DNA from: Meghimatium bilineatum
Taxonomy: Eukaryota; Mollusca; Gastropoda; Stylommatophora; Philomycidae
Assembly: GCA_034231615.1 (NCBI GenBank)
Contig: CM067322.1
Coordinates: 66,697,354 to 66,761,353, forward strand
Reading direction: 5' to 3'
DNA length: 64,000 bases
A model generated the notes under the pieces. The model was not told the DNA's origin, searched no databases, and saw only the letters and a list, made by a program, of their open reading frames with translations. The translations under genes and the position numbers were made by a program. This document shows positions 1 through 64,000 of the stretch, in pieces (the first letter of the stretch is position 1; each line of letters begins with the position of its first letter).

Positions 1-252
1 TTTCCTCTGCGTTCATTGTAAAACTCCTGCAGATTAGCAGAATTTAGTCCAGAGAACATAATGTGCTGTGTCATGGTTTACAGCTTTGCTGCAATATTTG
101 CACCTTTCGAGCTGACACCTCTGACTTCAGCATAGCTTCTGAGTCACTTTGGAATGGGATAGCCAATTCTACCCCACAGCCTCCTTAGTCACCTGTATGA
201 CATGGATAGAAGGCAAATGGTGTTGCTATTCTTTGCTCTCCTTTCAGGCTCC
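1..252 (-). mobile_element. SINE-A copy, cut by the window edge
   Basis: This is an antisense copy of the roughly 270-bp SINE-A. It runs from the end of the GAA-type tail (seen here as CTCTGCGTTCATT) through the cores GTTTACAGC.TTGCTGC and CCTTAGTCACC to a GGCTCCGAC end. The same order of blocks recurs at 672, 5978, 8193 and 34003. It is older than the 8193 copy, with several substitutions. From 253 to 671 I see only AT-rich DNA and weak similarity (about 430-520) to 27640-27710. Confidence 0.75.
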
Positions 253-671
253 GACAAAATATGGAAGCAAATAATTCATTAAAGGAAATAAAATGGAAAA
301 ACATTGATGACATTATCTTTGATGAACTAACTTTTGTGTTGGTTGAGTTGATAGTGAACCCACCTCACAAACCTAACTTTTAGGTTTAAACATCGAATTA
401 CCTTATGGTTCGAACCCTGACCATACACATTGTACCGGTAATGCAATTAGATGTATTAGTGGCGCATACAAAATTAAACAATAGTTGAATAGCAATGTTC
501 TGCACAGGATATGCTTACATTATTTATTAACTACCACAACTTTAGTAATCTGAAGTAACACCTGATGCTTGCTGAACTCATATTTTACAACACTTTTGGT
601 GTTTGTTGTTTCTTGATAAATGCCATCAGACTATAGTATAGAAAATGTCCTTGTTTATATCATTTACATTT

Positions 672-938
672 CTTCTGCATTCATTCTCAAACTCCTACAG
701 ATAACAGGATGTAGCCCGGAGAACAGAATGCGGTTATGGTTTACAACATTGCTGCGATATCTGCACCTTTCAGCCTGATACATCCAGCTTCAGCATGGTT
801 TTGAGTCACTTTTACCCTATATGGGATAGGACAGTCAACTTCACCCCCATAACCTCTTTAGTCACCTCTTACAACATGCATGGAAGGTAAATAGTGTTGC
901 TATTATTTTACCCCTCCCGGGTCCGCAACACACAGGTG
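672..938 (-). mobile_element. SINE-A copy with imperfect TSD
   Basis: A full-length antisense SINE-A flanked by TCATTTACATTT at 660-671 and TCATTCATATTT at 939-950, an aged 12-bp TSD with two mismatches. It carries the family blocks: tail, ATGGTTTACA, GCGATATCTGC, CCTGATACATCC, CCTCTTTAGTCACC and a CGGGTCC...CAACACACAG 5' end. At 267 bp it fits the other bounded copies. AT-rich DNA without a gene follows to 1279. Confidence 0.8.
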
Positions 939-1285
939 TCATTCATATTTATGATTATTTATTATTTCATAACTATTTATACGAATATTTCACAATTTTT
1001 TTAGAGAGATCATAAAGAAAATATGTAAATAAAAAATAAAGTAAGAGAATTTCGCAGGTTCACAAGACTCATTACTTTCAATAGCAACACAAAGAAAAAC
1101 TTGCATGGATCATATATAACATATTATTTTATAATTACAAGATTCCCTGTTGCAGGGTATAGTTGAAATAGGGGAGTGTGGAAGGCAATGAAAATAATGG
1201 ACAGACAATACCAAAGACTGGACTGGTCAAGATTTATCACACTAAGCGATTGAGGATAATTGCTAGAGTGCTATGTTGATGCATT

Positions 1286-2757
1286 CATACCTGTCAACCT
1301 GTTGAGACTAAAAACCATAAAAAAGCTATGAAAACCCGTAATTGAGCATGAAAAACCGTTAAACCATACCCAATGGTGAGGGGGGGGCTCATCTGAAAAA
1401 AATATTTTAAAAATACGGTCATTCAGGTTTCGGGTTTTTTTACAGGTAGTTTGCCTTAGTTTAACATAGACAGTCATAGTGTGGGAAAATTATAGAGCAC
1501 AAAGACTAGGCCTATGTATCTTTATGTAACTTTAATCCGTTTGAAACTATAACAACTTGTTAGATTGCTCTATAAAGCGTTTGACAAAAATTTCAACTAT
1601 CCATGAATAGCGCACATCATGCATTTATGATCAGCGGAGATCGTACAACTATGACCGGCACAGATCATGCATCTATGATCGGCGGAGATCATGCATCTAT
1701 GACCGGCAGTAATCATGCATATATGACCGACAGAGATCGTGCAACTATGACCGGCGAAGAATGTGCATCTATGACCGGCGGAGAACGTGCATCTATGAAC
1801 AACGGAGATTGTGCTATCGGCGGAGGTCGTACAACTATGACCCGTGGAGATTGTGCAGCTATAACCGGCAGGGATCGTGCATCTATGAATAGCGAAGATC
1901 GTTCATCTGTGAATAGTAGAGACTGTGCATCTATTATCGGCGGAAGTCGTACGTCTATGACCCATGGAGACTGTGCAGCTATAACCGGCAGGGATCGTGC
2001 ATCTATGAATATCGGAGATCGTGCATCTGTGAATAGCAGAGACTGTGCATCTATTATCGGCGGAAGTCGTACAACTATGACCCGTGGAGATTGTGCATCT
2101 GTGATCGGAAGGGATCGTGCATCTATAGAAGCGACGGCTTCATTTTCTCATTTTCCGTTTGTAATTCCTAAAACGAAACATAACATGATAATAAAATATT
2201 GGTTTAAGATAAGTCTAAAGATCAGATTTAGGCCTACATAAATAAATAACATATTTTATTATTTAACTATAGGCCTACCTACACTACCTAGGTCTAGGAG
2301 GCAAACAAAAACTTCAAATATAAATTAAACGATGTATATAGTGTAGGCATAGAAACAGAATACATGTGTTACTAGTATTTGTGTACCGTAGATACACTGA
2401 GTAACACTGTCAATGTACGTGGACAAAAATTCCCTAAATTCGGTATAAAGACAACGTCCCCAGCACAGAGAATAATTAAAGTACTGGGTAGTGTGTTAAA
2501 AGCATTGTTTCCAACAATACTTCACCCCAAGACCAGATCAAATAAAACCCGCAAACGACACTATTGTGAATGAAACCCACACAAATCACTGTTGCCACTA
2601 AAATATATACACAAATATCAGTGTCACCACTAATTTTAGTATAAAAAAACCCAAAACGTGCAGAACTGCAGAAATTCACGTAAAAACCCGTGTACACCCG
2701 TAAAGCTTGGAAAAAACCGTAAAAATTATGGCGATTTACGGGCAGTTGACAGGTAAG
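1286..2757. mobile_element. Non-autonomous TIR DNA transposon carrying a minisatellite
   Basis: The left end reads CATACCTGTCAAC (1286-1298). The right end read inward is CTTACCTGTCAAC (2745-2757), so 12 of 13 bases match. A direct TGCATT flanks both ends (1280-1285 and 2758-2763), a 6-bp candidate TSD. Subterminal regions on both sides are rich in ACGGTTTT/AACCCGT-like motifs. The interior has no transposase, only a 24-bp tandem array (1606-2131) and AT-rich filler. I cannot assign the superfamily. The 6-bp TSD and 13-bp TIR do not point clearly to Tc1/mariner (TA) or hAT (8 bp). Confidence 0.7.
1606..2131 (+). repeat. 24-bp coding-like minisatellite, about 22 units
   Basis: The array has a 24-bp period with units like GATCGTGCATCTATGACCGG plus four bases. 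It reads through without a stop from ATG 1603 to 2241 (212 codons) as an 8-residue repeat, for example DRASMNSE or DCASIIGG. One unit is shortened by 6 bp and stays in frame. The last part shows a higher-order repeat of five units (120 bp), with the order GRTTMTRG, DCAAITGR, DRASMN.., DR.SVNSR, DCASIIGG seen twice. Because 24 is a multiple of 3, an open frame is expected from copying one open unit, so coding is not shown. Confidence 0.8.
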
Positions 2758-2894
2758 TGCATTCAACGCAGTATCCATACGAATGATGAGTTAATGGATT
2801 GAATGCTACCTATTTATTGATTAGATTTCATTCATGGAAACATATAACTAATTATCCTTATTAATATCTTTGAGTAACTTGAGTAATAGAATGT

Positions 2895-3085
2895 GTCTGT
2901 GACAGCCAATGTACCAAGTTCAATCCCAGTCACAGGCCATTCTGCGTTTGGACAGTTCAGAAAGCATTGGCAAACTACTGAATGTATTTACATTGCCTAG
3001 AAAATCACTACAACCAAAACCAAAAAATGCTTGGTTTATGGCAACATCCTGAATAGGACATGCTGCCAATTAGCCTGTGTGTTGT
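2895..3085 (+). mobile_element. SINE-C, tRNA-derived
   Basis: A B-box-like CAAGTTCAATCCC sits near 2920. The family body follows: GGACAGTTCAGAAAGC, a CAAACTACTGAA block, TTGCCTAGAAAATCACTACA and a CATCCTGAATAGGA..TGC end. The same body occurs at 4070-4264 (minus), 27714-28185 and 40905-41065. The tRNA-like head is degraded here. Confidence 0.6.
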
Positions 3086-3230
3086 TGGATCTAAAAAGGT
3101 AGGAAAAATAGTAACACTGTGATTGCCATGTATCTCATAAGAGGAGACTAAAGAGATTTAGGATGATGTTAGTTGTCCTATTTCATAGATCAAAGTGACC
3201 CAAAAACCATGCTGAAGTCATAATGTTAGA
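3060..3230 (+). mobile_element. SINE-A fragment, sense
   Basis: A diverged sense fragment with CATGTATCTCATAAGAGGAG, GACTAAAGAG and CCAAAAACCATGCTGAAG, matching the middle of SINE-A. The ends are not resolved. Confidence 0.45.
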
Positions 3231-3382
3231 ATGAAATAGCAGATATAACCATGGTACAGCACATTCTAGTCAGGTTTGCATCTTGTTTGAGAATAAATGC
3301 AGAAGTAATAGTATTTTGTCCATAAGTTAATTATAACTTTGTTAACAGTAAGATAAGGTGAATATTTGGTTTTGAAAGAAAT

Positions 3383-3548
3383 TCCCACCGAAGATGGATC
3401 CCAGGAAATTGTCGCCATTGTCGCAAATAAAACAGTGACACAACGCATTGCCATTCTCTAGACTACATCTTGCTGGAATTCTAGTAGGACCATTGTCCTG
3501 CTACAAGAGAGATCCAGTGGGAGTTTGATAATAAACACTGAAGAAGCA
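3383..3548 (+). mobile_element. SINE-B copy with TSD
   Basis: A sense copy of the roughly 160-bp SINE-B: CCACCGAAGATGGATCC head, CGCAAATAAAAC, a CACAACGCATT core and a CACTGAAGAAG tail. The flanks GAAAGAAAT at 3374-3382 and 3549-3557 form a 9-bp TSD. At 166 bp it fits the other bounded copies. Confidence 0.8.
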
Positions 3549-3557
3549 GAAAGAAAT

Positions 3558-4069
3558 CATCGTCTTCAACAAGTCAAAATAGTTAAAGAAACATCTTCTC
3601 AGTTTTTAGAAATATCAGTTTCTTCAACAACAAACAAAAATGGTTAAATAAATCCCTTCCCATTTTTGAGGGTATCAATTTCTTCAAGAAATTTTTCAGT
3701 TTTGAAGGTCATGTCACACAGCATTATGTAAATGCATTTGTGGCGTTTGCAAACTTTTAACAAAACTAAATTATTTTTGTTGGATCCAGTAATCACCATC
3801 AAATTTGGAACATGAAGACACATCAATGATCTACCCTTTTTATCTATCAACAGAATGCCACTGTCTAGGTTATCTTCACCTGAACCAGCTTGAGGTATCA
3901 GTGTGCATAATTTAAGCAGCAGCTGACCTGTAAATCATCCATCTATATAAAATGTGGATAAGAAAGGGTGGGCAAAGAAAATGAGACTTTACAGATCAAT
4001 AGGACATTGTGTGATTGACAGTAAATAGTAAGCTCAAAACTATAAATATATATATATATTACATACACA
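3558..4069. other. No gene seen
   Basis: AT-rich DNA with short random open frames and a (TA)n tract near 4045. I see no splice-framed conserved exon and no recognisable repeat. Confidence 0.5.
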
Positions 4070-4264
4070 TATTGACAGCATATCCTATTCATAACGTAGC
4101 TATTACCGCATAATTTTTTGGCTATGGTGATTTTCTAGGAAATATAAATGTTTCAGTAATTTGCCATTGCTTTTGTACAGTCCAGATGCACTATTGCCTG
4201 TGGCGGGATTTGAACCCGACACCTTGGCCATCACAGACGCACTCCACTACAGAGCAAGACCATA
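4070..4264 (-). mobile_element. SINE-C, tRNA-derived, well preserved head
   Basis: On the minus strand it opens with a tRNA-like head. An A-box-like TCTGTAGTGGAGTGCG is followed by a B box, GGGTTCAAATCCC. The SINE-C body follows: GGACTGTACAAAAGC, a CAAATTACTGAAAC block, TTCCTAGAAAATCACC and GAATAGGATATGCT. Imperfect ATATTACATACACATAT / ATATACATACATAT flanks suggest a TSD. A second degraded copy of the body lies at about 4380-4500. Confidence 0.75.
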
Positions 4265-4589
4265 TACATACATATAAAAAGTAATTTCCCTTTACCATTG
4301 AGGCATATTGAGAAGACAGTCTTAGACCCATATTTTTCATTGATCAACGGCATACCTACGTATGATGTGGTCAACCCACTATATTGGTAGTATATCCTAC
4401 TCAGGATGTAGCCATGATACCGGCACTTTTCGCTGTAGTGAGTTTCTAGGTAATATAAACATGTTTAACTCATTCCCTATGGAAGTTTTAGCTTTTGGAC
4501 AGACTTAATTTTTTATTTAAATATTTTTTGTTGTGCACTTCTGTCACAGGAACAAGAAATAGTTCTAAATATATTTAAATTATAATGTG

Positions 4590-4611
4590 ATATATATATA
4601 TATATATATAC
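4590..4611. repeat. (TA)n microsatellite
   Basis: About ten perfect TA dinucleotides in AT-rich DNA. The surroundings, 4500-4890, are very AT-rich and hold no visible gene. Confidence 0.9.
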
Positions 4612-4903
4612 TGAAATATAAATGAGCAGATAATGTGTTTATCACAAGTTTATTTTGAATAAAATTGTTTTTAATAATTGAAAAATTAATTTTAATCATA
4701 AAAAAATAATTTATAAATAAAAATTTTTAATAATTTTTCGGATACGAATTGTGAACTTACCAATTCTGAATAAATAACTTTCACTCAAACTGTATCAGTT
4801 TTGTAGATAATCCAATTACGAATACAAAAATGTATAGCATACAGGCATAGTGATTAAATTATGTTTGTTATTCTCAAATAATCGCACCAGTTCTCTCAGA
4901 TTT

Positions 4904-5062
4904 CTTCTTCTTCAGCGTTCATTCTCAAACTCCCACTGGATCTCCCTTGTAGCAGAACCATAATCCTGCTAGATTTCCAGCAGGATGTATTCCAGAGAAT
5001 GGAAATGTGTTGTGTGCGTTGCCGTTTTATTTGCCCAATCGTCCAACACACACTTCGGCGGA
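4904..5062 (-). mobile_element. SINE-B copy with TSD
   Basis: An antisense SINE-B starting with the tail TTCTTCTTCTTCAGCGTTCA and ending at CTTCGGCGGA. The flanks CTCTCAGATTT (4893-4903) and CTCTGTGATTT (5063-5073) match at 9 of 11 bases. The length of 159 bp agrees with the family. Confidence 0.75.
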
Positions 5063-5073
5063 CTCTGTGATTT

Positions 5074-5764
5074 GAAGAAAGTAGATCTAAGACTGTCATC
5101 TGACATTTCTGTCTTACAAATTTTCATAAATTGCCAGTTGAATTTCAATAATTAATGCGACCAAAGTAGTGAAATAGTTATACATTAACTAAACATAAGC
5201 TCACTCGAAAATATAAAGACAAATGGTGGTCACATACTACACTTGTTAAAAACTTATCTATAACTTACAAAATTGATATAATAACACATCAAAATCATGT
5301 CAGAAGTAATGTGGACATATTACACTTCAATCAGAACCATCATATGTTCATATAAATATCGAAAATTATCAAATTAGCACCAAAAAAGTAAGGATCTTTT
5401 AAAAGATGCCATGTATTCTCAGATGTAAACTATGGATCAATTAAAAGACGCTATGTAGTGTAAGAGTTCATAATATGTACTCATTGCAACAAAACTGAAA
5501 TCTAACAGGCGAAACTTAGAACAGAGTAATGAATTTTATTAATCACTAGCACCACACACAAATCGATATTTCAACTAAAAGGGATTTATTAAAAGCATTC
5601 ACAACAAGTAACAATGAATAAGAGCAGCACGACATTCACATGGCAGCAGAGTTAAATATAGATATAACCCGGAAGAGTTGAAACTAGATGTTGACCATCA
5701 TTAGTTCCCGCGCTCGCGTGCAAGCACACTCAACGCACACAGATATATAAAAACAAGGCTGTAG
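5074..5764. other. No gene seen
   Basis: AT-rich single-copy-looking DNA. There is a weak internal duplication around 5385-5470, where 'aagatgcca/aagacgc..tatg' is repeated. No exon, RNA gene or known repeat is recognisable. Confidence 0.45.
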
Positions 5765-5935
5765 ATATGGGGGGTGGGTTTCAGAGGTTCAACTTGGAAA
5801 CTTGGCCAAAAGTCAACTCCTGGTATGGGACAACTCCGCCCCAAAACCTTCTTAGTCGCCTCTTATGATATGCATGAATATAAACAGTGTCGCTATTATT
5901 TACTCCCCTTCCAGGCCCCAGAAACAAATAGGTGA
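5765..5935 (-). mobile_element. SINE-A 5'-half fragment
   Basis: An antisense fragment with GGGACAACTCCG, CTTAGTCGCCTCTTATGA and AACAGTGTCGCTATT followed by CCTTCCAGGCCCC. The tail half is missing. Confidence 0.6.
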
Positions 5936-5977
5936 ACACATTTTACTTTTGAAAAACCATAAAGAGTATAAGTAATT

Positions 5978-6256
5978 CTTTCTTCTTCTTCTGCGTTCGT
6001 TCTCAAACTCCTGCAGATTAGCAGGATGCAGTCAGAGAACAGAATGCGTTGTCATGGTTTACAGTATTGCTGCGATATCTGCGCCTTCCGGCCTGACACA
6101 TCCAAATTCAGCATGGCTTTGGGTCACTGACCCTATATGGGATGGGACAGCCAACTCCATCCCATAACCTCCTTAGTCGCCTTTTACGACATGCATGGAA
6201 GGTAAACAGTGTTGCTATTCTTTGCTCCCCTTTCGGGTCCCGGCAACACACAGGCG
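5978..6256 (-). mobile_element. SINE-A full copy with TSD
   Basis: An antisense SINE-A of 279 bp, close to the consensus throughout. The flanks TATAAGTAATT (5967-5977) and TATAAGCAATT (6257-6267) form an 11-bp TSD with one mismatch. It runs from TTCTTCTTCTTCTGCG to CCCGGCAACACACAGGCG. From 6268 to 6620 I see AT-rich DNA without a gene. Confidence 0.85.
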
Positions 6257-6619
6257 TATAAGCAATTAATAACTTATATTGTAAAAAATTTACAAATCTG
6301 CATATTGTGAAATTTTGTTCACATGTGTTTATGCTCTTCTCTTTTAGATAGGACAGTCTATGCTTACTTTAATTGTAGGGTAAATTAGGCATGTTTATAT
6401 TCATTTTAGCATATAAAAAAACAAGTAGAATGTGCTACTCCTGCAATATTTTTATGATTAAGATAATGATCATGACATTGTGAGAGAGAAAATGTGTTTT
6501 CATGAAAGGATAGTGGAGCATAGATGCAGTATGCGTGGCAGAGAACTGGGACTACCAGATGTCATTAAGATAAAGAACATGCACATTTCTGTTTACAGTA
6601 GAAACTACACACAAAAAAT

Positions 6620-7480
6620 GCCAGTCTCGATTCTTTATTAGAAACGAGCATCATAGCACTAGCGACATTCCTTTGTAAGTGCTCTAATCCAGCAACCATC
6701 TAAAAGTGTCCTAACTAGTCTCCCAGTCAGATGCTGATTATTTTATATTAATATTTCTCCAGAGTGGACACACTTTCTCCCCTCACCCCTGACTATCACA
6801 ATTTCTCTTATTCTTTGTACATATGTATTATCATTTCAAGGATAATTTTTTTTATTCAGCAAAACTATGACTACCTTGATAAGATCATCTCTTCTCAGTA
6901 TTATGCCATATAACACAGGTTTCCCACCAATGAGTCTGCTTTTCAATGCCTCTGACACATGCATGCCCAGACCAGAATATCTTGTAATACATTGGACAAA
7001 TGAGTTGCACAGAAGTGTGACCCACTCCTTTCTTTAGCATGCACCTTTATATCTTTCTTACAAGCATGTTTTCAGAATCTGACAGTATTACCATTGTTGA
7101 GTTAGCATTTCAGTCACCAGCAAAATGAGTGGTGTCAACAAGGTTACTATCCATATTCTCATGTTCAATGAGGTTGGGGCAGATCATTTATCAAGCACTT
7201 TCCTACAATTCCTATAGGCAACAAAACCTCTCTTCACTTGCTCATTACTCTTGACTGAACCATCTGCATATATGATTGTGTCTTGTGCTTTAGAGTGCAA
7301 CTGACAATTTATTATGGGTTAATGTCATTGGTCATAAGTCAGACTTACAAAAAAAACTTCAGGATAAAATTCACAAATTTTTCCAAGCCATGATGGTAGC
7401 ATCATGATTTTCTCATCAGCTGTAGTTTATAGTGAGCAACATCATGATGATATATTTGATTATTGCATTCCTTTATCCCT
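6620..7480 (-). mobile_element. LINE-E 3' half (RNase H region)
   Basis: A minus-strand fragment of the LINE-E family. The 3' UTR part (6630-6870) matches 16305-16500, 21745 onward and 31625-31850 in its run CATCTAAAAGTG...GATGCTGATTA. Further right, the complement of GACTGAACCATCTGCATATA fits the RNase H start (a DGS motif), as in the better copy at about 22350. It is heavily mutated, with no long open frame. Confidence 0.6.
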
Positions 7481-7689
7481 GTATTTAAACAGGTGCCTAG
7501 ATGTATTCCACTGTCTACTGTAGCTGAAACTTATCTTCTGCAGATCAAGTTACATTTTCTGTATAGGAAAGTCTCTGTTAAGGTTCTGTTTTTAAATAAA
7601 TAACAGATGCCTGTGGGTATGACATTATTCCTCCTTCACCTGGTACTATTTCTCCCTACATGGTGCTATTTCTCCCCACCTAATGCTAT

Positions 7690-7815
7690 TTCTACCTCAC
7701 TTGTTAATATTACTATACCAGTCAACCCCCATGCCTAACAGCCCTTAGTCGCCTTACAACATGTATAGTAGGCCACAATTACAATTTTTTGGCCTCCCTT
7801 TCAATTACTGGCAAC
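7690..7815 (-). mobile_element. SINE-A fragment
   Basis: An antisense fragment: AGTCAACCCCCATGCC, CTTAGTCGCC, ACAACATGTAT and CTGGCAACACAC. The tail half is absent. From 7480 to 7690 there is a short (TATTTCTCCC) tandem patch and no gene. Confidence 0.5.
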
Positions 7816-7885
7816 ACACTACACAAATATGTTTTAAAGAGAAGATATACAATATTCAGACACACTATCCAGACATAACCTATTC

Positions 7886-8048
7886 TTCTTCTTCTTCTAC
7901 AGCGTTCATTCTCAAACTCCTGCTGGATCTCCCTTGTAGCATGACCATGGTCCTACTAGATTTCCAGCAGGATGTAGTCCAGAGAATGGAAATGCGTTGT
8001 ATCGCCGTTTTATTTGCGCCAATGGCCCGACACATCCGTCTTTGGCAG
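7886..8048 (-). mobile_element. SINE-B copy with perfect 14-bp TSD
   Basis: An antisense SINE-B of 163 bp flanked by identical GACATAACCTATTC at 7872-7885 and 8049-8062. The sequence is close to consensus: CCACTGGATC replaced by TGCTGGATC, ATGACCATGGTCCTACTAG, GCGTTGT, CGCCGTTTTATTTGCGCC and CCGTCTTTGGCAG. The perfect TSD means a young insertion. Confidence 0.9.
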
Positions 8049-8192
8049 GACATAACCTATTCAAAGACATATCTAGACACACTATTCACAGGATATACTA
8101 CTTTCACACAGAAACGTAATTTCCGTAGATGATGAACAAGCAAATACACTACTTTCAGACAATACTTCAATACAAACAATTTCCAGACATAT

Positions 8193-8465
8193 TCTTCTTC
8201 GCTCGTTCTCAAATTCCTGCAGATTAGCAGGATGTAGCCCAGAGAACGGAATGTGTTGTGTCATGGTTTACAGCATTGCTGCGATATCTGCGCCTTTCGG
8301 CCTGACACATCCGACTTCAGCATGGCTTTGGGTCCCTGACCCTATATGGCATGGGACAGCCAACTCCATCCCATAACCTCCTTAGTCGCCTTTTACAACA
8401 TGCGTGGAAGGTAAACAGTGTTGCTATTCTTTGCTCCCCTTTCGGGTCCCGGCAACACACGAGCG
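8193..8465 (-). mobile_element. SINE-A reference copy with perfect 11-bp TSD
   Basis: An antisense SINE-A of 273 bp bounded by TCCAGACATAT at 8182-8192 and 8466-8476. It gives the family ends. Read in sense it starts CGCTCGTGTGTTGCCGGGAC, has a core with TTCCACGCATGTTGTAAAAG then GCGACTAAGGAGG, and ends with GAACGAGCGAAGAAGA. Confidence 0.9.
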
Positions 8466-8479
8466 TCCAGACATATACT

Positions 8480-8745
8480 AACGGTAAAGGTGATGAGTAA
8501 TGTACCAGCGTCATAACACAGTTTCTCGTGAGGACTCAACTTCGTAGTCAGCAATTCATCGTCACCTACCGCATTTGCTCAGCAGCATTGCCGTCATTCC
8601 TCAATTTCCTAGAGTATGCGCCTTGGTGGCTACTTCATAGTCTCTGGGTGAACCACTGGAGTAATTTTTATTTCAAACCATGAATGAGTTGATTCGAAAC
8701 CCGGGCTTTCTGGTCAGCAGGAGAATTACTTAACATTACATTACT
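8480..8745 (-). mobile_element. tRNA-like SINE remnant
   Basis: On the minus strand a B-box-like GGGTTTCGAATC lies near 8690-8705, after CTGCTGACCAGAAAGCCC, a tRNA-like head. The body (TACTCTAGGAAATTGAGG, GGTAGGTGACGATGAATT) is unlike SINE-A, B or C. The ends are not resolved. DNA from 8945 to 9290 shows no gene. Confidence 0.4.
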
Positions 8746-9289
8746 GCAGCTCACAGACATATACTAGTCACAGACATTTCCAGGCATACTAATTTATGCA
8801 AAGACACTATTTCCAGACATATTCTATACACAGGACCATACTATTTTTAGACATACACTTTTCCCCCACAAACACAATTTCCAGACATACACTATTCACA
8901 GACACAATTTTCTCAAACCTACTCTAATTTAACAATTTTGGAGGTTTTATTTGATATAAATAATATTCAGAAAGCTGTTCTCAAGTTGTGCAAGTACTTA
9001 AAGTGTTTAGCTGATTCCCATATTTAAAGTCAGTTGTCAAAATAGATTTCTTTTTTTGTTTTTGCAAATTCAGAGAATGATTAAAGCTGTTTTACACTTC
9101 CTTGGATATCAGTGTACTACTGTAATAATGACTTGAGTGTAGATATAATGAATGACTCTACATTTATGTATTTACTATGTGATAAACTTCACTAAGTTAA
9201 AAATAGGACTACTGCACTACATATTGCAAAATTTGACTCGAGGATTGGCTTAAAGGTTTAGTAACCTTACTCATATGAAACATATTATT

Positions 9290-9836
9290 TTATGATCCAC
9301 TATTCTAAGAAACAAAAAGGAACAAACGCTAAACATAAAAGTACATGGAGAGATACTGCAACAAGTAGAACATTATGTATATCCTGGATATACAATTAAA
9401 AAATGATGTTAGATATGAAATAGAAGTAAAAGGAGAATATGAATGGCTAAAAGTAGTTTCAATGACATGAGGAAAATATTAACAACTAAAATAAATCACC
9501 AACAAACTAAATATGAGAATTATCAAATGTTACATCTATTCTCCACTAAAGTATGGCTCAGAAACATGGATAATGAACAAACTATTAAAAGACAGAACTG
9601 ATGCCTTTGAGATGTGGATATATAGAAGAATAGGGAGAACTTCATGGAATGAGGTGAAAACAAAGAGGTTCTGGCAACACTGTGTGTGAAAAAGAACTAT
9701 TAAAAGAAATAAAAGTAAAACAAATAAAGTATTTTGGGCATATTAAAAGACATGACACCTTGTCAAAGAAATTACTTAAAGGTAGAGTAGAGTGGTGATG
9801 ATCAAGAGGTAGACAAAGATACACAGAAGGAAACAT
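9290..9836 (+). mobile_element. LINE-B 3' half, degraded
   Basis: This matches the 3' half of the LINE-B copy at 37160-38729. Conserved words include ATGGCTAAAAGTA, ATGACATGAGGAAA, TATGGCTCAGAAACATGG and TTTGAGATGTGG then ATATAGAAGAATAGGGAGAA. These encode the region after the RT palm (SETW, FEMW.YRRIGRTSW). It has frameshifts and is joined at about 9836 to an opposite-strand LINE. Confidence 0.75.
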
Positions 9837-9839
9837 CTC

Positions 9840-10065
9840 TACTGTTTTTCCCTGCACTCGATATAATGCTTCCTAAGTAAATGAACTCATTTACCAGTTT
9901 ACTGTGTTTATTATCGATGGAGATAGTGATATTTTTCTCTTTCTTTGTTATTGCCATTATTTCAGTCTTTTCAATATTAATCTTCATGTTGAATTTTTGA
10001 CATGTTGTGTGGAGTCTGTTCATATGCTCTTGCAATTGTTCTTCTGATATCGCTGTTACCCACAA
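9840..10065 (-). mobile_element. LINE RT fragment, minus strand
   Basis: The minus strand encodes EEQLQEHMNRLHTTCQKFNM, then KINIEKTEIM and NEFIYLGSIISSAG. These are the RT block after the YADD box with the conserved K.EIM and YLGS steps of RT domains without RNase H. Only this block survives. A second short tract at 10080-10480 shows nothing recognisable. Confidence 0.6.
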
Positions 10066-10479
10066 TCTTGATAATGTAAAACAAATGGCTTAACCACAAT
10101 GTCACAGATATCTCCCATTCCCCCAATGGAAAAATCTATAGTAAGACATCATGATTTATTATTAAATGCAACAATTCCCCCCCCCCTCCGTGTTACCAAG
10201 AGCGAAGGAAGAGAGAGACACTGCAACCTGCCATACATATTATAAATGGCATATAAGAGCTGACTACCAAATTCTGTACTCAGTCAAATATAAAAATTAC
10301 AACACCAACAAAAAGCAGATGTTCCTGGTCAAATAGCATAAATATTGTATTTTAGCTGTAAATTACAACAGTGAAGTTAAGCTGTGTTGTAATTTACATA
10401 TAAATTACAATATTCTTTCTCATGTTTATAGATTGGGTGAGACAACGAACTTAAGAAAAAAACAGGAATACAGTAGAAA

Positions 10480-10660
10480 TTTGATAAGCAATTGGAGGAT
10501 CTGGATTTTACAGATGGACCTATGCCTAACTGGAACCCACAGGAGAAGAGGAAAACTGAGGAACACCTGAAGAACAGTGGATGAATAGAACAATATTGAA
10601 ACCTCATGAACACATAGGACAGTGCAGCACAAAAATCAGAGAGCCATAGTGAATGCAGAA
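10480..10660 (+). mobile_element. LINE C-terminal fragment
   Basis: The plus strand encodes LTGTHRRRGKLRNT then RTVDE. This is the 'GKR.RGRP.NTWRRTV' C-terminal signature common in LINEs that lack RNase H, with a following CSTK-like end. It is short and mutated. Confidence 0.45.
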
Positions 10661-10689
10661 ACAATGCACATGACTATTGTCTATCCCCA

Positions 10690-11040
10690 GGAGGTGGTGT
10701 TGTAGTAGCTTCCACACTTGCCGTTGAGTGTAGGGGTTTGTGAAGTAGTCTGCATTCCTGAACCAGGTGTGTTTGCTCTGGTTGAAGTGTAGTCCTGTTT
10801 GTTCAAGATAGTTTTGATGTTGAATATTCATCTTTTCCTAGGTCTACTCTTGGCTCTGTATCCTGATTCCATCTTGTTATAAGCTCTTATGGGAAGTTGA
10901 TCATTCATCCTCATAAGATGTCCAAACCATTTTATCTGTTGTTTCTCTATATATTCGATGCATGTTATACCTATTATCTTTCTGCTGTTCTCACTGTGCA
11001 GTTTGTCGAGTCTGGCACATAACTATTGTGGTATTTTAGC
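10690..11040 (-). mobile_element. LINE C-terminal fragment
   Basis: The minus strand encodes RLDKLHSENSRKIIGITCIE and IKWFGHLMRMNDQLPIRAYN, then SGYRAKSRPRKR. This is the FGH.MRM C-terminal block of a LINE. A related minus-strand piece lies at 48140-48385. Confidence 0.6.
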
Positions 11041-11084
11041 TAATATTTGAACAGTCCATTTTTAGTTAGCAAAACCATAGTTTG

Positions 11085-11510
11085 GAGGAGGTTGCAGAGT
11101 TAAACCACACTCCCACAACATAGAGAGCAGGACATTTTATTTTCAGACAATTTCTTGGTTATTGACCAACATCATTGCAGGGCAGACCTATTGGTGCTTA
11201 GTCTTCCCTAGCAGAGAATGAAGGGTATACATATTGATGGTTCCTGTGGCCTGCTGGTTAAACATACATCTTATTCCTTCCTGAAGGCGTCCAGTTCTTC
11301 AACTACCACAGGGTAATTCTGAATTCTTCAGTCTCAATGTTTCTTCAATTTCTGTGTCTGCATCCAGCAGGTGCTCCTGAAGCAGTTTCAGCACATCCCC
11401 CTCCCCCTTTTCATTGTCAATGCTTATGGTATCTTGGATGCAAGTCTGTCTGCTTTCTCATTACAGCAAACAGCGGCATGTCCTGGGCAACCGAAAAACA
11501 GTTTAATAAG
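11085..11510 (-). mobile_element. LINE RNase H fragment (LINE-E like)
   Basis: The minus strand encodes GCPGHAAVCCNEKADRLASK around 11430-11495. This is the RNase H His/Asp block, comparable to CPGHAGVRGNKRTDLLAG in the LINE-E copy at about 22060. Downstream frames are broken. Confidence 0.6.
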
Positions 11511-11514
11511 TGCA

Positions 11515-13250
11515 ACCCCCCCCCAAATACTACACTATTTCGCCTTAAACAGGCCACTGCATACTGTTGGGACACCTTTACTGACTGAATACACAGATGA
11601 ATGTCTTCTTCTTCTTCTTTCGTTCACTTGAAACATGTCTATATCTGTAATTCTGTCTCCTTAATAAAACTCACTGTCTTTTGTAGTTCATACAGTGTCC
11701 CATAGAGTTTTGATTCCAGTGTTGTTTCCTCTGGCCAATACGTCTGCCTCAGCATTTCATGCTCAGAACACTCTTGAACTATATGTTTGGCACTCTGTAC
11801 TGCCTGTCCACATGTACACATGACTGTGTTGCCAATCTTGAACTTTGTATACATGTGACTGCGGAGTCGGTTGTGTCCTGTTCTGAGACGTAGAATTATA
11901 ACTTGTTCTGATCTGTTCATAATGTGATAATCATCTTGTGTTGGTGTTTATGGCTTTCTTATTGACTTGATCATCTGTTTTTTCTGATGGTAGGTGATTG
12001 GTATATCTGGTTGATCTTCGGCAGCACCTTCCTTAGCCAGTTGGTCTGCTTTTTCATTTCCTGGTATTCCACAGTGAGAGGGTATCCACTGCATGGTTAC
12101 CTTATACTGGTAAGACAATTCGCTAAGTAGTTTTTTCAAGTCTGTTAGATTTGAGACTTTCCAGACTGGAGAGCTTGAAGCACTGACCTTGCATCTGTCA
12201 GGAATACCACAGGCTGTAGGTCAGAGTTGGAGTTCAGCAGTTTTTTAGCTGCCACACTAATTGCCTGGATTTCTGCATCATAATTATTGCAGAATTTTCC
12301 CGTCGGTGTTCTGATTGTATCTCTAGGCTTGTGTGGATATTCTATATATACACCTGCACTTCCATTCCTCACAGCATTCTGTGCTGACCCATCTGTGTAT
12401 ACTCTGACCCATATATCTTGTGGATATTCCTCATCCAGGAAACTGAGGGTGACTGCCCTTCGCTGCACACTGTTCTGTTCGTCCTCGCTTAGTATTCCTT
12501 TCACATGGGTCTGAATGTATATTGGCATTCCATGGCTTTCACTCCACGGGGTTTGTTCTGGTACAGACCTTAAGGGGCTGTCAACTTCAGGTAGGTCTGT
12601 AAGTTGTCTACGGAGTCGTTTAGCTTGGTGGATAAAGCTGCTCCTTTTCAGTCACCCCATTGCTAGATTTTGGAATCTTTCCTTCATTGGATGACTTGGC
12701 ATACACTGAAACTTTTCTGCTTGAATTAGTACTTTTGTGTCTCTGCGTTCGCCAAGTGTTTGCATTCTTCCCATTTTCTGCATCTCTGCTACAGGCTTTT
12801 ATTTCATTGCTCCCAACATTATTCTAAGTGCCTGGTTTTGCACTTTATCTAGATCTTGTAATGTGGTGTTTGATGCAGGACACCACGCAGCTGAACCATA
12901 TTCCAGGTGTGGTCTTATGCCTTGCTGGTAAACTTTACTGAGTATATTTCCACTGGCTCCCCATGTGGTTCCACTTAGTTCTCTCAGGATAGCTAACTTC
13001 CTCCTGGCTTTTGTTGTTGCTTTGTTTATGTGCTGCTTCCATGTCAGCTTATCATCAAAGATGAATGTCAATGTGGATCCAGAACCCAGACTTAAGGACT
13101 GCCCAACATACACAGAACTGAGACAGCAGACCTGGCCAAAGGATACAGATTTGAGGCAATGGCTACGGGGCAGCCACTCTAACCTGGAGAAGACAGTGAA
13201 TTTCACTCTGATGACAGGCCTTACTGCAGAACAATCAAACATCATAAAAA
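11515..13250 (+). mobile_element. LINE-I 3' end, split by LINE-A
   Basis: Two plus-strand pieces, 11515-11605 and 13059-13250, form one LINE C-terminus once the LINE-A insertion is ignored. The left piece encodes FRLK.A and ends in TDEC. The right piece starts at DECQCGS and continues TELRQQTWPKDTDLRQWLRG to NLEKTVNFTLMTGLTAEQ. This is the zinc-knuckle and tail region that follows RNase H. The split point carries the TSD AGATGAATGTC. Confidence 0.75.
11606..13058 (-). mobile_element. LINE-A copy, 5'-truncated, inside LINE-I
   Basis: A minus-strand LINE-A covering the RT C-terminus, RNase H and C-terminal zinc knuckle. RNase H residues are visible: VYTDGSA, YDAEIQAI, FLTDARS and HCGIPGNEKADQLAKEG. 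The knuckle is MCTCGQAVQSAKHIVQEC. The end carries a (TTC)n/GAA tail. TSD AGATGAATGTC lies at 11595-11605 and 13059-13069, perfect over 11 bp. It is very similar to the open copy at 28759 but has a few frameshifts, for example near 12140, 12650 and 13060. Confidence 0.92.
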
Positions 13251-15820
13251 CATGAAGTAATTAATTTATCTTTTTTATATAATTTTTAAATATAATTATG
13301 CATATTCTTAAGGTAGTAAACATCCCCCTGTTTAGTCTGTCATGAATATGGCCCTGCACATTATCAACATGATATGCAATGAGTTTATTTGTTGCAAATT
13401 TTAGCAAGAGCTAAAGAAAGAAAATCTGCTAAATGTCATGCCTGAGTTATCACATAATATTAACACATCATCATTGTAGGCCTATATTTTCTATCATTTT
13501 ATAATAAATATAACAAAACAATAAGAATACTGAGTTTAGCAGTGGATGTAACTACCCCAGTGCAATCAGTCTAAAAACTACAAATAGCTTCTATTAGCAA
13601 AATGCTGCAAATATAACTGACAGCCTAGTTTATAATCACTCAGTGATGACTGACCTAACCATTACCTTTACGACGCTTTTGTTAAATCTGTTCGACAAAA
13701 TTTTAATGCCGGTTATCAACCATTGTCGCGTTAATTCATCCAATGATATATCGTGTTAAAAAGACGTACCACAGCCTGATTGGTTAATGCTCATAGTTGG
13801 GGGTATGCGCAATTGAAGCCGGTACATTTCTACACCCGTTATGTTCATTTTGAGCATGTCTTAGTAGCAGTTACATGTTGTAATCAAATTAATCTGACCA
13901 CATCTGCACACCGGTACGATGCCACGATGCTGAATCGGCTTAATAGACATTTGTTTCATCGTATTTTAAATAAAATAATAATGAATTGTGGCTTGAATCA
14001 TGAATTATTGGGTTATTTAGTTCCACAGCAGTGAATATACAGAATGCTGTATTGGTTTGGGGACTTGTAGAGGTTTGATAAATATTATGAAGTGGCACTA
14101 AATATGACTATGCCTAGGTTCCAAGAAAATTTTACTGCAAATCTACATATTTTATAGTTCCCCCAGCAATATTTTGATAATTTTGCAATGAAAGAACATA
14201 AATACAACAGATTTGTGTGTGATTTATAGTGTACAGTGTTGCCAAACTGTACAAACCTACAAGAAAGGTAAATTATTTTTTAATAAAAATTGTTCACTTT
14301 ATTTGTTATAAAATATTTTTTTTTTTTTTTGAAAAACGTCTTTACCACTTTCTCACACGTCTGGTATCACATATGCATGTACCGAAATTACACCAATATA
14401 TGCAGAATTCTTTATTTATATGTGCAAGTATTATTTAAATATCTCTAACAACCAAAAAGTTATCACGTTTTCAAAACAGCCACCAACAAAAACGCAAATT
14501 CTTAAAAATAATCAGGTGGGCTAAAGGATAAAGCAGCATTATTCTACTAAAATGTACTGAATAACAGTAATTAATAATAATTGTGTCAAGTAGCTCCAGT
14601 CCCTCGAGTATTTTATGGTCATGCACCCTGATATAACCAAGATGGATTCAAATTAAGATTATTTTTTTTAATGTCTAGCAAAAAGGAGGCTTAGAACCCC
14701 CAAATCAACCCCACTGCAAAAATGTATGGTAGGGCCTATATGTTTTCTCAAACAGGTTTATATGAAATAAATAGATCTAGCTAGGGCCTATGTAAAGTTT
14801 AATATTTACACTCTCACTATGCCTAGCAGTTAATTCCTAACTGCAACTTGTAACTGCGGTTTTTTTTCATCAATTGACCTTTTGTTTTTGTTAAATTTGC
14901 ATGACTAATATTTAAAGGAAGAGACACTCCAACGACAATCTACTAAATTAGATACAACAACAGTATTACTGGATATACAATACATCTTGTCAGTACTGTA
15001 CTGTACTACTGACATTAACTGTATGATATATCAACATGAAGTAAATATCTACATGAGTAAATTATTCTAGCCCTCCTACATATGATTGGATACAATGGTG
15101 TACCGGACTGTGTGTACCGTGCATGTGCAGCTTCACCCTTTCACAATAATAAAGGATGATCTTGTCAAATCCGCCATTCGAGTATTAATAAATCTTTAAC
15201 ACAAATGACAAATGTATCTTACTCTTAAGATATAGGCTAGTATTATAAATATAACTAATTGGTCTTACGTACAGTGTACACAGTACAGTACTAGACTTTA
15301 CTCTTGCTAGTCTTACCCGCGAAATTAGTGTGACGATATCCCGATATCATAATTATATATAATTTGTTATTATTGGTTTTTAAATTTATATTATTTATGT
15401 TGTGGTATAATTATAATAGTAGCAAACACAGACTCAAAAAGTATTGTTATAAGCCGAGTATTGTCGTGGATTAAAATACATAAAACATAAGATGATGTGT
15501 TCGTGAAGTATGCAATATATCATTATATATGACTACTGTGTTTTGTTAGCAGGACGAATTGTGTGCTGTGTGTAGTCAGTGTAGACTAGACGTTCACTAG
15601 ACTAGACTATCTGTTTAGTTGGGCACGCAGAAAGCTGACACAAACGCTGACTAACCAATAAACAATACATATGCAATCTTTAGTACTTGTCTACTTTTCA
15701 TAAGTCGTAAATATAACACATGGTAACGTTATGTAACACTTACATTCAAATTAACTATCAATTTATTTTAACTCGGTTCACAAATGCTTAATATCCATTC
15801 GAGCTGCTGGGACTAAAATA
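13251..15820. other. Repeat-poor interval, no gene supported
   Basis: AT-rich, with poly-T at 14321-14331 and an ATTATA palindrome patch near 15350. Open frames such as 13780-14034 show no motif that I know. There is no LINE, SINE or exon signature. It ends in a short GC-richer stretch with promoter-like motifs (15821-15839), so it could be an upstream intergenic region. Confidence 0.45.
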
Positions 15821-15839
15821 TGACGTCATAGCATGGCGG
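15821..15839 (+). promoter_or_regulatory. CRE plus YY1-like promoter motif pair
   Basis: A perfect CRE palindrome TGACGTCA at 15821-15828 is followed 4 bp later by ATGGCGG (15833-15839), the YY1 core often found at TATA-less housekeeping starts. ATG 15833 opens MADTLTSAKMLAQGQ and runs into CC|GTGAGG, a good donor site, at about 15879-15880. This could be a first coding exon, but I found no partner exon. Joining to the TMEM160 acceptor at 34819 would give a quick stop, so it would not extend TMEM160. Confidence 0.35.
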
Positions 15840-15949
15840 ACACACTAACAAGCGCCAAAATGTTAGCACAAGGCCAGCCGTGAGGTCGCGTGGTTGCTAG
15901 ACTATGGGACCCCAAAGTGTCATATATGTGAATTGCACAAACTAATTTA

Positions 15950-16235
15950 CGGGTATTTTTTTTCTGTTTCTTTTGTTCGCCTGCATGGAACATGCTTATA
16001 TCTGAAATTTTGTTTATTTTATAAACTTGACTGTGTTTTGTAACTCGTACAGAGGTCCGCAGAGTTTTTCTTCCAGTGTTGTTTCTCTGGGTCAGTATTT
16101 CATATTCCTGAAGAATTTCTTTGGTGCCTGAAGTGCATGTACACATGACCGTTTGTCAATCTTGAACTTTGTATACATGTGGCTGCAGAGTGACAACTTA
16201 TTATGGTCTATTCATAATTTGGTAGTCATCTTGTG
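15950..16235 (-). mobile_element. LINE-A 3' end fragment
   Basis: The minus strand shows the LINE-A C-terminus (MCTC then NNTGRKTLRTSV.VTKHSQVYKI), an older relative of MCTCGQ...ETELQI, and its GAACAAAAGAAAC tail. It is mutated and lacks everything 5' of the zinc knuckle. Confidence 0.7.
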
Positions 16236-16304
16236 TTTGACTAAACAGCGAACACACACACACAGAATTATTGAATTGAAGCATATCATATAGAGGACAT
16301 AATA

Positions 16305-16500
16305 CTTATTCTTGATTAGGAACATGCGTCACAGTACTGGGGGCATTCCCATATATGCTCTGCTTGCCGTTCCGTCAGCCATCTAAAAGTGAAAAGTGTA
16401 TAAGCTCAGTGTCCCAGTAAGTTGCTGATTACGCGTTATTCTGATCTTTCCGGAGAGGGTTTCACTTTCTCCCATCAACCTCATACTGAGGATAATCTAA
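16305..16500 (-). mobile_element. LINE-E 3' UTR fragment
   Basis: This matches 6630-6870 and 21745 onward in TTCTTGATTAGGAACATGCG, GCCATCTAAAAGTG and GTTTCACTTTCTCCC. From 16500 to 16790 only AT-rich DNA is seen. It includes GGTCCATGGGCTCATGCCC near 16690, whose reverse complement recurs near 25535. Confidence 0.5.
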
Positions 16501-16789
16501 TTGTGTAACTATTACCGATGCTATTTTTTTAGGAAAAAAGGTGTGTATACGATTAGTTTGCGAAAAAATGTCTATGTTGTGTATGTTTTTAGTGGCAACA
16601 TCCCCCCCCCACCCGAAATAACACACAAAAAGACAATTCATTACTTCGAAAATATTTATAAAAATATTGATGGCTGGTTGCTGATCCAGCGGTCCATGGG
16701 CTCATGCCCTTTGACCTATATAAAATATTGATATATGAGACGTATCTTTAAAAAGTCCATAGACAGCCAAGGAAACTAATGTAGTAGTT

Positions 16790-17090
16790 CTCAGAGATGT
16801 TGGGGGTAAAACTACAAATTATAGTGTAAATTCGAAACAGACAATCAAGATTTTTAGGGCGTGTGATTAGAAACGTAAAACTTGAACATTTAGTAACCAC
16901 CGGAAAGATCAAGGGTAGAAGAGACAGAGGAAGACAAAGAGAGAAATTTCTGGATGGGTTATCACTGTGACACTAAAAGCAGTCACCAACTGAACTTACT
17001 AACAACAAAAGAGACAACAAAATTCGCTGAGAGTTGTGGAGAAGCATTATCGTCGTCTATGCCACTTGGCATGGCACTTGATTGATTGAT
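16790..17090 (+). mobile_element. LINE-C 3' end fragment
   Basis: The plus strand encodes the C-terminal block FLGRVIRNVKLEHLVTTGKI then KGRRDRGRQREKFLDGL, as in LINE-C at 19632-19985, and ends ...GGCACTTGATTGATTGAT, the (TTGA)n tail. It has one premature stop and a few indels. From 17100 to 17540 I see no gene. Confidence 0.75.
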
Positions 17091-17544
17091 CTTTAAAAAA
17101 AATTGATATTTGGCGAGAAAGCTTCTTTTTTCCCGTAGCTCATTTGTTCCCTTACCTCATCTGGACTCAAAGTTCTGAATCGTATTTTTTGGAATATATG
17201 TATTACATAAGGTTTAACCATAATCTCAGCACAACTAACTCGGCATTGAAAATGCTTTCTACTATAGCATTCACAATACATACATTATATGGAGAAAGCA
17301 AACCATTCTCTTAATTAGTCCTGTGCGATGATCCACACATCGTCACTACCTTGGTTGATGCCTCTGATCATTGACCACTATGCGTATACTTTGATTCGCC
17401 AGCCAATAAAAATAATGATAAAAGTGTCATCATCCAATATAAATGACGTTTGTGATCAACACGAAAGATTACAACGGGACAGGCATTCACGTAAGCGGTC
17501 GTCTTAATTGGGAAACTAGATACCTAGTTTTGTTTGAAAATTGA

Positions 17545-17700
17545 AAATATTTCTTACATCTGACGGGAATTGAACCAGGTCCGTTCTAACAGCACCGAAT
17601 TGCTTTGCAACACAAGTAAACAGGTTTTCCGTACTTGACCAATCACATCCCCCAAAAAAAGATGTGATCTCATCAAAACATCCAACCTGTGTACTCAAGT
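17545..17700 (-). mobile_element. tRNA-derived SINE remnant
   Basis: The minus strand contains GACCTGGTTCAATTCCCGTC, a good B box, preceded by AAGCAATTCGGTGCTG. A similar head recurs near 61060. The ends are not resolved. Confidence 0.45.
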
Positions 17701-17724
17701 CGCTGAGAACGGACCAATCGAAAC

Positions 17725-19450
17725 AATGACTATTACAACATCAACGAATAGCCCGTACAAGTATTTAAGTATCCTCAGGAACACAAACGTAGAACGTTCA
17801 TATTTGAACTACAAGGACCTGAAGGCCTTCTTGTCTGACTACGGTTATACGACAAGAAAACACTTAGTTATGCATACATAGAATACGTCAGACCCATATT
17901 AGACTATAATCTTCCCTTGCAGGCCATATCATCAAAAAGCTCTTGAACGCCGTACAAAGCCATGCTCTCCGCTTCATTTGTGGTGGCATGAGATCAACAC
18001 CAATCAATGCAAACATAGAGTCACTAGACATTAGAAGAAAAAAGTAAACTATAAAAGCTGTGGAAAGATACAAACGACTCCCACAAAACCATTATAACAA
18101 AGAATTAGTAAATAAATGGACAAGCAACACAAGACTAAATCAAACATCCTTCAGTACAGCTAGCAGAAGACGTAAACAAGAAACACGACCTCCCTGAACA
18201 TAGAGAGGAATCTGAAAGAGCATCAAATATCCTCCTGCATCCCTCATTTTGTTTTATTAAATGAAGTTAGCGCATAGGGCAGAGGTCAGATCTCTCCAAT
18301 TCTGTCTGTTCAAAGCTATTCTGTGCAGTTCTTGAATAGTATGAATATTTATTGTTTTACTTTCTTCTGAGTGTTTCTTTTGGTCTACCCCTGACATTTG
18401 TTTTCGAAAATCAGTCATTTCATTTCTGAAAATAAAGAGCTTTTCCAGCTCTCATATCCATATGATAGCATTGGAATAACGCAGGAATTAAATACGCGTA
18501 TTTTTGTGCGTGTGCTGATTGATTTTGACTCCAGACATTAGACAATCTGTTAAAGGCACTTGATGCTAGTGCAATGCGAGTTGTAATTTCTGTCATTATA
18601 TCACCGTCGAGGCATCCCTCATAATGTCCCAAATAATTACTACACTAATTGACAAATCAGTAACAAAGACAACAAACCAAAACACCCTTAAGTCTATTGC
18701 ACTAGAGACTATCGACTCCTACCCCAAGAATTGAATCCCAGCTTACACAGATGGGTCAGCCTTCAAAGCCACCGTCATTGCAGGATAAGGCTCTCTCATA
18801 GTCCTCCCTGGCAAAATATCAATAAAGATATCTACTCCTTGTTGAGAATTCTGCAAAATGATGCAGAGGTGGGAGCAATACCAGAAAGACTCTCATACAT
18901 CACCACCAAATACAATAACGATGCAAGATCCAAAAGAAACCTAGTAATATTCACTGACTACTTAATATGAAGATTGTGTCTGCTCTATAAACCCTTGAAA
19001 ACAAGAATTCAATAGCAGAGAAAACTATAAGCAACATATTTCAAGCTACAAACATACTTACATCCTATGGCATCAATACTACACTACAGTGAATACCAGG
19101 CCACACAGGTATCAGTGGGAATGAAAGTGCTGGCAAAAAAGTGAGAAAGTATGCATCAACCAGGAATTCCCACCAACCTTAGAGCAGCTCAACGCTTTAT
19201 CTGCAACAACTGTACACAACAATGGATGGCCCGCTGGCTTAAAAGGAAGAGTGCTATATTTAGACATGTCCCAACCAAATCCACACGACAGCATAAATAG
19301 ACTACACTGCAAAGATCAAACCACAATATTTAGGCTGCGAACAACACATGTACAACTTAACAAAACTCTATAAAGAATTACAGCAGACCATACACCACGC
19401 TGCCACCACTACAACAAAGAGAAGTAAACAATAAAACACCACCTTATTGA
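17725..19450 (+). mobile_element. LINE-G remnant (RT end, RNase H)
   Basis: A plus-strand remnant. It encodes EYVRPILDYN (RT thumb) near 17880, a split NAVQSHALRFICGGMRSTPI block, then AYTDGSAFKAT (RNase H first Asp) near 18745 and QWIPGHTGISGNESAG-like words near 19090-19125. It has many stops. A minus-strand LINE fragment (18245-18640) sits inside it. A better copy of the same family is at 35540-37005. Confidence 0.65.
18245..18640 (-). mobile_element. LINE fragment nested in LINE-G
   Basis: The minus strand encodes GDIMTEITTRIALASSAFNR then LSNVWSQN, the post-RT 'EI..RI..A..AF..L' helix of LINEs that lack RNase H. Its last part (GCGCATAGGGCAGAGGTCAG) recurs at 45432-45455. It interrupts the plus-strand LINE-G open regions. 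Confidence 0.6.
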
Positions 19451-19623
19451 ATGCCCTGCACTATAAGACATACGAAAACAACTATTACACCAAACCCCTC
19501 CATCACCAGCATCCTTTATACAAACACAACACAGCTGAAGAACACATGCACCTACCACCACCTGACACAAGGAAGAAAGAGTGACAGCTCGCAACCCCGA
19601 GGATCCGTTAAGTAAGTACTCAA

Positions 19624-20935
19624 TCAATCAATCAAGTGCCATGCCGACTGGCGTAGGCGATCATGTTTCTCCACGACTCTCTGTCTCTTGTGTTGTCAAT
19701 AAGCTCGGTTAGTGAGCTTCTACCGTGCCACGATACAAGCCCATCTAGTAACTTTTCTCTTTGTCGACCTCTATCTCTTCTCCCTTTGATCTTTCCAGTG
19801 GTTATTAAGTGTTCAAGCTGTATTCTTCTCAGCACATGCCCTAGAAACCTTGACTGTCTGCCTCTAATGTTTGATATGATTGATCTTTTTACGCCAGCAT
19901 CAATGAGAACCTCTGCATTAGTTTTCTTGGCTGTCCATGGTATTTTCATCATTCTTCTCAGAAACCACATTTCTGTAGCCTCCAATTCACTTTGAATTTT
20001 CTTGTTTATAGTCTATGCTTCACACCCATAAAAAAGAATTGGTTCGATGTAACATCTCAGCACCCGAATTCGGGTCTGCATTGATAGACTTCCATTGCAA
20101 AAAATGATTTTTTTTTTATGAATGCTGATTTGGCTTGTGCTGTTCGGCTCTTTATCTCACTTGAGCATCTACCTTCTGATGTTAACAGGGTGCCAAGATA
20201 TTTCACTTTTTCAACTTGTGCCAATTTTGTGTTATTAATTATTATGTTGCATCTTGGTGGTGTATGTCTCTTTGATACAACCATTATTTCTGTTTTCTTC
20301 TTGTTTAAACTGAGGCCTTTGTTTTCACTTTCCTTCACTACTTTATCTAATAGGGATTGCAGTTCTTGTTCGCTTCCTGCGATCAGTACTGTGTCATCAG
20401 CATATCTCAAGTTATTTATATTGTATCCTCCCACTTTTATTTCGGACATATCTTCTATATTTCGCATAATGTATTCTGTATACAGGGAGAAAAGGTCCGG
20501 TGACATTACACAACCTTGCCTGACACCCATTTCTATCTTTTGAAATCTACCTATAGTGTTGTTAACTCTCATCGCAGCTGTTTGTTTCCAATACATATTT
20601 TTTTACTATTCTTAGATCGTTCCCATCAACGTTAAGACTTTCTAGCAATTTTATAATCTCTGAATGCTTCACTTTGTCAAATGCTTTGCTGTAATCTATG
20701 AAGCACAGATAAAGGTCCTTACTATATATAGGGCATTTCTTGTGCCTTTTCCTTCTACGAATCCGCATTGTTCGTCTGCTATCTCTGGTTTTATTTTTCC
20801 TCTTATACGCCTCCTTATTATGCGCAGTAGAATCTTGGTCATCTGACTCAACAGACTGATTGTTCTGTGGTCTTCGCAATCTACTGCACCAGGTTTCTTT
20901 GGTAGGGCTATGAAAATTGATTGTAGCAAAGTAAG
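19624..20935 (-). mobile_element. LINE-C, RT to 3' end
   Basis: A minus-strand LINE without RNase H. The RT blocks run in order: ALPKKPGAVDCEDHRTISLL, LYLCFIDYSKAFDKVKHSEI, MGVRQGCVMSPDLFSLYTEY, NLRYADDTVLIAGSEQELQ and KYLGTLLTSEGRC. The C-terminal block is EATEMWFLRRMMKIPWTAKK through FLGHVLRR then KGRRDRGRQREKLLDGL. The tail is (TGAT/TTGA)n at 19624-19637. Several frameshifts separate four open segments. There is no endonuclease, so it is 5'-truncated. The clade is probably RTE-like, but I am unsure. Confidence 0.88.
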
Positions 20936-20949
20936 TACTACTTAAACAT

Positions 20950-21113
20950 AAAAAAGCTCGTCGAAAACAGATGTGTCAGGATATTGGCGCAAATAAAACG
21001 GCGACACAACGCATTTCCATTCTCTGGACTACATCCCGTCGGAAATCTCGTAGGACCATTGTCCTGCTACAAGATAGATCCAGTGGAAGTTTGAGAATGA
21101 ACACTGAAGAAGA
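20950..21113 (+). mobile_element. SINE-B copy
   Basis: A sense SINE-B next to the 5' end of LINE-C: CGAAAACAGATGTGTCAGG, TTGGCGCAAATAAAACGGCG, CATTTCCATTCTCTGGACTA and AATGAACACTGAAGAAGAAT. The head is slightly altered, and the TSD is not clear. Confidence 0.75.
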
Positions 21114-21489
21114 ATGATAAATAAGTATACACAAATTAAAATTGATATACCTTTTACATTAACTTTTATATTACATACATGGAAAATATTGGAAGTAAAA
21201 AAAAAGCGTGGACGTTTTATACGTTGTTGTTCAATATGGACTTTTGTAAGAAAGTAACATATATAATTAAACGCAATGAATACACCGACACCTGTGTTGT
21301 CAGGACTCGAAAGGGAAACAATGAATAATAACAGTTACCTGCCATCAGGACCGTACGGTAGATTTTCTCAGTATGATACAAGTCTTCGAAATGCAGCGCC
21401 ACCTCTTCCCCCCTCCCCCAATAGTTTTTCTTCGAAAAGCCGCCCCTTTCAATGTATCTTAATTGGTGCCGCCTGATCCGGATGTCTCT

Positions 21490-21742
21490 CTGCATAATAG
21501 CATGGTACGGTCTTACCTGTCATGCATGTCGCGGGAGGCGACTAAGGTTATTTTGGGGTGAGTTGGCTTCCTCCATACCATAAAGAGTTAAAGTATTTCA
21601 GAATCCATGCTAACGTCGGATGTATCAGACAGAAAGGCGCAGATATCACAGCACAACTGTAAACAATAACACGCGGCATTACGTTATTCAGACTACATTC
21701 GGCTAATCTGCAGGAGTTTGAGAGCAACCGCAGAATAAGATA
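21490..21742 (+). mobile_element. SINE-A copy, sense
   Basis: A sense SINE-A: TGCATGTCGCGGGAGGCGAC then TAAGG, ATGCTAACGTCGGATGTATC, AAAGGCGCAGATATC and CGGCTAATCTGCAGGAGTTT then GAGAGCAACCGCAGAATAAG. It is moderately diverged. The CATGTCG..GGCGACTAA block is the core shared with gastropod SINEs as I recall them. Confidence 0.7.
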
Positions 21743-21744
21743 AT

Positions 21745-23060
21745 GATGAAAGAAGAAGAAAGTGCTCCGCCCTCCGTTCCAGCAGCCATCCCAGTGCATG
21801 TAAACTTCCGGTCAGGTATTGATTTTGCGTGATCTTCGAGGCCTTAAGCAAAATTACTTTTACTTCCCTCCACTCTAGATACTCCCATATCTAACATTCT
21901 CTGTATGTGTACGTTCTCAGCCTCATTGACATCATTTATCTTGAAATGAATTACTGCCTTCATTAATTCTTCTTTATCTATTCTCAGCAATGTGCCGTCT
22001 ATCGCCGCATTGCCTGCCAATAAGTCGGTTCTCTTGTTTCCCCTGACCCCAGCATGACCAGGACAGTATATCCATGTAATGCTCCGAACAATTGAGTTGT
22101 TCAATAAGTCCCACCATTCTTTTCTCATCATGTACTTTTCTATCTTCTGCAGCATGCCTTGAGAGTCTGTATTACCGCGTGTGTTGATGTATCAGTTAAT
22201 CAACCAATTAAGAGCTGCTGCAACTTCCTCTATTTTCATCCTCATGCTCGATTGACAGTAGAGCATGCAGGAGATTTCTCAACCAACTTCATGCCATTTC
22301 TGTAGGCAACAAATCCCCAACCGCGTTTATTTGTATTTCTGTTAACTGAGCCATCTGTGTATAATATTATGTCTTGTAGTTTCGGGTGTAGCTAGGCGAG
22401 TTCATGCACTGTAACCTGGGCCCTGACATCCATCCATTTTCGACACACTTTATCTATATAGTTGTATTATAGCTTTAGTCGGTGATTTCTTCTAGTATCT
22501 ACCTCCACCCATTCACTGCCCTTTCATATTTCTTTAAATTCACATACTCCTTGTAGTGTGTCTTCAGCCTCTGCCATCCATGATCTGGCACTCTTGATTC
22601 GTTTTCCCTTTGACTCATCTAGACGTTGGTGTAATGGGTGGTGGTCGTATTATGTCACTTTACGACCTAACCTGGGCTACCTGATGTCGCACTATAATAC
22701 TGCGGAGATCAATCATAAATCTCATAGAAGAGATGGATGTATCCTTAGAACACCCCAGTACCGCTCTCATTACCTCATTTTGGACGTTTTCTAATCTATC
22801 GACTTGTGTCTGTGACAGTGTTAGTAGACGAAGGTCATGATCTATGATAGATAGCATCGTCACTTGTAGAAGTAGAAACAGTACCTATTGCTGCATGTCG
22901 AAGGTTGTCATAACCTTGATAACACTGATCCCTCTTTTAACCTTCTGGATCATATTTGTGATGTGTTTATTGAATTAGAGACTTCCATCAAAGGTTATCC
23001 CAAGCTATTTAAGGTCATGTTCTCTTTCACTGAATGAACCCATGTAACTGACAGATTTGG
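21745..23060 (-). mobile_element. LINE-E, RT end to 3' UTR
   Basis: The longest LINE-E copy, on the minus strand. It encodes SQTQVDRLENVQNEVMRAVL then GCSKDTSISSMRFM (RT thumb) at about 22700-22810. Next comes the DGS region near 22350 and the RNase H block WIYCPGHAGVRGNKRTDLLA at about 22010-22070, ending with VEGSKSNFA. Several stops separate the pieces. The 3' UTR here matches 6630, 16305 and 31625. Confidence 0.75.
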
Positions 23061-23164
23061 CAAAGCGGCCTTTATTTCCACAGCCTTAAAAGCCTCCCTG
23101 CACTCCTTAACAGGAAAACATGCAGTAACGAAATATAATTATTATGATGTTGGTCGTTTCTTAC

Positions 23165-23300
23165 GTATGAATTACGTTTTCTGCATAAACATAGCAGTGT
23201 AGAGATACGGTGTTAGGAAACATCCTCGCCTGACTCCTTTTTTCAACCTGAATCAATCTGATAGTTCACCATATACTATTTTTTGATCACATATACATTA
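23165..23300 (-). mobile_element. LINE RT fragment
   Basis: The minus strand encodes GVRRGCFLTPYLYTAMFMQ, a mutated 'GVRQGC.LSP.LF' RT box. Nothing else of the element is clear. Confidence 0.5.
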
Positions 23301-23329
23301 TATAGGCCCTATAGGATACAACTATTATT

Positions 23330-24064
23330 GTGGAAAGTTAGAGGCAATGGAGATGTGGTTGTATAGAAGAATGCTGAGAGTATCATGGGAAGCTAGAGAA
23401 ACTAACGAGGAGTTGCTGGAAGAGTCAAATGCAAACGGAGTTGCTTAATAATATCAGAATAAATCAATCCTTATTTTTTTTAAACGTTATAAGACAGAGA
23501 GATGGGAGGGGAAGGTTTGCGGAATATAGTTACAATAGACAATATGGAAGGCACAAGAGATCAAGGACGACAACGTGAGAAAATATTAAATAGTCTGACA
23601 TCTTGGCATGGAAAAGAATCAACAGCGAACCTGATAAGAGATACTGGAAATAGAGTTGTGGAGACCTTGATCGCTTGTTGTTGTTCGTCCATCACAAGTG
23701 ATGATGACCATTTGTTACATCCACTTTTGAAAATTCAATTTTAGTTATGTCCTTGATTATGAGTTAGTAGATGGCTAATGAGCCCTATTCGAACTGTAAA
23801 TTTCCTTGGACAGTTTGGACATGGAATGACGACTGTAGACGGATCTTGGTCTATCCGTGACTTTCTAGCTGCTCTCCGTTGTTGAGCTGCTGCATTTCTT
23901 TTCTTTTCACAAGATGATGCGCTCTTTTTTATTCTAGAACGCCATGTAGATCTATTTTGTGCAAGTTCTTCCCATGTATCGTGGTCTATTTCAAAGGCTT
24001 TCAGCGAGTTCTTTAACGAGTCCTTGATCGCTTACGCCAATCGACACGGCACGTGATGATAATA
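23330..24064 (+). mobile_element. LINE-D 3' end, split by a LINE-F insertion
   Basis: The plus strand encodes LEAMEMWLYRRMLRVSWEAR then ETNEELLEE, and after a frameshift EGTRDQGRQREKILNSLTSW then HGKESTANLIRDTG. The end (YANRHGT-like, then TGATGATAAT) resumes at 24034 after the insertion. The same family lies at 50682-51294. Confidence 0.8.
23677..24021 (-). mobile_element. LINE-F 3' end inserted in LINE-D, 12-bp TSD
   Basis: An insert of 345 bp bounded by perfect CCTTGATCGCTT at 23665-23676 and 24022-24033. The minus strand reads KAFEIDHDTWEELAQNRSTW, KKRNAAAQQRRAARKSRID and a C2H2 finger CPNCPRKFTVRIGLISHLLT with H following. It ends in GGACGAACAACAAC, an (AAC)n tail. The plus-strand relative is at 48822-49932. 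Confidence 0.9.
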
Positions 24065-24850
24065 TTATTATGGACCAATTTACTTTGGACAAATCAGTAG
24101 TGTATTATATATTTTGCAAAGTCCTTGTTTATATGATTATGTCCCTTGCACGGTCCACTTGAACTGGAGCATAATCGATGAAAGTGCCAACTTTATATGG
24201 TAGGCAAAAGTTATCTATTTTGTGTGGTCAAATAGAGACCATAAACACTGAGAAGATATAAGTTATTTTTTATATATATTGTTTTAACACTCATAGGGCC
24301 TACTGGAAATGAATATCCTGATCGAACAAAACATTCATAATAAAAATGGAGACATACATAGGCGCCTAAGCTAGAGATAAGAGTTATTTATTAATTATTA
24401 TTAATTATAATAAACTATAAACCTAGGCCTAAGTAATTTACTAATTCCAGCAACATTTAAAATGATAAATCAAATTTAAAAACTAGTCATGCCATCACAG
24501 ATCAACTGTGTAGACGGACCATTGATCATTATCCAACCATGAACAGACCATAAGTTATGGCATAACAGACCGCATCACAAGGACAAATACATGATGATAG
24601 ACACAAAGTCAACAGATTCATATGTGAGGCACCAGTACTACTATGGGCATGGAGTGAACGATGACAGCGGAACACTTGTGTTGTTTTTTTGTTGTTGCAG
24701 ACCTACACAAAAATCAGCATAAGTAACGACGATACTGTGGAAGTCTGAAAAGTAAATGGAGAGAAACATTTCAAACTTTGATCTCAATCTGAACATAGGA
24801 AGCAAGAGCTAATCGCTCATAATTCCTGGGGTTTGAAAACAAACAAACAA
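24065..24850. other. No gene seen
   Basis: AT-rich DNA. The only repeat signal is AGAGCTAATCGCTCATAATT at about 24805, which recurs near 35445 and 54675, an unidentified repeat end. No exon signature. Confidence 0.4.
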
Positions 24851-25540
24851 CTGACTCTATGTCCGCCTTCAAGCACTAGAATGTGATGGACAATTTAAAC
24901 CTGAGCTAGTTGAAATATATGATCATGCCAACCAGCTGTTAACATCTTATGAAGTCAGTATTGTTATGCAGTGGATTCCTGTTCACTCAAACACCCCTCT
25001 CAATGACAAACACCCCTCTCAATGACAAGGCAGACAGACTAACAAAGAAGGGAGCACAACAAGCACAGCCATATACATAAATGACCTTGCACACAATTAA
25101 AATAATGTTGAAATCTATTAACAAGAGAATTGGATGAACAGGTGGGCCATGGGAAACACTGGCATTGACTTTTTAAGAATGCCCCACGTGCAGTGAAGCC
25201 AGTTTCTAATCACGAATCAAGAAACACTGGTAGGGAAATCTATAAATATATAACCAGCCCAAATCCTAAAGACAACATCAAATTCCTGGGAAGGAAGGAC
25301 AAGAGTATCATTTTCTGACTTTGCATGCAACATGTACAGCTTAACAATCACCTGAACAGAATACAACCACAACACACTCCATGGTGCTGGCTGTGCACTC
25401 ATCCCTATGAAACTGTCGATCACAACCTTTTTGCATGTTCAGTGCTGGATGATGTCAGGAAAATGGAACACATTATATGGAACAAAACAAGAGCTCACAA
25501 ACACATGCATATATCACACAATGACATTGGATCAAAGGGC
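24850..25540 (+). mobile_element. LINE-G-type RNase H fragment
   Basis: The plus strand encodes SIVMQWIPVHSNTPLNDKAD then RLTKKGAQQAQPYT (RNase H; a short 'CAAACACCCCTCTCAATGA' duplication near 24990-25027 damages it). It continues through QHVQLNNHLNRIQPQHTPWC with a zinc knuckle CWLCTHPYETVDHNLFAC. It is old and broken. Confidence 0.65.
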
Positions 25541-25626
25541 ATGAGCCCATGGGCTGCTAGATCAGCAAGCAACCAAGGATATGCTTTAGGGTCTGGGTGC
25601 CTGTTCCATATGTACAGTGGAATATT

Positions 25627-26550
25627 CTTTATCTTCTTTTGTTCACTTAAAATAGGTCTATATCTGTAATTTTGTCTCCTCAATAAACTTCACCATCATT
25701 TGCCGCTCATGCACGAGTCCATAGATCTTTAATTCTAGTGTTGTTCCTATGGGCCATTATATTTTTCTCAACAGCTCATATTCATATATATAATATATGA
25801 AATATATATTGAAGTATATATTATGAATTCTGGGGCTTTTGTCCACATGTACACATAGCTGTGTTGTCAATCCTAATGTTTGTCTGTTCAGAGACATTGC
25901 ATTTCAGTTTGTTCTAGTCTGTTCATAATTTGAGTCATATTTTGGTATTTGTGGCTTTCTGACTGATTTGATCATTTGTTTTTTTACTAATGGTGATTTA
26001 TACATTTTGTTGGTAGTTTAGGTATACTCTGTTCACTTTAAGAATGAAGTGGGTCAAAATACACCCCCATATAATATTCTGCGACAACAGGCGCTTTTTA
26101 AACAGCTGATCACATGTAAATTATTTAAAATATTTAAAAATAATATTTAAACATTTAAAAAAACCATTTAAACACAATATTATTGGGGACTTAACAATTG
26201 ATTAATGCGTTCTACGTCCAAAAGCCAATCAAAAGCATCGACATACTTCATTTTTAGAGTGAACAGAGTATAGTTGAGTTGATTTGATTTCTTAATTCCT
26301 GGTATTCTACAGTGAGATGATATCCACTGAAAAGCTGATAAGAGATTAGCTACCTTATGCTAACTACACAGTTCAGTCAGTAGTGTTTGTAGGTCTCATA
26401 ATTTTTCATACTGAGGTGCTTGAAGTATTGATCTTGTATCTGTCGAGACTTTTTCAGTCAAGGCCATCAATTTTATAACACTTCAAATTTATGTTCTATA
26501 CATGTTTCCTGAATAGCGTTTCATTCTTCACCATTGACTGAAATACAGGA
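25627..26550 (-). mobile_element. LINE-A relative, hosting a MITE
   Basis: The minus strand carries the LINE-A tail (GAACAAAAGAAG), a mutated C-terminus, and further right RNase H words (complement of CCTGGTATTCTACAGTGAGA = the HCG..GIPG site; complement of CTTGTATCTGTC = TDAR). A 250-bp MITE (26023-26272) splits it. Its right end is mirrored by an inverted copy at 26757-26893. Confidence 0.7.
26023..26272. mobile_element. MITE with 28-bp TIRs, Tc1/mariner type
   Basis: The left TIR (26023-26050) starts TATACTCTGTTCACT. The right TIR (26245-26272) is its inverse with 26 of 28 bases matching. TA at both extremes fits a TA target duplication. The inside is AT-rich with two TATTTAAA-type runs and no open frame. 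It sits inside a LINE-A relative, so it is younger than that copy. Confidence 0.85.
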
Positions 26551-26756
26551 GCTTTGGACAGTCTCAACAAGAGGTCAGTGATGAATATTGTCTTTGTTCA
26601 CTGCCTGAACATGTCTTTGGTTGTTTCCTGACACTGGAGCTTTATCTCTTGTTCAAAAATAGTTTGTGACAGTATTCTCTACAAGGATTCCAGACTTGTA
26701 CCCTGAGTAAAATAATATGACCCAGATGATTATAATGTGCTAGAAGTGCTTGTCAA

Positions 26757-26893
26757 GCTTCAGTAAATGGTGAAGAATGAAAAGCTATGTAGGAAATAAG
26801 TATAATAGAACAGAAATTCTAAGTGTTGTAAAATTGATGGCCTTGAATGAAAAGGTCTTGACAGATGCAAAATCAGTACTTGAAGCACTAGAA
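26757..26893 (+). mobile_element. Inverted LINE-A RNase H piece (foldback arm)
   Basis: The plus strand encodes LTDAKSVLEALEN, the RNase H third-Asp block of LINE-A. Its reverse complement matches 26410-26545, including CAAGGCCATCAATTTTA and CATTCTTCACCAT, so the two form a foldback of about 135-bp arms around 210 bp. Confidence 0.7.
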
Positions 26894-27044
26894 AATGTAA
26901 TGTTTTTTTAAAACATATGGGTTCTGTTTTAATTGTATGTGTCAAACAATTGGAGCAGAATTTGCTACTGAAAGAGGTGGCTAAAAGGAGGCTTAAAATC
27001 CATATGCTGGTTTACAAATCCAACAAGCTACCACTTTGTCATTA

Positions 27045-27330
27045 ACACAGTGTTATATGTGTACTGTATTACTAAGCCACCACATACGTACTATGTATAT
27101 TACCAAGACACTACAAGTACAGTATTTATTATCAAGCTACCTCATGTGTACTTTGTTTATTACCAAACCACCTTATATGTACTGTGTTTATTACAAAGCC
27201 ACTGCACGTTATGTCTTTATTACAAAGCCACCACAGGTGTACCATGTTTATTACCAAGCTACCACAGGTGTATTGTATTTATTACCAGGCTACCATATGT
27301 TATGTTGTAATTATCAAGTCATTACACTGT
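27045..27330. repeat. 32-bp minisatellite, about 8-9 units
   Basis: The unit is roughly TTTATTACCAAGCCACCACA then GGTGTACTGTG, degenerate. Lone units reappear at 27535-27565 and 28235-28265. The array once probably reached 28290 and was cut up by SINE insertions at 27420-27510 and 27714-28185. Confidence 0.75.
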
Positions 27331-27419
27331 GTTAATATTTATTGTTAAATTTCAAACCATTACATATGAGTAATATGCTTCATATTGTTTGAAAGGCATA
27401 TTGGACAGAGGGCAAACCA

Positions 27420-27510
27420 AATAACTCATGATGAGTGGTAGCCACTTCTATTTGGTAAACAGTATCACTATTCTTTGCTTCCCTTCCTACTACTGTTCTA
27501 TTGTTGCCAG
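27420..27510 (-). mobile_element. SINE-A fragment
   Basis: An antisense 5' piece: GGTAAACAGTATCACTATTC then TTTGCTTCCCTTCC and GTTGCCAGCATGG. It is short and diverged. Confidence 0.5.
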
Positions 27511-27713
27511 CATGGGCAAATCGTATATACAGTGATTATTACCTAGCCATTACATGTGTACTGTATTAATTTATTTCATTTTGTTGAGAGATAGCGAAGT
27601 ACATATGGAGAAACAAAACTGCAATGAAATCAAGCCTGTACACCCTTTGAGCCCCATGAATGGTGCATACAAATACTACAATAGTTGAATGGCAATGTCT
27701 TATATAGGATAGT

Positions 27714-28185
27714 CTGGCTCTGTAATGGCGTGGTACAGAGCTCATCTGGGGTGGACAAGGTGCCAGATTCATATCCCGCTGCAGACAATTTTGCATCTAG
27801 ACCGTTCAGAAAGCAATAGTAAACTACTGACTAAATTGCCTATAAAATACTGTCAATACTTCGTTTTCCCCATTAGGGAGTTTGAAAATGGCTTGTGTGA
27901 TAAAGGCCGCATGCCATTGCTGCCATACAGGGTGTGTTTTTAAATTTACTCTCCGATAAAAAAACCGAGTCATTACCGGAAATTGAACCCTGAACCTCAC
28001 AGGTATGAGACCAATGCTTTAACTTCTTGGCTATGCAGCAGATCACTATACACATAGAATCCCCTGCCATATTTGTAGAAAGTCCTATAGTTGTTATTTT
28101 TTTCTGATTTTACAGTAGTGATTTTCTACAGCCAAAAAATTCTGCATTGATATCTACATCCTGAATAGGATATGCTATACTTTTT
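27714..28185 (+). mobile_element. SINE-C split by a second tRNA-like SINE
   Basis: The SINE-C head and body run from 27714 to about 27860 (CCGTTCAGAAAGC, GTAAACTACTGA, TTGCCTATAAAATACTGTCA). The body resumes at about 28122 (AGTGATTTTCTACAGCCAAA then CATCCTGAATAGGATATGCT). Between them a minus-strand element has a clear B box, GGGTTCAATTTCC, at about 27975-27990, and an A-box-like TAGCCAAGAAGTTAAAGC. Confidence 0.6.
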
Positions 28186-28520
28186 ATTTATGTAGGATAT
28201 GCTTCATTACGTATTATATCATACATGTGTAACGTGGTTATTACCTAGTGATTACATGCGTATTGTTCGGTTGTTGTCAAGTCATTCATACATACAATGT
28301 TTCTAAATGAAGTAGCAGATCACAGGCCATGATGAAAATCTGCAATATAATATATTCTCCCTCTCACTGCACATACATATATGATATCAGTTTAATTTAT
28401 CCATATTTTATGCATTTACGTATGGATAGTGTTAGTTATAATTCGCTCCAATGTCTAAAGGAGCATATCATATTTCCTTTTTGATATCTCAAATTTCATT
28501 CTAATTATCTTATTCACTGA

Positions 28521-28634
28521 ATTTTACACAGTGCCACACACATTTATAATTTTACATAGTGCCACACAGATTTATAATTTTACATAGTGCCACACAGATT
28601 TATAATTTTACATAGTGCTACACACATTTATAAA
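28521..28634. repeat. 30-bp tandem repeat, 4 units
   Basis: Units of ATTTTACATAGTGCCACACA then GATTTATA, nearly identical in the middle two. This is a young minisatellite. Confidence 0.9.
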
Positions 28635-28758
28635 CAAAATTTTCAATTTTAAAAAGTATAGACCCTATCATCTGGAATATATACTCTATTTAATAAAAAA
28701 AAATGTTTTCATCATTGACGTTAAAATGATTTTGCTACTATCAATTTATTAGTTTACA

Positions 28759-30970
28759 GAAGCAATAATGATACCTCTCCTCAAATCAGGAAAAGATGGC
28801 AACACAGTCTCCAACTACAGGCCCATCAGCCTCACAAGCTGTCTATGCAAAACAATGGAACGCATTATCAATCTTAGGATGAAGTGGTACCTTGAAAGTG
28901 AAAACCTTCTGGTATCACAGCAAGCAGGTTTCAGACAGTGCTACTCTACTGAAGATCAGGCAACCTACCTCTCCCAAGAGATTGAGGATGCCTTCCAAGA
29001 TAAGAAACTGGTACTAGCAGCATGGATAGACCTCAGGAAAGCATTTGATAAGGTCTGGAAAGAAGGGCTCCTAAAGAAATTGCGAAATTGCAGGGTTAGC
29101 TCAAGAATGTACAAATGGGTAAAAGCATACCTGCATAATAGAAGAGCCAGGGTACAATTAGATGGTCGCAAAAGCAAGAAAGTCCTACTGCATCATGGAG
29201 TCCCCCAGGGAGGAGTCCTGTCACCCACACTTTTCTTGGTTTACATCAATGACCTAGTTGCTGAACTACCACACGGGATCAAAGTGGCAATGTATGCTGA
29301 CGACCTGGTGATCTGGTGCACGGAAGAACATGCGACAGTGGCCACTAAACAAATACAAAGAGCTATCGATGCCCTAACCTTATGGGCAAATAGATGGTGT
29401 GTCAGCATTAACACAGATAAGTGCAGCACTACACTCTTTACCCTCTCACCAAAACAAAAAGCCGGTCATATCAAGATAGACGGAGAGCTCTTGAAAGAAG
29501 ACAAACAACCAACATACCTCAGAGTTACTTTTGATGATAAGCTGACATGGAAGCAGCACATAAACAAAGCAACAACAAAATCCAGGAGGAAGTTAGCTAT
29601 CCTGAGAAAACTAAGTGGAACCACATGGGGAGCCAGTGGGAATATACTCAGTAAAGTTTACCAGCAAGGCATAAGACCACACCTGGAATATGGTTCAGCT
29701 GCGTGGTGTCCTGCATCAAACACCACATTACAAGATCTAGATAAAGTGCAAAACCAGGCACTTAGAATAATGTTGGGAGCAATGAAATCAACACCCATAG
29801 CAGAGATGCAGAAAATGGGAAGAATGCAAACACTTGGCGAACGCAGAGACACAAAAGTACTAATTCAAGCAGAAAAGTTTCAGTGTATGCCAAGTCATCC
29901 AATGAAGGAAAGATTCCAAAACCTAGCAATGGGGCGACTGAAAAGAAGCAGCTTTATCCATCAAGCTAAACGACTCCGTAGACAACTTACAGACCTACCT
30001 GAAGTTGACAGCCCCTTAAGGTCTGTACCAGAACAAACCCCATGGAGTGAAAGGCATGGAATGCCAATATACATTCAGACCCATGTGAAAGGAATACTAA
30101 GCGAGGACGAACTGAACAGTGTGCAGCGGAGGACAGTCACCCTCAGTTTCCTTGACGAAGAATATCCACAAGATATATGGGTCAGAGTATACACAGATGG
30201 GTCAGCACAGAATGCTGTGAGGAATGGAGGTGCAGGTGTAAATATAGAATATCCACACAAGCCTAGAGATACAATCAGAACACAGACAGGAAAATTCTGC
30301 AATAATTATGATGCAGAAATCCAGGCAATTAGTGTGGCAGCTAAAAAACTGATGAACTCCAACTCTGACCTACAGCCTGTGGTATTCCTGACAGATGCAA
30401 GGTCAGTGCTTCAAGCTCTCCAGTCTGGAAAACTAATAGACTTGCAAAAACTACTTAGCGAATTGTCTTACCAGTATAGGGTAACCATGCAGTGGATACC
30501 CTCTCACTGTGGAATACCAGGAAATGAAAAAGCAGACCAACTGGCTAAGGAAGGTGCTGCCGAAGATCAACCAGATGTACCAATCACCTACCATCAGAAA
30601 AAACAGATGATCAAGTCAATAAGAAAGCCACAAACACCAACACAAGATGACTATCACATTATGAACAGATCAGAACAAGTTATAATTCTACGTCTCAGAA
30701 CAGGACACAACCGACTCCGCAGTCACATGTATACAAAGTTCAAGATTCGCAACACGGCCATGTGTACATGTGGACAGGCAGTACAGAGTGCCAAACATAT
30801 ATTTCAAGAGTGTTCTGAGCATGAAACGCTGAGGCAGACATATTGGCCAGAGGAAACAACACTGGAATCAAAGCTCTATGGGACACTGTATGAACTACAA
30901 AAGACAGTGAGTTTTATTAAGGAGACAGAATTGCAGATATAGACATGTTTCAAGTGAACGAAAGAAGAAA
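28759..30970 (+). mobile_element. LINE-A, open RT-RNase H frame, perfect 11-bp TSD
   Basis: A non-LTR retrotransposon whose 5' end (endonuclease, any ORF1) is missing. The frame from ATG 28768 to 30942 is open for 724 codons. RT blocks: NYRPISLTS (about residue 18), AAWIDLRKAFDKVW (83), GVPQGGVLSPTLFLVYINDL (145) and YADDLVIW (175, catalytic Asp pair). RNase H lies at residues about 480-605: VYTDGSA, YDAEIQAI, VFLTDARS and HCGIPGNEKADQLAKEG, so the D, E, D, H/D set is intact. A zinc knuckle CTCGQAVQSAKHIFQEC closes it. The tail is GAACGAAAGAAGAAA. TSD ATTAGTTTACA lies at 28748-28758 and 30971-30981. It is in the RNase H-bearing I/Nimb-like group, though the clade is uncertain. This is the youngest LINE in the window. 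Confidence 0.95.
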
Positions 30971-31172
30971 ATTAGTTTACAATATGTTATTGTACACTTA
31001 AATTTTTGAACTCAATACACTATAAATATGCTTTTTTTCAATTCTATTTGTTTTCAGTTGTAGCTGTTTTGTTTTGTTTTCATTACCAGTTTTAAAATAG
31101 TAAGGTACATGTTATGCAAATGTGGCCTCATCATGTGATAACAGTTACTGTAATCTTTTTAATAGTGAATTT

Positions 31173-31328
31173 CTTCTTCAGCATTCATTTTAAAACTCCC
31201 ACTGGATCTCTCTTATAGCAGGGCAATGGTCTAACTAGATTTCCAGCAGGATGTAGTCCAGAAAATAGAAATGCGTTGTGTTGCTGTTTTATTTGCACCA
31301 ATGGCCAGACACATCTGTATTCAGTGGT
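31173..31328 (-). mobile_element. SINE-B copy with TSD
   Basis: An antisense SINE-B of 156 bp, from CTTCTTCAGCATTCA to CACATCTGTATTCAGTGGT. The flanks AATAGTGAATTT (31161-31172) and AATAGTGGATTT (31329-31340) form a 12-bp TSD with one mismatch. Confidence 0.85.
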
Positions 31329-31409
31329 AATAGTGGATTTGATTTCATTGAACTTCCGCCACGTGGAGATATAAAAATGCAAAGTCTCTGCTAGCGTTAA
31401 TTCACAACG

Positions 31410-31584
31410 AAATGAACTTTTGCTAAGGCGAATACAATACAGCATCCATCGATCTTCGCGTAACACACAAAGAGCACACCCCCCACCCCCAGGTTTTCCA
31501 GGAGAGGAGAAGGGGGGTCTCTCAGTGTGCTACGCGAAGATCGATGGATGCTGCATTGTTTGCGCCTTTAGCAAAAGTTCATTT
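31410..31584. repeat. Long hairpin, about 53-bp arms
   Basis: The left arm 31410-31462 starts AAATGAACTTTTGCT. The right arm 31531-31584 ends AGCAAAAGTTCATTT. They pair over about 53 positions with only a few mismatches, and the loop of 68 bp is C/G-skewed (CCCCCCACCCCC). No transposase is present. It looks like a foldback-type MITE. No clear TSD was found. Confidence 0.85.
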
Positions 31585-31624
31585 CATTTAATAATGTATA
31601 AGATTAGTTCCATAAAAAAATAGG

Positions 31625-31850
31625 CCACATCTTGATTAGAAACTAGCATCACAGCACATAAGGAACTCCCATAAGTGCTCCGCTCTCTATTCCAGCAGCC
31701 CTCCCAGTGTATGTAGACTCAGAATTCTGGTCAGGTGTTGATTACGTGATATTCGAGACTTTAAAAAAAATACTTGTCCTTCCCTCCCCTCTAGACACTC
31801 CTATTTCTGACATTCTCTGTATGTACCAAGATGTGTGCTACATCTGTTTA
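31625..31850 (-). mobile_element. LINE-E 3' UTR fragment
   Basis: This matches 21745-21900: TTCCAGCAGCCCTCCCAGTG, GGTCAGGTGTTGATTACGTG and CTAGACACTCCTATTTCTGA. Only the 3' end is left. Confidence 0.65.
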
Positions 31851-31890
31851 ACATGAACCAATAGTTATGTTTCATTTCATTCATATCATT

Positions 31891-33886
31891 AGCAGACATC
31901 AGTGGTGTGGGTAGATATGGAAAAGGCCTTTGATTGTGTATAGAAAGATGGACTCCTCCTTAAACTACAACAAAACAAAGTGACAGGGCGCATGTATTAC
32001 TGGATAAAACACTACCTGCACAACCGAAAAGCAGCAGTGAAGCTTGAAATTAAGCATAGCAGAAAGAAACTCTTTAAGCATGGAGTACCACAGGGAGGTG
32101 TTCTATCCCCCACTCTATTCCTTATATTCATGAATGACATTGACCAAATTCTCTCGCGTAAAGTAAATGCTGCAATGTATGCAGACGATCTGGCGATATG
32201 GTGCAGTGAAGAGAGCGTAGGCACAACAAAAATAAGGTTGCAAGAAACTATGGACAATTTGGCCAAGTGGACAGACCAATGGGCCATGTCCATCAATGCT
32301 CAAAAAACTACCTATACCATCTTCAGCATGTCCACCAAACCACAGAAAATCCTACTAACCATAAATGGTCAAACATTACCAAAAGATGAGACACCTACAT
32401 ACCTTGGAGTCACTTTTGATCCAAGACGTACATGGAAATAGCACATAGACAAGTGCCAAACAAAAGGTACAATGAGGACAGCACTCCTTAAAAAATTGGC
32501 TGGAACAGATTGGGGTGCAAATGGAAAAATTCTAAGTAGAGCATATACAGGTTATGTAAGACCAGCTTTGGAATATGGAATGTCAGCATGGGGGACTGCA
32601 GCCAAGTAACACTCAAAAGATCTCAAAGATACAAAACCGCAATCTCAGAATTATAACAGGAGGTATGAATACTACCCCAATCACAGAAATGGAAACATGC
32701 ACAGGTTTGCCATCAATGGAAGAAAGAAGAAATGAAAAAATCCTCACACAGTATGCAAAGTTCAAATGTTTGGAGAGTCATCAAATGAACCAAAGACTAA
32801 GCAGACCTACAAAAGAGCGACTCAAAAGAGGTAGCTTTCTACACTCCGCTAAACAGCTCCAGAAATCACTCACAGATACAGACCTACAAAACCTAAAACC
32901 ACTAAACACCTTTAACACATACCCAACATGGGACAGGAAAAACTTCCCAAGAATTATGGACAATATACCAAGCATTATTTCGAAAACAGAAACTACTATA
33001 CAAGTACTAAAGGAGACAACTAAGAATCACATACAGAAAGCATACCCAAAGGATATATGGACACACGTATATACAGATGGATCAGCGAAAGAGGCAGTAT
33101 TAGATGGAGGATCAGGAATATATATAGTAACACCAGATGGAAAAGAAATAGAGAAATCCATACCCACAGGCAAACATTCCACAAGTTTCAAAGCAGAAAT
33201 GGAAGCCATAATAGAGACAGCCAAAATGCTCATGAATTGCTTGCCGAGTCACACCAGACATGTAGTATTTCTAACGGATGAAAAATCAGTATTGCAGGCA
33301 TTGAAAGATCCAAAGAACACGATCATGAATGAACTTACGGCATGCTTACTACACCTCAGCAGTACCACCAAAGAAACAGTACTGCAGTGGATCCCAGGTC
33401 ACTGTGGCATACCTGGAAATGAAAAAGCTGATCTCCTGGCAAGGAAAGGGGGATCACTGGAACAAATAGAAAATGATAATATGTACTATGAAAGTAAGAC
33501 CATGTTAAAAGCAGAATATAAGAAAAAGTGGAAGCAAATGCACCCAACTGCAGAACCAAATGACCCTTACCACCAAATGTCACGCAAGGAACAAACCATC
33601 ATTTTCAGACTACGAACTGGTCACAACAGACTGAGAAGTCACATGTTCCGAAAGCTGAAGATTGGTGAGACAGACCTGTGCAACTGTGGACTGAGCCCAG
33701 AGACTGCAGAACACATTCTTCATGCCTGTCACTCTACCAAGAAGAGAGGGAGAAAATATGGCCTACTGAGACGGCACTGCTTCCAGACTTGAGGGGTTCC
33801 ATGGATGACCTGAAGCGAATCACACAATTCATTGAAGCTATTGGTGCTGTAACCTGATATCTGACTGAAGAACAATGAAGAAGAAG
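31891..33886 (+). mobile_element. LINE-A2, RT-RNase H, perfect 12-bp TSD
   Basis: A 5'-truncated LINE related to LINE-A. It encodes VWVDMEKAFDCV, HGVPQGGVLSPTLFLIFMND, MYADDLAIW and TPTYLGVTFDPRRTWK. RNase H words are HVYTDGSAKEAV, FKAEMEAII, VFLTDEKSVLQALKD and QWIPGHCGIPGNEKADLLAR, and the knuckle is CNCGLSPETAEHILHAC. In-frame stops lie near 31949 and 32440, with frameshifts near 32600 and 33745. The tail is GAACAATGAAGAAGAAG. TSD ATTCATATCATT lies at 31879-31890 and 33887-33898. It is older than the 28759 copy but still has a perfect TSD. Confidence 0.92.
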
Positions 33887-34002
33887 ATTCATATCATTGT
33901 TTCTGATCTTCCTACTACAGTACTGTTAAACGTCTAGTCTATTTGCAGGATTGTTTTAAATTTTTGTCTTCCACTGTGTTTTCTATTTCTTTTCATTCTT
34001 CT

Positions 34003-34262
34003 TCTGCATTTACTATAAAATTTCTGTAGATTAGCAGGATGTAATCTGGAGAACGGAACATGTTGTGTCATGGTTTACAGCTTTTCTGCAATATCTGCGA
34101 CTTTCAACTTGACACATCTGATTTCAGCATGGCTTCTGGGTCACTTTGGCCCTATTTGGGATGGGACTGCAATTTTCCACTGCCATAACCTCCCTAGTTG
34201 CCTCTTACGACATGCATTGCAAGTAACAGTGTCGCTATTCTTTTCTTCCCCCTTCAACACAC
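34003..34262 (-). mobile_element. SINE-A copy
   Basis: An antisense SINE-A from TTCTTCTTCTGCATTTAC to CCTTCAACACACAAGG. It is diverged (GACTTTCAACTTGACACATC, CCTCCCTAGTTGCCTCTTAC). It lies 5' of TMEM160. The stretch 34263-34818 has only random open frames. Confidence 0.75.
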
Positions 34263-34855
34263 AAGGATGAATGTACAATGTTGAAGAAGACCCAACTGAG
34301 ATGGACTGGACATATATGAATGTCTGATGATACATGATGATCTCATTAAGGGAAAACTACTGGCTGGTGAACAGAGAAATGCTCTTAAGTACTCTCTCAC
34401 AGTGTCTCTAAAGATCTTCAACATCAATATCACCTGGGAATACATCTCTCAGTATCTCCCAATGTGGCACAGCAACACCAACAAAGGTACTAGCATTTCT
34501 GAGAAAAATTACATTTCAGAGACACAGAAAACATACTTCTTGAAAGGACAGAGTAGCAAACACACAGATGTCCGATTCTTATACTATATTATTACTATCT
34601 AAAATGTGGCAGAGAATTCTATGCCTGAATTTGACTTTTTGTAATCTCCACAAATGTCAGAGAAATGTAACAATGAAATTCTGAAACAGTTTTCATCATC
34701 ACCTGCTATGCATTGCTATTATTAGTAGCGAGCTTTGTTATTATAGTAGGAGGCACCATCTCATTAATAATATTATCAAGGTGATTTTTCTAAAGTTACT
34801 ACTCTTTGACTTTTTCAGGTTAATCTGGAAGCTTTAAATTTATTCAACCAAGACA

Positions 34856-35182
34856 ATGCTAGTCCTGAGAAATAGAATTCCAGTGTGGCACAAGTATTTG
34901 AAAAATACCTGCATCCAACCCAAAAATGTCACTACTTCATCATTATTGTTCAGTTCAGTACCAACTTGTGGTTTATTTCTGCAGCTGAAAAGCAATATTA
35001 CTAAAGTAATTCCATTATGCGCCACTTCATCCCGGAATTATGTACAACCACACTTTAGAAAACTTGTTAGATGCTCTCCATCTACATCTGTTAGACCTAT
35101 ACATCTCAGCTCATATTGTGCCATGGCAGATTATCCTAAAGGAACAGGTAATCAGGAGCAGGAAAATCTTATGGCCGAAATG
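34856..35182 (+). CDS. TMEM160: TMEM160 coding exon 1
   Basis: It encodes MLVLRNRIPVWHKYLKNTC through NQEQENLMAEM (109 codons) and ends at ATG|GTATGA, phase 0. A likely 3' splice site (CTTTTTCAG, ending 34818) lies 37 bp upstream, so a 5' UTR intron is possible. An alternative donor ACAG|GTAATC at about 35148 would end in phase 1 and could join exon 3 directly, skipping the microexon. Confidence 0.8.
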
Positions 35183-38100
35183 GTATGATTAAAGTAAATA
35201 TGTGTAGTTAGTTTGAATGAAAATTTAATTACTTATTCTGCTTTCCATGAGCTTCTCATTTAGATTTCAATATCCATTTTCTGATAAAACAATCTGTCCA
35301 TTGGAGATAATGCTTTTATGTCCTGAGTTTTACTCTTTCTAAGTAAGAAGCTTCTCAAAGCATTGGACATCGCTGATAGTTGGAGCCTTCTGAGTATTAA
35401 ATAAAGCTCTAGAGAAACCTTCCCATTGTAATAAAGTATACAAGAGCTATATTGCTCATAATTCTTTGGGATCGAAACAAATAACAAGCAAGCTTTAGAG
35501 TTTGTCAATTAGTGTGGCTCTGTGTGGTCAGATGTTGGACTTCCTGCTAGGTTGGATAGTTTTGAAGGATATGCTTTAGATTGACACAGAAAATCCATGA
35601 TGGATTCCATGAAAAAAAAGACACTGTAGCCATCTTATTTGACTTACAACTTATGATCAAGTATAATGTCTATTGATAAAGATTATTGAGGTAGGAATTA
35701 GTGAAAAGCTATATTACTGGATAAAATTACAGAACAATCCAGACAAAGATACATGATTCAATTTCATCTAAAGAAAATTAGTTGTAGAGGAAGACTCACT
35801 ACAGGGTTCTGCTTTGAACTGCACCATCTTTCTTATTTACATTAAATGACCTAACCAAGCATATCAAAGCTAAAAAAAGTCCTCTATTCTGATGACCTAG
35901 CAATTATGGCAGAGCCAAGAGTGTTTAAAGTGCAGCAAAAAGACTAAATGGAGATTTAAGAAGACTGCTCAAGTACTGTCAAACAGGGAAGCTGAAAATA
36001 AACTGTGAGAAAACTGTCTATACCATCTTTACCATGAAATATAAAGTAGCCCAAGAAAATGTCAATCTGTAGTTATATACACAGAAATTGCCAAGAGAAG
36101 ACCATCCTATATATCTTGGAGTCATGCTTGATTGGAAGCTCACCCTCAACAGGCATGTAGAAAATGTCATAAATAAAGCCATGAAATGGTTACAGCTACT
36201 GAAAAGGCTCACTGGCACATCTTGGGGATCAGACAAAGATACCCTCAGAGGACTATATCTTGGTTACATACATTCTGATTTTACATACATTCAAAACAAT
36301 ACACTCCTGATAACATCTTCCAAACAAATGTAGAAACTCTAGACAGAGTGCAGAACAATGTCCTATGCCTTATTAGTGGAGCAATGAAATCTAAACCAAT
36401 GGCTGCATGTGAAATACATACAAATGTAGAATCCATTGAGAAACAGAAAAATATGGCTGCAATGGAGGTTTATGAAAGAAGCAAAAGAATGAACAAAGAC
36501 AACCCAAATAAACAACTTGTAGAAAACTGGCAACTAAAGTTCAAAATAAAATAATAGTCAGTCCTCAACCATGTCAGTGAAATCAAATCCAGCTATCACA
36601 TCCCAGACAAAAGACAAGAACTGCAAAGAGTAGAAAAATATTTATCACCACACACATTTTAAATTGCCAGAAATTAAGACACAATTAAGAGATAATGCAA
36701 CGAAAAGTTCTCTGACCCAGTAAATCTTATGAAAGCAATACAGAAAACATGACACCTATGCAGAACAATGGATTCATGTCTATACTGATGGGTTTGCTTA
36801 CAAAGCCACCATCAAAGCAGGTTATGGTGTCTATATAGAATATCCAGACAAAATATCTGATGAATTGTCTGATGCCTGTATGGAGATATGTTCTAACTAT
36901 GAACCTGAAATAGCAGCACTAGAAGTTGCCTTTGTACCACCTGAAGACCATATTTGATGCTTTTCCATCAAAAGTCCAAAACATTGTGATTTTTACAGAC
37001 TCTTTTCTCGGACGGTGGCCATTGAAGACGGAACCCGTTAAGGAGTGTGTAACAACTCACCTGTTGAATCAACCAGCTCTTCGTCAACCAAAAAGACAGA
37101 AACATTCGAGGGGTAGCCAATGTCAATATATGTTTTTACTGATGTTTTATTATTTATTTAGCTTTATTAAAAAACCAACAATATACAACAATGATGGACC
37201 AGCAATACTGAAATCAGAAGTAGAACATGCAATAAATTCAATAAAATGTGGAAAAGCTGCAGGCTCTGACAACATAACAGCAGACATAATAAAAACTCTA
37301 AATGAATTTGGTGTAGATACTATCACAGAAATTTGCAGTGACATATACGAAACAGGCCATATACCTAAAGACCTAACATCATCAATATTCATACCACTAC
37401 CTAAGAAGCCCAGGGCTGTGGACTGTACAGATTATAGAACAATAAGTCTAATGAGCCATCTAACTAAAATACTTCTCAAGATAATACATGAAAGAATTAA
37501 GAACAAGATAGACATGGAGGTCGGTGAAGAACAATTCGGTTTTAGGAAAAACAAAGGAACCAGAGAAGCTATACTGAGTATCCGGCTAGTGATAGATAAA
37601 TATATAGAAGTCCAAAAAAGTATCTATATTTGCTTCATAGACTACAGCAAGGCCTTTGACAGAGTCCAACATGAAAAATTAATCAAATGTCTTCAAGAAA
37701 TAGGCATAGATGGAAAAGACATCAGGCTGATTAGAAATATATATTGGGAACAAACTGCATCAATAAGGTGTGAAAACAGCTACTCACCGTACATAGAAAT
37801 AAGAAGAGGGGTAAGACAAGGATGCATTTTATCACCAAGCCTATTTAATATCTACACAGAGAATATCTTTAAAAATATAGAAGAAATACCAGGACTCAAG
37901 ATCAATGGGAAAATAATAAACAACATTAGATATGCAGATGACACTGTTCTTTTAGCAGAAAGTGAACATGAACTACAAAGACTAATAGATCAAGTCAATA
38001 AATCAAGTAATGAATATGGACTGGATATAAACATTCAAAAAACAAAAACCATGATAATCAGCAAAAACACAGAAGAACAGGAGGTAAACATAAACATACA

Positions 38101-41100
38101 GGGAGAGAAACTACAACAAGTAAAACAGTATCAATATCTTGGACACATAGTCACAAATGATGGCAGATGTGAAACAGAAGTTAAAAGGAGAATAGGAATG
38201 GCTAAAAGTACCTTCAATGACATGAGGAAATTATTAATATCTAAACAAATTACAAACAAGTTAAAAATGAGAATTATAAAATGCTACATCTATTCCATAT
38301 TAATGTATGGCTCAGAAACATGGACACTAAATAAACAATTAGAAGACAAAATTGATGCCTTTGAGATGTGGGTATATAGAAGAATAGGGAGAACATCATG
38401 GAAAGAGAAGAAAACAAATAAAGAGGTGCTAAAAACACTTAATATGAAGAAAGAACTACTAAGAGAAATAAAGATCAGGCAAATAAAATACTTTGGACAC
38501 ATTAAAAGACATGACACCCTATTGAAGACCTTACTTGAGGGTAAAGTCAAAGGGAAGCGAGCAAGAGGTAGGCAGAGATACAAGTGGGAGAGTAACATTA
38601 CACGATGGACAGGTTACAGTCTAGCAGAGTGCACCACCAAGACAAGAGACAGGAGATGTTGGAGAAACGTTGCAGCCAACCTTCGTTGCGGAGACGGCAC
38701 TTGATGATGATGATGATGATTACTAATGGAGGAAGAGGAAGATCATATTAACGACAATAGCTTTAAAGGTGGGAGTTGAAAAGGCATATTGGACTCAGTG
38801 TAAACGATGATGACCATTCAACTAAACTGGGATGATGATAAAGGTGATATCTGCGGTGTGCCAGAGTGTGACTAATGAGTCTTATGCATGCCTGGAATTG
38901 TCTACCACATTCTAAACATGTGTGTCATAATTAGATGCATTGTTCCTGCGCCCACGGGTACTGAACCGTTTCTCGTCTTTTCCCATCTGTGAGCATGGTT
39001 CCAGTAAGGAAATACTCTACAATAGATTTGAGCTCGGGTTTGTTTACCCTCTTAGCTCTTAGTCAAGGCTTCATTCACCGACATCGCCTAAGTCTGAGCC
39101 TCTACAGATATTTAGTGATATTTGCTGCTTCTGCTTTTCCATGAGACATTATTCTTGGAGATAACTAGAAGTTTGTTCTCGAGCTAAACATTGCTTTAAT
39201 TACGATTTTCTTATAGCATTTTCTCCATTCTATTTGCACATGGTGCTGCCCTATAGCGATGTGCTGCCCTCTCATTGTACTCAATATGCTAACCTGAGGC
39301 TTGCTCATGATTCTCGATGTTTGTGAGCTTGAGACAGGACATTCCTGCATTCAGGCCACACACTGTCTTATACTCTACTGCAACAATGTTTTGGCTGTGA
39401 GGACAGAGATGTTTCATTCAGAGATCTTTTTTTTTGTCATGGGCAAACAAATTTCCTTCTTTCTTAATCTATACTGCTCAGACATGATCCATAAAGCACT
39501 AGCCATGCTGCTTCACATGAGCTTCAAAACAGTCAGTTTCCAAGGTGCACCTCTAGGAGATGCTTTTATGATCTTAGTTACCCGGTATCTGCTAACCCTG
39601 GCTCTGGATGAGAGCAATGCATAAACCTTTGCTGCCCATATCAGCATTCAAAATGAAATGCTATAGGGGTTCAAAGGTCATAAGATTGTCATGGACAGAA
39701 AGATGAACCAACGAAGATGTCCACAAAGATCTGAACATAGAAGAAGACACTCAAACTGTCAAATACTGCATGTTTCATTTTTGAGGGAGGGATTTTGTAG
39801 CTGTGTGATACAGACTACATGCTCTTGCTGTCACCATGCCATGTAAAGGGTTTTTTTAATTTATAGAAGAAGACTGGCTCCTCAAAACTATCAAAAAAAA
39901 ACAAGCAAATATATTTTGGACGTATGAAAAGACACAATGGTTTAGAAAGATTAATCATGGAGAAAAATATCCAGGAAAGAAACAAGAGACTATGACTAAG
40001 ACTATGATGGACACAGAATATCGAAGACCTTCTGAACATGATTCTGAAAGAGGCTGGACAGCTTACACAGAACTGAGAGGCTTATTGCATGGCAGTGAGG
40101 GGAACATGTTCTATTAAAAACATGTCACATGGGTGATGTTTAATATTTGTTTAATATGATCTGTTTAATATTTGTCTAATGAGATCTGTTTAATATTTGT
40201 TTAATGCGATCTGTTTAATATTTTGTTTAATGAGATCTGTTTAATATTTTGTTTAATGAGATAGCTAACATGTTTAGTGAAATCGATTTCCCTGGAAAAT
40301 CAAATAGTGACATTGAAATCATAAATGATTCAGTAGTTTTCACATGCTTCCATCATTTAGTTCCATCAGATAGTGCTCCTCAAGAAGCATTGCTATACAG
40401 ACACAATGGATACAGAGTCAGGGTCATACCATGCAAAAGATGGATTACAAAAATAAAAGAATCAATGAAAACAAGCATGTATGAAACACACAAATAGGCT
40501 GTCTCCAGAGAACTATTTAACCTCTGATGAGATATAAGGAGTATAAATCGAAATGAAAGAAGAAATCATAAATATATTGAGAGTTGATATATTCTTCAGA
40601 TGATAACTTCTTTTCTTAAGAGTTAAAAAATGTCTGCTAGATGCTATTTTATGATCATGTTATTTTCTCAAAAGTTTCACATTTATATAATTTGCTTATA
40701 ATATAATATTTTAATATATTATTTATAATTATTTATAATATTATATTAATATAATAATTTTTTTTCTCTGTGATGCTGAAATATATGAAAAATTTATATC
40801 TGTTCTTCAGAACCTGCGACTGGTAAATGAGAATAGTAAGTCTTATTTGTCTTTTGTGCTACATAAATAATAATATCATATATAGCTTATGATGATATCA
40901 TGTCTGGCTATGTGGTGGCAAGGTAGAGGTGCAGAGAGCTTATGTGAAGGTGCTGGGCTCAAATTTCACTGCAGGATATTGTACATTCAGAAATCAATGA
41001 CAAATTATTGAACATAAATACTGTAAATAAAATTACTACAGCCAAACAATTAATTTTAACATATCGAAGCATGGCTTCTGGGTCTTTGACCCTCTATAAG

Positions 41101-43812
41101 ATTGAATAGCCAACTCCACGCTTAATCTTCTCTTACAGGCAGGTAATAATGTATCTTATCTTTGCTTCACATCTGGGCCTGGCAACACACAAGCTGTCTA
41201 AATATTCATCTTTGATAGGTCTAGATATTCTTCTTGATATTCTGTTTTGAACACATGAAGCTGTACATCATCTTATTTTGTTGTGCTCCAAGTCTCCGAA
41301 CCATATAAATGGGGATTGTGCATCTCTGATTTTTATTATGATAGTCTATGGTATTCAGAGATATCTTCATGCACTGCAGCGAGCAAGAAAATAAATGATA
41401 CCATTATTTTCTCACATTATATCGTATGCTGACTTGTACTGTTTGTTCACAGTAATAATATACCAACATTAATATATGCAGGAGCTGTGGTAGCTCAGTG
41501 GTTAGCGCCCTGGCTTCTTAATCTGGTGATCCAAGTTCAATTTCCAGTTCAACTGGGAATATTTTAAAATCCTCAAAGGCCATTAAGTTGACCAAGCCTA
41601 AGGAAATGGGTACCAGATCTTATGGGAAAGTAAAGGTGGTGAGCTCTGATACTGACCACATAATTCATTGTATGCCATTGATCAATGAGAAATACAGACC
41701 AGACACTGTATTCCTTGATACACTTTAGGTGTCAATAAGGGAAACGTCACTTTAAAAAAATATATTCAGGAAGTTTTACAAAAGAATAATGTATATGAGC
41801 TTGTGAACTTAATGTAAGCTTGTGGTGAAATTTTTAAAATGCTTATCAGTCAACTTCCAAAAACATCATTCTGTATTTCAGTCCAAATTCACTGTAAAAT
41901 GTGTATTTTAATCCCATATTTTATATAAAAAGTACTGAACTATGGTCGTTTTTGTTTCTACTCTCAGAAATTATAGCAATAGAGCTTTTGTATCCTTTGT
42001 GCAATGGGAAAGTTTCTCCAGAACTTGATTTTATACCCAGAAGGTTGCAACTCTTAAGTGTTGAGCAATGTTTTGAGAGAGAAAAAAACTCTCCCAGGCA
42101 GGGTAAATCATAATTGTATAAATGATGTTATGTGGGGAATCTACAAGAGGAAAACCTCACTATATATGCATGTCTGTGCTGAAGACGGAGGCAGCCAGCC
42201 CAAAAGGAGCACAATGAATCAGGATGCCATGCACAAAACACAATGGAAACATGTCAATATCTCATAATAGTTATAGTGCCTGCCCTGTGGCAGATTTTCG
42301 GGCAGGCCCTATACCTCGAAAGGGCCCAACCTCAATTACTGGAGGTCCTTCTCGGGTGCCCTGGGGGGGGGGGCAAGGGAATAGAGCTACTCAAGGTTCT
42401 ATGGGCCACTGTATGAACTACAAAAGACAGTGAATTTTATTAAGGAGACATAATTGCAGATATAGACATGTTTCACATGAACGAAAGAAGAAGAAGACAT
42501 GCATGTCATCTACTAAGGGCTTACACACATGGTGGTTGAACAATGGTGAGACTTTTCAAACCTTCTGCATGCAGTAAAGATAAATACATGGTTAAAGGTT
42601 AACATGGATTTAGCCTATTCAATGAAAACTATGTATATTCTGTACAAATGAAAAAAATATGTACCAGTTATAGACATACATTATTTAAATACATAAAATG
42701 ATACTTCTATTAGGTTTTCTGTCCTGGTGCCGCAATGCTTACTTGTCCTCTGTGGTTGGTGTGGCTATGATTACAGAAGGAACAACAGCTTTAGCTCAGA
42801 GTGCTGGAGTAGGTATGTCAGATGTTGGTTGTCTTAATTTTCTGTGCAGTGTTACTTGTGATATTAAATATCTCAGAAGGATCATGCTGTACAATGAAAC
42901 CTGTGGACCTTCTAGTGTGGTAGCCTAGTTAGTAGTGAACTTGCTTACCATCACTGGGTTACAGCATGCTAGGTTCGAAACCTCATCAGGACAAAAACAT
43001 CCTGTTTGTAATTTCTCGCCTGACTCGACAGCTTCTCCAGTTGACCCAGCTGTAAATGGGTACCTCAAGCATGGGTTAGGGAAGGTAAACACATCAAGGT
43101 AGGAAAGTGGCCATCCCATCTAATAGTTGCTGTGGCTTAGTACATGAAGTTATCTTCATTCCCCAACGTCAGATTGCTGTCATGGGATATACATTTACCT
43201 TTAAAGTAAGAACATTTATTGATAGAAAAATGATATCTAATGAATAAAGTTCTGTAAATAAATCTAAAAATCACAGATAAATTTGAATACATTAAAAAAA
43301 CACATTAATCCTATGATTAATACTTTTACAATTAAAAAAGTTATACTTTGTCATTGTGTAGTAAATGAGTTCTAAAAATCTAAGTTACGGTATGTTTAAT
43401 ATTTTCTTTATTTGCTGTTATAAACTATAAGATTATAGGTATTGATTTGATTGAGTTTCCATCTGTATTATGCTAAGAATTAACTATAATTTGAAATGTC
43501 AATGCAGTTGAATTCATCGTTTCAGGAGCTCTTGTTGTGGGCACAATGAACTTGTTTTGGGGAACTTCATGCCACATCTCTAATCTGATCCGGATGAGAC
43601 ATGTCACAAGAATGTCCAGTATAATACTTTTTCTCAATATTTTGGGCTCCTTTCTTCATTGCCTTCTGTGGATATTTGTTTTAGTATGTTACGTAGGCTT
43701 CCTAGATGAAACTAACATGTTTGAGCAGCAGCAAAATGCTGATATTAATCCAGTTTTACCTGACGTTGAGTTTCAGCATTCTGATAATAGAATTCATAGA
43801 AAAAAACAATGA
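34856..43812 (+). CDS. TMEM160: TMEM160 ortholog, mitochondrial membrane protein, 4 coding exons
   Basis: The predicted spliced coding sequence is 34856-35182, 40811-40835, 42714-42812 and 43526-43812, 738 nt or 245 residues. All introns are GT-AG and the phases agree (0, 1, 1). Residues 1-90 are rich in R, K, S and T without acidic residues, a typical mitochondrial presequence. FLSWCRNAYLSSVVGV (119-134) matches the FLSWFRNGLLASGIGV I recall from human TMEM160. GTMNLFWGTS (156-165) matches LCVVWGSAS. A long hydrophobic helix covers about 181-208, followed by an acidic end as in the family. Human TMEM160 is 188 residues; this one is longer at the N-terminus. The family is an inner-membrane protein of mitochondria with an unclear biochemical role. 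An in-frame stop at 34835 precedes the ATG. Confidence 0.88.
35335..35490 (+). repeat. Unidentified interspersed repeat, SINE-G
   Basis: CTTCCCATTGTAATAAAGTA, then CAAGAGCTATATTGCTCATAA and TTCTTTGGGATCGAAACAAA. Its first part is present in inverse at 41975-42095, and its last part recurs near 24805 and 54675. This is probably a SINE. The ends are unclear. Confidence 0.45.
35540..37005 (+). mobile_element. LINE-G, RT to RNase H, broken
   Basis: A plus-strand LINE. It encodes KIAISEKLYYWIKL-like words, a damaged QGS/YSDDLAIMAEP RT core near 35880, LPREDHPIYLGVMLDWKLTL, VQNNVLCLISGAMKSKPMAA, then RNase H words WIHVYTDGFAYKATIKAGYG, NYEPEIAALEVAF and IVIFTDS. It stops at the RNase H third Asp, where the 28S scrap begins. 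Multiple frameshifts are present. Confidence 0.75.
37006..37081 (+). pseudogene. 28S rRNA fragment
   Basis: CGGACGGTGGCCATTGAAGA (37009 on), then CGGAACCCGTTAAGGAGTGT and GTAACAACTCACCTGTTGAA closely match the conserved large-subunit rRNA stretch that I recall as CGGACGGTGGCCATGGAAGT, CGGAATCCGCTAAGGAGTGT, GTAACAACTCACCTGCCGAA. About 65 of 72 positions agree. It lies exactly between the break in LINE-G and the LINE-B region, so it is a captured rRNA piece and not a functional gene. Confidence 0.85.
37160..38729 (+). mobile_element. LINE-B, open RT frame, (TGA)n tail
   Basis: A LINE without RNase H; the frame is open to TGA 38704. The order is: GPAILKSEVEHAINSIKCGK (thumb lead-in), IPLPKKPRAVDCTDYRTISL, ICFIDYSKAFDRVQHEKLI, RRGVRQGCILSPSLFNIYTE, NIRYADDTVLLAESEHELQ, YQYLGHIVTNDGRCETEVKR, SETWTLNKQ, FEMWVYRRIGRTSWKEKK, IKYFGHIKRHDTLLKTLLEG and GKRARGRQRYKWESNITRW. 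It ends ANLRCGDGT with a TGATGATGATGATGATGAT tail. It lacks the endonuclease, so it is 5'-truncated near 37160. The RT is uninterrupted, so it is fairly young. The clade is RTE-like, unsure. No TSD was found. From 38730 to 38900 nothing is seen. Confidence 0.92.
38940..39630 (+). mobile_element. LTR-retrotransposon fossil, LTR end plus leader
   Basis: It shares blocks in the same order with 51563-52800: a GGGTACTGAACCGTTTCTC word, ATTCACCGACATCG, TAACTAGAAG, a GTGCTGCCCT word and TATCTGCTAACCCTGG. No gag or pol is present. It is older than the 51563 copy. It is a broken remnant. Confidence 0.55.
39860..40110 (+). mobile_element. LINE-K C-terminal fragment
   Basis: The plus strand encodes IYFGRMKRHNGLERLIMEK then a broken run ending in an EAGQLTQN..AY word. 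It resembles the FGHVKGHNCLERQILDGRVY block at 48465-48735. It is short and full of stops. Confidence 0.5.
40138..40262. repeat. 27-bp minisatellite, about 5 units
   Basis: Units of GTTTAATATTTGTTTAATGA then GATCT, with little drift among the last four. Confidence 0.9.
40249..40497 (+). other. Open frame of unknown origin, 82 codons
   Basis: It encodes NSDIEIINDSVVFTCFHHLV, PQEALLYRHNGYRVRVIPCK and WITKIKESMKTSMYETHK, an ordinary-looking amino-acid mix, inside TMEM160 intron 1. I do not recognise it. It could be an exon of an unrelated gene, a processed pseudogene scrap or chance. It begins within the minisatellite, so the start is not real evidence. Confidence 0.25.
40811..40835 (+). CDS. 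TMEM160: TMEM160 coding exon 2, 25-nt microexon
   Basis: The stretch is bounded by a pyrimidine-rich acceptor (ATCTGTTCTTCAG) and a strong donor (GTAAGT). It reads NLRLVNEN plus the first base of a Ser codon, entering at phase 0 from exon 1 and leaving at phase 1 into exon 3. With exon 3 it gives LRLVNENSFLSW, which lines up with LRKAHETAFLSW of human TMEM160 as I recall it (L, R, E and FLSW identical). It is inferred and needs transcript support. Confidence 0.65.
40905..41065 (+). mobile_element. SINE-C copy
   Basis: The head has GTGCTGGGCTCAAATTTCAC (B-box region). The body is TGTACATTCAGAAATCAATG, CAAATTATTGAACATAAATA and a CACTACAGCC-like end. Confidence 0.6.
41060..41200 (-). mobile_element. 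SINE-A fragment
   Basis: An antisense piece: AGCATGGCTTCTGGGTCTTT, ATAGCCAACTCCACG and GGGCCTGGCAACACACAAG. The tail half is missing. 41200-41475 shows a LINE-like scrap (TGCACTGCAGCGAGCAAG) and no gene. Confidence 0.55.
41475..41755 (+). mobile_element. tRNA-derived SINE with clear A and B boxes
   Basis: GTGGTAGCTCAGTGGTTAGC opens the element (A box TAGCTCAGTGG), and CAAGTTCAATTTCC follows at about 41532 (B box). The spacing fits a tRNA gene, but the acceptor stem is not complementary and no discriminator/CCA end is seen, so it is a SINE head. The body (CATTAAGTTGACCAAGCC, GATACTGACCACATAATTCA) is unlike the other families. Confidence 0.75.
41975..42095 (-). repeat. SINE-G copy, inverse of 35335 repeat
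   Basis: CAATGGGAAAGTTTCTCCAG, CCCAGAAGGTTGCAACTCTT and GAGCAATGTTTTGAGAGA match the inverse of 35335-35490. Also in TMEM160, intron 2. Confidence 0.4.
42378..42497 (+). mobile_element. LINE-A 3' end fragment
   Basis: TGGGCCACTGTATGAACTAC, AAAAGACAGTGAATTTTATT and GAACGAAAGAAGAAGAAG match the last 120 bp of LINE-A. It is a strongly 5'-truncated insertion, close in sequence to the 28759 copy. Confidence 0.8.
42714..42812 (+). CDS. TMEM160: TMEM160 coding exon 3
   Basis: It follows acceptor TTCTATTAG and ends at GTAG|GTATGT. It encodes FLSWCRNAYLSSVVGVAMIT then EGTTALAQSAGV, the conserved core and first hydrophobic segment. It begins and ends in phase 1. Confidence 0.9.
42905..43200 (+). mobile_element. 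tRNA-derived SINE-D
   Basis: GTGGTAGCCTAGTTAGTAGT (A-box region) and CTAGGTTCGAAACCTC (B box, near 42970) form a tRNA-like head. The body contains CTGACTCGACAGCTTCTCCA and CCCCAACGTCAGATTGCTGT. It lies in intron 3 of TMEM160. 43200-43520 is AT-rich intron. Confidence 0.65.
43526..43812 (+). CDS. TMEM160: TMEM160 coding exon 4 with stop
   Basis: After acceptor CGTTTCAG it encodes ALVVGTMNLFWGTSCHISNL then IRMRHVTRMSSIILFLNILG, a hydrophobic helix (LLWIFVLVCYVGFL) and an acidic, polar tail ending RIHRKKQ and TGA. A polyadenylation signal was not identified with confidence. Confidence 0.9.
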
Positions 43813-44487
43813 GGTCTGATGATCTTTATTCTTCTAAACTATTTTATTGACTGTATTGTGTGTAAGTTAATTATTGTGTGTGCTTTATTTATGCGTTAAG
43901 ATACTATCCCTCTACTCGATTCTCAGACATAGGCATTTAAGATGACAGTTGTGTGAAAAGAATGCCAAATTATCTCACTCCCAAGAAAATTCTCTTAGTT
44001 AAGCTCTCATCTGATGAATGACAAAGGGGTAGATCAAAGCTACGATATAAAGACATCGTCAAATAGCTTTGAACAATTTTAGGATTAACCCATATGCTTG
44101 GGAAAATTGGCTGTTGATTGTACAGTATGGAGTACAGCGCTATGTTGAGGCATCCAGTTGTCGGAGAGAGAAGTCTGAAGATATGCAACATAGATAAAAC
44201 GCATCTTAACCATTAACTTAAACACATATTTGTTATGTATATTCTATTCCCTGCTGATATAATATTGGCAAAATATCCAAGAGAGAAGTTGCAATTTAAG
44301 GTCTTTGTAGTCCATATGTAACTTTTACACTGGCCTGCTTCCTGATCATCTGTAAAGATGCAAAAAGCAATCATAGTTATTATCTGTTTTATCCATCTTT
44401 TCAACTGACATGCAAAAAGCCATCATAGTTATTGTCTGATTTATCCATCTTTTATCCATAGTTGAAGATAGCATATCCGAGGCAATG
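43813..44487. other. Downstream of TMEM160, no gene
   Basis: Probably 3' UTR and then intergenic DNA. A short duplicated piece, 'GATGCAAAAAGCAATCATAG / CATGCAAAAAGCCATCATAG' (44357 and 44409), is a 52-bp tandem duplication. No other signal was seen. Confidence 0.5.
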
Positions 44488-44870
44488 ATCATCAGGTGCC
44501 ATGCCAGCTGGCGTAGGCGATCATGGATCTCCACAGCTCTCTATCACTAATACTATGTATTAGGCTCGTTGTTGACTATGCCATGCCAGGTTATTAAACA
44601 GTCCAATATTTTCTCTGTCACCCTCTGTCTCTCTTGCTTTCAATATTTCCGGTTGTAACAATGTTCTCCAAACCACCGTCATAATGAGGTCTAAAAATCA
44701 AGATTGTCTTTTCCTTTTAATATTGATTAATCTCCATCTCACATTTGACTATTTCAACTCCTCCACATTAGTTTTTCCAGCAGTCAATAGTATTCTCAGC
44801 ATTCTTCTAAAGAACCACATCTCTAATGCCTCTAATTTCCCACTATCCTGGTTGTTTATTTTCCAATAAT
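44488..44870 (-). mobile_element. LINE-C/D 3' end fragment
   Basis: Minus strand: ATCAGGTGCCATGCCAGCTG then GCGTAGGCGATCATGGA is the complement of the MIAYA..HGT end. Further right, ATTTCCGGTTGTAACAATGT matches the TTGKI block and CAGCATTCTTCTAAAGAACC the FRRML block. Stops are frequent. Confidence 0.7.
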
Positions 44871-46293
44871 GAGGCGATGATATCATTTGTTAAAAAAAAT
44901 CAAAACTTTTGCATGTTGAGCTGTTATAAAAATAGCACAGAAGAAATAATGATACATGTAGTCAGCTCTCAAAGTAAGCCATGGATGGTTTACACAATTT
45001 AAGAGGGAAAGAGTTATAAAAACTGCTTTTACGCTCGTATAAGTTTGATTTTGGGGTGGCACAGATTAATTAAATTTACATTATTTCCTATGAGAAAATG
45101 AGTTCCGTACTTGATCTGCTTGGCAGTTGAACTATCTTCTGGAACCAATTAAATTCAAGTACTCAGGTACAATTGTTTGTAGTAAAGATGATTTCACACT
45201 TTCTTGTGTTTAAATAAAATCATATTTTTTTTTCTTTAATCACTTGTTCAAAATATATGAAAGAAAATAATTTGAACATTGACTGTAAGTGTATATTTTT
45301 GTTCTGTTAATTGATTTAATAAGAATTGTTTAAAGAAATGGATTAATGTGTTTTTCCAATTAGCTGTAATAATGTAACTATACAAAACGGACATTTGTTG
45401 TAATCTATTATTTATTCATTTTCCTTCAGAGCTGAAGTTAGCACATAGGGCAGAGGTCAAATCTCTCCAATTCTGTTCATTCATTATTATTATATCTATG
45501 CATAATTATATATTATATTATATATGTGGAAAAGCTATGATATTACCCACATTGTGCCAAAGGATTCAAGTGAAGGAGCACATGTGGGAGGATACAAAGC
45601 TTATCCTGGAATGGGAAAATGCAAACTAAAACCAAACTGTGTGGCAGGGCAGTTCAGGTCCTTAGCCTTGGCCAACAGCTGGTCTAGGTTGAGAGTGCCG
45701 ATATGCAGACAGATAGAGCACAGCTCTTCTAATCCGGCAGCTTTCCTTGTTCCAAATGTACTGGGAATTCCTTTCCTTTAGACACTTTAGAGTTAACAAG
45801 GCAAGCAGAGAGAGATGGATCATGCTGCATGAGCAGCACATGGTCTCTATATTTCAGCCCGGACATTGTGCTATGGAGAGGTTTACTCCATCCCTGACCT
45901 TAATGAGTCTCTGGATCAAATCAGGAGATGGCAGTTACAGGTTATTTTCTTCTTCTTCTCATTTACAGTTTAGCATGTCTACACAGCAAATCCAGTTTTC
46001 TTGATAAACGCTGTTGTAATTGAAAGCTCCTCAAGGCTCCTGTACAGCTTTCTGTGGATGCCAGGCACTGCTCCTGGGGGAACTTCACAGGGCGAACACC
46101 ATGATGATTAAAAATTTTTGTATAAAGACATGTTAACTAATCAGGTTGCATGATACAGTACCATGGTTGCTGGTGCACCTCTCTGCCTGACTGTGGTCTT
46201 TCTTGATGTATAGGATGGTTCAACCAATCTTAATTTCCAGCCTCTATCGACTGGACTAAGCTTTACCTCCACTTCAAGGAGTTGGCCATGATG
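44871..46293. other. Mostly unassigned; small LINE scrap
   Basis: 45420-45480 repeats the LINE end AGCACATAGGGCAGAGGTCA seen at 18255. The GC-richer stretch 45550-46100 has open frames (for example 45524-45781) but no motif that I know. The other parts are AT-rich. Confidence 0.4.
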
Positions 46294-46305
46294 GGGTTAT
46301 GGTTT

Positions 46306-46467
46306 CTTCTTCAGCGTTCATTCTCAAACTCCCACAGGATATCTTGTAACAGGACCATGGTCCTAATAGATTTCCAGAAGGATGTAGTCCAGAGAATGGA
46401 AATGCGTTGTGTCGCCGATTTATTTGCGCCAATGGCCCGACACATCCGCCTTCGGCGGGGGGGGGGA
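46306..46467 (-). mobile_element. SINE-B copy with perfect 12-bp TSD
   Basis: An antisense SINE-B of 162 bp between GGGTTATGGTTT at 46294-46305 and 46468-46479. Its 5' end has expanded into a G run (CGGCGGGGGGGGGGA). Confidence 0.9.
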
Positions 46468-46689
46468 GGGTTATGGTTTATAGGTCCTTGTCAATTTATG
46501 TAAACAAAGTACACCACAAGCTATCTCTGATGGGAGACACTTTGATCAACTAACTCCACCTCAAGCTTCACATCCCCAAACCAGTAAGGTGTTGATCCTT
46601 CACAGACTGTCTGCTTCAATGGGTGCTTGGAATTAAGACAAAATCTGAAAAATTAGCTATAAATAAATTGTACCACACACTACCACAGT

Positions 46690-46890
46690 ATTTTCTATGC
46701 TCAGTCTGTGCAGACTCAGATGGCTAGGACATACTAGGAAATTGGAAGATGGCAAAATGCAGAAAGATCTACTTTATGGAGAATTACAGTCTGGGAAAAG
46801 ATCTCAGGGTCAATCTCCACTTTGGTACAAAGACATATGCAAATGTGATGTGCACGATATAAGCATTGATACAGAATCACGGGCAAGCAG
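46690..46890 (+). mobile_element. LINE-H C-terminal fragment
   Basis: The plus strand encodes LRWLGHTRKLEDGKMQKDLL then YGELQSGKRSQGQ and YKDICKCDVHDISIDTES, the 'RWLGH..RM...R.PK.LLYGEL..G.R..G.P..RYKD.CK' block. The same family is at 56000-57180 (minus). 46900-47490 shows no gene. Confidence 0.7.
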
Positions 46891-47489
46891 GCCTGTGATT
46901 TCTTGTATATACTTGGGGAAGTCTCTTTGTAACTCAGGTTGGTCTTGTGAGTCTGATCCATCATTGCCATGGATCATAGATTATATTTCTTATAGTGCAA
47001 GAATAATACTATCATATGGAAAGGTGCTACTGTTCATTATTTACTCAAAGATCAAATTTTAATGAGAAAATATTGTCATACGTACTTATTATAAACCATA
47101 TGATGTTATGTTACTATGTAACTTTAATATGTCATAATATTGCATGCCATGACCTTATGCAAGAAGTAATTTTATAGACAAGTCTATTGTGAATAAAGTA
47201 TATGATTTTGTTTAAGTTCATGAGATGGACTCAGTTTTTTTCAAATGTGTGATGCTCAAAGCACGAAATAAAGAATGTTAGATATCCTGGGAAGTTATTA
47301 TTCGATACAGAGGCAGCACTTAATGATGATGATACTCAATTCGCAAACATTGAAACAACTAATATAGTTATATATTATAACTATGTATAGTGTCAACAAA
47401 GCATGAGAACATTTGGGGTTTTGATGCCAATGTGAAGACATCAGTTCTGAGTTATAGTTTCGCCCATGTGTTACTGTGGCCTGAAACAT

Positions 47490-47817
47490 ATTTCAGCATG
47501 GCTTCTAGGTCACTGACCCTATATGGAATGGAGCTTAACCAAAGATGGATGTGTCAGGTCATTAGCGCAAATAAAACAGCAACACAACGCATTTCCAGTT
47601 TCTAGACTACATCCTGCTGGAAATCTGGTTGGACCATTGTCCTGCCACAAGAGAGATCCAGTGGGAGTTTGAGAATGAACGCTGAAGAAGAAGAATATGG
47701 AATGGAGCAACTTTCTTCACCCCATAATCTCCTTAGTTGTCTCCAGCGACATGCATAGAAGGTAAGCAGTATCGCTATTCTTTACTCCTCTTTTGGGCCT
47801 GGCAACACATGGATGTC
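47490..47817 (-). mobile_element. SINE-A fragment split by SINE-B
   Basis: An antisense SINE-A: TTTCAGCATGGCTTCTAGGT, CACTGACCCTATATGGAATG, then after the insertion CACCCCATAATCTCCTTAGT to GGGCCTGGCAACACATGGA. The break is at ATATGGAATGGAGC. The stretch 47818-48140 holds no gene. Confidence 0.8.
47535..47694 (+). mobile_element. SINE-B inside SINE-A, perfect 14-bp TSD
   Basis: A sense SINE-B of 160 bp flanked by identical ATATGGAATGGAGC at 47521-47534 and 47695-47708. It runs from CCAAAGATGGATGTGTCAGG to GAATGAACGCTGAAGAAGAA. The target is an older SINE-A, so this SINE-B inserted after that copy. Confidence 0.93.
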
Positions 47818-48139
47818 CAGCCTCTAATCTAGGCCGAACTCTTGCTCCTCGCCCCTCATGCAGGCATCATAAAACTAAATTTATTTAATGTCACCTCTGG
47901 AGATTGCTTTTTGCACCTGATTACGGTAGGGACGCCAAGAGACCTTTCTTTCGTAGGTAGGTAGCTCCCCACTCCCTTTATACCAGAAATACGTATTTAT
48001 AGCCTTATATAAAGCATTAAGTAGTTTAAAAAAAATATACCTTATATGATCTTGTAATATTGTTGAATCCGTTCACAGAAAACCTCCAAGATATTATCTA
48101 GAGCACATTGACTTATTTGATGTCTATTTAAGGCCAAAT

Positions 48140-48385
48140 GTGTCGCCTTGGCTGCACTGAATCTGTATTTGTTCAGTGTTGTCTTGAGATGCTATTTATC
48201 CATCCTCTGTCCTTGTATCCTGATCTTCTTATGTTATATGTTGTAGTTGGTAATGGTTCATTCTCATAAGGTGTCCAAACAATTTTATTTGTTGTTCTCA
48301 ATGTATTTTGTGCATAGTCTTATACCAATTCTTATTGATTTCTCATTTTGTCTAGTTTGGTCACTCTTGCATAGTCATCATATTT
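48140..48385 (-). mobile_element. LINE C-terminal fragment
   Basis: Matches 10690-11040 on the minus strand (CATTCTCATAAGGTGTCCAA ACA.. and GATTTCTCATTTTGTCTAG), the complement of the W.GH..RM block. It abuts an (AT)n tract. Confidence 0.5.
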
Positions 48386-48388
48386 TTA

Positions 48389-48390
<2 letters not shown>

Positions 48391-48464
<74 letters not shown>
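48391..48464. repeat. (AT)n microsatellite
   Basis: About 37 uninterrupted AT dinucleotides. Confidence 0.95.
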
Positions 48465-48467
<3 letters not shown>

Positions 48468-48735
48468 AGAATATTGGTTACTACACACAATAGCAAAAAT
48501 AAAACTACACCTGTTTGGTCATGTAAAGGGACACAACTGTTTAGAAAGACAAATATTGGATGGCAGAGTATATGGAAAGAGGAGAAAGGGCAGACCAAGA
48601 AGACGATGAACTGACAACATTAAAGATAACATGAATACGTCGCTGGAAAATGCAAACCCCATTGCATAAGACAGAGAGGGGTTCAGTGAGTTCAGTGGGA
48701 AGACAACATTCTGGAGAGAATACGTCACATAACAA
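48465..48735 (+). mobile_element. LINE-K C-terminal fragment
   Basis: The plus strand encodes LHTIAKIKLHLFGHVKGHNC, LERQILDGRVYGKRRKGRPR then RR, and after a stop TDNIKDNMNTSLENANPIA. This is the 'GHVKRH..LE..I..GRV.GKR.RGRPRRRW' end of a LINE. Related to 39860-40110. Confidence 0.65.
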
Positions 48736-49132
48736 CAACACCCCATTACCACTCTCATTGCCTCATTTTGAATGTTTTCCAATCTATCTATGTGTGTCTG
48801 TGATAGTGTCAGTAGGTCGAGTACAGAGCAGTGGTACTTCCAGTGCTGTTATACGCTAGTGAAACATGAAATGTGTACAGACGTCATGTGCGGAAACTCA
48901 ATCACTTTCACACAACTTGTCTCAGAAAAGTTATGAACATCAGATGGCAAGACAAGATTCCGGATACTACTGTCCTTGACAGATCTGGTATCCCCAGCAT
49001 TGATATTATCCTGATGCAGGCACAGATTCGTTGTGCAGGTCATTTGGTATGTATGCCAGACCATCGCCTGCCAAAGATACTTCTCTATGATGAGCTGTAG
49101 AAGGCTGAACGATCTCAAGGTGGCCAAAAGAA

Positions 49133-49293
49133 ATTCTTCTTCTTCTGTGTTCATTCCTAAATTCCCACTGGATTTCTATGGAACAAGACTATGGTCCTAC
49201 AAGATTTCCAGTTGTATGTAGTTCAGAGAATGGAAATGCATTGTGTTGCCGTTTTATTTGCGCCAATGGCCCAACACATCCGTCTTCGGCGGA
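49133..49293 (-). mobile_element. SINE-B inside LINE-F, TSD GGCCAAAAGAA
   Basis: An antisense SINE-B of 161 bp. GGCCAAAAGAA occurs at 49122-49132 and 49294-49304. The flanking LINE-F reading (SQGGQKKR) rejoins exactly when the insert is left out. Confidence 0.92.
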
Positions 49294-49621
49294 GGCCAAA
49301 AGAAGCGCAACAAGGACTCGTTAAAGACCTCATTGAAAGTGTTTCAAATAAACCAAGACACATGGGAAGAACTGGCACAAAATAGACCTACATGGCGCTC
49401 TACAGTCAAAAAGAGTGTATTATCTTGTGAAAAGAGGAGAAATGCTGCAGCTCAACAGTGGAGAGTAGCTAGAAAGTCACGGATATACCAAAATCCGCCT
49501 GTAGTGGCCATTCCATGTCCGAAGTGTCCAAGGACATTTACAGCTCGAATATGGATCATTAGCCATCTACGAACTATTATGCATGGTCATAATTCTAACT
49601 GAATTTTCAAAAGTGGATGTA

Positions 49622-49883
49622 CTTCTTCTTCTTCAGCGATCAGTTTCTTATGCTCATAAGTATATACAGGAAGTGGGCCGCCTCCACGAATTCAGTCGTC
49701 AGCAGGAGGTCCTCACAGTTGCCCCACAGTTTTACCATCAGATCTGTCTCTTGGGGCCATATTTTAGTTCTCACGTCATCAAAGAGTGGGCATGTCTGCA
49801 GAATGTGTTCTGGAGTCTGGGGACCCGTTTGACATGGGCATTGGTCAGTTTGGACACCTTAATTTTGTGGAGATGTGCTTGTA
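49622..49883 (-). mobile_element. LINE-J 3' end inside LINE-F
   Basis: The minus strand encodes a zinc knuckle CPCQTGPQTPEHILQTC then PLFDDVRTKIWPQETDLMVK, LWGNCEDLLLTTEFVEAAHF and LYILMSIRN with a stop, open throughout. It ends GATCGCTGAAGAAGAAGAAG, nearly the same tail as SINE-A and SINE-B. GATGTA at 49616-49621 and 49884-49889 is the likely TSD. Confidence 0.85.
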
Positions 49884-50030
49884 GATGTAAAAAAAAAAAA
49901 GGTCATTACTTGTGATGGATGAACACACACATGTCGAGGCCATAATCTATGTCAGATGGCACCACCTTTGTAGAAGCAGAAAGTGAGTACCCATTGCCGC
50001 ATGTCCAAGGTCGCCATTATCATGAATGAG

Positions 50031-50660
50031 GTTGATACAAATATAACATATTGATAATTTTTTTTATAAAAAGCTAAATACATTTTTTTTTAAAAGGATT
50101 TATATAGCGTTATTGATATTTGAAAGTTGTGTGCCACAAAATCTCTGCTGTGATCTAACAGATAGTTTAGGAGAAAATAGCATCTAACCAGGTTTATGAA
50201 TTTGGTTACATACTGACTGCAGCATATGCCTAGTACTCAGCATACTCGCAGCAGACAGCTTGCTGCAGTTCAAGATTCTAGGGATAATTCACTGAGACAC
50301 TGACTCATTAAGTTGTTCAAGTCGGCATACCGGGGCCCCACATTAACTCTGACACTGTGTGTAATACGCTTCTTAAGCCAACACTGGTACAGTAATCTGT
50401 GCTTTCACACGCTAACAGTGTTGCCAATTCATTTCGTAAAAAATCGCAACAATAGTCTATGCATAGAAAGCACTCAATTTAAAAATAAACTAATTATTTT
50501 AATTAAAATTTGGTAAGATATCACATTATAGTACAGGGCCGTAAACATTTTTTCTTATGGAGAGGGGGGGGGGTTCCTAATAAAAGGTCAGAACCTGTCC
50601 TTGTGGCGGGGGGGGGGGCAGGGAAGGGGTGTTGGCTCTTGGACCGACTTTTGACCAAGT
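50031..50660. other. No gene seen; G-rich runs
   Basis: AT-rich apart from two poly-G tracts (50562-50574 and 50607-50618) that could form G-quadruplexes. No exon or repeat was recognised. Confidence 0.45.
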
Positions 50661-50681
50661 TAATAGTACTAATAGTACTAA

Positions 50682-51294
50682 GATCATAGTGAATGATATG
50701 GTATTAAAACAGGTCCACCAATTCAAATATTTAGGTACAATTATTACAGCAAATGGAAGAAGTTCAACAGAAATAAGATGCAGAATAGGACAGGCAAAAA
50801 CAGCATTCAGAAAAGTGTACTGATAATATGACCTTGTCATTAGAGGTGAGAAAGAGAGTTCTGCAGTGCTATATAACCCCTATACTAACATATGGGTGCA
50901 AGTCTTGGACAATAAACAAACTGGAAAGTGGGAGATTGGAGGCAATAGAGATGTGGTTCTACAAAAGAATGCTGAGAATACCATGGACTGCCAGAAAAAC
51001 TAATTTAGAGGTGTTAAAAGAGTTAAATGCGAAACGGACCTTAATCAACAATATAAGAAAAAGGCAATCTTCTTTTTTTGGGCACTTCATGAGACAGGCA
51101 GGTTTGCAGAACATAGTCACAACAGGCAGGATTGAAGGCACCAGAGACAGAGGGCGACAACGTGAGAAAATGTTAGACAGTTTGACGACCTGGCACGGCA
51201 AAGAAACAACAACGACTTTGATACATGATACTGTGGACAGAGAGCTGTGGAGAGCCATGACCGCCTACGCCACCTGGCATGGCACCTGATGATG
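50682..51294 (+). mobile_element. LINE-D 3' end with 11-bp TSD
   Basis: The plus strand encodes IVNDMVLKQVHQFKYLGTII then TANGRSSTEIRCRIGQAKTA; after one frameshift near 50822 it continues CYITPILTYGCKSWTINKLE, EMWFYKRMLRIPWTARKTNL, FFGHFMRQAGLQNIVTTGRI and RDRGRQREKMLDSLTTWHG, ending ATWHGT and TGATGATG. TSD AATAGTACTAA lies at 50671-50681 and 51295-51305. Confidence 0.9.
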
Positions 51295-51562
51295 AATAGT
51301 ACTAAACGTCCTATTTCGATTTGCATTCATTCATAGTCTAATCCATTTCAAATTCCCACACACAATTTTAATTATAGGGGCATATGTATTATGTATGTGC
51401 TGAGATACATAATTTTGAAGTTGGGCAAAGATGGGGACGGTGTTGAAGGCATTATTTGAGGGTATAGTCGAGGGGAGACAAGTCAGAGATATGAGTGGAA
51501 GAGTAACATCACGAGATGGGCAGGTTACAGAATAGCAGAGTGAACCACCAAAACAAAAGACA
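51145..51562 (+). repeat. Direct repeat, left copy (418 bp)
   Basis: The end of LINE-D plus a LINE-B scrap (51428-51562: ATGAGTGGAAGAGTAACATC, GATGGGCAGGTTACAGA). It recurs at 52803-53222 almost base for base, with two 1-bp indels near its start. Confidence 0.95.
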
Positions 51563-52800
51563 ATTGTTTGTTTGTTTGTTTTTCGTTCGCTCCATTGTAA
51601 CCATCACGGATATCCGTGCGATTTCCGCCGGGAGCGTGATTACGTTGTGCCACCGTTATGCGCCTTGTAGGCCTAGCATATCCGATTTCGGCATGCCTTG
51701 ACAATTCGGGTGGGCTACCCTTAGCCTGTGACAGCCTCTATATCTGTCTCCAGGCACGCGTAGCGGAGACTCTTCGCCCAGACGATTTTTTGCTATCGTC
51801 TGACTCGAACGAGGTGTTCCACTGTCTATGAACTTGCCTCGTGTAATTAGACGTGCTGTGCCTGTGCCCATTGGGTACTGAACCGTTTCTCATCCGTGAG
51901 CCTGGTTCCTTAAGGGAAGAACTCAACAGAGGAGTTGGACCCTGGCTCTTTCGCCCTCTTAGCCGAGGTGTCATTCACCGACATCGTGTACCCCTTGTCC
52001 AAGTTCGAGTCTCACACCACGCGTTTGAGAGCAAGGCATTCTCGAGCTGAGCGTCCTTGTTCCAATAGCGCCTGAGCCCATCAGGTACTGAACCCTTTCT
52101 CTCTTCAAGTGTATTTCCGGTGTAGGAAAACCTGACAGTAGAGTTGGGCCAGGGCTAAATCGTTGTCCCTTTTGTGCCTGAGCGCATCGAGTACGGAACC
52201 CTTTCTCTTCGCGAGCATATTTCCGGTTTAGGAAGGCTCGACATTAGAGTTGGGTTAGGTCTTCTTGCTTTACCAAACGCCAATGGATGGATCTGGGTCT
52301 CTGCCTGTAAGGAACACAGGTAACTAGAAGCTCGTCTCGAGCTGACGGAGCTTGTAGTTCCCCTTTCCTAGGGACTTTTCACTTTCTATTTGCAGTTCGC
52401 GCTGCCCTCTAGCGCTGTTCTGCCCTTTCATTGTTTCATTGTACTCTGTATGAAATATATTTGTCTCTCGCCATGCATCTATCTTTACGTGCATTTTACA
52501 TTGGCCGCCCCTCCAATGTTCGGACTGGACTGACTTGCTTCACTGTATGTCGACAGTGTCGCTATATGTGGTGATGCTGGTGGTGTCGGAGATATTGTCT
52601 GTCTCTTGTGCAGTCAAATCTCTTTCCATCTGCTACCTCCACATTCTCGGACACGATCCCCAAATGATTTGGCCAGAATCAGCTCGAGCTGCTGTATTTC
52701 TGTTTCCAGGGTGCACCGCGTGGAGGTACATTTGGGATCTTGGTTATCTGCTAACCCTGGGTCCGCCTAGAGCAATGCGTTCCCTTTGCACCCAAAAAAC
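51563..52800 (+). mobile_element. LTR-retrotransposon fossil: one LTR and leader
   Basis: This is GC-richer DNA between two 418-bp direct repeats. A presumed LTR runs from about 51564 to 52503 (ending CATTTTACA). It contains three about 100-bp internal repeats around GGTACTGAACC. It is followed by TTGGCCGCCC, a possible primer site, and a leader ending in CCTTTGCACCC. The leader recurs at 57275 and 39500. No gag or pol is present. It is broken and probably Gypsy/BEL-like; the family is uncertain. Low divergence of the flanking repeats suggests a recent event. Confidence 0.55.
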
Positions 52801-52802
52801 AG

Positions 52803-53222
52803 AGACAGAGGGCGACAACGTGAGAAATGTTAGACAGTTTGACGACCCTGGCACGGCAAAGAAACAACAACGACTTTGATACATGATACTGTGGACAGAG
52901 AGCTGTGGAGAGCCATGACCGCCTACGCCACCTGGCATGGCACCTGATGATGAATAGTACTAAACGTCCTATTTCGATTTGCATTCATTCATAGTCTAAT
53001 CCATTTCAAATTCCCACACACAATTTTAATTATAGGGGCATATGTATTATGTATGTGCTGAGATACATAATTTTGAAGTTGGGCAAAGATGGGGACGGTG
53101 TTGAAGGCATTATTTGAGGGTATAGTCGAGGGGAGACAAGTCAGAGATATGAGTGGAAGAGTAACATCACGAGATGGGCAGGTTACAGAATAGCAGAGTG
53201 AACCACCAAAACAAAAGACAAT
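52803..53222 (+). repeat. Direct repeat, right copy (about 420 bp)
   Basis: A copy of 51145-51562. After it the LINE-B scrap continues intact (GATGTTGGAGGTCTGTTACA, then CTTCGTTGTGAAGACGGCAC and TGATGAT to 53280), so this copy abuts the original downstream flank. Confidence 0.95.
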
Positions 53223-53280
53223 TGATGTTGGAGGTCTGTTACAGCCAAACTTCGTTGTGAAGACGGCACTTAATGATGAT

Positions 53281-53977
<697 letters not shown>

Positions 53978-54049
53978 TATATAGTCAGAATATCTATATG
54001 GGTGTGTATAATCGCCTCTATATTGTGTTGTTACTCATTCTATTAAACG

Positions 54050-54640
54050 TCTACATAGACAGAATTATAAAAGAAACACACAATAAGATATATAGCGAAA
54101 CAACAGATAGGGAACAACGAACTCAATGAACTGCGTTTCGCTGACGATCAAAGCATCATATATGCTGACGAAGAGATACTGCACATTCACTATCAAGAAT
54201 AGGCCTATGCAATAAATATAAATACGGATTAACACAAACGATAAACTATACATTTAACGAAATCGAATCATTTAAACATCCAAATTACATACGCACAAAT
54301 AATGCAAGTCAAAGAGTTCAAGTACTTGGGAGGTATCTTCAGAGAAAACGGCCGACTCGATAGAGAAATAGAAATATGGGAATGCAAATGCTGTCACCAT
54401 TGCTATTACTCCCAAAAATCAACATGTAAGTAAAGAAACAACAAATGATTAAGAGCATTTTTATACCAGCAATATGCTGCCAATGCCAGACTTGGCAACT
54501 GATATCTACACATAAGAGAAAGATCGAAACTTGCGAAATGAAATGTCTCAATTATACAATTATAGACCCCATGAGAGTAGAAGACTCCTTCAATGGGCAT
54601 TGCACTAAACCGAAAGCTGAAATCTCCTTGGTATGAAAGA
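54050..54640 (+). mobile_element. LINE RT fragment
   Basis: The plus strand encodes [19 protein letters not shown], the RT 'FADD' catalytic box, and further on QVKEFKYLGGIFRENGRLDR then EIEI. Stops and frameshifts lie between. Family not assigned. Confidence 0.6.
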
Positions 54641-55990
54641 AAGCTCAGGAAAACCACCACACTGAACACATGAATTAATAGCTAATCACTTGCAATTCCT
54701 GGGGTTCTCAAACAAACATGAGTAGACCTATCTTTAGTACTTAATAAAAAAAAAGTATTTTTCATTATTTGTTTGTGCAACATTGTCACGAAAGCCTTTT
54801 GATACAATAGAGTTGCAGCACTAAATATAACAGAACACAACAACAGAAAATGAAGATATGTTGTCTGCTTGATTTTACATTTATAGAATAACATAAATTC
54901 TAATATTAAGTAATATTAGTAAACTATAATGTGATATGTTGTAACATGATAATGAAAAAAATTAGTACATTTTATTGTACTTTTTCAAAAAAATAAATAC
55001 AAAATAATGAGTTTTTAGGCAGAGACTTTTTTTTGTTGACAAATTGAATTGGCACCACTGCGGATAACCTTACCGTTTATAACAGTAAGCATTATATGCT
55101 TGTATTTTTTATTTTGATCGCCGTGTACAATTATGTTACGCAATACTAGTATAGTTAAGAAGTATTAATGGCAAAGAAAATAGAGGTAATATAATGAATA
55201 TTTCTTTCCTGTTTTTAGTTGGTATTCGTATTTTTAATTGTGGTTTTGGATATAAATAATAAAATGAATAAAATTGACTGTTACTTCGACCGAAACAAAT
55301 GACAAAATAACACTAGTTGTTTACTTGTAGCACCGTACTACAGTGACACATTAGTATTATCATAATCATGGCTGGTCGTGTAATTCTAATGATTGATAGG
55401 TACTTGAAGTGGTGTATGTATAGATATCATGATTGTTTAATATTCATGAGAATTTCAAATTTGGACAACTCTGCCTATTTAAATTCATTTCACAAAAGTC
55501 TTGAACTAACATCTGAACATAAATTCGAAAATGAGTCATATTTTATGTCTTGGTTGTTGACACACAAACTTGTATCTAGGTCATGTAGTCCCAGCTATAC
55601 ATACAACCAGTTGAGCCAGTGTCGGCGCCACATCTCTATCTTCCTAGATTAAAATGGAGCTTTTGTTGCTGTTGACGTGTTGCAAACTGTTGATATGATA
55701 TTCCTATCGCGCATTCTTGTGAAGAACAAGACTGGTAGTAAAATACTTATACTACTATGACTATAGCCTTCCCATTTGTAAAACTGTTCTTTATTTGTTT
55801 TTTTGCCACATAGGCCCTACATACAGTAATATACCTGTAGTACTCTACTGTATGAGGTCTTTTGCAACTTGCAGACAGTAATTATACAATAAGAAGAAGC
55901 AATCCGTTGAATGTTTTCTCAGGAATGTGACTTTTCAAATGATCATGTTACAGCAATGGAATTTTTGTGTTTGCATCTTTCTCTTTTTTC
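54641..55990. other. Unassigned; 94-codon frame of unknown origin
   Basis: Very AT-rich to 55300. ATG 55368 opens 94 codons (MAGRVILMIDRYLKWC...). I see no motif, and no splice context links it to FRMD8 downstream. AGCTAATCACTTGCAATTCC near 54680 is a repeat end also seen near 24805. Confidence 0.35.
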
Positions 55991-55999
55991 TTCCATATC

Positions 56000-57180
56000 T
56001 TTAAATTCTGAACAGTGCTGCTCCTGCACGCAGGTTCTGCATCCAGACATCTAGAGTTTCGGATGTATTTTCCCAGTTTTTTCTATGTGGCAGCCTTTCA
56101 TTGAGGATTTGCAGGTGTCTTTATACCTCAGCATTGGTCTACTGCGGGCTCGATGGTTCCCTGAATAGTACTTGTTTTGGGATGCGGCAGTTTGGCATTC
56201 TGCAGACGTGACCCAGCCAATGCAATCTATTTATATTGAGTGTTATGGTAGCTGAGTGTGGTGCAACACTTCTGTGTTGGTGATTTTGTTGTGCCATTTG
56301 ATGTTTAAAATCTTGTGGACACATCTTAGATAAAAGATGTTAAGGCTCCTCTCATGTTTGGTGTTGGTAATCCATGTTTCAGATCTGTAGTATAGTGTAC
56401 TCAGTACGCACGTTTGATAGATCTGTATCTTTGTTTTCAGTTTTAGTTTATAGTTTTTCTAAGCTTGCTTTGACAGTCCACCAAAAATAGCTTCTGCCTT
56501 TCCTATATGTGCATTTATTTAATTTTCCAGGGAATTGGTGGATGAAATTGTGGATCTGCATAGAAGATTCCGAAGAGGGTGGGGGCTAGAACGCATCCCT
56601 GCCGTACTCCAGTTTTTACTGCAAAGCGATCAGAGGTATTGCACTTGAATGATACATTTGCGTGCAATTTCTTAATGAAAGGAAATAATCAAGTCAGTAG
56701 TTTTGGTGAAAAACCAGATCATTTTAGAATCTTATAATAGAGCTGGTCTACTAACAGTGTCAAAAGCCTTAGTTAGATCCACAAAAGCCATAAAGAGTGG
56801 CTTCCCCTGTTCACAACACTTTTCATGTAGTTGACGAAAGGTAAAGATCATGTCAATAGTGGATCTTTTTGCTCTGAAACCACATTGACTCTGGCAGGAC
56901 ACATTCTGCAAGCAGTTGTAGTCACTTTAGAAGGGTATGTGCAAAAATCTTCCAGGTGATGCTTAGAAGGGAGATGCCTTTGTAGTTGTTGCAGTCACTC
57001 TTGTTCTTGTAGAGAGTTACTATCTTTTTGTCCCGCATATCTTGGGGGGTTTTTTTCCTTCCCTCCAGCACATTATAAGTGGTTGATACAGGTGGGGGAC
57101 AAGGACATCTCTGTTTTCCTTTAGGATTTCATCAGGAATGTTGTCTGCTCCTGTTGCCTTGCTGCTTCCTAGTTATTCAT
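56000..57180 (-). mobile_element. LINE-H, RT to C-terminus, degraded
   Basis: The minus strand encodes YKNKSDCNNYKGISLLSITW (about 57000), PESQCGFRAKRSTIDMIFTF then RQLHEKCCEQGKPLFMAFVD and LTKAFDTV, and later TITLNINRLHWLGHVCRMPN then CRIPKQVLF. Order and motifs fit a LINE without RNase H. An internal part (FADD region) is deleted near 56540-56640, and stops are common. Confidence 0.8.
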
Positions 57181-57274
57181 AGTTGATTAATTTTCTTCAA
57201 CCCAGTCTTTGTTAGAGAATTTGTGTGTTCTCTGTACGACTATACAGTGCTGTCATATATATGTGTTTTTAGGT

Positions 57275-57570
57275 TGTTCTAGATTGTTCAACGGACCGGA
57301 CTAGCGTCACTGTGCGTCGACAGTGCCACTACATGTGTTGGTGCAGTGGTGTCGGAGATATTGACTGTCTCATTTACAATCAATTCTCTTTCCATCTGCT
57401 GCCTCCACGTTCATGAACATGATCCCCAAAAGGTTTAACCAGAAATAACACGAACAGCTAATTTGTTTCCAGGATGCACCATGAGGAGGTACTTTTGGGA
57501 TCTACATTATCTACTAACCCTGGGTCCGCAGAGAGCTGTGCGGTACCCTTTGCACCCCATTCCTAGTACT
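57275..57570 (+). mobile_element. LTR-element leader fossil
   Basis: It matches 52510-52795: GTCGACAGTGCCACTACATG, GGTGTCGGAGATATTG, TTTCCATCTGCTGCCTCCAC, CTAACCCTGGGTCCGC and CCTTTGCACCCC. Only the leader part is present. It is a non-coding remnant. Confidence 0.6.
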
Positions 57571-57624
57571 AAAAGTCATGTTCAGATTAGCTAAGAGAGG
57601 GGTTTGACCACCCTAAACTCCTCC

Positions 57625-57790
57625 CTTAACTACGGGCCCAGCAACAAAGCAAGAGGAAGACCAAGAACAAGATGGGAAGATTCAGTCTAAGAGATTGTTA
57701 AAAACCACAACCTAATCATGACAAGCACAACAAAGATGGTCAAAGACAGAAAACTTTAACTCCCCACGATGCATAACAGCATTTGTGGAA
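57625..57790 (+). mobile_element. LINE C-terminal scrap
   Basis: The plus strand encodes ARGRPRTRWEDSV then EIVKNHNLIMTSTTKMVKDR, the GRPRTRW..D end of a LINE. It is short, with one stop. Confidence 0.5.
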
Positions 57791-57870
57791 AAGACAATAA
57801 ATAGATAAATTATTCTACTGTGTGATGTGTCTTTGCATAACTTTGTCATGACTACTAGACATTTCAGAAA

Positions 57871-61239
<3,369 letters not shown>

Positions 61240-61384
61240 GTGAGATCATACATATATTGCCAGTATACTATTTACTTATTTCTGACCCACTTCAAATTTG
61301 CTTGACATTGGATGAGGCCTCAACACTTGATTGTCTACCTGTAATAGGAATTTAACTACATGTAAGGACAGGGTTACAGAAACA

Positions 61385-61678
61385 CAGTACACTTGTAAAA
61401 CTCCCAATGTTTCTGTAACGGATGTTATAGTTCTAAGCAAATATGAAACCATCAATAAATATTTCGTAATTCCACGACAAGCCTTCATGTGGACACCAGA
61501 TGGAAAAAGAAAACAGGGAAGACCAAAAACAACGCTCAGAAGAACTTTTATGAATGAACTAAAATCAACAGGCATAAATGCACAAGACCTGCAATCCTTG
61601 GCAACTGATCAACAGGCATGGAGAACTATGACATCCGTCCTATGTGCCAAACTTGGCAAAAGAGGAACTGACTGACTG
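61385..61678 (+). mobile_element. LINE 3' end in FRMD8 intron 4, long TSD
   Basis: The plus strand encodes WTPDGKRKQGRPKTTLRRTF then MNELKSTGINAQDLQSLATD and QQAWRTMTSVLCAKLGKRGT, an intact LINE C-terminus with a (GACT)n-like tail. The flanks at 61364-61384 and 61679-61698 (AAGGACAGGG..ACAGAAA.A) form a roughly 20-bp TSD with two differences. Confidence 0.85.
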
Positions 61679-61698
61679 AAGGACAGGGTACAGAAATA

Positions 61699-62265
61699 GA
61701 AAATGGTTGTATGTGTAACAAGTCATAAAATACCAATATACATAGCATTTAATGTTTTCTGGGACATATTGAGACTATCTATGTCTATTAGTAGTACTAA
61801 GAAGTGTGTTCACAAGCCAATACTGTTATGTCTGTGTACATTCTGTTTGATCTTACACTGTTCACGGAGTGCCACTTAAAAGCAGCTAAAGTGTAACCTG
61901 GAAGTAATAATAGGTGCTTAGTTGACCATTTTTAATTCTTTGGCTTTTATGACAGAATCTACTCTATGATGCAAACTGCTCCAATATAGGAATTTTTTCT
62001 TGCTTGGGGTAAATGACATGCAATTTATTTAATCACAAACAATTAAGTGCTAAAATGACAAATAAGATAATACAGTTACCTGTAAGACATGTTGATCTGA
62101 AGTATGAAACCAAAATTGGAAGTACATTGTTGATAGACTGTTTATTTTGACTTTACAAACCTTTGAAATTTACTAGGGGATAATGTTATGTAGGTCTTCA
62201 TGTACTATGTGATTGTATACTTATCTATATACTAGGGTTGCCTGTGTGGTAACTGGGGCCTGGAC
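61699..62265. other. FRMD8 intron, nothing recognised
   Basis: AT-rich intronic DNA without a repeat or exon that I can name. Confidence 0.5.
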
Positions 62266-62269
62266 TTCT

Positions 62270-62350
62270 AGTTTCAGGGTGTAAAGAATATGGCTACTGT
62301 CTTCTTTCCAGGCATGTCATAGGAGGCAACTAAGGGAAGTTGAAAACTGT
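62270..62350 (+). mobile_element. SINE-A core fragment
   Basis: TTCCAGGCATGTCATAGGAG then GCAACTAAGGGAAGTTGA is the sense core (CATGTCG..GGCGACTAAGG). Only the middle is left. Confidence 0.5.
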
Positions 62351-62649
62351 CATCTGTGAAAGATAATTGCCACTGCAAGTCTTGCCTCAATTTCTTATTT
62401 ATCTTCTGTAAAATGGACCTAATGGATAATGGAGAGATGCAGGCCAGCTAACATTGCACCTGTATCCTTTTGTGGTAGACTCCTAGATGGTGGGGAATGA
62501 TAGGTGTGCCATCACTACAGATGGATCAACAGATCTGATGGAAGACTGATGAATTTAGACCAGACTTATATTCTGCACCCCAGGCCGGATGTGAAGATCA
62601 TGGAATACTGCAGCACTGGAATGCTTCCCTTTCAGAACTAAACATGCAT

Positions 62650-62830
62650 CAATAAACCCCCTAACATAACCATGCCTTATGCAAACCGTATGCATTTAGG
62701 TGTCACTTCAGTTACTCAACTGAGTAGACCTAAGTTTTTTTGTCAGAAAGACTATGGGCTGTTAAGAGCTACCTGCTCACAGCTACAGGGATTATTTCAC
62801 CATCATCATATACAAGGGTATGCGCTGTTA
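62650..62830 (+). repeat. Unidentified repeat R
   Basis: GTCACTTCAGTTACTCAACT, GTCAGAAAGACTATGGGCTG and AGCTACCTGCTCACAGCTAC match the inverse of 59320-59500. Confidence 0.5.
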
Positions 62831-63129
62831 TATCAGTGTACATGTATGAACGTTTATTGAAAAATTGTGAAATTTGTAACAGAATCATGAATTATTATGT
62901 TTTTGTAAAAACAGAGATCTGAGCACCTATGAACAAGACAATTTGTGAAGATTATAAACAACAATTCTAAAATTAAATCAGTGTATGCACTGTCCGATCT
63001 TATACTGTAATATAGGTGTATGGTTAAAATTAAGTTTTACAAATAGGATTGTTTGTAAAACTGAATTTTAATTTTTTTTTTTTCTTTTTTGACATTTTTT
63101 TTCCATTCATAACGGGTAGACAGTTTTAG

Positions 63130-63340
63130 GGGATCTCCCTGATGTAGTAGTTAAAGTTGTTTACCTTGTGCTCACGAGGTCGTAGATTCAAACTTGGATC
63201 ACATCATCGTGTTTATAAAGTGGATTTTTCCAGAGATCTCTGAAGATTAGTCCTTGAAGCTATAGAGTATGTGCTATCAGTGATACTCTCGGCAAGTGGC
63301 ATATTTCTTCGTTGGGAAAGACAATGTACATATGGAGTAA
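63130..63340 (+). mobile_element. tRNA-derived SINE-E
   Basis: GATGTAGTAGTTAAAGTTGT (A-box region) and CACGAGGTCGTAGATTCAAA (B-box region) make a tRNA-like head. The body reads CAGAGATCTCTGAAGATTAG and CTCTCGGCAAGTGGCATAT. Confidence 0.55.
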
Positions 63341-63344
63341 CCAG

Positions 63345-63720
63345 AGTAATAATAATAATAAAACCCATAGCCTGTCAGGGTCATAATGGTGTCACATTGT
63401 GACATTTGGTACAGAATGATCTCCACACATCCCTATACCATCCTGATGACTTCACACTCTGTCCAGTCTTTGGTATTATCCAGTTTATATATATAGGCAT
63501 TAGTGCATCATGTCTTCTTTCCACTTTGTATTCTTCCACCCTCCACCTTACCTTGAAAAGCATCTCTTGTCATTGAGGAAAGTCTCATCATGTTGTCATA
63601 CCACCGGAGTTTACGAAGTTTCATGATTGTTAGCAGTGGTTCTTGTTGACCTACTAATAAATTAATTCTATCATGTGCAAAAAAATTGGTCGGTTCTTGC
63701 CTGAAAGTCGTGCCTACCAT
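63345..63720 (-). mobile_element. LINE 3' end, (TAT/ATA)n tail
   Basis: The minus strand encodes NLLVGQQEPLLTIMKLRKLR then WYDNMMRLSS and FQGKVEGGRIQSGKK, then NTKDWTECEVIRMV, a mutated 'LL.IVKRRKLRWYGHV.RSSGLAK..LQG.VEGGR' end that is widespread in animal LINEs. It ends in a (TTA)n run at 63345-63362 (plus: AATAATAATAATA). From 63721 to 64000 only AT-rich intron is seen. Confidence 0.75.
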
Positions 63721-64000
63721 TTTATTTTAGGGATATTCAAATATATCAACAATTAATTGATAATTAATTTAAATATTAATTATGTTAGGGTTAGGAGAGT
63801 TGTGTTTTACATAACTGTCCATAACCCTAAATAAATTTATATTTAAATTAATAAATTATAAACATAAACTGATAAACATAACAAGATAAATAATCAAATA
63901 GGTAGGCACACGTTCTAGACAAGAACCCATTGGCCTTATGTTTTTGTAACAGATAACTAACTCTATCGCATTTGTTTTCAAACACCTGGATTTTTCTCTT

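Follow-up and report, generated by a model that had tools for sequence, protein, structure and literature searches.

Does a 25-nt stretch lying between two repeat-filled introns belong to the coding sequence of a slug membrane protein gene and, if so, is it always spliced in? The question arises in a window (the whole 64,000-nt stretch of Meghimatium bilineatum DNA analysed here) located on a 105-Mb contig, within a genome that was searched over 1.61 Gb in 32 contigs. With a probability of roughly 0.8, we predict that positions 40811-40835 are a constitutive coding microexon in a TMEM160 gene that is present in single copy.

A four-exon gene model and its probable 25-nt exon

The gene model lies on the forward strand. 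Its four exons (34856-35182, 40811-40835, 42714-42812 and 43526-43812) join into a frame of 245 aa with a single terminal stop, and are separated by introns of 5628, 1878 and 713 bp. The coding part of exon 1 (34856-35182, 327 nt) starts with the ATG at 34856, encodes 109 aa of presequence-like character and ends in phase 0 at the main donor, GTATGA (35183-35188). Inside this exon there is an alternative donor, GTAATC (35148-35153, in the context GGAACAG|GTAATC), with which the exon would end at 35147 in phase 1. The whole exon spans 34819-35182, and the good acceptor (score 10.1) located just before 34819 suggests that a 5' UTR exon exists upstream of the one bearing the ATG. Exon 2 is the 25-nt stretch itself (40811-40835, AACCTGCGACTGGTAAATGAGAATA), preceded by the acceptor ATCTGTTCTTCAG / TATATCTGTTCTTCAG and followed by the donor GTAAGT, i.e., it falls within the size class of microexons (up to about 30 nt) and has spliceosomal flanks (TTCAG / GTAAGT). 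It is entered in phase 0 and left in phase 1, the phase in which exon 3 begins at 42714, and adds NLRLVNEN plus the first base of the next Ser codon. The acceptor, length, donor and phases are thus as the original prediction had them, and so is the LRLVNENS that it placed before FLSW. Exon 3 (42714-42812) encodes FLSWxRN and the first membrane segment. Exon 4 (43526-43812, stop codon included) encodes more hydrophobic segments, among which only residues ~180-212 exceed the 19-residue hydropathy cut of 1.6, and the C-terminal tail.

The first two introns had been described as 5.6 kb and 1.9 kb long and full of repeats, which agrees with their contents. Intron 1 contains, on the forward strand, a 5'-truncated piece of a LINE (RVT_1) with a TGATGA tail (37169-38715), which must be a recent insertion since at least 39 further copies, spread over many contigs, are 99-100% identical to it along its length (40 of 26,325 first-look candidates were scored). 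The family is probably young and recently active, and no target-site duplication of 6 or more bases was found in the stretches compared. Intron 2 has a dispersed repeat (about 42175-42497), for which at least 39 further copies matching at 76-88% were found (40 of 7,552 candidates scored). Elsewhere in the window there are more reverse transcriptase or RNase H frames, presumably from non-LTR elements (28753-30939, 31944-33792, 20060-20975 and 12148-12651), and a tandem array with a 24-nt unit and a 120-nt higher period (1616-2126), spanned by an open frame of 218 aa (1585-2238) with no Pfam match. Rfam gave no matches at the gathering threshold in the window.

For the identity of the gene we used a sequence that we take to be human TMEM160, the fragment in the original prediction being of the same standing. 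The 245-aa model matched this presumed human sequence over the membrane core with an E value of 2e-10 (120 columns, from LRKAHETAFLSW onward, exons 2-4), and the BLAST score was 45.8 bits with the microexon and 40.8 bits for the skip form. LR-x-x-x-E-x-x-FLSW-x-RN, followed further on by a WG pair and by LLW-x6-Y-x-G, is common to both proteins, whereas the N-terminal region of the slug model is longer than in the presumed human protein. The gene is likely TMEM160, as had been proposed, because the presumed human protein matches exons 3 and 4 too. Human TMEM160 has been located in the inner mitochondrial membrane (PMC9714381). In the slug model there is no acidic residue among the first 91 (the first is at 92) and there are 12 K/R; there is a hint that this protein could have the same location. 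Neither the main text of PMC9714381 nor PMC11816668 (“exon” once, in the reference list) gave an exon structure for human TMEM160.

The 25-mer is single copy in the 1.61-Gb genome, even allowing up to three mismatches. In a protein search of the genome, exons 1, 3 and 4 matched at this locus, and the next three matches had E values of 0.45, 0.98 and 2.45, all with internal stops. Intronless copies, which would have displayed the mature mRNA, were absent from the genome both by protein match and by 25-mer search. A peptide pattern search for TMEM160 relatives matched 18 stretches in genome contigs and six in viral contigs, none of which encodes a relative, and the sole match of the model in the PDB (E 0.78) was judged to be due to chance.

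Resemblance to bacterial DUF202 and VTC membrane domains

DUF202 (PF02656) includes the bacterial YidH/YidG and the fungal VTC membrane domains. Eleven of 33 plasmid records yielded a set of 19 DUF202 proteins, some of them represented by the matched stretch only; none was picked by motif, 11 having been found by similarity to YidH and eight being their neighbours. In 18 of the 19, the residue two positions ahead of the T of R-T-x-(L/M)-x-W is a glutamate, and in 11 of the 19 an N comes before it. When 80 further proteins fetched with patterns containing LANE or RTxLxW were included (99 in total), the motif was readable in 98, of which 97 had the glutamate, and N-E was present in 91/99, an agreement that is partly the product of selection because 80 of the 99 were retrieved with those patterns. 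The LVNE of the microexon aligns with the L-A-N-E of the DUF202 motif LANERTFLAW at the exact place, so that the reading of the locus as TMEM160 with this microexon is also backed by bacterial proteins, in which N-E (or x-E) is found at the same distance before x-L-x-W.

The profile comparisons gave this same register, and higher scores when the microexon was included. The Pfam DUF202 model matched residues 119-168 with E 0.0024 and 18.7 bits (16.6 without the microexon), under the gathering cut-off of 23.4; the presumed human TMEM160 obtained 14.1 bits. Our 19-protein profile scored 9.8 bits with the microexon and 4.0 with it skipped, and the 99-protein profile 11.7 against 6.4. Of 5000 versions of the model with shuffled residues, 4635 gave a reported score against the DUF202 profile, the highest being 10.1 bits and thus short of 11.7. 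With hhalign, the E values of which hold for single comparisons, a two-row TMEM160 alignment matched the 19 proteins over residues 109-139 (E 3e-5, 73%). Against the 99 proteins, E was 4.7e-5 (68%) for the included form, whose match begins at residue 110, where the microexon starts, and 0.0024 (12%) for the skip form. For the presumed human protein alone, the alignment with DUF202 spanned 63 columns and kept this register (E 2.1e-5, 77%). In the slug model the resemblance extends over residues 110-168, encoded by exons 2-4. As in DUF202, N-E-x-x-F-L-(A/S)-W-x-R precedes the first membrane segment of the model, and past the second one there is an R that lines up with the M-R of DUF202. Within the motif (N)-E-R-T-x-L-x-W-x-R, the model has N-E, L, W and R, while R-T is replaced by N-S.

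Among solved structures, the 19-protein profile matched Vtc1 (E 1.4e-8), the R31 of which is located where the polyphosphate channel is narrowest, as described in PMC9911596. From the register of this match, we map the arginine of ANER-T to R31. The same position is occupied by N in the slug protein and by T in the presumed human one, i.e., the pore arginine expected after N-E in a VTC polyphosphate channel subunit was not found in the model, which has Asn instead. A VTC-like channel function is therefore not implied for TMEM160. A search of the whole genome with the Pfam DUF202 model gave three weak matches elsewhere, none above the cut-off and two with stops; the control search found matches in 5/14 named genomes, over the cut-off in four. 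Split exons are missed by this type of search, which did not return the TMEM160 locus itself. We found no paper naming both DUF202 and TMEM160 in the literature searched; among protein-family databases, the resemblance was looked for in Pfam. We would give even odds to TMEM160 being a remote descendant of the bacterial DUF202 proteins (YidH/YidG, with the VTC channel domains included), with the signature glutamate carried in this genome by an indispensable exon of 25 nt.

Chance controls and alternative splicing

Splice sites were scored with generic, hand-typed matrices, by which the acceptor of the microexon ranks 6th of the 525 AG sites and its donor 20th of the 327 GT sites in the stretch. 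Between 35200 and 42690 there are 355 open cassettes of up to 180 nt compatible with the main donor and 486 with the alternative one. The microexon is 4th of these 841 by summed splice score, 5th of 842 (counting the skip form) by DUF202 score alone and 1st of 841 when splice score and DUF202 fit are combined. For the shuffles, candidates were limited to 60 nt and had to pass splice thresholds, which leaves five in the real intron and about six in each shuffle. Of the five, the microexon alone gives [NH]E..FLSW. Dinucleotide shuffles reached the real combined score in 30/1000 cases and the DUF202 score in 75/1000, and 24/1000 had a candidate giving [NH]E..FLSW; a motif chosen post hoc, LR...E.[SAT], appeared in 12/2000. 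The decoy set consisted of 509,402 bases (20 stretches of 10 kb plus window positions 1-34700 and 44000-64000, both strands) and contained 713 candidates. Four matched the combined score (about 0.06 per 7.5 kb) and seven the DUF202 score; 36 gave E..FLSW and none LR...E..FLSW, and none reached the splice score together with the BLOSUM score to the presumed human protein. With the larger, 99-protein profile, 10 of 717 other candidates scored as high as the microexon. The splice sites alone do not raise the microexon above chance, because 51 of the 713 decoys (0.75 per 7.5 kb) had sites as good and three cassettes outrank it; adding the protein fit does so, moderately. The BLOSUM match to the human protein was rejected as evidence by itself, since 1126 of 2000 shuffled introns hold an AG..GT candidate that is as good. 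The line-up of L, R, E and FLSW with human TMEM160 put forward in the original prediction stands as a register; the resemblance to the human protein alone is weak. Taken together, the chance controls provide good but not decisive support for the microexon.

Direct joining of 35182 to 42714 shifts the frame and leads to a stop after 127 residues, so that this 25-nt exon does not behave like a regulated neural microexon that can be skipped without frame loss, and joining the alternative donor to the microexon (35147 to 40811) leads to a stop after 103. The only in-frame alternatives use the alternative donor, either with skipping (35147 to 42714, open, dropping 20 residues that include N-E) or with the first 12 nt of the microexon, up to its internal GT, in which case N-E is lost as well. 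This internal GT (ACTG|GTAAAT, leaving an exon of 40811-40822) outscores the real donor, 6.6 to 6.0.

The in-frame skip from the alternative donor had been foreseen, and does exist; the two isoforms proposed from it are possible but find no support here. Given the two stops just mentioned, they need donor choice and skipping to change together. This weighs against a regulated switch between 35182-microexon-42714 and 35147-42714, two open forms that are 20 residues apart before the first membrane segment, in spite of the fact that the donor at 35148 outscores the one at 35183 (7.7 vs 5.6). In addition, the skip form would lose the DUF202-like motif, and there is no sign of the neural microexon programme: the length is not a multiple of three, and within the 100 nt before the exon a single TGC occurs, beginning at -37. 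We consider such a switch unlikely, although the stronger score of the donor at 35148 means that a minor skip product may be formed. It is likewise unlikely, and if anything more so, that the 25 nt match by chance and that the true gene joins 35147 to 42714 or has another middle exon. The decoys that equal its splice sites or combined score, and the ease with which shuffles equal the human BLOSUM score, are what speaks for it. However, the microexon is the only one of the five real candidates with a DUF202 score above 8, and direct joining would omit a stretch present both in the presumed human TMEM160 and in DUF202. Finally, the abundance of transposons around the locus might indicate a decayed or non-functional copy, a very remote prospect for the sole good match in the genome, with four exons that form one open frame.

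A constitutive microexon is hence the reading that we prefer. We infer that it is actually spliced, and in all transcripts, through exon definition directed by the sequences on either side of it: a 3' splice site rich in pyrimidines, and a 5' site, GTAAGT, expected to pair well with U1. With exon 1 ending in phase 0 and exon 3 starting in phase 1, it would bring the two back into frame. It would also provide L-x-N-E, the first half of N-E-x-x-F-L-x-W-x-R, at the entrance to the first membrane segment, where the glutamate may have its role.

Meaning and comparison with known microexons

Microexons of this kind can be dropped by gene predictors, and it is plausible that this one is missed by automated annotation. 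If spliced as read here, it would serve as a test case for microexons that lie between introns filled with transposons, are constitutive and restore the frame. The function of TMEM160 is unsettled, and the DUF202 resemblance would give it structurally known relatives and single out the glutamate before FLSW as the residue to mutate.

Neural SRRM3/4-type microexons are often frame-preserving cassettes. The slug exon shares their size class; however, skipping it alone breaks the frame. A closer parallel is the 4-bp microexon of MPC1, reported in PMC9929638 to be included constitutively, exon definition requiring no more than 67 bp before it and 6 bp after it. As far as that report describes it, both are very short coding exons with a length that is not a multiple of three, flanked by long introns, in the gene of a mitochondrial protein. 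They differ in gene and in size (25 nt vs 4), and in the slug inclusion is predicted from sequence. By analogy with MPC1, a constitutive exon defined by its own flanks would be the economical reading. Tiny exons are an already known kind of thing and the slug microexon is ordinary in kind; the resemblance between TMEM160 and DUF202 is the more interesting by-product and the one most worth following.
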